The notes beneath the pieces are model-generated. The model saw nothing but the letters and a program-made list of their open reading frames with translations. It was not told where the DNA came from and made no database searches. From the NCBI GenBank assembly GCA_025351325.1, contig JANXWE010000326.1, positions 1-34,439 of the forward strand: a DNA stretch of 34,439 bases. The letters run 5' to 3'. The translations under genes were made by a program, and so were the position numbers. The stretch is from Fimbriiglobus sp. (GTDB lineage: Bacteria; Planctomycetota; Planctomycetia; Gemmatales; Gemmataceae). Below, one piece after another: positions 1-34,439 of this stretch; position 1 is the first letter of the stretch, and each line of letters starts with the position of its first letter.

Positions 1-1225
1 CCGAGGTGCCGCCCGCCGTCGGGTTCAGTCCTTTGACGGGCTGCAGTTTCTTGATCTGGGCGTCCAACCTTTTCTCGCGGTCCGCCATCAACCCGTCGAA
101 CCAAACCCCGTAGTCCCTGGCTCGGTCCCCCCACGTCTGCAAGCCGTTCAGCCCGTCCTTGAAGACTTCGCCGCCGACGTTGAAGGTGTCCTTGCCGAAG
201 CTCCGCATGTCGGCGGCGGCTTCTTTGATTCCCGGTATCTGCATGGACTCCGGGAGTTTGTCCGCGAGTGCCAGCAAGTCGCCGAGCTTTTCGACCAAGA
301 TGCCGAAGATGCCGATCCACCCGGCGACGGCGATTTTGACGACGCTCGTCGCGGCTGCCCAGGCGTCCGCCAAGTAGCCGACGCCCACGACGACGTTGCG
401 CATGACGCCCAAAACGGGCGGGGCGAACCCTTGGACCGCCCCCTTGCACGCTTCGACGGCAGCCGGAATCCGGTCCGCCAAAAACTCGCCCACGGGTGCC
501 AGCGCGATAATCAGTTGATCCGCCGCCTTGCCGAGAACGGCTTGGGCTTTGGTGATCGATTCGTGGGCGAGCTTGGCGTTCGCCATTTCAGCCGTGGTGA
601 TGGCGAACCCGGCGGCTTGGGCTTTGAGTTCCGACGTGGACTTGCCCAAAACCGAAATCAAGTTTTTACCCGTGTCTTCACCCACCGCTTTGAGCAAGAG
701 GTTGACGCGGGTCGCCGGATTTTCGACTTTGTTCAAGGCTTCAAAAAGCCCGTAAAATTGCTCTTCGACGTTGAGTTGTGAAAAGGCTTGCGCGTCGACG
801 CCCAATTTTTGGAAAATCGCTTGGGTTTCTTCGCCCTTGCCACTGGCGGCGTCCATCGCTTTTCCGCTCAGCGTCGCCAAGCCTTCGGTAAAATCTCGAA
901 CGTCCGACCCCGCCGATTTGGCGACTCCGGCGATGCCCGTGAACCCTTCGACGGTGACGCCGAACGCGCTTGCGATGTCGCCCTGTTTGGAGATGTCCTT
1001 CAACCGGTCGAAGGGTTCGGAAATGAGTCCGCCCAGTGCGCCGACACCTTTCGCGGCGACACCGGCGAAGCCCCCGACGACGGCGCCCTTGAGTCCCGAT
1101 TTCAAAGTCGACCCGACGCGCGAACCCCAGCCCTTCACGGCGCCCTCGGTTTTGCCCAGGGTGTTCGTGAGTTGCGAGTCGTTCGCGGTCAGTTGGAGTG
1201 ATGCCGTGCCGAGACTGTTGCCCAT
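1..1225 (-). CDS. Phage tail tape measure protein, 3' end missing
   Basis: The frame is open from the ATG at 1225 to the window edge, giving the first 408 residues. Small repetitive Gly/Ala-rich segments lie near residues 35-70, followed by long helical stretches. A Val/Ala/Ile-rich hydrophobic stretch lies around residues 280-320. This fits the N-terminal part of tape measure proteins, which set siphophage tail length and are usually 600-1500 aa, so more than half is probably beyond the window. It follows the G/GT chaperone genes, exactly where a tape measure gene sits. The start codon is 4 bases after a TAAATA-type box and 3 bases beyond the stop codon of the T frame. No strong ribosome binding site is seen. 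Confidence 0.85.
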   Translation of the reverse strand, partial: MGNSLGTASLQLTANDSQLTNTLGKTEGAVKGWGSRVGSTLKSGLKGAVVGGFAGVAAKGVGALGGLISEPFDRLKDISKQGDIASAFGVTVEGFTGIAGVAKSAGSDVRDFTEGLATLSGKAMDAASGKGEETQAIFQKLGVDAQAFSQLNVEEQFYGLFEALNKVENPATRVNLLLKAVGEDTGKNLISVLGKSTSELKAQAAGFAITTAEMANAKLAHESITKAQAVLGKAADQLIIALAPVGEFLADRIPAAVEACKGAVQGFAPPVLGVMRNVVVGVGYLADAWAAATSVVKIAVAGWIGIFGILVEKLGDLLALADKLPESMQIPGIKEAAADMRSFGKDTFNVGGEVFKDGLNGLQTWGDRARDYGVWFDGLMADREKRLDAQIKKLQPVKGLNPTAGGTS

Positions 1226-1228
1226 ACC

Positions 1229-1540
1229 TTATTTACCATGGAACAGGTCAGAAAAAGCCCGGCTTCCTTCGGCGTAATCCATCGGCTTTTCCGGCTCCCA
1301 TTTGGGCACGAAGTCGGCGAAGTTCAGCGTGTTTTTGCTGAAGCAAGAAGCCGTCGTGTGGGCGACGATGGCGGTGCGGATGTCGGCGGGCAAGCAGCCC
1401 CACGGCTCGATTGAGTAGTAGGCTTGGTAGTCGGTCAGTTCTCGGGCGGAGAGTTGTTCTTGGAGGGTCGAAACCGGCACGCCCCAAGCCAGGGAGAGGC
1501 GAAAGAGCATGAGGCGTGCCGGGTCGTTTTTCAGTTCGCT
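1229..1540 (-). CDS. Tail assembly chaperone T region, made as GT frameshift fusion
   Basis: This frame has no ribosome binding site or convincing start of its own. It is entered from the upstream G frame by a -1 slip at the A-run 1540-1547. The resulting fusion is about 203 aa: 100 codons of G plus 103 of T. The T region contains a segment reading LSLAWGVPVSTLQEQLSA and a Trp-rich region typical of siphophage T-type chaperone domains (DUF4035-like). In lambda-like phages the GT form bridges the tape measure protein and the tail tube. The tape measure gene follows 3 bases after the stop, as in lambda and HK97. Family assignment of the T part is by motif style and position. Confidence 0.75.
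   Translation of the reverse strand, partial: SELKNDPARLMLFRLSLAWGVPVSTLQEQLSARELTDYQAYYSIEPWGCLPADIRTAIVAHTTASCFSKNTLNFADFVPKWEPEKPMDYAEGSRAFSDLFHGK
1230..1236 (-). promoter_or_regulatory. CTANATA-like box before tape measure gene (GTAAATA)
   Basis: On the minus strand this reads GTAAATA followed by AGGT and the ATG. It deviates from the CTANATA consensus at the first base and overlaps the stop codon of the upstream T frame, so it is the weakest member of the set. Confidence 0.35.
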
Positions 1541-1546
1541 TTTTTT
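1474..1546 (-). promoter_or_regulatory. Programmed -1 ribosomal frameshift signal (G/GT)
   Basis: The zero frame reads GAA AAA AAA GCG, giving the slippery heptamer A AAA AAA at 1546-1540. After a -1 slip the next codon is AGC and the T frame is open. Seventeen bases downstream lies a perfect 10-bp inverted repeat, CCGGCACGCC (minus strand 1522-1513) with GGCGTGCCGG (1483-1474), enclosing a 29-base loop. A stem-loop of this kind can stimulate slippage. The zero frame ends at the TGA at 1533-1531. The layout matches the known lambda G/GT mechanism. Confidence 0.85.
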
Positions 1547-1839
1547 TCGTCCGCGTCCCCCATGCCGTTGACCCTGAGGCACACGGGTAGCAACTTCGCC
1601 GCGATCTGGGGCGGGATTTCCATCGCCTCTTGAATCGTATTGAAGATCGCCTTGCCGTCCTTGTCCCTGCAGCTCAATGCCAGCAGCTCGAAGTCCGCCA
1701 TCCACGCTTCGTTCGATTTGCGGAGTTCTTCCATCCCGGACAGGAGCTTGGCGTACTGTCCGGCGGTGAGCGGGTGGACGAAAAGAGTTTGCGATTCGAC
1801 TTCGACGATTTCGAAGGCGGGTTTGCAGAAGTTAAGCAA
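1531..1839 (-). CDS. Tail assembly chaperone G protein
   Basis: A 102-aa protein beginning MLNFCKPAFEIVEVES and lying directly downstream of the tail tube gene, with an 8-base overlap (1832-1839). Its position, size, acidic/helical character and A-rich 3' end with a -1 slippery site identify it as the G member of the lambda-type G/GT tail chaperone pair. These proteins coat the tape measure protein during tail assembly and are absent from the virion. It ends two codons after the slippery run. The assignment rests mainly on synteny and the frameshift signal. Confidence 0.8.
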   Translation of the reverse strand: MLNFCKPAFEIVEVESQTLFVHPLTAGQYAKLLSGMEELRKSNEAWMADFELLALSCRDKDGKAIFNTIQEAMEIPPQIAAKLLPVCLRVNGMGDADEKKAN

Positions 1840-2257
1840 TTGCCACCGCCCCGCTGAGCTGGAGGTCGAACTTCAATTTGACGATTTCGTCGGGCTTGAA
1901 ATCGACCGGATCGACCTTGCTGATGAAGCCCACGAAGGTGTGGGTGGGCGGCGTATCGACACCGATGCCGTCCTCGTCCGGTGCCGTGATCTTCCACGTC
2001 TTGGCGACGCCGATCAAAGTTTCGACCAACGCCCGCGTCGCCTTCGAATAGTTGCACTCGATGGACACAGTCGCCGGATCTTTTAGACCTGGGGAGTAGG
2101 TCCGCACGCCGTTGACGACGCCCAAGTGGGTCGTTTCGATTTTGCTGACTTCCTGCCCCGGAGCTTGGATCATGACCGTCTCCGAGATCGCCGTATACGT
2201 CGTCGCGGGGACGCCGCTGTATTCCAATTTCGTCGTCCAACCGATGATGCCGCCCAT
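1832..2257 (-). CDS. Major tail tube protein
   Basis: A 141-aa protein starting MGGIIGWTTKLEYSG. It contains a segment reading SIECNYSKATRALVETLIG followed by beta-rich sequence, with a central TFVGFISKVD strand. This resembles the lambda gpV/phage tail tube fold. Its place between the gp10-like completion protein and the G/GT chaperones is the standard position for the tube subunit. The ribosome binding site AGCGAGG lies a few bases before the ATG. The leader is 31 bases long, measured from the CTAAATA box at 2289-2295. The protein forms the hexameric rings of the tail tube. Confidence 0.82.
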   Translation of the reverse strand: MGGIIGWTTKLEYSGVPATTYTAISETVMIQAPGQEVSKIETTHLGVVNGVRTYSPGLKDPATVSIECNYSKATRALVETLIGVAKTWKITAPDEDGIGVDTPPTHTFVGFISKVDPVDFKPDEIVKLKFDLQLSGAVAIA

Positions 2258-2288
2258 GTCTACCTCGCTTTGTCGATGTCTGTGTCCC

Positions 2289-2295
2289 TATTTAG
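2289..2295 (-). promoter_or_regulatory. CTAAATA box upstream of tail tube gene
   Basis: On the minus strand the site reads CCCCTAAATAGGG. It overlaps the stop codon of the gp10-like gene and lies 31 bases before the tail tube ATG. It is a candidate phage late promoter element. Confidence 0.55.
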
Positions 2296-2741
2296 GGGAG
2301 GATCAGCGAGATTTGTTTCCTCAATTCACTGCTCAAAATCGATTGATAAATGCCCTTGGTGGAGTTGAGCGTGGGTCGCAACCACGGGTGAGCCTTCATC
2401 TTCTTGGTGCCGTATTCGAGCTGCGCGGCGTACCGCGTCGGGCTGAACGGCTTCCGGGGCTTCGGCTTGCGTCCCCGGTTGGATTTCCTCGGCTTGGGCG
2501 GCTTCTTTTTGGCTCTGGACGGACCGACAATCGCCGCCCAAGTCTGCGTGGCGGCGTAGTATTTGGACTTGATTTTTATACTTTTCGCCAACGCCCCGGA
2601 TGCCTTCGGTGCCGCCGACTGCAGGGTTTGCTTGACCGGCGAAGCGGCTTTGTTGATCGACTTTCTGATGGCGATGTTCATCTTGCCGCCGCGTAGATAC
2701 TTGATGCCCGTGAGGCTTAGGGTCACGTCCCCGCCGATCAC
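2292..2741 (-). CDS. HK97 gp10-like head-tail/tail completion protein
   Basis: About 149 aa from a GTG at 2741, which overlaps the stop of the 33-aa gene as GTGA and is preceded by AAGGGGG. A second in-frame GTG at 2726 is the alternative start. The N-terminus contains TLSLTGIKYLRGG and the C-terminal half AQLEYGTKKMKAHPWLRPTL. The pattern YG-T-K-HPWLRPAL is a hallmark of the HK97 gp10/DUF646 family, which acts at the head-tail or tail-terminator interface. A Lys/Pro/Arg-rich insertion (KKKPPKPRKSNRGRKPKPRK, about residues 75-95) is unusual and may contact DNA or the acidic tail partner. The longer open frame upstream is out of context and was not used. Confidence 0.8.
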   Translation of the reverse strand: MIGGDVTLSLTGIKYLRGGKMNIAIRKSINKAASPVKQTLQSAAPKASGALAKSIKIKSKYYAATQTWAAIVGPSRAKKKPPKPRKSNRGRKPKPRKPFSPTRYAAQLEYGTKKMKAHPWLRPTLNSTKGIYQSILSSELRKQISLILP

Positions 2742-2839
2742 TCGTCCCCCTTGCGGATCAATTCCAAAATCAACCTGACGAGTTCGGGATGGTCCTTCGC
2801 AAACTTCAAAAGTTCCAGCAGTAGTTTTCCGTCGAACAT
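2738..2839 (-). CDS. 33-aa small phage protein between head closure and gp10-like genes
   Basis: A small open frame starting MFDGKLLLELLK and ending with a helix rich in Leu, Ile and Glu. The ATG follows the head closure stop by two bases, and the TGA overlaps the GTG start of the gp10-like gene, so it fills an otherwise empty 100-base gap and looks translationally coupled on both sides. It is an amphipathic helix without a recognisable family. Coding status is supported by its tight packing rather than by homology. Confidence 0.55.
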   Translation of the reverse strand: MFDGKLLLELLKFAKDHPELVRLILELIRKGDE

Positions 2840-2841
2840 GT

Positions 2842-3171
2842 TCAAATCTCCAGTGCGTCGTAGGCGTGGCAATCGCAAATCCACTCGTCGTCGCCGGGTC
2901 GGATGGTTTCGATGATGTAAATTTGCCCGTCCCCGTCTCGGAAGCGATCCAGTGCCGTGAGGGCTGGGAAATTGCGGACGCGGATCGTGGCTTGAACGCC
3001 CGTTTGCTCCGCGCCGTAGTCTTCCTGCCTTCGCCCGCTTTCGATTTCGATGCGCGTCCAGAGCGACGCCCCGTCCGCGAACGTCTCGACCTCTTGACCG
3101 TTGTCGGCGGACTTGACGCGGGTGCAAACGAGCCGCACCACGGCATCGGAGTAGGTTCCCGCGTTCGGCAT
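2842..3171 (-). CDS. Head-tail adaptor/head closure protein
   Basis: A 109-aa protein from the ATG at 3171, with a GGGGGTGA ribosome binding site. A TTG one codon upstream also fits. The sequence ALTALDRFRDGDGQIYIIE and the C-terminal WICDCHAYDAL resemble the SPP1 gp16/HK97 gp7-type head closure family, small beta-barrel proteins with a characteristic region reading D-R-V-x-x-x-G-x-x-Y-x-I. Position between the gp6-like connector and gp10-like genes supports this. It would close the portal channel and dock the tail. Confidence 0.75.
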   Translation of the reverse strand: MPNAGTYSDAVVRLVCTRVKSADNGQEVETFADGASLWTRIEIESGRRQEDYGAEQTGVQATIRVRNFPALTALDRFRDGDGQIYIIETIRPGDDEWICDCHAYDALEI

Positions 3172-3246
3172 CAAATCACCCCCAATTTATCAGCATCACA
3201 TCGGGTGAATCCCGACGCATTCAACAACCATCACAACAAAAATTGT

Positions 3247-3567
3247 TCACGAAGCCCCCGGCGAGACATATTTGGTGCTGTACCTTCGACAAATGCTGAC
3301 GAACCCGAACGGCATTTCTTCGATGGTCTGTTCGCCGTAAGCTTCGCGGACGCGGTAGTAATGACCCGCCAAGAGCTTGACGGCGAGTCTTATTGAAGCC
3401 GGGATACCGCCCGGAAATCCGGTCGTGACGTTGGCGTCCAATGTTCTCAGCGTGAGAGCTTTGAAGGCGTCTTCCGACGCGTCGACGAACTCTTGGAGCA
3501 AGGCGTCTTCGGCGGTCGTGTTGATCCGCAGGTGCAATTTCAGTTCACTTGTTGTTACGGTGCTCAT
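3247..3567 (-). CDS. Head-tail connector protein, HK97 gp6-like
   Basis: A 106-aa protein whose N-terminus, TTSELKLHLRINTTAEDALLQ, has the form typical of the gp6/DNA-packaging connector family (VTLEELKxHLRI..EDxLL). This is followed by a helix and AVKLLAGHYYRVREA. Dodecamers of this family sit under the portal. It is the first gene after the capsid terminator and begins 7 bases downstream of a CTAAATA box. It is separated from the next gene by about 75 non-coding bases. Lengths and motifs fit the family well. Confidence 0.85.
   Translation of the reverse strand: MSTVTTSELKLHLRINTTAEDALLQEFVDASEDAFKALTLRTLDANVTTGFPGGIPASIRLAVKLLAGHYYRVREAYGEQTIEEMPFGFVSICRRYSTKYVSPGAS
3444..3458. repeat. Copy of palindrome TTCTCAGCGTGAGAG inside gp6-like gene
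   Basis: This 15-base site matches the perfect palindrome at 9391-9405 except for the first base. It lies in coding sequence, where it encodes a Leu-Thr-Leu-Arg stretch, so chance is a real possibility for this copy. Confidence 0.35.
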
Positions 3568-3574
3568 ATACCGT

Positions 3575-3581
3575 TATTTAG
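3575..3581 (-). promoter_or_regulatory. CTAAATA box upstream of connector gene
   Basis: The minus strand reads GACGGCTAAATAACGG and is followed by the ATG after 7 bases. It lies just beyond the capsid terminator, so the connector-tail genes have both an upstream stop and a fresh promoter-like element. The five bases before the box (GACGG) are identical to those at the portal box. Confidence 0.6.
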
Positions 3582-3594
3582 CCGTCATCCGACG

Positions 3595-3624
3595 AAAAAA
3601 CCCCGTCGATTTCTCTCCGGGGTT
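3595..3624 (-). terminator. Rho-independent terminator after capsid gene
   Basis: In minus-strand orientation the RNA has a stem AACCCCG/CGGGGTT (3624-3618 with 3605-3599) and a 12-base loop. The T-run through 3595 follows. It lies 19 bases after the capsid stop codon, so highly expressed capsid mRNA can end before the connector genes. Confidence 0.8.
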
Positions 3625-3642
3625 CTTTCGATTTCTTTTCGT

Positions 3643-4902
3643 TTACACAGCCGGTGCCGCCAAAGTTTTGACGGCGCTCGGGTTGAGCAATCGACCGTCC
3701 AAGCGACTGAACGCCATGAACACCACCATGCCTTCCCTTGCCCGAATCTCATCCAAGCGGAGGAATTGCACGTCCGAGACGCGCCGCAGCAAGTAGCGGG
3801 AAAAGTCCCCGTAGCAGGCGATTTTCGCGTTGACGCCGGTGCTTGGCACGTCGGCGTTGACGAAAATATTTTCGCCGTCGAGGGTTCCCGGTCCGGCTTG
3901 GAACGGGTCGGCGAAATAGCGGTTGGAGCTGTCCTTCGCCTTGCGGATCTGAGCCAAAAATTTGTCGTGGAACATGAACCCGCGCTTCGCCGCCGGTGCG
4001 TTGCGGTACGCCGGATCGACCGAGTATTTGAGGTCCAACAGGTGATCGATGGTGACGGTCGGAACGGCACCGGAACCCGTGGATACGATTGTTGAAGCGG
4101 CGGCGTCCAACAGGATGCCCCTCGGCTTCGCGGTGCCGTCGCCGTTCGTCACCGCCGCATTTTGCAGGCGTCCGATGCGTTCACCCAAGAGCATCGGCAG
4201 AAGCAGTTCCAGTGCCGTTTGCGAATCCTGAAGCATTTCAACGCTAACGGAAACTTCGTCGCTCGACGCCTTCCAGGCTTTCAATACGACGCCGCTTGTC
4301 ACCGGGTCGGTACTCGTCGCCGCAGTGGTTTCGCCCAGCCAGCGACCCGTGTTGTTCGTGTCGTCGAAGACGGGAATGGGCATGTCGACGCCGGTGTCGG
4401 TGGCGAACTCGGTCACGGCGTTGACGGCGGAACCGTAGTATTTCAAGTAGCGCTCGAAGCCGTCGAAGAACTCGCGCCACGCGACGAGATCGGTGTTGCC
4501 CGTCTTCGTCAGGGCGCGGATGGTGGCTTTGTTGCTGCCGAGGTTGATGTCGCTTCTGGCGGCGTTGTCGATGGCGTCCAGGCTCGGCTTGTATCTGTCG
4601 CTGCCCATCAAGAACCAGTTCCGCATCGCATCGCCGACGCTCGCCTTGGTGCTCGGCATCGCGTTGGGGCTCGTCTTGCGGACGGCTTGGCGGAGTTCGC
4701 CTTCCGCCCGCTCCAGCTTGCTGGTCTTTTCGAGGGTGTTGATTCTTTCGCCCAGCTTGTCGAAGTCGGCGTAGATCGAATCGACCTTGTTGGATTCTTC
4801 GGCGGTGAGATCGCGGGTTTCGTCCTTCGCCTTGGCGATGACACCCTTGGCTTCACTCAAAATCTTGGCTCGCGATTCTTTCAACTCGTTAATTTGACTC
4901 AT
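3643..4902 (-). CDS. Major capsid protein, HK97 family
   Basis: A 419-aa protein with a Lys/Glu-rich coiled-coil delta domain over about residues 1-75. A proline- and Ser-containing junction around 75-100 is likely cut by the adjacent protease. A typical HK97 capsid core follows, including WLGETTAAT, a central helix with SVEMLQDS, LLGERIGRLQNAAVTNGDGTAKPRG in shortened form (the family signature N-G-G/D-G-x-x-x-PxG), and the C-terminal region FLRLDEIRAREG. The AAGGAG ribosome binding site sits 5 bases before the ATG. The 5' end overlaps the protease gene by 14 bases. It has its own CTAAATA box and its own terminator, so it can be expressed apart from its neighbours. Confidence 0.95.
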   Translation of the reverse strand: MSQINELKESRAKILSEAKGVIAKAKDETRDLTAEESNKVDSIYADFDKLGERINTLEKTSKLERAEGELRQAVRKTSPNAMPSTKASVGDAMRNWFLMGSDRYKPSLDAIDNAARSDINLGSNKATIRALTKTGNTDLVAWREFFDGFERYLKYYGSAVNAVTEFATDTGVDMPIPVFDDTNNTGRWLGETTAATSTDPVTSGVVLKAWKASSDEVSVSVEMLQDSQTALELLLPMLLGERIGRLQNAAVTNGDGTAKPRGILLDAAASTIVSTGSGAVPTVTIDHLLDLKYSVDPAYRNAPAAKRGFMFHDKFLAQIRKAKDSSNRYFADPFQAGPGTLDGENIFVNADVPSTGVNAKIACYGDFSRYLLRRVSDVQFLRLDEIRAREGMVVFMAFSRLDGRLLNPSAVKTLAAPAV

Positions 4903-5494
4903 ACTTCTCCTTGTTGGTATTCGTATTTAGTGCGCTGCGGATCATAAATTCCACCGCCGCGACCGACGGCGAAGAATTAAAGTTTTTGCGCCCGTCGGGC
5001 GGCTCGATCTTGCTCCGCAATTCGGCGTACGCGTTCGGGTAAGCCGGACGGGTCACGACCGCGATGTGGCTGAGGTCGAGGTCGTGGAGGGTGCGGTAGT
5101 TGACGTTGTTCTTCTGGGTCCAACTGTCTTTCTCGTTGTGGAACTGAAAGCTCATGCCGTTCACGTCGCCGCGACTGACGGCTTCCTTGATGTCGCTTGC
5201 CCAAGATGGCAAATCGAGTGCGAAGCGGAGTCCCACGGCGTCGCTCCAGAGTTTCAGGGTTCCGGCGGCGGTCCGTCCCAGCGGCGGGCGCGCGTCCTCG
5301 TTGTGGGTCCAGTGTGCCGTGATGTCGGGGTTGGCTTGTAGGGTGCGGTCGAATGCTTTCGCGGCAATGACTTCCACGAATTTCCTGCCGCGTTCGCTGA
5401 GAACATGCGACGGCGAGTCGTACAATGCGGCGTAGCCGGTGAGCGTGTTGCCCTCGTTCGTGATCTTGCTGTTGATGCTGCGAATTTCCATCAT
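4889..5494 (-). CDS. HK97-family prohead protease (S78)
   Basis: A protein of about 201 aa from the ATG at 5494, which overlaps the portal stop as ATGA and has an AGGAGG site 4 bases upstream. It carries family signatures: the N-terminal beta strand with GYAALYDSPSHV, the catalytic His segment HWTHNEDARPPLGRT, and the catalytic Ser segment NGMSFQFHNEKDSW. It also has DLSHIAVVTRPAYPNA near the end. The enzyme matures the procapsid by removing the delta domain of the capsid protein and then itself. A longer start upstream at 5527 lies inside the portal frame and is not preferred. Confidence 0.93.
   Translation of the reverse strand: MMEIRSINSKITNEGNTLTGYAALYDSPSHVLSERGRKFVEVIAAKAFDRTLQANPDITAHWTHNEDARPPLGRTAAGTLKLWSDAVGLRFALDLPSWASDIKEAVSRGDVNGMSFQFHNEKDSWTQKNNVNYRTLHDLDLSHIAVVTRPAYPNAYAELRSKIEPPDGRKNFNSSPSVAAVEFMIRSALNTNTNKEKYESN
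4924..4930 (-). promoter_or_regulatory. CTAAATA box upstream of capsid gene
   Basis: The minus strand reads GCACTAAATACGAATACC, 21 bases before the capsid ATG, leaving room for a short leader with the AAGGAG site. It lies inside the 3' part of the protease gene. Confidence 0.55.
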
Positions 5495-6633
5495 GCACCC
5501 TCCTTTATCCTGGGCAAATTGAGCCACTTCCTAACTTCGTCTTTTGAGTACCAACCTTTATCGACGCCGATTGCCCACACGTCGTGCTGAGTCTTCGTGT
5601 CCATCTGGATGATTGCTTCGCGGACGAATTCGGCGTAGATGCGCCCTTTATCCGCCGGTGAAATCACCTTGCGCGAAATCTCGCACTCCAGCTTTCTCAA
5701 CCAAGGGTTCAGGCTGAATTGGAGGAAGTTTCGGGTCTGGGCTTCGGCGTTGTTCCACGTCGCGCGCCCGTATTCAAAAACGAAGATCGGATCGACCCCG
5801 ACCCAGCGGCAGATTTCGTAAATTTGGTGCTGTCGAGATTGGACGAATTGACCCGATTCGTTGGACAATTCAAACGGTTGGAAGTCCAGCCCCTCTTCGA
5901 GGACGGGAATTTTGAAAGCGTTGTCGACGCCGCCGTATGTCGTGACCCAACCGGATCGGATGTTCTCGCGGGCGGTGTCGCTCAGGGCACCCGTCGCCCG
6001 GATGACGCCGCCTACTAGGCAGGAATTGCCGAAGTAGGAACTGCCGAAGCGATCCAGTGCCAAACTCAACCCGAACGATTCTCTGGCGGTTTGCACCAGT
6101 CGATAGCCTTGGGTGCCGTCCGGGCTCGGACCGCGGATCGTGAGGACTTCGCTGCCGGCTAGGACGATGGTGCCGCTCTTGGTGTTGATTTCGTAGACGA
6201 GCTGTCCGCTTTCATTCCGCCCCGGCGTCACGACGTTGGGCGGGATGGGATAAAGGTGCGTGACTCTTCCCGCGCCGTCCCGCACAATCTCCGCGTAGGC
6301 GTTGCCGTACAGGACCGCCCACCACATCATTTGAGTGAGGAAATCGACCGTGCTTTGTTCGGGGTTCGGCTCGTCGTGGAGCAGCGCCCAATAGTCGGTG
6401 TTTCTGGCTTCGATTCTGCCGTCTGTCGTGTTTTCGTAGACCTTCAGTGGCATCGTGCCGATGGCTTCGCTGACGACCCTGGCGGCTCTCCAGAGTGTGC
6501 TGAGGGCGAGTGCGGACGACTCGTTGACGGCGACGCCGGACAAGACGGGTGCCGCGAACAAGCCGTCGAAGCTCGTCGCCGTGATGTCTCTGGTTTTCGG
6601 CTTTTTGGCGAACAGCCGCTGGATGAAATTCAT
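5491..6633 (-). CDS. Portal protein, HK97 family
   Basis: A 380-aa protein with the HK97 portal signatures: VNESSALALSTLWRAARVVSEAIG near residues 36-60, ALLHDEPNPEQ, the stretch TQMMWWAVLYGNAYAEIVRD, and a C-terminal region with DPIFVFEYGRATWNNAEAQ and FLQFSLNPWLRKLE. Twelve copies form the ring through which TerL pumps DNA. The start ATG is 6 bases after a CTAAATA box, and no classical Shine-Dalgarno sequence is visible except AGGG within the box. It is followed by the protease with an ATGA overlap. Confidence 0.94.
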   Translation of the reverse strand: MNFIQRLFAKKPKTRDITATSFDGLFAAPVLSGVAVNESSALALSTLWRAARVVSEAIGTMPLKVYENTTDGRIEARNTDYWALLHDEPNPEQSTVDFLTQMMWWAVLYGNAYAEIVRDGAGRVTHLYPIPPNVVTPGRNESGQLVYEINTKSGTIVLAGSEVLTIRGPSPDGTQGYRLVQTARESFGLSLALDRFGSSYFGNSCLVGGVIRATGALSDTARENIRSGWVTTYGGVDNAFKIPVLEEGLDFQPFELSNESGQFVQSRQHQIYEICRWVGVDPIFVFEYGRATWNNAEAQTRNFLQFSLNPWLRKLECEISRKVISPADKGRIYAEFVREAIIQMDTKTQHDVWAIGVDKGWYSKDEVRKWLNLPRIKEGA

Positions 6634-6639
6634 ATGCCC

Positions 6640-6646
6640 TATTTAG
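6640..6646 (-). promoter_or_regulatory. CTAAATA box upstream of portal gene
   Basis: The minus strand reads GACGGCTAAATAGGGCAT and then ATG. It shares the preceding GACGG with the connector-gene box. If used as a -10 element, transcription would start at or next to the ATG, giving a leaderless message. Confidence 0.55.
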
Positions 6647-6649
6647 CCG

Positions 6650-8221
6650 TCACACGGAAAATATTCTCCGCCCCTCATAGACGCTCGGTTTGGCTTTGCC
6701 CTGAAGGTGGATGGCTTGACTTAATGCCATCAATGTTGCAATGAGGTTGTCCTTTTTGTTTTCGGGGCGGTTCGTGATTGGCTTGACGTATCCCTTGCCG
6801 TCTCTTTCCAAATACGTGTGCCCGATCTGCCACCTCATCAGGGCGTTGCCGTCGTGCTTCAACTGCTTGTTGTTGACGAGCTTTTCGAGTTCGATACATG
6901 ATGCGTTGAAGTAGCTGTTCGTTTGCGGGAAGTTGTAAACGTCCAAGCCTTGCTTCGCGCAATGGTTGGCGAGCGACAAGCTCTGCCAACGGTCGAAGAC
7001 CACATTTTTCACGGTGTAAATCTTTCGCAGCTCGTCGAAAAACGCGATGATCGTTTCGAGGTCCGTCGCGGTGCCGGGGGTGATCGTGAGTGATCCCTCT
7101 TTGGCGAAGGCGCGATAGATCGCCGTATTCGTGCCGTCCCTGGTTTTCAACGCGCCTTCGGGCACCCAGCCCCACGATTTGATGGCGAATTGGTTGTTGG
7201 GCAGCGGGAACACGGCGGAGATCGCCGTCAGGTCTCTCACCGCCCCGACGTCGCACGCCAAGACGCAATCCCGTCCATCGAGCGGCGGCAGTGCGGCTCG
7301 GCACGCATCCCAATCGTCGACGTTGATCCAGACATTTTCAGTGTCCTTGTTCTGGTTGAACTTCAAGACCGCGAAGGCGTGCCGAGTCGTGGCTTCGCGC
7401 TTCTCACGGTTCCACTGGTTTTTGAAGTCTTCGACACTCTGGCAAATTCCGATGCTCGGATTCGCCTTGATCCATGATGCCTCAACGTCCTCTTCGCCCT
7501 CTGGGACTTCAAAGATCCAAGGTTGAAAGGTCGTGTCGATGATCTCGCCCGACAGGACCTTGCGTGAATAATCCACCAACTTATAAAAAACGCCGTTTTT
7601 TGAAAATCCGGCGGTACTGGTGATGATCTGCAAACCTTGCCTTGCGTCGGTGCTGTTTTTCAAGATCGTGTAGAGGTCGTCCTTGGAGTGAAAGGCGAGC
7701 TCGTCGTGGCACAGGAATGTGAATCCGTGCCCGAAATTGCCGCCCTTGGTATCGCTGGCAAGGCTTCTGTATCTGCCGTTTTTAGCCGGGTATAAAATCG
7801 TCTTTTTGCTGGCGACGACGTGGAGGGCTTTGCTCAACTTCGCATTATTTTCGATGGAGAATTTGAACCAGTCGAAAATCTGAGCCGCCTGTTCTTTGTT
7901 GACGGCGCAACTCGCACACGCCGGACTTTGAACGCCGTCGGCGATCAGATGGTAAGCGGTCAAGCCGTAAGTGAGGCACGACTTAGCGTTTTTGCGACCG
8001 CATGTCAGCAAGCCGATTTTGGTTCGTCGCTGTCCGGTTGGCGTGATCCAGCAATACCAACTGCGGATAACGTCACGCATCCAAGGCAAGAGTACGAAAG
8101 GTCGACCGTCTTCGAGAAGCAAGTAAGTTTCAATAAAAGAAATGACTTTTTGACCGGCGGCTTCGTCCCACGTTCCGCCGTCGGCTAGGAATTGCTCGTC
8201 ACTTTTGGATCGTATTAACAC
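6650..8221 (-). CDS. Terminase large subunit
   Basis: A 523-aa packaging motor ATPase/nuclease. The Walker A-like motif is GRKNAKSCL near residue 75 (the family usually has GRKNGKS, so one Gly is Ala). A Walker B-like FLCHDELAFH lies near residue 170, and STAGFSKNG follows as coupling motif. The C-terminal RNase H-like nuclease has ACDVGAVRDLTAIS and VFDRWQS. The N-terminal region with FVLLPWMRDVIRSWY matches terminase_1-type large subunits. The GTG start (8221) is 4 bases past a CTAGATA box and lacks a ribosome binding site. The preceding HNH gene ends 15 bases upstream of the start, an arrangement typical of HNH-dependent packaging in HK97-like phages. Confidence 0.95.
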   Translation of the reverse strand: MLIRSKSDEQFLADGGTWDEAAGQKVISFIETYLLLEDGRPFVLLPWMRDVIRSWYCWITPTGQRRTKIGLLTCGRKNAKSCLTYGLTAYHLIADGVQSPACASCAVNKEQAAQIFDWFKFSIENNAKLSKALHVVASKKTILYPAKNGRYRSLASDTKGGNFGHGFTFLCHDELAFHSKDDLYTILKNSTDARQGLQIITSTAGFSKNGVFYKLVDYSRKVLSGEIIDTTFQPWIFEVPEGEEDVEASWIKANPSIGICQSVEDFKNQWNREKREATTRHAFAVLKFNQNKDTENVWINVDDWDACRAALPPLDGRDCVLACDVGAVRDLTAISAVFPLPNNQFAIKSWGWVPEGALKTRDGTNTAIYRAFAKEGSLTITPGTATDLETIIAFFDELRKIYTVKNVVFDRWQSLSLANHCAKQGLDVYNFPQTNSYFNASCIELEKLVNNKQLKHDGNALMRWQIGHTYLERDGKGYVKPITNRPENKKDNLIATLMALSQAIHLQGKAKPSVYEGRRIFSV

Positions 8222-8225
8222 ACAC

Positions 8226-8232
8226 TATCTAG
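8226..8232 (-). promoter_or_regulatory. CTAGATA box upstream of terL
   Basis: The minus strand reads GAGTGCTAGATAGTGT and then the GTG start. It is immediately preceded by a copy of the CTCTCA palindrome. Confidence 0.5.
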
Positions 8233-8247
8233 CACTCAGCCTGAGAG
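8233..8247. repeat. Diverged copy of the CTCTCA-TGAGAG palindrome before terL
   Basis: The plus strand reads CACTCAGCCTGAGAG, 13 of 15 bases matching the perfect copy at 9391-9405. As there, it adjoins a CTANATA box directly, which suggests a combined control site. Confidence 0.45.
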
Positions 8248-8511
8248 TTTCTTCGGGTGGACGTGGTGATCGTGGCAGTGGGAACACACGGAAAGGTAGT
8301 GTTCGATTTCAACCGCCGGATAAATTAAATGATGTGCTTCGGAAGCCCAGCCCGTGCAGCCTTCGCCTTCGACCTCACAAAGCGGCTGGGCTTCCAGCTT
8401 CATTCGCCGTAGGCGTTGATGCCTTGCTCCGTAATGCTCTCGGTTGGGTCGTCGGGTACTCTCAGGCTTGTGGAGCTTCAGTCGGGGTGCCTGTGGCGGG
8501 TAATCACTCAT
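8236..8511 (-). CDS. HNH endonuclease of the packaging module
   Basis: A 91-aa protein with paired zinc-binding cysteines (CEVEGEGC and CSHC) and the HNH core EAHHLIYPAVEIEHYLSVCS followed by HDHH. It is basic at the N-terminus. Small HNH proteins encoded beside terminase genes are required with TerL for cos or headful cleavage in HK97-like phages, and that is the likely role here. The ATG overlaps the TerS stop as ATGA, and the gene ends 15 bases before TerL. Confidence 0.9.
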   Translation of the reverse strand: MSDYPPQAPRLKLHKPESTRRPNREHYGARHQRLRRMKLEAQPLCEVEGEGCTGWASEAHHLIYPAVEIEHYLSVCSHCHDHHVHPKKLSG

Positions 8512-8879
8512 AGATCGATCTCGGTGAAGTCCGCGAAGCGATTTTCCTTCACGTTCGGCTTTTCGGATGGGATCAAGCGGAAGAATTTACAAGAGGTGAC
8601 GAACGCCTTGTGGAGATCGAGGTAGGCTCTTGTTGTTGGGGCTTCCCGCATCTCGCAGAGTCTGCCCCACAGGTCGCAGTGAATCGAAAAGCTCTCGGAT
8701 GTTTCGCGCGTGAGAAGTTGATTTGATTGAAGCTGCTGACAGTGTGTTGACCAATAGGCTTTCGCCTCAGCCTTCAACCAAAGCGGCGGCGTGAGGTCGT
8801 CTATCGCGTTGGATCGCAGTTTCAGTTTTGGCTGCGGACCTCTTGTTCCGATGTTGACTCCTTGGAGTTTGAAACCCAA
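8508..8879 (-). CDS. Terminase small subunit, P27 family
   Basis: Up to 123 aa. The segment GTRGPQPKLKL corresponds to the G-x-R-G-P-x-P N-terminus of P27-type small terminases. A helical region, LWLKAEAKAYWSTHCQQL, and a C-terminal part with FRLIPSEKPNV follow. The protein recognises phage DNA for packaging. The only canonical start is a TTG at 8879 without a ribosome binding site. The family N-terminus instead begins at ATC 8852, which is preceded by AAGGAG at 5-base spacing, so initiation at ATC is possible. The gene is followed by HNH with a 4-base overlap. Confidence 0.85.
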   Translation of the reverse strand: MGFKLQGVNIGTRGPQPKLKLRSNAIDDLTPPLWLKAEAKAYWSTHCQQLQSNQLLTRETSESFSIHCDLWGRLCEMREAPTTRAYLDLHKAFVTSCKFFRLIPSEKPNVKENRFADFTEIDL

Positions 8880-8987
8880 TAGTTAATTCGACGCTTGAGC
8901 CGAGTAGGTCTAACCACCGTCCGAATAAAGTTATTGGGTCGGTGCGGCTGGGCGGCGGGGGGGGCTTTATTTGTTCCGCCAACTTTT

Positions 8988-8994
8988 TATATAG
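8988..8994 (-). promoter_or_regulatory. CTATATA box upstream of terS
   Basis: The minus strand reads GGCACTATATAAAAAG in the 125-base gap between the DUF3168 gene and terS. The leader to the terS start would be 108-136 bases. This gap also holds a run of eight G and a short open frame of uncertain value. Confidence 0.4.
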
Positions 8995-9004
8995 TGCCGA
9001 CGGG

Positions 9005-9379
9005 TCAATTATCGCCCCAGATCGTGAACGATTGTTTGGTGTGGAACCCCTCCACGATTTCTTCGGTGGATTGCCCGGTTAGGAAGCTGCCCTGGATGCC
9101 CGCACTTCGGTAGCCGTGCAGCGCCGCCCGCACCGCCGCCTGAACCGCCGCCTGAACCGCCACAGTGGTCGCGTAGCTGTCGACCTCCAGCGTGTACTTG
9201 GTGAGTGAGCTGACGCCCTGCGTGGTGAGCTGAGGCTCGGTGTCCGTGATTCGGTAGACTGCGAAAGGGAGTGCCGGCAGATTCTCGGCGGGGATCGTCG
9301 GGTAGATGCGGCTCCCGACGGCGCTCGTCAGGGCGGTCGTGGATGTCAGGCGACTGTAGATGGTGTTCTCGATGGGCAT
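9005..9379 (-). CDS. Tail completion/terminator protein, DUF3168 (gp17-like)
   Basis: A 124-aa protein beginning MPIENTIYSRLTSTTALT, with GSRIYPTIPAENLPALPFAVY and the later YTLEVDSYATTVAVQAAV. This is the typical DUF3168 layout (a small domain of tail terminator proteins, like HK97/SPP1 gp17). It normally sits between gp10 and the tail tube gene. Here it stands alone ahead of the packaging genes, about 6.5 kb from its usual site. It begins 4 bases after a CTAAATA box and without a clear ribosome binding site. Confidence 0.85.
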   Translation of the reverse strand: MPIENTIYSRLTSTTALTSAVGSRIYPTIPAENLPALPFAVYRITDTEPQLTTQGVSSLTKYTLEVDSYATTVAVQAAVQAAVRAALHGYRSAGIQGSFLTGQSTEEIVEGFHTKQSFTIWGDN

Positions 9380-9383
9380 GTCT

Positions 9384-9390
9384 TATTTAG
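9384..9390 (-). promoter_or_regulatory. CTAAATA box upstream of DUF3168 gene
   Basis: The minus strand reads GAGAGCTAAATAAGAC and then ATG. It directly adjoins the perfect palindrome at 9391-9405, in the divergent promoter region shared with the sigma factor gene. Confidence 0.6.
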
Positions 9391-9405
9391 CTCTCAGCGT
9401 GAGAG
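9391..9405. repeat. Perfect 15-base palindrome CTCTCAGCGTGAGAG, operator-like
   Basis: The arms CTCTCA and TGAGAG are exact inverted copies around GCG. It sits between the divergent DUF3168 and sigma genes. Related copies occur at 13142-13155, 8233-8247 and 3444-3458. It is a candidate operator for a phage regulator. Confidence 0.55.
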
Positions 9406-9434
9406 ATTTCGATTTTGCACCGCCAATATTTTGA

Positions 9435-9441
9435 CTATATA
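9435..9441 (+). promoter_or_regulatory. CTATATA box upstream of phage sigma gene
   Basis: The plus strand reads TTTTGACTATATAGATG, 26 bases before the sigma ATG. The element matches the CTANATA pattern and also reads CTATATA on the other strand. TTGACT just upstream is not at -35 spacing. Confidence 0.5.
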
Positions 9442-9467
9442 GATGTATCGCAAACCGAGGGGGGAAT

Positions 9468-9848
9468 ATGTATGTTAAGAATACAGAGTTGAGCACGTTG
9501 ATCGCGGAGTGGCACGACACCAGCTTGATGCCGGTGCGGCTGATCGAAGTGGTGGGGAGTATCGCCAGGGGTTGCCGCAACAGATATTGCCGACAGCTGG
9601 ACCCCGACGACGCCGTCCAGTGCGCATTGTTGAAGATCTTCCAAAAAAAGCACAAGTTCGACCCGCATCGAGGTTGTTTTAATTATATGACGACGATTAT
9701 AATCAATGAATTTAGACAGTCGGCTTACAAAAATCGCAGGTGGGCGAGTTCATGCGAGTGGAGTGACGGACTCCAGAATGGATGCAGCAAGGAATCGGCT
9801 AGGGCGGTGACCGAGGACCGGTTTATTCGCGCCGGATACGACCAGTGA
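9468..9848 (+). CDS. Small sigma-70 region 2 protein, T4 gp55-like late sigma factor
   Basis: A 126-aa protein with one recognisable domain, a sigma region 2 core over about residues 25-90. It contains LDPDDAVQCALLKIFQKK and KFDPHRGCFNYMTTIIINEF, followed by a basic RQSAYKNRR segment. There is no region 4, as in T4 gp55, which likewise couples a minimal region 2 to late promoters of the form TATAAATA. The strong ribosome binding site GAGGGGGG lies 3 bases before the ATG. It is the only + strand gene in this block, faces away from the late genes, and ends at a shared terminator with the Prim-Pol gene. The gp55-like label is by motif resemblance, not by alignment. Confidence 0.7.
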   Translation: MYVKNTELSTLIAEWHDTSLMPVRLIEVVGSIARGCRNRYCRQLDPDDAVQCALLKIFQKKHKFDPHRGCFNYMTTIIINEFRQSAYKNRRWASSCEWSDGLQNGCSKESARAVTEDRFIRAGYDQ

Positions 9849-9864
9849 TACTGAGCCGAGCCGC

Positions 9865-9899
9865 GCCGGGACAGGTAAAATCAGTTTACCTGTCCCGGC
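9865..9899. terminator. Bidirectional terminator hairpin between sigma and Prim-Pol genes
   Basis: A perfect 15-bp inverted repeat, GCCGGGACAGGTAAA/TTTACCTGTCCCGGC, has a 5-base loop (9880-9884). It lies between two convergent genes, 16 bases after the sigma stop and 11 before the Prim-Pol stop. The run of A/T at the loop side gives little U-tract, so strength is uncertain. Confidence 0.75.
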
Positions 9900-9910
9900 T
9901 CTACAGCGTA

Positions 9911-12139
9911 TCACTTCAGCGCCAGCCCTTTGTAGACCCGGATGCCGCACACTTTTCCGTCCGAAAGGTGCGGCACTTGGGTTCGTAAATCTCTGGCGAA
10001 CCAAACATTGGTTGACGCTTCATTTTCCACATCGTCGCACCATCCGCAGTACGAAGCGTACGCGGCGTCACGGGCGACAGTCCCCTTGAAGTCGATGTCG
10101 CAGCAGGCGTCCAACCAAGCCGCCACGGGCGACGTTTCGCACTGGTATTTCAGTTCGATCTTTTTCGATGCCTTCCCGACGGTGAACTTGCCCTTGTTCG
10201 CCCTCAGCCGCTTCAACCCGTCAATCCCCCAATTGGCGATGCCCGGTAGCTCGGCAACCAATTTGCCTTCGAGGTCGGTATCTTCTTTCCCGAAGAACGA
10301 CACGTCGAACGGCAGCCACAGCAAGCGGTTTGCCATCGCGCCGCTTGCGTCCATGAACCTCGGCAAGCCGTTTGCCGCCACCACGAAGCGGGTCGGCAAG
10401 CGGCAACTGATCGCGTCGAGATACTTCCTCTCGACTTTCTGAACGTCTTCGCCGATGATTGATTTCCACCTCTCCAAAATGCGCTTGGCGTCTCTGGCGT
10501 TGATCTCCACTTCGCCGACGAGTGCAACCGACTTGTTGACCAAACCCGCCATGCCAAAATCCGTGGTGAGCGAATCGAGGTTGTAGCCGGTGCTGTTGTC
10601 CTTGCCCGCGAGCTCCCCGATGAGGCGTTGGATGGTGCCCTTGCCGCTTCTCGGTTTGCCGACCAGCATCAACGCCTTCTGCAAGGACGTGTCGGCGGTC
10701 AGGCAGTACCCGACGTACTCTTGCAGGGTGGCGATTCGCTCGCCGTCGCCCTGGAATACTTCTGCCAAAAACTTCGACCACAGCGGGCACTCCGCCGCCG
10801 GGTCGAAGCCGAACGGCAGACACGACACCGAACACCAGCTTGGCGAGTGCGGTATCAGCCCGCCGCCGATGTTGGCGGTGTCGAGCAGCCCGTTCCGGTA
10901 GGCGATGACGTGCTTGGCATCCTTGAAAGGCGGTTTGTCGCCAGCCCAAAAGGGCATGTCGCCCACGGCGTCACTGTCCTTCCAACAATACGATTGGAAA
11001 ATCGGGGTGACGTTTTCGACCACCGAGTTGGATTGCGGTACACCCGACTTGGTGAAGTGTTCCCGCAATCGCATTTTTATCTCCCGGCACGGGACGTACC
11101 TGCACTCTTGGTAGAAGTAGGTTTGCCCGCCGGTGAACAACGGGTACCGCCGCCGCTCGCACGCCGCCTTGAAGAAACGTTGGGCTAGGCGGTCGTACTG
11201 CCCCGCCTTCTTCGCGTCGTCGTCGCCCCCGGCGGAGATCGGGACGGGCGGCTTGGCAACATCGCCGGCGAACTCGACACCTAGAGCCGCTTCGAGTTGA
11301 GCAGTCGGGTCTACCTTCAGTTTGTACCCGGCGGTGCCGCCTTTCGGCTCAGTCCCACTGGCGTTTTCCAGCTTGTGGACGAGCTGGGCTTCAGTCCACG
11401 GGCAGTGGGCACCTCCGCTGTCACACTGGGAATCCTTCTCACCCCACTCCTGAAAGACGGGCAGGGCTTCGTCTGGCGTGAGGGCGAAGCCGTGGATCAC
11501 GTCGCAGGCGATTGCGAAGCACCTGTTATCGGCACCGCGCCCCTGCGTGGTGCCCGGTCGGGTCGAAAGGTATTCGCGGGCTTGATGCTGACGCGAATCC
11601 AGTTCGATGCCATCGACGGCGGCGCACGTTTCCGGGGTGATCCTCGTTTTGCTTTCTTTCACGTCGGGCACCAACCAAGTCGGATCGTAGGTGGGCATTT
11701 TCGCCCACTGGTCCCACCCTTCGGCGGAGTAGACCGCGCCGGACGAATGCACCGAACCGGGTCCGACCACATACCCGCCGTCGCCCCGGAGATCGACGCC
11801 GGAGACGCCGCCGTTCACCGTGCTGTTCTGCCAGTTGGGGATGATATCCCCGCTTCGGGGGTGGCGGTAGTAGAAGTGGTAGCCCTTCGAGCTCCGCACC
11901 CGAACCGGCGTCGGCAAGTGCTTCTCGACATACCCCACGGCATCGGCGCTGTCGGCGTCCACCACCACCACCCCGGAATAACTCCCGGTGATAACGGCGT
12001 AGTTGTAGTGGGCTTGGTGCCCCGGTGCTTTGGGGTGATCGGCGTTGCCCCACTTCGCCAACTCCCCGGTGGGCATGATCGCTGATTGCAGGCACTTCCA
12101 CTTCACCAGAGGCTTCTTGTTGTAGCCGAGAGGCACCAC
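9911..12139 (-). CDS. Bifunctional primase-polymerase / SF3 (D5-like) helicase
   Basis: At least 742 aa. The N-terminal Prim-Pol domain has the catalytic set VVVVDADSAD (D61, D63), KGYHFYYRHP (H88) and GVDLRGDGGY (D116). The C-terminal phage/plasmid P4-type helicase has the P-loop LVGKPRSGKGTIQ around residues 490-505, an acidic Walker B-like VGEVEI, and the B'/C region AANGLPRFMDASGAMANR. It would prime and unwind phage DNA. The first canonical start is GTG 12139, but family sequence (ILTHAIPLAKRHGLSV) continues to at least 12184. No ATG, GTG or TTG exists in that frame back to a stop near 12300. An ATT at 12274 after GGAAAGGA is a possible start. Confidence 0.93.
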   Translation of the reverse strand: MVPLGYNKKPLVKWKCLQSAIMPTGELAKWGNADHPKAPGHQAHYNYAVITGSYSGVVVVDADSADAVGYVEKHLPTPVRVRSSKGYHFYYRHPRSGDIIPNWQNSTVNGGVSGVDLRGDGGYVVGPGSVHSSGAVYSAEGWDQWAKMPTYDPTWLVPDVKESKTRITPETCAAVDGIELDSRQHQAREYLSTRPGTTQGRGADNRCFAIACDVIHGFALTPDEALPVFQEWGEKDSQCDSGGAHCPWTEAQLVHKLENASGTEPKGGTAGYKLKVDPTAQLEAALGVEFAGDVAKPPVPISAGGDDDAKKAGQYDRLAQRFFKAACERRRYPLFTGGQTYFYQECRYVPCREIKMRLREHFTKSGVPQSNSVVENVTPIFQSYCWKDSDAVGDMPFWAGDKPPFKDAKHVIAYRNGLLDTANIGGGLIPHSPSWCSVSCLPFGFDPAAECPLWSKFLAEVFQGDGERIATLQEYVGYCLTADTSLQKALMLVGKPRSGKGTIQRLIGELAGKDNSTGYNLDSLTTDFGMAGLVNKSVALVGEVEINARDAKRILERWKSIIGEDVQKVERKYLDAISCRLPTRFVVAANGLPRFMDASGAMANRLLWLPFDVSFFGKEDTDLEGKLVAELPGIANWGIDGLKRLRANKGKFTVGKASKKIELKYQCETSPVAAWLDACCDIDFKGTVARDAAYASYCGWCDDVENEASTNVWFARDLRTQVPHLSDGKVCGIRVYKGLALK

Positions 12140-12325
12140 CGACAGCCCGTGTCGTTTCGCAAGTGGTATCGCGTGGGTGAGGATGGGGGATTGGTGTTGC
12201 GCCGACGTATCGACGCCGTAGTGATCCTCGTTCTCGTCTTGCGAAACATTCTCAACCCGCCTATAAATACTAATAGCTGTCCTTTCCGACCCGCGTCAAT
12301 CGGGTCGATGTAAAAAGTCTCCCGA

Positions 12326-12367
12326 AATAGAGCCGCAAAAATAAAACAATTATTTTGCGGCTCTATT
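12326..12367. terminator. Long hairpin terminator after HTH gene
   Basis: Inverted repeat AATAGAGCCGCAAAA/TTTTGCGGCTCTATT, extended to about 18 bp with one bulge, with a short AT-rich loop. It lies 23 bases after the stop of the HTH gene and upstream of the Prim-Pol gene, on the minus strand. AT-rich flanks make it usable in either direction. Confidence 0.7.
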
Positions 12368-12389
12368 TTCGTTTTCAATTCAATTCAAT

Positions 12390-12620
12390 TCAGAGCGACA
12401 ATTTCGCGATGGCTTTTTCAATCGCCTCCACCTGCGCCTGCGGCTCGGCTAGCAAGAGCCGCAGTATCGCCCCGACCTGACACCGCGTGTACACGTCTCG
12501 TTTTTCACCGATCTTGATCGCCTCTATATGCGGCATGCGGGTGCGGACTTGGTAGCGCACCCGCTGAGCGATCCAGCCGATTTCGGACGCGATATCGCCG
12601 ATTGAGTAGAGTTTTTCCAT
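12390..12620 (-). CDS. Small HTH DNA-binding protein (MerR/excisionase-like)
   Basis: A 76-aa protein from the ATG at 12620. A longer in-frame extension is not favoured because GGGGATCGGAC gives a start here. The N-terminal LYSIGDIASEIGWIAQRVRYQVR is a MerR/excisionase-type helix-turn-helix with a following wing, IEAIKIGEKRDVYTRC. The C-terminal third is a helix. In this place (near the integrase, divergent from the HNH gene) it may be an excisionase or a lysis-lysogeny regulator, and it is the only visible candidate to bind the CTCTCA palindromes. Function is inferred. Confidence 0.7.
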   Translation of the reverse strand: MEKLYSIGDIASEIGWIAQRVRYQVRTRMPHIEAIKIGEKRDVYTRCQVGAILRLLLAEPQAQVEAIEKAIAKLSL

Positions 12621-12724
12621 GTCCGATCCCCTTTTTTCCGCCCGATTTTCGGGCACAATAGCTCTAAGCCGTTTTTTGTCGCCCCGCAACAATTTTCCGA
12701 AGCGATTTTTCACACCGATCAAAC

Positions 12725-12734
12725 TATCTAGATA
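12725..12734. promoter_or_regulatory. Palindromic TATCTAGATA box between HTH and HNH genes
   Basis: TATCTAGATA is its own reverse complement, so CTAGATA is present on both strands (plus 12728-12734, minus 12731-12725). It could serve the HNH gene to the right (34 bases to the ATT) and the HTH gene to the left (104 bases to its ATG). Confidence 0.45.
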
Positions 12735-12768
12735 TGTCGGTTCAAATTCACACGATAAGGGGGACAAA

Positions 12769-13056
12769 ATTAACTACAGGGAGTATTTGCAGTCGGACCA
12801 CTGGCAACACACGTCTTTTTTGAAAAAAATGCACGCCGACTTTCGGTGCGAAGACTGCGACATCAACGACGTGCCGCTCGAAGCCCACCACAAGCACTAC
12901 GGGAGCCTGGGACGCGAAAAGATGTCGGATCTAGCCTGTCTATGCCGTGGGTGTCACCAATCGCGCCACGACGCAATTGACGCACAGAAACGGGATGCGC
13001 ACATCACCATCAAGTCCGATGAAGTTATCCGGCAGTGGGCACGGACAGGCGAATAG
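12769..13056 (+). CDS. HNH endonuclease, early region
   Basis: About 95 aa. A conserved YLQSDHW start leads into the treble-clef HNH motif: CEDCDINDVPLEAHHKHYGS, then ACLCRGCHQSRHD. Paired CxxC and CxxCH zinc ligands surround the His-Asn/His core. The domain begins right after an ATT codon at 12769, which has AAGGGGG at 12757-12763. No ATG, GTG or TTG lies in frame between there and an ATG at 12619. That upstream ATG would force overlap with the divergent HTH gene start and the control region. The ATT start is therefore proposed, with the longer form as alternative. Role in the phage is not known. Confidence 0.75.
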   Translation: MNYREYLQSDHWQHTSFLKKMHADFRCEDCDINDVPLEAHHKHYGSLGREKMSDLACLCRGCHQSRHDAIDAQKRDAHITIKSDEVIRQWARTGE

Positions 13057-13141
13057 CAAAGTAGCCCAAAGGGGGAGATCGTTGATCCTGGAAATTTGGA
13101 GGTTTTGGAGGACACCCTCACCAAAGGCTAGTGATTGCCAC

Positions 13142-13155
13142 CTCTCACGCTGAGA
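13142..13155. repeat. Copy of CTCTCACGCTGAGA palindrome before DUF3102-like gene
   Basis: Fourteen bases are identical to the perfect operator-like palindrome at 9391-9405 read on the other strand. It lies 33 bases upstream of the DUF3102-like ATG. The 131-base gap around it (13057-13187) otherwise holds several GGAGG stretches and a 15-codon open frame from a TTG at 13083 that may be chance. Confidence 0.5.
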
Positions 13156-13187
13156 TGTGACAACACAACCCTTTGGAGGACTTTGTA

Positions 13188-13619
13188 ATGCGTGCAGTCG
13201 ACGTGTCGAAGCTGGATCTTAAATCGCTTGGCAAATATTGTCAAGCCCAATGCCGAGCCACTTCGCTGCAAGTTTGGAAGCTCGGCAGAGCCCTGGTTGC
13301 CGCAAAAGCTCTCGTTCCGCACGGTGAGTGGAAGCCGTGGCTGCAAAAGAACTGTCCCGGTCACAAGTACAGCACATGCATGCGTTACAAGCTCTTCGCG
13401 GAGCGTCAACCAAAACCCGACAAGCTCCATGAAAAGGGCATCACTGATAGCTACCGCAAGGCGGGAATCACGAATTTGAGCAAGAAGCGCGACGAACGCA
13501 AGGCAGCGGTCACGGCGATGAAGAATACCGTCAAAAAACTGAAAGTTCTTTCAGAAAAAATCGCGGAACTGCGTCCTCTCGTCGTCGCCCTCGAAAAGAA
13601 GCTCCAAGTGCTGTCGTGA
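13188..13619 (+). CDS. DUF3102-like phage protein
   Basis: A 143-aa protein from the ATG at 13188, preceded by TTTGGAGGACTTTGTA. The core LGRALVAAKALVPHGEWKPWL, followed by a helical part with CMRYKLFAERQPK, matches DUF3102-type proteins. These are common in phages and plasmids near replication or partition genes and often pair with ParB-type proteins. The C-terminal 45 residues are a Lys/Glu/Leu-rich coiled coil. Its operator-like palindrome upstream suggests shared control with the late region. It converges on the integrase, with 10 bases between stops. The biochemical role is unknown. Confidence 0.7.
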   Translation: MRAVDVSKLDLKSLGKYCQAQCRATSLQVWKLGRALVAAKALVPHGEWKPWLQKNCPGHKYSTCMRYKLFAERQPKPDKLHEKGITDSYRKAGITNLSKKRDERKAAVTAMKNTVKKLKVLSEKIAELRPLVVALEKKLQVLS

Positions 13620-13629
13620 TTGAATGCAC

Positions 13630-14664
13630 TCACACCGTCTTGTCCAGTGCCGCTCTCAGCACGTCCGCTTGGCTGGTCAGGTGCGAATAGTGCTTGTGGA
13701 CCATCGCGGTGCTGGAGTGCCCCAAAAGTCCCGCTACGTGCGAATCGGGCACACCCCGTGACAGCGCCCTCGTCGCGAAGGTGTGCCGGTAGCCGTAGGC
13801 GATCTTCTTGACGCCCGTCGCTTTTCGCAGTCGCCACATGGCGTGCGTCACATTCGCCGCCGTCCACGCCACGCCGCCGCGACTGAGCAGCAGATGACCC
13901 GCACCCACCTTCGCCGCCAAAATCTTCAATAGGTCGCAGACGGCGGGGGTAAGGAAGATCAATCGCGGTTTTCCGTGCCGGTCGTTTTTGTGAATTTTCA
14001 ACACCACCACCGAGTTCGCAACATCGAAGTTTTCGACGGTCATCGAACAAGCTTCACTCGGGCGACATCCCGTCGCCCAAAGGATTTCAAGAACGGGACG
14101 AAAGCAAGGTGCTGCCGCCGCGAGTAGCTTGCCGTGTTCCTCCGGCGTGATGACCGCGTCGGCTCGGCTTTGACCCCGTGGCTTGGCGACCTTGACGACG
14201 GGGTTTTTTTCGAGCAAATCTTGGCGCACCGCCCAGCCGAAACACGCGCCGCAAGATCGGATGCGGATCGCCTTGGTGGTGCTGTTTCCCCAACTTTTCA
14301 GGAGCCAGAGGGAGAGTTGTTGATGGGTGATCTTGCCGGCGTCCGCCGTGCCGAACTCACCTACGAGGACTTTCAAGTTGTCCGTGTAGAGTTTTACGGT
14401 AGCCGCTTTCAGGCGCGTTTCGGCATCCGCGAGAAAGGCGTCGACTAGGCTCTTCACAGTGAGCACGGGTAGGCATGGCAGAGGCGTAGGTAGGCATGGT
14501 TGAGGCTTAGGTGGTGCCCCTGTCATCCGCAGGTGCCAAGCTCGAATCGCTTCCCGTTCCGAGCTAGCCCCACGGACGCCCAAAGCGGTTTGTTTCCCAT
14601 GAATCCAGCAGTACCATGAGTTTTTCTCGTTGCGGTACCACGGTCTTCCGTTGCGTGCGGACAT
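13630..14664 (-). CDS. int: Prophage tyrosine recombinase integrase
   Basis: A 344-aa integrase from the ATG at 14664 (AGGGAG site upstream). A longer frame up to 14766 runs through the putative arm sites. An N-terminal arm-binding segment contains RPWYRNEKNSWYCWIHGKQ. It is followed by the SAM-like core-binding domain (residues about 70-160) and the catalytic domain. Catalytic residues are visible: Arg in TGCRPSEA, His and Arg in YGYRHTFATRAL, His in LLGHSS, and the Tyr nucleophile in HKHYSHL. It is closely similar in pattern to the integrase of the neighbouring element (22513-23580), in line with use of the same tRNA-Leu site. Confidence 0.95.
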   Translation of the reverse strand: MSARNGRPWYRNEKNSWYCWIHGKQTALGVRGASSEREAIRAWHLRMTGAPPKPQPCLPTPLPCLPVLTVKSLVDAFLADAETRLKAATVKLYTDNLKVLVGEFGTADAGKITHQQLSLWLLKSWGNSTTKAIRIRSCGACFGWAVRQDLLEKNPVVKVAKPRGQSRADAVITPEEHGKLLAAAAPCFRPVLEILWATGCRPSEACSMTVENFDVANSVVVLKIHKNDRHGKPRLIFLTPAVCDLLKILAAKVGAGHLLLSRGGVAWTAANVTHAMWRLRKATGVKKIAYGYRHTFATRALSRGVPDSHVAGLLGHSSTAMVHKHYSHLTSQADVLRAALDKTV

Positions 14665-14695
14665 GCCAGGAGTCTCCCTGGCAATGCGAAGTTTT

Positions 14696-14726
14696 GGTGC
14701 CCCTCGGTGCCCTTTCTGGTGCCCCT
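14696..14726 (+). repeat. GGTGCCC repeats, putative arm sites of prophage integrase
   Basis: Three copies of GGTGCCC(C)T begin at 14696, 14706 and 14718, roughly one helical turn apart. They lie between the integrase start and the tRNA-Leu gene. Similar short direct repeats flank attachment sites bound by integrase N-terminal domains. Confidence 0.45.
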
Positions 14727-14780
14727 GAGAGTGCCTACTAGGCTGGCGAACTGAGGAAAATGCCATAAGTTAGCAGCGTT

Positions 14781-14864
14781 GCGAGGGTGGCGGAATTGGC
14801 AGACGCACAAGATTTAGGTTCTTGCGGCCGCAAGGCTGTACGGGTTCAAGTCCCGTCCTTCGCA
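14781..14864 (+). tRNA. tRNA-Leu (anticodon UAG)
   Basis: The acceptor stem GCGAGGG pairs with CCTTCGC (one G-U pair). The anticodon arm CAAGA-TTTAGGT-TCTTG gives anticodon TAG, and the variable arm and T arm CGGGTTCAAGTCCCG are typical of class II tRNA. The CCA end is not encoded (CTC follows the discriminator A). The 3' 69 bases belong to the 71-bp repeat shared with 23673-23743. The gene is intact and is the attachment site of the element to its right. Confidence 0.95.
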
Positions 14865-14866
14865 CT
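14796..14866 (+). repeat. Attachment repeat, left copy (in tRNA-Leu)
   Basis: Seventy-one bases from TTGGCAGACGC to CGCACT are identical to 23673-23743. The copy runs from the D arm to two bases past the tRNA end. This is the left attachment site of the satellite-like element, with the tRNA 3' part supplied by the element. The crossover point within the repeat is not determinable from one sequence. Confidence 0.92.
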
Positions 14867-14949
14867 CAGTAGATTCGCCTGATTTCCTAAGGCTTTTGTG
14901 CAATGGCTGGGGAGTGTTGCGCTCGCCCAACAAAGCGATTGTACACCGT

Positions 14950-15014
14950 ATTCACTGTCCAAAAAGGCGAATTCACTGCCCCAAAACCGGAATTCACTGC
15001 CCCATTCACTGCAC
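14950..15014 (+). repeat. ATTCACTGCCC direct repeats, left arm sites
   Basis: Four copies of ATTCACTG(C/T)(C/A)C begin at 14950, 14971, 14992 and 15004. The first three are spaced exactly 21 bases, two helical turns. The same 11-mer occurs twice at the other end of the element (23604, 23615). They are likely arm-type binding sites for the integrase N-terminal domain. Confidence 0.7.
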
Positions 15015-15039
15015 CGGCCCTTCGGGCGGATAAGGCGAT

Positions 15040-15267
15040 GTGATGATAAATCGAGAACAACCAGCCCGCGCTGTGGCACGGCTCCGCGAAATCGCCAAGG
15101 GCATCGACGGCACAGGCACAGCCGAAAACCTAGAATATTTGGCCGAACGTATCCTTCAGAGCGACCCCCCCTCCGAGGTGGCAAAGAATCTCGACCGTCT
15201 GGCCGACGAAATCGACGGGACTTCAACTGAAACCTCAATTCGGCAAGTTGCGAATTCGCTCCGGTAG
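15040..15267 (+). CDS. Small unknown protein with internal duplication
   Basis: A 75-aa protein from the ATG at 15040 (a second ATG starts at 15043... out of the same codon line it is the next codon), with AAGG as weak ribosome binding site. The sequence has two related helical halves: LREIAKGIDGTGTAENLEYL and LDRLADEIDGTSTETSIRQV. This duplication argues that it is a real protein. It is helical and acidic, without a recognised family. It lies between the arm sites and the intergenic repeat region downstream of the Prim-Pol gene. A frame on the other strand covers the same bases but is Arg-rich and lacks these features. Confidence 0.5.
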   Translation: MMINREQPARAVARLREIAKGIDGTGTAENLEYLAERILQSDPPSEVAKNLDRLADEIDGTSTETSIRQVANSLR

Positions 15268-15305
15268 TAATTCCCGGTCGCTTTCCTTTGCGTCTATCGT
15301 TTTAA

Positions 15306-15368
15306 GTCCCCGGAATCCGAAAAGTCCCCCGACCCTGTCCCACGGACAATTCAGGGGATTTAGGGGAC
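15306..15368. repeat. GTCCCC-rich inverted repeat downstream of Prim-Pol gene, possible origin or terminator
   Basis: GTCCCCGGAATCC (15306-15318) pairs imperfectly with GGGGATTTAGGGGAC (15354-15368), with another GTCCCCC between. The right arm with its flank AATTCAGGGGATTTAGGGGAC matches, in inverse orientation, two 20-base repeats inside the Prim-Pol gene. It could be a terminator for either flanking gene or a replication-protein binding region. Confidence 0.45.
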
Positions 15369-15374
15369 GCCTTT

Positions 15375-17837
15375 CTAACGGGCTCGTCTCCAGCGAGGGT
15401 TGACCGCGTACACCTCGGGCACCGGGCCGGGACGTCCGGTGCCGGTCGGATCCATCGGCCGGATGTAGCCGTGATCGGTCAGCACTTTGAAAACGTCCGT
15501 CAACGCATCGGTGCTCGTCACGTCGCGCTTATCCTTCAGTTGCTGGAATGCCTCGGTGCGGCTGAACGCGACCTTCGCCGGGTCATCGGTGAGCCAGCGG
15601 ATCATCCGCTTCGCGATGCGGTACTTCCTCTCCGTCCATCCCGATCCGAGGCACCGGCGGCCGTGGGCCTCGAAGTAGTCGATGAGCTTGGCGGCCTTCC
15701 TCATGGTTTCCGCATCGATGGGGGAATCGGTCGGCAGTTCCCCGCACACCCGCCGAAGGCACCAGAGCAGAATGGCAAGGCGAGCGCCGTAGCCTTTCAG
15801 CTTGCTCAGCACTCCCCGGAACGGCTCGAACTTGTCGAGGGCGTTCATCCGCTGCGCGATGCTCCGGGTGAAGACTTCCCATTCGATCCGCGCTTCCGAT
15901 CCCATCTTCACGATGACTGGCCCACTCCGCTCATCGTCTGGCCCTTCGGCTTCTGCCACCATCTCGAACCCGAGCAACTCGGTGAAGACTTCGGCGTAGC
16001 CCCGCTTCAGTTCCTCCGAGACTTCGGCCCATGTCTCGCCCACCGCCTCGAACGGATCGGGGAAGCTGAAGAGGAACCGATCTACAAAGCCGTCCTCGGT
16101 GGCTTCCCCTTTGCGATTGTCCCCCCGCAACTCCGGCAGTGAACTCGGGGTCATCATCCCGGCGATGCCGACGAACGGGCTTGGGATTATCAGCGGGCCA
16201 TCGAGGTGGGTTCCCGCCCGATTGATTTTGGCCGTCGATCCGGCCCAAGCAGAGAGCCAGAACTGCTTGTCGTCACCTTTCCCACCCGCACGGTATTGGT
16301 TCATCGACAGCACGAATCCGGAGAGTTCATCCTTCACCACGATGATACCCCGTGGATTGTCGCCCAGAACCTTGGCGGCCGCTTCGGTGGTGGTGCTATC
16401 GAGTGTCGCCTGCCGGAGAACCGGGCGACGGGGTTTCTCAGGCGGTTCCCCTTCGCAACCGGCTTTCTTCCACGCCTTCAACTGTTCGTCGTACCGAGCC
16501 ATCTCGGTATCGAATGAGCAGACGGCGACTTCGTGGTTGGCCATCCACTCCGCTTCGGACTTGGCAAGTGGAGTGCATGCGTACTTCAGGCTTGCCGACT
16601 TGACAGAACCGGGCGGCGCGATCACGGCCATCCAAAAGCTAGGCGTTTCGATGTAGCCCTGTTTCACGCCGATGGCACGGCTTCTACCGATGGCGGCCCC
16701 GAGGAGCGCCAACGCGGGCACCGCGACGTAATCCACCGGAACGGCCAGCGAGAGGGCCGCTGCACCCCAGTAGTCGCACACCTTGGCCGGGAACTCGAAC
16801 AGCGGGAAGGCGGGAACCGGGGGCATCTCCGGAAGAGGCGATGGGTGTTGCCAGACCGGCACACCTAGAAAAGCGTCCCCAGAATCCCCTGAATTCGACT
16901 TCGCTTTCGCCGATGCATCTCGAAACCCGTCCCCAAAATCCCCTGAGTTCGGTCGGCCTCCCCGCTCGGGGTGGAGGTCAACGTTCAAGTAACCTCGGAG
17001 TTTGCCGAAGTCTTTCGAGTCGGCATCCTTAACCTTGTGTTCGAGGTCGGCATCCGACCACGGCGGAACACACGTCGGGTTGTAGAGATCCTTCATCAAC
17101 CCGAGGGCAGCCTCGGTATAGAGGTCGAAGCCCCAGCAAAGCGCCCGCGCCACGGCGAACGTCTGGCCGTGACCTCCCTCACCACTGACAGCGGGGTGAC
17201 ACTTGGACAAGTAGAGCTTGGCCCGGTCGATCACACCCGGACGGGATTTCGACGCGGACACTCGCACTGCGTTCGTCCGCACCCAGGCGAGCAGCCACTC
17301 CGGAGCTTCGGCCAGTTCGCGGTTCTCGATGATCGTGTACTGGCCCTTCGAGTTCACCGACGGCGGCGCCACGACATAGCCGGGGCCATCGCCGCAACCG
17401 CGAACGTCGATCTTCAGACCTCGGTGGTTCTTCCGATTCGGAATCGGCATCCCATCCGCTGGCCACTCGAAGTAGAGATGCTCTCCACCCGAACCCGAAC
17501 GAACGCGGTGCGTCGCGGGCAACGGGCCATGGTCGGCGATGAGTTGCTTCAGATCGGCAAGGCCTTCGCCGCCATCCGGCCCGAGCGCCCAGAATCCCGA
17601 GGTCGGCCCGCAGACCAAGCCGACGTTGGCGTCGGGCCAACTATTCCACCAGCGCTGAAGGACAGCCGGGTCGGTGGTGGCGTCCTTCAGTCCGCTGGGT
17701 GTGCGGGGATGTTTGCCGATGCTCCCGCACTCGGGATGTCGGCAACTGCATCTGCCGTCGGACAGTACGGATTGAAGGGGATGCACGGGCCACCCGCGTT
17801 GGGCGTATGCTTTCGCGGCGATGAGGCGGGAATTCAT
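15375..17837 (-). CDS. Satellite Prim-Pol / DUF3987 replication protein
   Basis: An 820-aa protein from the ATG at 17837, behind AGGGGGGAGCG. The N-terminal Prim-Pol domain (about residues 1-200) has the zinc-type insert CSCRHPECGSIGKHP. His lies in GGEHLYFEWP and Asp in KIDVRGCGDGPGYVVAPPS. Motif I reads ALGPDGG, so the usual D-x-D appears as G-x-D. A Gly/Ser/Asp repeat linker (about residues 300-330) leads to a DUF3987 ATPase-like domain with IAPPGSVKSASLK (P-loop-like) and VVKDELSGFVLSMN. It is the presumed replication initiator of the element, equivalent to Rep/Pri of islands. It lies downstream of the HTH and 127-aa genes, probably in one transcript. Confidence 0.9.
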   Translation of the reverse strand: MNSRLIAAKAYAQRGWPVHPLQSVLSDGRCSCRHPECGSIGKHPRTPSGLKDATTDPAVLQRWWNSWPDANVGLVCGPTSGFWALGPDGGEGLADLKQLIADHGPLPATHRVRSGSGGEHLYFEWPADGMPIPNRKNHRGLKIDVRGCGDGPGYVVAPPSVNSKGQYTIIENRELAEAPEWLLAWVRTNAVRVSASKSRPGVIDRAKLYLSKCHPAVSGEGGHGQTFAVARALCWGFDLYTEAALGLMKDLYNPTCVPPWSDADLEHKVKDADSKDFGKLRGYLNVDLHPERGGRPNSGDFGDGFRDASAKAKSNSGDSGDAFLGVPVWQHPSPLPEMPPVPAFPLFEFPAKVCDYWGAAALSLAVPVDYVAVPALALLGAAIGRSRAIGVKQGYIETPSFWMAVIAPPGSVKSASLKYACTPLAKSEAEWMANHEVAVCSFDTEMARYDEQLKAWKKAGCEGEPPEKPRRPVLRQATLDSTTTEAAAKVLGDNPRGIIVVKDELSGFVLSMNQYRAGGKGDDKQFWLSAWAGSTAKINRAGTHLDGPLIIPSPFVGIAGMMTPSSLPELRGDNRKGEATEDGFVDRFLFSFPDPFEAVGETWAEVSEELKRGYAEVFTELLGFEMVAEAEGPDDERSGPVIVKMGSEARIEWEVFTRSIAQRMNALDKFEPFRGVLSKLKGYGARLAILLWCLRRVCGELPTDSPIDAETMRKAAKLIDYFEAHGRRCLGSGWTERKYRIAKRMIRWLTDDPAKVAFSRTEAFQQLKDKRDVTSTDALTDVFKVLTDHGYIRPMDPTGTGRPGPVPEVYAVNPRWRRAR
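16875..16949. repeat. Two GTCCCCNNAATCCCCTGA repeats inside Prim-Pol linker
   Basis: Copies begin at 16875 and 16929, 54 bases apart, and encode the repeated peptide NSGDxGD in the linker between Prim-Pol and DUF3987. The same DNA motif recurs outside the coding region at 15348-15368. The repeat could be protein-level duplication or an iteron-type site. Confidence 0.5.
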
Positions 17838-17968
17838 TTCGCTCCCCCCTTCTTGCTCGGCGTACGGTCTAATGTCTGTTAGAAGCTTTTGCGGCGTGCT
17901 CAAGTGATAGTCCTCCAAAAGACCGGTGGAGTTATCCGCAGGTCTTTTCGTTTTGTGCGGGGAATGGC

Positions 17969-18352
17969 TCAGGGCAGGTCGTCGAACAGCCCGCGATCCT
18001 TTGAGCCGTAGGGGTTTTGCTTCAGTTGCTTTTCGAGGTGGGCCAGTTTGCGCCGTGCGGCAGCCTCGTTTGCGATCTGCCAGTTATTGACCGATCCGCC
18101 CTTCCGACTGATCCGATTCGAGACTTCCGCCGTTCGCTTGCCGTACGGCGTAAGAACCAACTGGATGATGCCATCCAGCTTCAGAGCGATTACAGATGGG
18201 CCGACCCACTTGCCACCGTCGCGGTAGGCTTCCCGCCGATATGCGGCGTTGGTCGCACCATTCACCGATCCGGTGCGGTTTGGCTGCCTGAGCAAGTGAG
18301 TGAGTAAGGCGAGTTGCAAGGATTTAGCTTTCGCGGCGTGCTCGGGGGTCAT
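17969..18352 (-). CDS. Unknown 127-aa protein of the satellite replication operon
   Basis: Starts at the ATG at 18352, overlapping the HTH gene stop as ATGA. The N-terminal helix LQLALLTHLLRQPNRTGSVN is followed by a compact part with GPSVIALKLDGIIQLVLTPYGKR, and a charged helical C-terminus ends in DRGLFDDLP. The central part could be a winged-helix fold but no family is recognised. Translational coupling to the HTH gene and its place before the Prim-Pol gene (131-base gap) suggest a role in replication or control of the element. Confidence 0.65.
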   Translation of the reverse strand: MTPEHAAKAKSLQLALLTHLLRQPNRTGSVNGATNAAYRREAYRDGGKWVGPSVIALKLDGIIQLVLTPYGKRTAEVSNRISRKGGSVNNWQIANEAAARRKLAHLEKQLKQNPYGSKDRGLFDDLP

Positions 18353-18573
18353 TGGGCACCCCCTTCCACGTTGGCGGTTTTGTTGCGTTCGCTCAGCCAA
18401 GCCTGCAAGTCCGCGACCGGGTAGAGAACGGTTTGACGCTTGCCAGAGCCGACGCGGACGCACGGAACATGCCCGTCTTTGGTAAGTTGCCAGAGGTGCC
18501 GGGTCGAGATGCCCAGCGCTTTCGCGGCGCTGCGAGGCCGAAGGGCCAAAGGCGGAGAATGAGCGGTCGACAT
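18349..18573 (-). CDS. HTH excisionase-family DNA-binding protein
   Basis: A 74-aa protein from the ATG at 18573. A short in-frame extension upstream is less likely. The core LRPRSAAKALGISTRHLWQL, followed by VPCVRVGSGKRQTVLYPVADLQAWLSER, is the standard MerR-like/excisionase HTH_17 layout: helix-turn-helix, basic wing, and the ending YPVxDLxAWL. In islands such proteins control excision or the replication operon. It heads the replication operon, and inverted repeats GTTCG...CGAAC lie upstream. Confidence 0.85.
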   Translation of the reverse strand: MSTAHSPPLALRPRSAAKALGISTRHLWQLTKDGHVPCVRVGSGKRQTVLYPVADLQAWLSERNKTANVEGGAQ

Positions 18574-18770
18574 GGTCAAGTAACCAACTGGTCGCTTGCC
18601 GCTTTGTGCGGCTCGCATACCCGTTGGCAGGGTGTTCGGAATGATGATCTCGAACGACCCGCCATTCGCAAGGAAACGTCTCGAAAGTCAGGCATTTGCG
18701 GGGAGAAGAAAATTCTTCGGGTGTTCGGCATCCGGCATCGAATGATCGAACACCTATTTCCGAACGAATG
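18574..18770. other. Intergenic control region with GTGTTCGG repeats
   Basis: GTGTTCGG occurs twice (from 18632 and from 18720), each followed by CGAAC downstream, forming inverted repeats. The right one, GGTGTTCG/CGAACACC (18719-18726 with 18747-18754), may be the terminator of the 303-aa gene. The left may be an operator for the HTH operon. No gene is seen here. Confidence 0.4.
18719..18754 (-). terminator. Hairpin after the 303-aa gene
   Basis: A perfect 8-bp stem with a 20-base loop begins 17 bases after the stop codon at 18771. In minus orientation it is followed by CGAAGAATTTTC, a short T-rich run. Confidence 0.45.
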
Positions 18771-19685
18771 CTATTTACTCTCCAAGTTGTCGATTGCGGG
18801 CCCATTCCTCATGAGGATCGCGGGAGTGAACTCACCGTTCAAAAGTTTGAGAGAGGCGATTAGCTTGCTACTATCCCGACAACAGGCCCGATACTTGTTA
18901 AGTCCTTTGAAGTGGGTCTTGAAGAACTCGGAAGCAGTCCCGGTCCCCACCCTCGCCAGTCTTGCGAGTTCGTTATTGCCAACAGCTTCCATATTCAGAC
19001 AGGCGCCTTCGGAATACTTGTGGTGTTGTGTCAGGGCCGCAACAAGTTTTGATTTAGCATCGCCCTTTGCAGTACCCTTTTTCCTCCGGTCAGACTCAGA
19101 CACGCTGCCCGTCTGGCCATTCTGCTCTGTTGCCTTCGGCGGAATCGGGGGCACTTTCGCCAACTGGGTCAGCATCCGGTCGATACATCCCCGACCTTCG
19201 ACTCTGGGGAACAGTTCAGCCCCCGTCGTGTTGAGCTTCGTGAGGATCGAGTTCAGCCCGCCGGGTGTTCTGGTCGGATCCAAAGGGGTTCGACCTTGTA
19301 CTGTCAGAATGTCATTCAGGGTGTCGAGCATTGGGTTCGGCCCGCCCGCCTGTCGAAGGCGAATGTCCACGACCCTGTAGGCATTCTTTGCGGCAACAGC
19401 CGCGTCGGCCAACCATTTAGCGTGGAGCCGGTACCCGCCCTCATCCCCCCGTAGGTGCTCCGAGGACAACTTGATGCGGGTACACTCCCGAATTCCAGTG
19501 GCAACTGCGGAGAATGCATTGGCCAAATCCGAGTCTAGGCCCGGCGGAGGAACAATAAGAATTCCTGAGACTAACTCATCGATTCTCCTTGTCCAGTTTG
19601 TTGTCTCAGGTGGGGATTTTTTGGATTTGGCCTTAGATTTCCCGGCGCGTTCGGATGGACCGGGCGGTGGAGACGTGTCCGACAT
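18771..19685 (-). CDS. Unknown satellite protein, 304 aa
   Basis: Starts at the ATG at 19685 with AAAGGCGAACAG upstream. An in-frame start 32 codons earlier is Pro/Arg-rich and less likely. A basic, disordered N-terminus (Lys/Ser/Pro, residues 1-30) is followed by a helical domain with ISLAND-unlike sequence RIDELVSGILIVPPPGLDSD and HAKWLADAAVAAKNAYRVVD. A disordered middle follows, and then a C-terminal domain reading LVAALTQHHKYSEGACLNME, which could be a winged helix. No family is recognised. It is the largest unknown of the element and lies upstream of its replication operon on the same strand. Confidence 0.65.
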   Translation of the reverse strand: MSDTSPPPGPSERAGKSKAKSKKSPPETTNWTRRIDELVSGILIVPPPGLDSDLANAFSAVATGIRECTRIKLSSEHLRGDEGGYRLHAKWLADAAVAAKNAYRVVDIRLRQAGGPNPMLDTLNDILTVQGRTPLDPTRTPGGLNSILTKLNTTGAELFPRVEGRGCIDRMLTQLAKVPPIPPKATEQNGQTGSVSESDRRKKGTAKGDAKSKLVAALTQHHKYSEGACLNMEAVGNNELARLARVGTGTASEFFKTHFKGLNKYRACCRDSSKLIASLKLLNGEFTPAILMRNGPAIDNLESK

Positions 19686-19911
19686 CTGTTCGCCTTTCGT
19701 GGTCGGGCCGGTCGGGGCATGGCGGGTGAAAGGCGATAACCCCGGTGCCGACCCCGACCGCTTGGCCGACATGTTTGTCAACCCCTTCGGCCGACCCGTT
19801 TCTTATTTTAACTCTACTTCCTGTCCCACAGTAACGCCAGCAGCAATAGGATATTCGTCAGCGCCGCTTGGATCACAGCGGTAGCCGATTGAATTCCCCA
19901 TAGGAGTATGT

Positions 19912-20811
19912 GTGCCTACGATGCCATGCCCGCAGTGTGGCAGTATTCTGCGGTACTCCATCGACGCGGTTGGCTCCGGGGGCCGCTGCCCAAAATGCAA
20001 AGCCGTCTTCACCTTTCCTGAACCGAAAGCGGTTGAATACGGGCCGGACAAGCCGCCGCCGATGCTTCAACTCCCTATCGCCAAAAAGGCCAGTTCCAAC
20101 TCGAAACCTCCTCCGCCTCCGAAGCCGCCAGTTGCGCCCGTCTATGTCGAAATGCCTGAAGACGACGATGATGGTGATGCCCCGGAACCAATGGGCGAAG
20201 TCGAGCCGCCGCGAATACTGATAGCAGAGTTCAACGCCGTTCGACTTCGATTCCCGAAGCTGTGCTGTTGCTGCGGACAGCGTTCGCCTGGGGCATGGTT
20301 TCAGGCATCCCATACCCGGACTCGGGGAATCCGCGTTATCAGGATGGACACAAGGACCACGGACTTTCCAATTTGCCGGAAGTGTTCGGACTGGCTTGAA
20401 GACATCGACGCCGTAATCAATCAACAGGTTGTCGCGAAGGATGATTCGGCAGAAATCAGCCGGGCCATCAGCAACGCATGGATGTTCATTATCATCGGAA
20501 TCATTTTCGCCGCCGCAATCTTCGGTATCGTCTTCATCGTCCTCGGGATCATGCAACTTAACGAAGCCGAAGGCAAAAAGCGACTAGCCCATCGGCGATT
20601 CCAAAAGCGGCAAGCGGCGTTGCAGAGACGAATGGACAGCGAAATAGACAGCGTAGTCAACGACGCTCCGGATGGAGCGTATCACCATCAGCCGGTCGAA
20701 TACGTCCAACGTTTTGGCACTGCCCACACATTCCGCTTCCGCAATCCGGCTTTCGCCGAAGCGTTTTGCAAGATGAACCAAGACAAGCTCGTTCATGTTG
20801 AGTGGGAGTAG
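19912..20811 (+). CDS. Zinc-ribbon membrane protein
   Basis: A 299-aa protein from the GTG at 19912 (AGGAG at 19902-19906). The N-terminal zinc ribbon has MPCPQCGS ... GRCPKCKAVFTF (two CxxC), followed by a Pro-rich linker (residues about 45-100). A second cysteine-rich part has LCCCCGQRSPG and CRKCSDW. A strong hydrophobic segment, AWMFIIIGIIFAAAIFGIVF, begins near residue 189, and the C-terminal domain is charged with an ending in VHVEWE. The N-terminal ribbon is a type frequent in planctomycete proteins. It lies on the strand opposite to the replication genes, as accessory cargo often does. Function is unknown, and a host-interference role is conceivable. Confidence 0.75.
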   Translation: MPTMPCPQCGSILRYSIDAVGSGGRCPKCKAVFTFPEPKAVEYGPDKPPPMLQLPIAKKASSNSKPPPPPKPPVAPVYVEMPEDDDDGDAPEPMGEVEPPRILIAEFNAVRLRFPKLCCCCGQRSPGAWFQASHTRTRGIRVIRMDTRTTDFPICRKCSDWLEDIDAVINQQVVAKDDSAEISRAISNAWMFIIIGIIFAAAIFGIVFIVLGIMQLNEAEGKKRLAHRRFQKRQAALQRRMDSEIDSVVNDAPDGAYHHQPVEYVQRFGTAHTFRFRNPAFAEAFCKMNQDKLVHVEWE

Positions 20812-20817
20812 TTGATG

Positions 20818-21354
20818 CTAACCGCCAGCGCGTTCACTAGTCACGGCACCACCTCCACTCGTCGGAATTGACAATTTCAACCTTTCGCCATTCAATAACT
20901 GATGAACCAGTTCGATGTCCTCCAAACTCACCGAAAGCGCGGTTGTTTTGGAGTCGATCTGAATCGGCGTTCCGTTTTCACCCGAGTGTTCGAGTTTTCG
21001 TTTATCCCCGTAGACTTTCGACCGAAGCCCCCGAAGCAGAAACATTAGCAACGCATCCCGATCTTCCTTGAGTGCCCGCCGACGGGCTTCCCCTTCGAGT
21101 ACGTCAATGCTCGATTCGAGGGCATTCTCCCATGCTTCGGCGAATCGGGTGGACTTGTGATGAACCCGGTAGGCCTGCATCTTCGAGATTCCGGCCAGCC
21201 GGCAGGATCGAGTCACATTCCCGGTCTTGGCCAATGCCCGCAGGAACGTTTTCCGCCATGGTCGACGTTGCTTGGCCGAAGTAACCTTGGTAACGGAGTC
21301 ATCGGCCGCATGAAGTGGGAAATGTGCTTTGTAAAATGGTGCCGGCTCGCTCAT
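20818..21354 (-). CDS. terS: Solitary terminase small subunit, Sf6-type
   Basis: A 178-aa protein with the helix-turn-helix FLRALAKTGNVTRSCRLAGI and the family pattern FAEAWENALESSIDVLEGEA followed by ALLMFLLRGLRSKVYGD. This matches Sf6-like small terminase subunits, which bind pac DNA. The element has no TerL, so it would need the large subunit of a helper phage, which is the redirecting-packaging strategy of islands. It differs in family from the P27-type TerS of the adjoining prophage. The gene lies between two + strand membrane protein genes, 7 bases from the end of the zinc-ribbon gene. Confidence 0.82.
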   Translation of the reverse strand: MSEPAPFYKAHFPLHAADDSVTKVTSAKQRRPWRKTFLRALAKTGNVTRSCRLAGISKMQAYRVHHKSTRFAEAWENALESSIDVLEGEARRRALKEDRDALLMFLLRGLRSKVYGDKRKLEHSGENGTPIQIDSKTTALSVSLEDIELVHQLLNGERLKLSIPTSGGGAVTSERAGG

Positions 21355-21472
21355 TGCTCAAAGGTATTCGGTACTCACGTTTTTGGCCATCGTGGCCGAT
21401 AGTTCAATTTGGATCTCGACGAGGTGCGATTTCCGGTTTACTATTTACTTCACTTCCTTCCCGGAGCGTGCC

Positions 21473-22270
21473 GTGTCTCGAACCTCCACTACTGAACGAC
21501 GAAGCAACTACACCGACGATTCGCCCCTGAGGACGACTAGGAAGCGCGTCGTTCCGCCGATGCTACTGCCTGTGCTGGGGCTTGCCGCGTTAGTTCTTGT
21601 GATCGCCGGCATAGCCGTGGCGGTCGCGATTCGTTCTCGGCAGTCGTCCCCCCCTTCCTTACCAGAAGTGGTGAAGACCAATCACACACCTTGGAAGCCG
21701 GGCGCGATGCCGGAACGAGAAATTCCGAGCAAGCAGAACGAGACAGAGGTTTCTCCTCGCCTTCCCACCATTTCTACGATTCCGAATCTGATTCCAAATC
21801 TGGGCGTAGCGTCGCGGATCGCAAGTGACAAGTGGTTCAAGGACGCGCCCGTGGTGAAAATCGCAGCGATTCTCGAACACTTGAAGGCGGCGAGCGGTGT
21901 GCTACTCGTCTACGAAACTAATGGGGATTTCGTGGAGGTAGATGGGGAAATATCGAGAACGGGTGCCGGCGTAACCGCAGACACATGGGGGCACATAGTC
22001 GGGATGATCAACTTACGGAAAAATTCACTAAAGAAGATTGACATCACACCCCCTATCATCGAAAAAACAGATCGAAGATGCATATTTGTGCGAAACACGG
22101 AACGCATGCGGACGATAGAAGAGCGGGAATTTCTCCTTGTGGAATCGCTCAGAAGTCAGAACACACTGAATGAGTTCAAGAAACTGGTGCAGCGCTCGGA
22201 CGAAGATTTCAAAGAGTTGAAGGATTTCTTCGACAAAGGCAAGATTGATCGGTCATACCCCAAGCAATGA
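21473..22270 (+). CDS. Unknown single-pass membrane protein
   Basis: A 265-aa protein from the GTG at 21473 (GGAG 7 bases upstream). In-frame starts further left overlap the terS promoter region. The basic N-terminus is followed by a transmembrane helix, LLPVLGLAALVLVIAGIAVA, around residues 31-50. A Pro-rich linker follows, then a globular part with APVVKIAAILEHLKAASGVL and EREFLLVESLRSQNTLNEFK. No family is recognised. The layout (anchor, linker, C-terminal domain) suggests a protein acting at the membrane. It is followed by a hairpin. Confidence 0.6.
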   Translation: MSRTSTTERRSNYTDDSPLRTTRKRVVPPMLLPVLGLAALVLVIAGIAVAVAIRSRQSSPPSLPEVVKTNHTPWKPGAMPEREIPSKQNETEVSPRLPTISTIPNLIPNLGVASRIASDKWFKDAPVVKIAAILEHLKAASGVLLVYETNGDFVEVDGEISRTGAGVTADTWGHIVGMINLRKNSLKKIDITPPIIEKTDRRCIFVRNTERMRTIEEREFLLVESLRSQNTLNEFKKLVQRSDEDFKELKDFFDKGKIDRSYPKQ

Positions 22271-22275
22271 GCAGC

Positions 22276-22303
22276 CGACCGCCGACGCCCGGATCGGCGG
22301 TCG
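22276..22303 (+). terminator. Hairpin after the membrane protein gene
   Basis: CGACCGCCG (22276-22284) and CGGCGGTCG (22295-22303) form a perfect 9-bp GC stem with a 10-base loop 6 bases after the stop. No T-run follows, so it may act weakly. The remaining bases up to 22512 show no gene. Confidence 0.5.
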
Positions 22304-22512
22304 TGAACTGCCACCGCACCTCGACCTGCTTCTCGTTCCGCCTTCTTGCCGTGCTTCGATTTCGCCGTCCGCTCCGCCGTGCCTCTCGCCTCCGTCGCCC
22401 GGATTCCCACCATCAAGCCGTTCGGCCTACCTCGGTGCCCGTCGGAATCGTACGCTTCCACGGCCTCCTTCCGAGTCGTCAGCGGCTACTTGTGCCATCG
22501 GTGGTAAGCTCC

Positions 22513-23580
22513 TCACTTCTGCGGCGATTCCGGCGCCGTCCCCGGCCGCACCATCGCCGAAGCACTTCGCAATACCCCCACTTGGCTCGTCAGGTGGGAG
22601 TAGTGCTTGTGGAGCATCGTCGTCGAGGAATGCCCCAGGAGCGCGGCAACTTGCGCGTCGGGTAGGCCCTTCACCAGCGCATCGGTGGCGAACGTGTGAC
22701 GGTAGCCATAGGCCATCGCTTTCACGCCGGCCGCTTTCTTGAGCTTCTGCATGTACTCGGTGATGCTCCGGCCCGTCCACGGGTTGCCGAGCGTGGTTCG
22801 CAGAAGCGCCCCGTCTGGGTATTCGCCGGCCAGTCGCCCCAGAAGCGTCGCTACGTCCGTCGGAACGAAAATCAATCGGGGCTTGCCGTGCCGGTCGCTC
22901 TTGTGGATTTCGAGCCGGATCAACCCGTTCGCGGGATCGAAGTTGCCGGCCGTGATGGCGCAGGCTTCTCCCGGTCGGCAGCCGGTGCCGTGGAGGACGG
23001 CCAGCACTTGCTGGAATGCCGGGGAAGCTTTGGCCATCAGTTTAGCGTGCACTTCGGGGCTGACGACGGCTTCCTGTCCTCGGCTTCGATTGCGGGGCTT
23101 CGGCACCCGCTTCGTGGGGTTGTCCGCGATGAACCCGGATTTGACCGCCCAGCCGAAGCAAGCCGAGACGCTCCGCAAGCGAATGCTCTTCGTCGTGTCC
23201 CCGACTTTCATCCCGTGCAGCCACCGGGACACCTCGACAGTTGCGACGCGGTTCGCCGGGGAGTTCTCGAAGCGGGTGAGGAACTGTTCGAGGTCGATGC
23301 GGTACTGGCCAACCGTGAGCGGCTTCAGCCGGGTCGAAATGTCGGTAAGAAAGAGATCGACCAGTTCCCGCATAGTGAGAGCGGACGGAGCGTCGGCCGA
23401 ATCCGTGGCACTGGCGACGCGTTCCGGCTTTCCGTTGGCCATCAGGTTATGCCAAGCCGCGTTCGCCTCTTTTGAATTTGCCGATCCGCGAACACCCAGA
23501 CTCACACTTCGCCCGCTTTGGGTGATGTACCAAGTATTTTTGGCCGTCCGAAACCAAGGGCCTTCATTGTCTCTCGCCAT
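22513..23580 (-). CDS. int: Satellite tyrosine recombinase integrase
   Basis: A 355-aa integrase from the ATG at 23580. A longer start at 23616 overlaps the arm repeats. An N-terminal arm-binding part (PWFRTAKNTWYITQSGRS) is followed by the core-binding domain and the catalytic domain. The catalytic Arg lies in GTGCRPGEA, His-Arg in YGYRHTFATDAL, His in LLGHSSTT, and the Tyr in HKHYSHL. It resembles the prophage integrase over its full length, including the wording HTFAT and KHYSHLTSQ, but differs at many positions. It lies next to the right attachment repeat and should recombine the 71-bp tRNA-Leu repeats. Confidence 0.95.
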   Translation of the reverse strand: MARDNEGPWFRTAKNTWYITQSGRSVSLGVRGSANSKEANAAWHNLMANGKPERVASATDSADAPSALTMRELVDLFLTDISTRLKPLTVGQYRIDLEQFLTRFENSPANRVATVEVSRWLHGMKVGDTTKSIRLRSVSACFGWAVKSGFIADNPTKRVPKPRNRSRGQEAVVSPEVHAKLMAKASPAFQQVLAVLHGTGCRPGEACAITAGNFDPANGLIRLEIHKSDRHGKPRLIFVPTDVATLLGRLAGEYPDGALLRTTLGNPWTGRSITEYMQKLKKAAGVKAMAYGYRHTFATDALVKGLPDAQVAALLGHSSTTMLHKHYSHLTSQVGVLRSASAMVRPGTAPESPQK

Positions 23581-23603
23581 GGCCGGTGTACCGGCAACAA
23601 GGA

Positions 23604-23625
23604 ATTCACTGCCCATTCACTGCCC
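23604..23625 (+). repeat. ATTCACTGCCC direct repeats, right arm sites
   Basis: Two exact copies begin at 23604 and 23615, between the integrase start and the right tRNA fragment. They are identical to the copies at the left end and in the same orientation. Confidence 0.7.
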
Positions 23626-23672
23626 CAAGAACCACTCTTGTTACAGTTTTCCCTAAGATAGCAGGCGTATCC

Positions 23673-23743
23673 TTGGCAGACGCACAAGATTTAGGTTCTT
23701 GCGGCCGCAAGGCTGTACGGGTTCAAGTCCCGTCCTTCGCACT
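23673..23743 (+). repeat. Attachment repeat, right copy (displaced tRNA-Leu 3' fragment)
   Basis: Seventy-one bases identical to 14796-14866. It lacks the acceptor 5' strand and part of the D arm, so it cannot fold as a tRNA. It marks the right end of the element, after which host sequence resumes. Confidence 0.93.
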
Positions 23744-23856
23744 GTTTCGGGTCACTTTTCCGACGTTCTGAACAATTCCTGAAGTTTCCGTAACACATCT
23801 TGGTCGAATGGGAATAAAACGCTGATCGCCCCACTTGTCCGCACGGGTGCCTCAGC

Positions 23857-24438
23857 ATGATTCACGTTCACTCGCCGCCGCCGGCCCTCGCCGAGCCGGA
23901 ACCTGTTCGCACGGCACTCGAGAATCCCACCCTGCGCGGGAAAATGTTAGTGACGGTTCAGATCATGCTCCGGCGTTGGATGAATCATTCAAACAACGTG
24001 GCTCGGAATCAGGCCGCTGAAGACATTGTTTCGGAAGCGATGACTTTGGCACTCGCCAAATCGTCGCATTATGATCCGGCCCGTGCCAATGTCACAAGTT
24101 GGATTTTCGGCTTCGCTCAGAATATCGCCCGGAAGCAATTCACACGTGCCAAGGCCCGAGGCGATGTCAATCGTTTGGCATTGGCCGTCGATCCTTGCGT
24201 CACAGTTCAAGATGCTCTGATTCAAAAGACGGAACACGAACAACTGCATGGAGCACTGGCCCAGCTGTGTCCAATGGATCAACAAATCGCGCACGGCTTT
24301 TATTTCGAGAAGATGTCCGGGGCCGAAATCGCCACCATGACCGGCATCAGTGCAGTCAATGTCCGGGTGAAGCTTCTCCGCATCCGAATAGAACTCTTCA
24401 ACTTGCTCTCCCCAACTGGCACGGGGGGCCAATCATGA
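23857..24438 (+). CDS. ECF-type RNA polymerase sigma factor
   Basis: A 193-aa protein. Region 2 reads EDIVSEAMTLALAKSSHYDP with TSWIFGFAQNIARKQ (residues about 55-95). Region 4 is LCPMDQQIAHGFYFEKMSG with EIATMTGISAVNVRVKLLRIR (about 140-185). The N-terminus before region 2 is longer than usual. No strong ribosome binding site precedes the ATG at 23857. It is the first gene of a seven-gene overlapping series, and its stop overlaps the next start as ATGA, so it probably controls this operon. It lies 113 bases from the right attachment site, with its promoter likely in that gap. Confidence 0.88.
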   Translation: MIHVHSPPPALAEPEPVRTALENPTLRGKMLVTVQIMLRRWMNHSNNVARNQAAEDIVSEAMTLALAKSSHYDPARANVTSWIFGFAQNIARKQFTRAKARGDVNRLALAVDPCVTVQDALIQKTEHEQLHGALAQLCPMDQQIAHGFYFEKMSGAEIATMTGISAVNVRVKLLRIRIELFNLLSPTGTGGQS

Positions 24439-24977
24439 CCGACCTCGAACTCGACCAACTGACGGAACAATACGTTCGGGCTTTACGTGCCGCCGACTTC
24501 CCCGTGCTGGATCGTATTTGGGAGCGAGCCACATTCGATCTCGAAATCGAATCGGCCTTGCTCGAGATCCATGAGGCCCTCGACGCCGACGACCGTGACC
24601 AGACGGACTGGAAGGTTGAGCAATCGATTGCTGGCTCGGCGGCCAAGTTCCTCACGAGTGCGGAGATTGTCACGCCGTCCTTAGGCCCCGTCACTGTGGG
24701 GGACGTGGCCCGTGAACTGTTTCAACACACACCGGATCGTCTGCCAGCGGAAGCGCATCAACTCAATCAGAAATTAGAAACGTCGGGGGAATACCTCCCC
24801 CATGAACTCGGGTTGTCCAAGTTGATTGCCTGGGCCGAGGACTTGTTCGGCCCGGCGTCGGCGGATTACTGGAAAGCGTTTCAACTCGCCGCGTTGAAGC
24901 TCGAACGGCGTCGTGGTTCGGCCGTCGAATACCAGTTGGCCGCACGGCGGGCAGCGAAACCGGAGGAGCCGAAATGA
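24435..24977 (+). CDS. Unknown protein coupled to ECF sigma factor
   Basis: A 180-aa acidic, helical protein from the ATG at 24435. The sequence LTEQYVRALRAADFPVLDRI with LEIHEALDADDRD has a pattern seen in planctomycete proteins encoded after ECF sigma genes. A basic C-terminus, LKLERRRGSAVEYQLAARRA, follows. It has no transmembrane segment and so is not a classical membrane anti-sigma factor. It could be a soluble anti-sigma or adaptor, and a candidate substrate of the following metallopeptidase. Both junctions are 4-base overlaps. Function is inferred from context only. Confidence 0.7.
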   Translation: MTDLELDQLTEQYVRALRAADFPVLDRIWERATFDLEIESALLEIHEALDADDRDQTDWKVEQSIAGSAAKFLTSAEIVTPSLGPVTVGDVARELFQHTPDRLPAEAHQLNQKLETSGEYLPHELGLSKLIAWAEDLFGPASADYWKAFQLAALKLERRRGSAVEYQLAARRAAKPEEPK

Positions 24978-25570
24978 TCGCCGAGACCATCGTCCGGCTG
25001 CGCAAGGATTTCAAACTCCCGGTCGATCCGACGGTTCGCGGGCCGGTGCAATTGAATCGCTTTTTCCAGGAATGTGGAATCTCGCACGTCGCATTGCCAG
25101 CGCTGACCTGTGGCCGCGTGACCGAGTACTTACTTGCCGAAGGAGATGCCGTCGAGCCGTTTGGGGAACCGACCGAACCACTCGCGGGGTTCCTCTATTT
25201 CGCCGGAAATTCTGGGCAGGCGTTCGTGAATGCCGACGACATCTTGCCGCGGCGACGCTTCACAGCGGCGCACGAACTCGGCCACGCAGTGCTCCATCGG
25301 CAACGCATGGGCCGCTTTCGTGCCGACACCCCAGAGACGATGCTCGAAGCCGACGAGTCCACCGATGAACTGGAACGAGAAGCGAATCGATTCGCCGCCG
25401 AGCTGCTGATGCCGGAATCTGTTCTGCGGGCACGGGCGGATGAACTTCGATTGCTGCACAAGTGCTGTCCTTTCGGCGTACTCGCGTATCGACTCGCCGC
25501 CGAACTGCTCGTGAGCCGTCAGGCCATCGGCTTCCGCTTGAAGAATTTGGGGGTGGCTGATGTCGACTGA
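24974..25570 (+). CDS. ImmA/IrrE-family metallopeptidase
   Basis: A 198-aa protein with the zinc site RFTAAHELGHAVLHR (HExxH, about residues 98-110). A downstream acidic helix, DELEREANRFAAELLMPESV, supplies the third ligand Glu. These are the defining features of the ImmA/IrrE peptidase family. Known members cut a DNA-binding repressor (ImmR in ICEBs1, DdrO in Deinococcus) and so switch on mobile element or DNA-damage genes. No Xre-type repressor is encoded in the operon, so the target is open. It overlaps the preceding gene by 4 bases and the NurA gene by 11. Confidence 0.9.
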   Translation: MIAETIVRLRKDFKLPVDPTVRGPVQLNRFFQECGISHVALPALTCGRVTEYLLAEGDAVEPFGEPTEPLAGFLYFAGNSGQAFVNADDILPRRRFTAAHELGHAVLHRQRMGRFRADTPETMLEADESTDELEREANRFAAELLMPESVLRARADELRLLHKCCPFGVLAYRLAAELLVSRQAIGFRLKNLGVADVD

Positions 25571-26660
25571 TGCCAGCAGCCGCTTCTTGAAGAAATACGG
25601 GGCCTCGACCGTCGGTGATACTCCACCACAACCGAACGTGCCGCGCGACCCGGACGATGAGGACGACTACAAAAAATCGACCGTGGATCGCACGATCGAA
25701 TTTCCTGAAGGGGACTGGAACCCGATCATCATCGCCGAATCGCCGGCTCGTGATGGCGAGTTCCCGGTACGATTCATCGATGGCTCTCACACGGGGTTGC
25801 CCGTTCTGTGCGTGCGAACGGAACAGGGTTGGCCAATCCCCCTCATGCTCTCGGAAGTTGGTGCGATTGCGCTCCGGAGCGTCGGCCGCGGTTTCGAACG
25901 CGAGTTCGTCGCCGTGGATCGCGTCCTCAGTTTCGTTACCGATCCGTTCCCCTGGGAAAATGTCGAAGCATTCGCAGCGGACCTCGCCAACAAGCCCGAA
26001 CTGCAACTCCGCATACTTCCCGCAAAGCTGCCGAACTCGGAGCAGTACAGCCGATTCGATTACGAGGTGATGCGATCGCAAGCGCGTGCCCGTGCCGTGC
26101 AAGAGATGGCCAACTTGGAACGCTTGGCTCTCGCGGTCGATCGAACGGTACCGACGCTCGTGGATGGCCCACTCAGCCGCGTGACGGGTAATCCCCCGGC
26201 TGGTTCCCCACTCCTGATCGGAATCGCGAAAACCCAGGCGGCGGCTTACCTCCACGATGCGGGCTGGCGGACACTGTTGACGCTTCGCCCAGGCCAACGG
26301 ACACCGGTGTTCAAAATCGCCGGGGTCGATGGAAAGAACGAAGGCCGCATTTCCGTGGCGAGCTGGTTCCTCAAGCTCTCCGGTGGTTCGCAACTCGCGC
26401 CGAACTGGGGCTACGTTCGCGTCGAGGTACCGTGGAACCAGTTCGAGGAGAAGTTCCCACACGTTTTCTCCTTCGTGGATCGCTTATCGCGGTGGTTGAT
26501 CGACGCGCGCTGTCGCACGAGTAGCTACGCCCGGATGCCCGTCTCCCTCGAGCCGATCGTGCGCGCCGAGGATTCTTTAAAACCGCTTTTCACCCCATTC
26601 CCCGTGCTAGTCAACCGGCTCTACCGCACGGCGGGATTCTTTCGCGGAGGCGAACTGTGA
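25560..26660 (+). CDS. NurA-like 5'-3' nuclease
   Basis: A 366-aa protein. The NurA domain shows VRFIDGSHTG (catalytic Asp, about residue 73), a second acidic site in TVPTLVDGPLSR (about residue 200), and a C-terminal acidic/basic region. The family is a manganese-dependent RNase H-like nuclease that works with HerA hexamers in DNA end resection. The region up to residue 50 is charged and probably disordered. It precedes the HerA gene with a GTGA overlap, the standard herA-nurA pairing. Assignment rests on the motifs and the partnership. Confidence 0.8.
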   Translation: MSTDASSRFLKKYGASTVGDTPPQPNVPRDPDDEDDYKKSTVDRTIEFPEGDWNPIIIAESPARDGEFPVRFIDGSHTGLPVLCVRTEQGWPIPLMLSEVGAIALRSVGRGFEREFVAVDRVLSFVTDPFPWENVEAFAADLANKPELQLRILPAKLPNSEQYSRFDYEVMRSQARARAVQEMANLERLALAVDRTVPTLVDGPLSRVTGNPPAGSPLLIGIAKTQAAAYLHDAGWRTLLTLRPGQRTPVFKIAGVDGKNEGRISVASWFLKLSGGSQLAPNWGYVRVEVPWNQFEEKFPHVFSFVDRLSRWLIDARCRTSSYARMPVSLEPIVRAEDSLKPLFTPFPVLVNRLYRTAGFFRGGEL

Positions 26661-28405
26661 CCGACGACATCCGCACGCCCCTCGGCCGCGTGTCTGCACC
26701 CCCCGATCAAGAGTCCACGACGGGCGAATTTTACTTCTGGATCCACCGCGATCAGGTCGTCGAACGCACCCAGATCGTCAAAACGCAGAGTACCATCGGT
26801 ACCCGGCAGGTGTCGTTCATCGCCGTGGTTCAAGAGGTCTACCGCCGCAGTCGGCAGAAGGACGTGAGCGAAGAATCCGATCGCTACGACGGCGGGCGCG
26901 GGTCGCATCCGCCCTTCGATAGCGAAGGGGTGACCTACGCGAAAGCGTCGGTCCTCCGCACCGACCCCGTGGCCTACACGCCACCGACCGAAGAGTGCGA
27001 AGTCTATTTGGCCAGTGCCAAAGAAGCATCGCAGGGGTACGGTGTCGACCGTGTCGAACACCCACTCGACGTCGGATTGCTCAAGAATGGTGGCACCGAA
27101 TACGCCGGCAAGGCGACGCTGGATCTCGATTATTTGCTCGGCGAAAATGGCGGGCACATGAACGTGAACGGCATCGCCGGGCTCGGTGCGAAATCGAGCT
27201 TTCTGCTTCACGTGCTCTGGATGCTGCTACGTGAGGCCGACCGGCAGAAAATTGCGACTCCCAGCGATAAGAATCGTTTGCAGATTGCCCCCATCGTTTT
27301 CAACGTTAAGAACTACGATCTCTTTTTCATCGACCAATGGAACAAGAAATTCCGCGAGAAAGAAGCTGAGAACCGCGATTGCTGGAACAAGCTCGGCGTC
27401 GAGAATCCCGGCCCGTTCCGCGCTGTCAAATTCCTGGCACCGCAAGAAAAAGACAAAACGACCCCGGCCAACGTCGGCCGTGCGGACGGGGCCGTGAAGC
27501 CGTACAGTTGGTCGCTTTCGCAAGTCATTGAACAGGGTTTGTTCAAGTTTCTTTTCGCAGACGACGCCGTGTACGAACCGAACTTCGGTGGCTTGGTGGA
27601 TGAACTCGCCGAGTGGTTGACTTTGGAGACACCCGACGGACCGAAGCTGAAAATTGGTGCCGATATTCCCAAGACGTTCCAAGAATTGTTGACCGATTTC
27701 AAAACGCTCGCCCCCATCGAAACGAGCGACTTCGTCAAGGCGACCCGGGGCAAAGTTCACCGCCACTTGAAGTTCATCCTGCGGCAGGGTGGCGGTGTAC
27801 TGCGACTGAACGACCATCACGGTCATCCGATCGTGCTGACCAACGGCGAGCAGGCCGGGCCGACCGTCATCGACTTGTTCAGCCTGCGGATGACGCCCGG
27901 ACTTCAGCGGTTCGTGGTCGCGGCGGTGTTCCATCAACTGGTTCGACTCCGTTCGGAAGACCCGACGCCCGGCCTCCGGTTTGTGGTCATGTTGGATGAA
28001 CTGAACCGATTCGCACCCCGCAGCAGTTCCGACCCGATCACGCAGATCATCGAAACCGTTGCATCCGAGATGCGTTCTCAAGGTGTGATTTTGCTCGGGG
28101 CGCAACAGCAGGCGAGTCTTGTGGCCCAGCGGGTGATTGCGAACTGCGCCGTCAAAGCGATCGGTCGCAGCGACACGATGGAACTCGGCTCGGACGTTTG
28201 GAAAGCGCTGGAGCGCTCCGCCCGCAGCACAGCGGCGCAGTTGCAAGCCGACGAGAAGCTGCTGGTGCAACCGAATTTCCGCGAGCCCATGTTGGCCAAG
28301 ATTCCGTTTCCACCGTTCGCGCTCAAGAAGGAACATGCCGCGGGCACAGGCAGTGCACCCGCACCGAAACAAGCGTGGGAAGATAACGTCGAAGCCGACT
28401 TCTAA
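26657..28405 (+). CDS. HerA-like hexameric DNA translocase ATPase
   Basis: A 582-aa protein. A beta-barrel-type N-terminus is followed by a P-loop variant, NVNGIAGLGAKSSFLLHVLW (about residues 172-191), in which GAKSS replaces canonical GKS/T. A Walker B, LRFVVMLDELNRFAP, lies around residue 436, and a sensor-like GVILLGAQQQASLVAQRV follows. HerA translocases of this type pump DNA toward NurA. The start is GTG, overlapping the NurA stop. It ends 12 bases before SbcD with a GAGGAG site between. The family label is supported by partner gene and motif order. Confidence 0.85.
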   Translation: MTDDIRTPLGRVSAPPDQESTTGEFYFWIHRDQVVERTQIVKTQSTIGTRQVSFIAVVQEVYRRSRQKDVSEESDRYDGGRGSHPPFDSEGVTYAKASVLRTDPVAYTPPTEECEVYLASAKEASQGYGVDRVEHPLDVGLLKNGGTEYAGKATLDLDYLLGENGGHMNVNGIAGLGAKSSFLLHVLWMLLREADRQKIATPSDKNRLQIAPIVFNVKNYDLFFIDQWNKKFREKEAENRDCWNKLGVENPGPFRAVKFLAPQEKDKTTPANVGRADGAVKPYSWSLSQVIEQGLFKFLFADDAVYEPNFGGLVDELAEWLTLETPDGPKLKIGADIPKTFQELLTDFKTLAPIETSDFVKATRGKVHRHLKFILRQGGGVLRLNDHHGHPIVLTNGEQAGPTVIDLFSLRMTPGLQRFVVAAVFHQLVRLRSEDPTPGLRFVVMLDELNRFAPRSSSDPITQIIETVASEMRSQGVILLGAQQQASLVAQRVIANCAVKAIGRSDTMELGSDVWKALERSARSTAAQLQADEKLLVQPNFREPMLAKIPFPPFALKKEHAAGTGSAPAPKQAWEDNVEADF

Positions 28406-28417
28406 CCGAGGAGACCG

Positions 28418-29647
28418 ATGAAAATCGTACACACCGCCGACTGGCATTTGGGCGACCACTTGCACGGGTTGGATCGCACCGATGACCTCCGCAGCCGCGT
28501 CGCGGAGGTTGCCAGGATCTGCGAAGAGCACGGCGCCGATGTCTTGATCATTGCCGGTGATGTGTTCTCGAATCACAGCATGGTGAGCGCTGTCGACATG
28601 ACGGGGGAGCTCGAACACATTTTGAAAGTGTTCGGCCCCTTCTTCCAGCGCGGCGGCACGATCCTGGCTGTCACCGGCAACCACGACATGGACAAGCACA
28701 TCGAGTTCATCCGTGCGGGGATGCGTCTCGCTGCGGTGCCCTCGCGGAGTGTCAAGCCATTGTCACCGGGGCGGATGTACCTGCAAAATGGGCCGGGCGT
28801 CGCCACCCTTGAATCCGCGGGTGAGACGATCCAATTCGTCTTCGTCCCGTATCCATTCCCGCACCGCTACGCCGAAGAAGCCGACGATTTGAAAAGCTCC
28901 GAGGAGCGCAACCGCCGAACCGCCGACCGCGTTGGCACTTGGGTGCAGAAAGCCATCGACAAGCCCGGCTTCGACAAAACATTGCCGAGCGTGTTGATCG
29001 CCCACTTGCACGTCCGTGGCTCCGCGACGCACTCACTCTACAAGATTAACGAATCGGACGACGTGACCTTCGGCGCCGATTTCATCCCCAGCAGTTGGGC
29101 CTACGTCGCCCTCGGCCACATCCACAAACCCCAAATTCTCGGCGGATTGGAACATGTCCGTTACCCCGGCCCACTCGACCGCCTCGATTTCGGCGAACGC
29201 GACGATGACCGCGGCGTTATTGTCGTCGACATCGGTAAGCAGTTCGGCCCGGAGTGTCGCACGACGCCGGAATGGGTGCCGATCACGCCGACGCCCATGC
29301 ACCTGATTTCGATAGCGGACACTGCCGAAATTGAAGGACTTTCCGAGAAGTATCCGGATCGTGCCACGGCAATTGTCAAGATCACCGTGGCACTTCAACC
29401 CAGCGGACCGAGCCGCGACGAGGTGATGCAGCGCTTGCGCAAGATCTTCCCGCGCATGGCCGATATCGGATTCGAACGGCCTGAATCGGTGGACAACCAA
29501 GATGCCCGGAGCGGAATTCGTAACGACGCCGATTACCGCGAAACGGTGCGGAGCTACCTGCTTGCGAAGTTGACCGGGCATCCGGATGCGACTGAACTTT
29601 TCGCACTCGCCGAAACATTCCTCACCCTCACGGATACCTCGTCATGA
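28418..29647 (+). CDS. sbcD: SbcD/Mre11 exonuclease
   Basis: A 409-aa protein with the full phosphoesterase set: HTADWHLGDH (residues about 5-14), IIAGDVFSNHS, VTGNHDMDKH, SVLIAHLHVRG, and VALGHIHKPQIL, followed by YPGPLDRLDFGE. The C-terminal part (after residue 290) is the cap/helical domain that contacts SbcC. The complex with SbcC trims and opens DNA ends and hairpins. It is preceded by GAGGAGACCG and joined to sbcC by an ATGA overlap. Confidence 0.95.
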   Translation: MKIVHTADWHLGDHLHGLDRTDDLRSRVAEVARICEEHGADVLIIAGDVFSNHSMVSAVDMTGELEHILKVFGPFFQRGGTILAVTGNHDMDKHIEFIRAGMRLAAVPSRSVKPLSPGRMYLQNGPGVATLESAGETIQFVFVPYPFPHRYAEEADDLKSSEERNRRTADRVGTWVQKAIDKPGFDKTLPSVLIAHLHVRGSATHSLYKINESDDVTFGADFIPSSWAYVALGHIHKPQILGGLEHVRYPGPLDRLDFGERDDDRGVIVVDIGKQFGPECRTTPEWVPITPTPMHLISIADTAEIEGLSEKYPDRATAIVKITVALQPSGPSRDEVMQRLRKIFPRMADIGFERPESVDNQDARSGIRNDADYRETVRSYLLAKLTGHPDATELFALAETFLTLTDTSS

Positions 29648-32316
29648 TCCCGAAACGCGTGATGTTGGAAAACTTTTTGAGCTTCGCCAGCCCGGCCGTC
29701 ACATTCGACTTCACGGGTACCGACGAAACGCTTTGGGTCATTACCGGGCCGAACGGCTGCGGGAAGTCGGCCGTGTTCGACGGCATCACTTACGCACTCT
29801 TCGAGTGCCATCGCGGTGGACGCCAAAAGCAAGACCTGTTGATGCGCCATGGCGCCGATCATTGCCAAGTGATTTTGGAGTTCGACTTCGCAGGCCACAG
29901 TTATCGCATCACCCGCGGTCGGAGTCGAACCGGGAAGACGACGAAACCGTTGCAGAAACTGGATATACAAACGGCCAAAGGGGAGTGGCGATCCCGCGAC
30001 GAAGGAGACAGCGGTGCGGCCCTCAACAAGTGGGTGGTCGATACGCTCGGTCTCGATTACGACTCGTTCACGACGTCGGTGCTGCTCAAGCAAGGGGCGG
30101 CTGACAAGCTCTTGTCAGCGTCAAAAGAGGATCGCTTGAAGATCCTCAAAGGCATCATTGGCTTCGAGCAGTACGAGTTACTTTCGGAGCGAGTGCGAGC
30201 GGCGACCTCCGCCGTTCGTGCCATCTCGGCGACTCTGAAAGCGCGGTTTCAAACGCTGGCCGCCGTGTCGGCGGACGAGTTGGCGACGGGCCAAACTGCG
30301 GTGGATGAATCCGAGGCGCGGCGGATTTCGGCCCATTTTCTTCAGGTGGCCGCGGTTGAGCGCGTCGGACAATCCAAGGTCTGGCAGAAGTGCCATGCCC
30401 GCGCGCAGGAACTCGAATCCCTGCTGGCGGAAGCCAGGCTTCGCGAAGTCCGGGCCGATACCATCCGCGAGCAGAAGACTCGCGTGGATGAACTGGGTAC
30501 CGTGGTGCCTTTGTTGCAATCGCTCTTGAAAAGCCGGCAAGAACTCGCGAAGTTGCAAGACATTCTGGATGCTCGGCAATCCCTCCAGAAAGAGGCCACC
30601 GCACGACGTGACGCGGCCACATTGTTGGCGATGGAGGCATCTGGTCAAGTAGAGAACTTAAGGACGACGGCCGATTCGATTGAACGGCAACTCGTCGAGA
30701 TCGACCGGGGTATCTTGAAAGCCAAGAGCTTCCATGCCCAAACTGTGGATTTGGAAGAACTCGCCGCAGACGTCAGTCGGTATCCAGTCGATTTGCCGGG
30801 ACGGTTGCTGCGTGCGACCGAACTGGAAACCATTGCCAACGACAACTTCCGAAGCGCCGATCAGCGGCTGACGGAGGCTCAGACCCGTTTGAAAACCGTT
30901 CGCGATGAGCAGGACGAATTCCGAGAAGTACAAGATGGTGCGAAGTGCTCTCGGTGTGGTCAAACCGTGACGGCCGTGCATGCCGAGATCGAACGGGCAC
31001 GGATGGCCGACGGCGTCGCCGTATGGACGGCCCACGGTTCCGAGCGACAAGCCATTGTCAACGAGGTGCAGGGGAGGTTGGCCAAAGCGAAAGCGGATCG
31101 AGTCGGAATCGCGCAACAGTCGACAGACCGGGATCGCTCCTTCGCCAAATTCGAGACGCTCCAGTCGAGTTTGACTTCGCAGGGATGTGTGACCACCGCT
31201 GCAGGGTTGATGGAAGAGCAGGAAATTCTCGGACTGCGCGGGGGATCGATCCGGGGGCTGCAGGAGGAAACGGTACGTTTGAAACGAAGCGCGGAAGACA
31301 GTGAGAAACAACAATCGAAGTGTATCCAAACCGCCGAAGTCGAATTGAAGGAACTCGATTCACAAATCTCCGATGCGACTACAAAACGGGCGGGCTTAAT
31401 GGGTGGGCAGGCGAGTGACGCCGCTCGATTGGCCCCAGCCTGGGTGGAACGTTGGCCGACGTTTTCCGAACACGACGTTCAGGCGGTGGAGCAGGAACTG
31501 GGTTCCATCCGAGCATCAGCAGTCGAAAAAGACTATCAAAATTTGCTGGTGGACGAAGCGCAAAGCAAATTCTGGAACGATGAGCGGAGCCGAATTCAAA
31601 CCGAGATCGATGGCATGCTGGAGTCGGATCGAATTTCGCCCGACGCTGCGGAAATTGTGAAAGTCGAAGCGGGCCAACTGTGTGCTAATATCGAAGCGGA
31701 ATGTCGTATCGCCGTGTCCAAACTCGACGAATTTACTAAGCGAGCCAGCGAATACCGGCGCGTGTCGGCTGAGCAGGGTGAAGCCCAAGTTCGACTGACT
31801 CAACACGAAGCACTCGACAAATTACTCGGGAAGGATGGTATCCAGCTTGACTTGGTCCGTGAAGCGGAGACCGAAGTCATCGCGCTGGCCGACGATACGT
31901 TGCGTCGGCTTTCCAACCAAGAATTATCACTCGAATCCGATGACGACGCCTCGGGGCGGGATCAAAAAGCGTTTGCGTTGCGCATCCGCAGAGCGGGTGA
32001 ACCGAATCCCACCGGCGTCGATTTCATTTCGGGTAGCCAACGGTTCCGTGTCGCCGTCTCGCTGGCCCTCGCCATCGGACGCTTCGCGGCTGGGAAACAG
32101 CGGCCCATCGAAGCCGTCATCATCGACGAAGGTTTTGGCAGCCTCGATAAAGATGGCTTGCGAGCGATGGCTGAAAACTTGCACGAACTCAAACGGACTC
32201 AAGCGTTGAAACGGATCATCCTGGTGAGCCACCAAGAAAGTTTCACCGACCAATTCACCAGCGGCTACAAACTCACCCCCACGGAGTCGGGCACCACCGT
32301 GGAAAGGATCGGCTGA
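29644..32316 (+). CDS. sbcC: SbcC/Rad50 ATPase
   Basis: An 890-aa protein. The Walker A motif ITGPNGCGKSAVFDGITYAL lies at residues 33-52, followed by two long coiled-coil arms. A zinc hook CSRCGQ stands near residue 435, almost exactly central. The C-terminal ATPase half has a signature FISGSQRFRVAVSLALAIGR (the usual LSGG is ISGS) and a Walker B VIIDEGFGSLD. The ending VERIG is typical. With SbcD it forms the Mre11-Rad50 complex. It is the last gene of the operon, with 16 bases to the convergent PQQ gene and no clear terminator between. Confidence 0.95.
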   Translation: MIPKRVMLENFLSFASPAVTFDFTGTDETLWVITGPNGCGKSAVFDGITYALFECHRGGRQKQDLLMRHGADHCQVILEFDFAGHSYRITRGRSRTGKTTKPLQKLDIQTAKGEWRSRDEGDSGAALNKWVVDTLGLDYDSFTTSVLLKQGAADKLLSASKEDRLKILKGIIGFEQYELLSERVRAATSAVRAISATLKARFQTLAAVSADELATGQTAVDESEARRISAHFLQVAAVERVGQSKVWQKCHARAQELESLLAEARLREVRADTIREQKTRVDELGTVVPLLQSLLKSRQELAKLQDILDARQSLQKEATARRDAATLLAMEASGQVENLRTTADSIERQLVEIDRGILKAKSFHAQTVDLEELAADVSRYPVDLPGRLLRATELETIANDNFRSADQRLTEAQTRLKTVRDEQDEFREVQDGAKCSRCGQTVTAVHAEIERARMADGVAVWTAHGSERQAIVNEVQGRLAKAKADRVGIAQQSTDRDRSFAKFETLQSSLTSQGCVTTAAGLMEEQEILGLRGGSIRGLQEETVRLKRSAEDSEKQQSKCIQTAEVELKELDSQISDATTKRAGLMGGQASDAARLAPAWVERWPTFSEHDVQAVEQELGSIRASAVEKDYQNLLVDEAQSKFWNDERSRIQTEIDGMLESDRISPDAAEIVKVEAGQLCANIEAECRIAVSKLDEFTKRASEYRRVSAEQGEAQVRLTQHEALDKLLGKDGIQLDLVREAETEVIALADDTLRRLSNQELSLESDDDASGRDQKAFALRIRRAGEPNPTGVDFISGSQRFRVAVSLALAIGRFAAGKQRPIEAVIIDEGFGSLDKDGLRAMAENLHELKRTQALKRIILVSHQESFTDQFTSGYKLTPTESGTTVERIG

Positions 32317-32332
32317 TTTTGTACGGGCCGTC

Positions 32333-34087
32333 TCAGTCACGAGCTTTCAACTCGTACGCCGCGGCCCAAGCTCCATTTCGCACGTACAGTTTCCCGCGGT
32401 TGATCACGGGGTGGTTCCACGTTTTACCGGTGATCGCACTCAATTTGCCGAGTTCGGTCGATTCGTTAGGCGACGCTTCTAACAGGTGGACTTTGCCGTC
32501 GACGGCTTGGATGATGAGCAGCCGTTGATCCTTCAACAAGAGGATTTGCCCGTTTCCGTAGCGGGTACCGGCGTCCCATTTGATGCTGCCGTCGCGCAGA
32601 TCCGCGCAAACCAAATTCTTACCGTCGAAACCATAGAAGAAACCGTCGGAGGCGACGCCGTCGTTGAAATACGGTTTCAATTTATCTGCGACCCAGATGA
32701 CGTCCACTTTCCAAGAATCACTGGTCTTGCTGACCTTGATTCTCCGTGTGCCCATCTCCCCGCCGACGCCGGTGCCGATCAGGAAACTGCCGTCGCCGAG
32801 AGCGGTCGGTTGAGTTACGCGGTTCAAACCGGGGATGTGCCATTTGTAATCCCAGAGTACTCCGCCCATTTTCGCATCGAACGCTTCTATTCCGAAATCG
32901 CTTTGCATCAGCACTTGTTCGACGCCGTCGATGACGGCGAGTTGGGCCGAGCTGTAACTGTGCTTGGCTTGCCCCGCCGACCAACGGAACTTGCCGGTCG
33001 CGGCATCGAACCCCGCGGTTCCTCGGTTGCTCGGCCCCCCGGCATAGACGATCACCACGCCATGGCTGACCAGCGGCGACGACGAATAGCCCCACTGAGG
33101 CGGTTTCCCACCCGTGTCCGTGGTGATGTCCGTCTTCCAGATCAGTTGGCCGTCCTCGGCGTCCAAGCAGACCAACAGCCCCGTGGCACCCATGGCGTAG
33201 AGCTTGCCATCGACGACGGTCGGTGTCGCCCGTGGCCCAGCTCCGGCGTTGAGGTCACTGAACTTGACCGGCTCGAAGTGTCGCCAGATTTCCCCGCCGG
33301 TGGCCGCATCGTAGCAGACGACCGCTTCGTCGTTTTGCCGTTGCTCTTGGGTGAAGAGTCGATCCCCGACGACGGCGAACGTACTCCAGCCTGGCCCAAT
33401 CTTTTGTTTCCACAACAGCTTTGGCGGGTGCGCTTCCCAGTCGGGGTTTATAGTGTTCCCCTTCACAGTGCCATCACGGTTCGCTCCGCGGAACTCGGCC
33501 CAGTCGAGAGAGTCCTTCGCCGATTCGGACAACAATTTCGTCGGAGTCATTGTCGCGCGATTCTTCAATTCCTCAGCGTCGCGGTCTTCAGGGATGGGGC
33601 TGAAACGGAAGGAGAATTCGGGGTGCATGTCGGCGTCGGTGCCGTCCATACGCAACAAACCGAAGGCCGCCCACGCTGCGGCAAGCCAAGCGAGTGTACC
33701 GATCTGACGAACGGTTCGCGGGAGTGGAACACTGACGGCGAGCCAACCAACCCAGACGAGCAATACCAACGGTGCCCCGAAGATCACCGGCCCGATCGGC
33801 ATTCGCTTTTTGAAGATTTCGAGTGCGCTCAATCCGAAGAGCGGCAGTAGGAACATGGCGAGTACGGCCCACTTGATGCCGCCGTGCGTTCGGGAATAGG
33901 CCGACCACCAGATGATCGCGAGGATCGTCCCCAGCAATGGCCCTGCGAAGAAAGCAGCGAAGTGCAACATCGTCAGTGGGACGAGCCTTGCCGGGACGGT
34001 CATCAGGAACATGACGAACGCGACGATGGCGATCCCGGGCCAAACGCGGACGAGCCAGCGGTCGGGGGCAACTCGATTCGGGATCAC
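32333..34087 (-). CDS. PQQ-type beta-propeller membrane protein
   Basis: A 584-aa protein from the GTG at 34087 (AGGAG 9 bases upstream). The frame is open further, but earlier starts overlap the SDR gene. Several hydrophobic segments lie in the first 150 residues (WPGIAIVAFVMFLMTVPARL, GTILAIIWWSAYSR, VIFGAPLVLLVWVGWLAV). A large outer domain follows with repeated YDAATGGEIWR-, LDAEDGQLIWKT- and FDAATGKFRWSA-type blades, as in PQQ/BamB propellers. The region before the blades has WAEFRGANRDGTV. It is common in planctomycetes, and its role, enzymatic or scaffold, is unknown. It is convergent with sbcC. Confidence 0.85.
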   Translation of the reverse strand: MIPNRVAPDRWLVRVWPGIAIVAFVMFLMTVPARLVPLTMLHFAAFFAGPLLGTILAIIWWSAYSRTHGGIKWAVLAMFLLPLFGLSALEIFKKRMPIGPVIFGAPLVLLVWVGWLAVSVPLPRTVRQIGTLAWLAAAWAAFGLLRMDGTDADMHPEFSFRFSPIPEDRDAEELKNRATMTPTKLLSESAKDSLDWAEFRGANRDGTVKGNTINPDWEAHPPKLLWKQKIGPGWSTFAVVGDRLFTQEQRQNDEAVVCYDAATGGEIWRHFEPVKFSDLNAGAGPRATPTVVDGKLYAMGATGLLVCLDAEDGQLIWKTDITTDTGGKPPQWGYSSSPLVSHGVVIVYAGGPSNRGTAGFDAATGKFRWSAGQAKHSYSSAQLAVIDGVEQVLMQSDFGIEAFDAKMGGVLWDYKWHIPGLNRVTQPTALGDGSFLIGTGVGGEMGTRRIKVSKTSDSWKVDVIWVADKLKPYFNDGVASDGFFYGFDGKNLVCADLRDGSIKWDAGTRYGNGQILLLKDQRLLIIQAVDGKVHLLEASPNESTELGKLSAITGKTWNHPVINRGKLYVRNGAWAAAYELKARD

Positions 34088-34112
34088 GATGGCGACTCCT
34101 GGTCGGGATTCA

Positions 34113-34439
34113 TCAGTACGTCGCGCGGCCGCCGCTGATGTCGAAGCAGAAGCCGGTCGTGAAGCTGCAATCGCCACTGCTGAGGAAGTGAACCAGCGCG
34201 GCGACTTCGTCGGGTTTCCCGGTGCGGCCGAGGGGGATCTTGCTGAGCATCATGTTGACCTGCTCGACGCTGAGTTGGTCGAGGATGGGCGTCTGGATCA
34301 CGGCCGGGGAGACGCTGTTGACGCAGATGTCGCCCTTGCCGACGAGTTCCTTCGACAGCGATTTGGTCAAGCAGATCACAGCGGCTTTGCTGGCCGAGTA
34401 GGGCCCCATCTTCGGGTTGCCTTCTTTGCCGGCGATGCT
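34113..34439 (-). CDS. SDR-family oxidoreductase, N-terminal part missing
   Basis: The last 108 residues of a short-chain dehydrogenase, open to the window edge. The catalytic YSASKAA (YxxxK) lies near the start of the visible part. It is followed by the typical NSVSPAVIQTPILD loop, GRTGKPDEVAALVHFL, and the C-terminal ending TTGFCFDISGGRATY. The substrate cannot be told. The gene reads in the same direction as the PQQ gene, with 25 bases between, and may be in the same transcript. The nucleotide-binding GxxxGxG motif would be outside the window. Confidence 0.9.
   Translation of the reverse strand, partial: SIAGKEGNPKMGPYSASKAAVICLTKSLSKELVGKGDICVNSVSPAVIQTPILDQLSVEQVNMMLSKIPLGRTGKPDEVAALVHFLSSGDCSFTTGFCFDISGGRATY

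Follow-up and report, generated by a model that had tools for sequence, protein, structure and literature searches.

Late transcription in bacteriophage T4 relies on gp55, a small sigma factor with region 2 and without region 4, and on a -10-like box that precedes the late structural genes. The T4 late promoter, TATAAATA, spans positions -13 to -6, and promoters of this type consist of a TATA box ending at -6 with no other conserved element. For Aeromonas phage Aeh1, the predicted late promoter is CTAAATA, which begins at -12 and is presumably read by a divergent gp55 (PMC1524935). A different precedent is found among cellular leaderless genes, where a TA-like -10 signal lies about 10-12 bp before the start codon (PMC3160421).

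The window analysed here, a stretch of 34,439 bases from a member of the Gemmataceae, carries a prophage that can be compared with each of these systems. As in T4, a small sigma with region 2 and without region 4 is found together with a -10-like box before late structural genes, and this box would occupy -12 to -6, as in the T4-type late promoter. The prophage differs in being a temperate, siphophage-type element of Gemmataceae, in the leaderless spacing of many genes and in the distant sequence similarity of its sigma to gp55; its family also adds to the box a conserved A/T tract at -30 to -26. The core box is identical to that of Aeh1, whereas its fourth position is free here (CTANATA), and neither the leaderless arrangement nor the A/T tract is described for Aeh1 in the available text of PMC1524935. 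With cellular leaderless genes the prophages share a promoter so near the start codon that the leader would be lost, although there the signal is a housekeeping-type TANNNT (PMC3160421) and here it is a box specific to the phage and restricted to the late genes of prophages. We consider it probable, at roughly three chances in four, that temperate siphophage-type prophages of this kind possess a gp55-like late transcription system with leaderless late genes, a reading that draws on sequence comparison throughout.

The late module lies on the minus strand (1-9379) and runs from a tape-measure gene, cut by the contig end, through the genes for the major tail protein, neck, head-tail adaptor Ad1, capsid, protease, portal, large terminase (TerL), HNH and small terminase (TerS) to the tail terminator. 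The window holds 11 copies of CTANATA where 1.34 are expected, and none of 100 dinucleotide shuffles gave more than 5; an earlier note on this DNA had pointed out that a 7-mer with five fixed A/T bases should be rare in a GC-rich sequence. Every copy falls within 2289-12734, the first 12.7 kb. All the boxes listed in that note are present at the coordinates it gave. On the minus strand, CTAAATA precedes the genes for the major tail protein (2289-2295, spacing 31 nt, leadered class), Ad1 (3575-3581, 7 nt before ATG), the major capsid protein (4924-4930, spacing 21 nt, with an AAGGAG Shine-Dalgarno sequence), the portal (6640-6646, 6 nt before ATG) and the tail terminator (9384-9390, 4 nt before ATG). 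CTAGATA lies 4 nt before the GTG of the TerL gene (8226-8232), and CTATATA (8988-8994) is separated by 108 nt from the annotated TTG of terS. The distances thus run from 4 to 31 nt with a longer leader at terS, as had been noted, and the weaker member GTAAATA (1230-1236) is likewise present, 4 nt before the ATG of the tape-measure gene (start 1225). Each of these structural boxes has an A/T tract upstream, which for the seven CTANATA members stands at the same 13-bp offset: at 2309-2313, 3595-3599 (a T tract), 4944-4948, 6660-6664 (portal), 9404-9408, 8246-8250, 9008-9012 and, for the GTAAATA member, 1250-1255.

Two additional matches on the minus strand, at 9436 and 12725, arise because CTATATAG and TATCTAGATA are palindromic; the pairs 9435/9436 and 12725/12728 are palindromic or nearly so and are counted on both strands. 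The plus-strand boxes that the earlier note placed before the sigma and HNH genes do exist, but their role as promoters is doubtful, since both lack the A/T tract that all minus-strand structural boxes have. The palindromic CTATATAG (9435-9442), whose plus copy lies 26 nt before the sigma start, has a tract on neither strand, and the plus-strand CTAGATA at 12728-12734 falls within the longest HNH open reading frame (12619-13056). The minus-strand CTAGATA at 12725-12731 does have a tract and is followed after about 105 nt by a small ORF on the same strand (about 12390-12620).

The frequency of the motif in the host, which the earlier note had raised as a check, proved low: the whole 5.09-Mb genome holds 138 CTANATA, about 1 per 37 kb, against 11 in the window. 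Tract and box together occur 10 times in the same genome, 5 of them inside the window's prophage. Across the 95 genomes of the family, CTANATA with an ATG 4 or 5 nt behind it showed no excess over the reversed pattern, and where genomes harbour box-bearing prophages, many CTANATA-4/5-ATG sites fall within those prophages. A host-wide role of the box was rejected, as the box is not in excess before the start codons of host genomes.

The candidate reader is a 126-aa protein encoded on the plus strand (9468-9848), which was compared by Pfam, PHROG, profile and structure searches. It matches Pfam Sigma70_r2 with an E value of 1.2e-5, and region 4 was unmatched in the Pfam and PHROG scans, which bears out the claim that the prophage encodes a minimal region 2 sigma. 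Its PHROG matches are weak and fall on sigma families, including 'late sigma transcription factor'; for two sigma relatives (L007 and L152) the late-sigma family, PHROG 234, is the sole PHROG match. When a profile of four sigma sequences was compared with the PDB, T4 gp55 (7d7c) was the first natural protein (E 0.0058), below two designed proteins; with an alignment of eight rows, which was too divergent for pattern scanning, gp55 tied with ECF sigmas. The AlphaFold2 model (mean pLDDT 81) has the region-2 fold that the earlier note anticipated. In the structure comparison sigmaE scores best (Z 10.9) and gp55 reaches Z 9.4 over 115 of 126 residues at 3.9 Å, most of the matches being to region 2 of sigma factors at large; Foldseek gave no match at E 0.001 or better. 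No C-terminal sliding-clamp-binding motif is evident by eye, in a C-terminus that the model gives with low confidence. The scan for gp45 and gp33, which covered a subset of the ORFs of a prophage cut by the contig end, recognised neither. Searches for the sigma with single proteins or small alignments gave no hit in viral or genome contigs, tblastn against named phages gave no match, and a phylum-wide search returned weak hits only.

On these comparisons the 126-aa protein is best described as gp55-like, short of a proven gp55 orthologue: T4 gp55 ranks with the nearest proteins of solved structure, but as a distant homologue. The earlier note had inferred T4-like late transcription of separate origin. 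The first part is largely supported by the boxes before late genes, the region-2 sigma and the likeness to gp55 and to TATA-type promoters. The second is not supported: since the sigma matches both the PHROG late-sigma family and T4 gp55 in the PDB, distant common descent with gp55 is at least as likely as a separate origin.

Relatives of the sigma are present in other genomes of the same bacterial family, and around them CTANATA again clusters on one strand (late-strand/opposite-strand boxes: G034, 5/0; G023a, 8/0; G010, 8/0; G023b, 5/0; G021, 4/1). The genes behind the boxes in these sigma-bearing relatives are once more those for portal, capsid, tail terminator, terminase, adaptor and major tail protein. 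A search with the window's large terminase, followed by retrieval of the surrounding regions, yielded nine more box-bearing prophages in which a sigma was undetected, and nine further regions (153 kb) with three boxes in total and no gp55-like gene. The comparison set covers about 25 related prophages and viral contigs of Gemmataceae. Over all related elements, 142 boxes lie on the late strand and 20 on the opposite one: 45 and 5 in seven sigma-bearing elements, 70 and 15 in the nine without a detected sigma, and 27 and 0 in seven viral contigs related via TerL or portal (L152-L157 and L067). In L152, as in the window, the gp55-like gene is opposite in strand to the late genes.

These relatives also supply the case for the foremost alternative, in which the late promoters marked by the boxes are served by a host sigma or some other phage factor and the gp55-like protein does something different. 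In the nine box-bearing prophages, no sigma was found by profile search, by profile-profile comparison of conserved ORFs or by Pfam. In four of them the gene immediately preceding the tail terminator encodes a protein of 210-211 aa with multiple helix-turn-helix matches (for example L085:4176-4808 and L082:4085-4714), which would be a candidate for such a factor. At element level the association of sigma and box is weak (boxes in 8 of 9 sigma-bearing elements and in 10 of 18 others, p 0.19, not significant), and one prophage-like region with a gp55-like gene (G051; L031/L032, C1 ~6.41 Mb) has zero CTANATA; there, a crude 7-mer count gave no alternative repeated motif. Against a host or other factor stand the lack of box excess before host start codons, the correspondence of the box to a gp55-type late promoter as given for Aeh1 (PMC1524935), and the position of the sigma gene, which in several elements is within or next to the late module. 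In G011, pursuit of a box cluster led to a previously unseen, very divergent sigma. Furthermore, the two closest sigmas, those of G010 and G023a (69% identical), go with a common promoter type, tract-less and mostly CTACATA. We therefore regard a host or other phage factor as an unlikely reader overall, and the gp55-like sigma as probably reading the box in those members that carry it. In the nine prophages without a detected sigma, the box may be read by a sigma beyond detection, by way of a helper phage, or by another factor.

The distance from box to start codon is bimodal, at 4-5 nt or mostly at 19-38 nt. In 17 elements, 50 of 117 boxes are followed after 4 or 5 nt by the start of an ORF of at least 80 aa, compared with 2.5% of random positions, and this spacing before such ORFs was seen at 49 late-strand boxes and at none on the opposite strand. 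Single-base variants of the box at the same spacing vary chiefly in the first position (A in 7, G in 6), the other positions being nearly fixed. None of 54 short-spaced starts has a Shine-Dalgarno sequence, compared with 22 of 32 long-spaced ones (Fisher p 4e-13, a value that overstates independence, the elements being related). The spacing follows the gene: it is short for portal (16/16), tail terminator (12/12) and Ad1 (10/10), and long for capsid (12/14) and major tail protein (10/10), with a Fisher p of 8e-15 that shared ancestry of the elements likewise inflates.

Because the predicted Aeh1 box begins at -12 and the T4 promoter spans -13 to -6, transcription would begin at the sixth base after the box, and the short-spaced genes would therefore be leaderless. 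The long-spaced class, where the start codon imposes no A, is consistent with this position: among 32 cases, A occupies the sixth base in 18 and C the fifth in 16. By this reckoning, portal, adaptor and tail terminator would be translated from mRNAs without a leader, whereas most mRNAs for capsid and major tail protein would have one. The leaderless spacing, the dependence of leader class on the gene and the tract at -30 to -26 go beyond the earlier note, and we found no paper on leaderless gp55-type late genes in the open-access literature.

In 141 aligned boxes, A/T at offsets -18 to -14 from the box C, equivalent to -30 to -26, is the only other strong positional signal. With a tract defined as at least four of these five positions being A/T, it accompanies 101 of 125 boxes at 13 bp upstream once one high-GC lineage (G023a and G010, 0/16) is set apart. 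In five sigma-bearing elements, the window included, 21 of 29 boxes have it against 4.1 at other offsets; the corresponding figures are 23 of 26 against 1.8 in viral contigs, and 57 of 70 against 15.3 where a sigma was not found. Opposite-strand boxes have it in 5 of 20 cases. Such a tract could be contacted by the C-terminal domain of the polymerase alpha subunit or by another factor.

Spacing and tract bear on two readings in which the boxes are not promoters. Repressor operators can be one-directional, as are the stoperators of mycobacteriophage L5, and the boxes are indeed asymmetric, on the same strand, intergenic and close to gene starts. An operator role is nevertheless very improbable given the fixed 4-5-nt spacing to start codons, the restriction of Shine-Dalgarno sequences to the long-spaced class, the CA at the predicted start site, the tract at a fixed distance, and the identity of the box to the predicted Aeh1 late promoter. 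A signal for translation initiation in the mRNA would suit the very tight spacing at about half of the sites; it is still less credible, as the remaining boxes are mostly 19-38 nt from a start that has a Shine-Dalgarno sequence of its own, and the tract stands further upstream at a fixed distance from the box. That the boxes reflect chance or composition has a negligible probability, for although several relatives are AT-richer with high shuffle expectations (L076 and L077), the enrichment also holds in elements of 57-70% GC and is joined by strand bias, spacing and positional conservation.

The gp55-like late transcription system that we favour would operate as follows. The boxes would serve as -10-type elements of promoters that belong to the prophage itself and are taken as late from the content of their genes, with CTANATA at -12 to -6, transcription starting six bases after the box at an A that is usually preceded by C in the leadered class, and the tract at -30 to -26 acting as a second promoter element in most relatives. 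Bound to the core RNA polymerase of the host, the gp55-like sigma would open the DNA at the box with no need of a -35 element, and every late gene or small operon would be served by a promoter of its own. Start codons 4-5 nt from the box would give leaderless mRNAs for portal, adaptor and tail terminator, and in the window also for TerL and tape measure, while the capsid and major tail protein genes would usually keep a 19-38-nt spacing with a Shine-Dalgarno sequence. A fuller version, which we put forward tentatively and at rather less than even odds, is a bipartite promoter (tract at -30 to -26 and CTANATA at -12 to -6, no -35) read by a region-2-only sigma together with a tract-contacting factor, in which leaderless or leadered placement would set virion protein copy number.

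If correct, this model would mean that gp55-type late transcription reaches beyond the large lytic T4-like phages and also operates in small temperate prophages of Gemmataceae, in a setting without an evident clamp partner. It would also offer a case in which promoter position alone decides between leaderless and leadered translation. Low-copy virion proteins would come from leaderless mRNAs and the two most abundant proteins usually from leadered ones, which makes a link between leader type and stoichiometry directly testable. In practical terms, tract, box and spacing together provide a sequence handle for locating late genes and their start codons when such viruses are annotated, one that has already led to the divergent sigma of G011.

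Several observations concern the surroundings of the module. In four of the related regions (L081, L082, L083 and L085, about 17-19 kb), glycosyltransferase family 25 and family 2-like genes lie behind the tail genes. Among the contigs of the window's own genome with several boxes, checked for the missing part of the prophage, the 5.7-kb C196 is the sole candidate: it has a CTAAATA 4 nt before the gene for a 69-aa apparent membrane protein (L160:1175-1395) and is possibly part of the prophage's missing end, though PHROGs give no support. Within the window, an ordinary ECF-type sigma with regions 2 and 4 is encoded at 23857-24438, outside the prophage late module. The prophage further encodes a primase-polymerase/helicase (9911-12139, minus strand) and a tyrosine integrase (13630-14766, minus strand), the latter adjoining a leucine-tRNA-like sequence (about 14788-14866). 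A partial copy of this sequence lies 9 kb away (23674-23743), and the two copies enclose a second element (15375-23616) with its own primase/helicase and integrase, so that the two elements are apparently tandem integrations at one attachment site.
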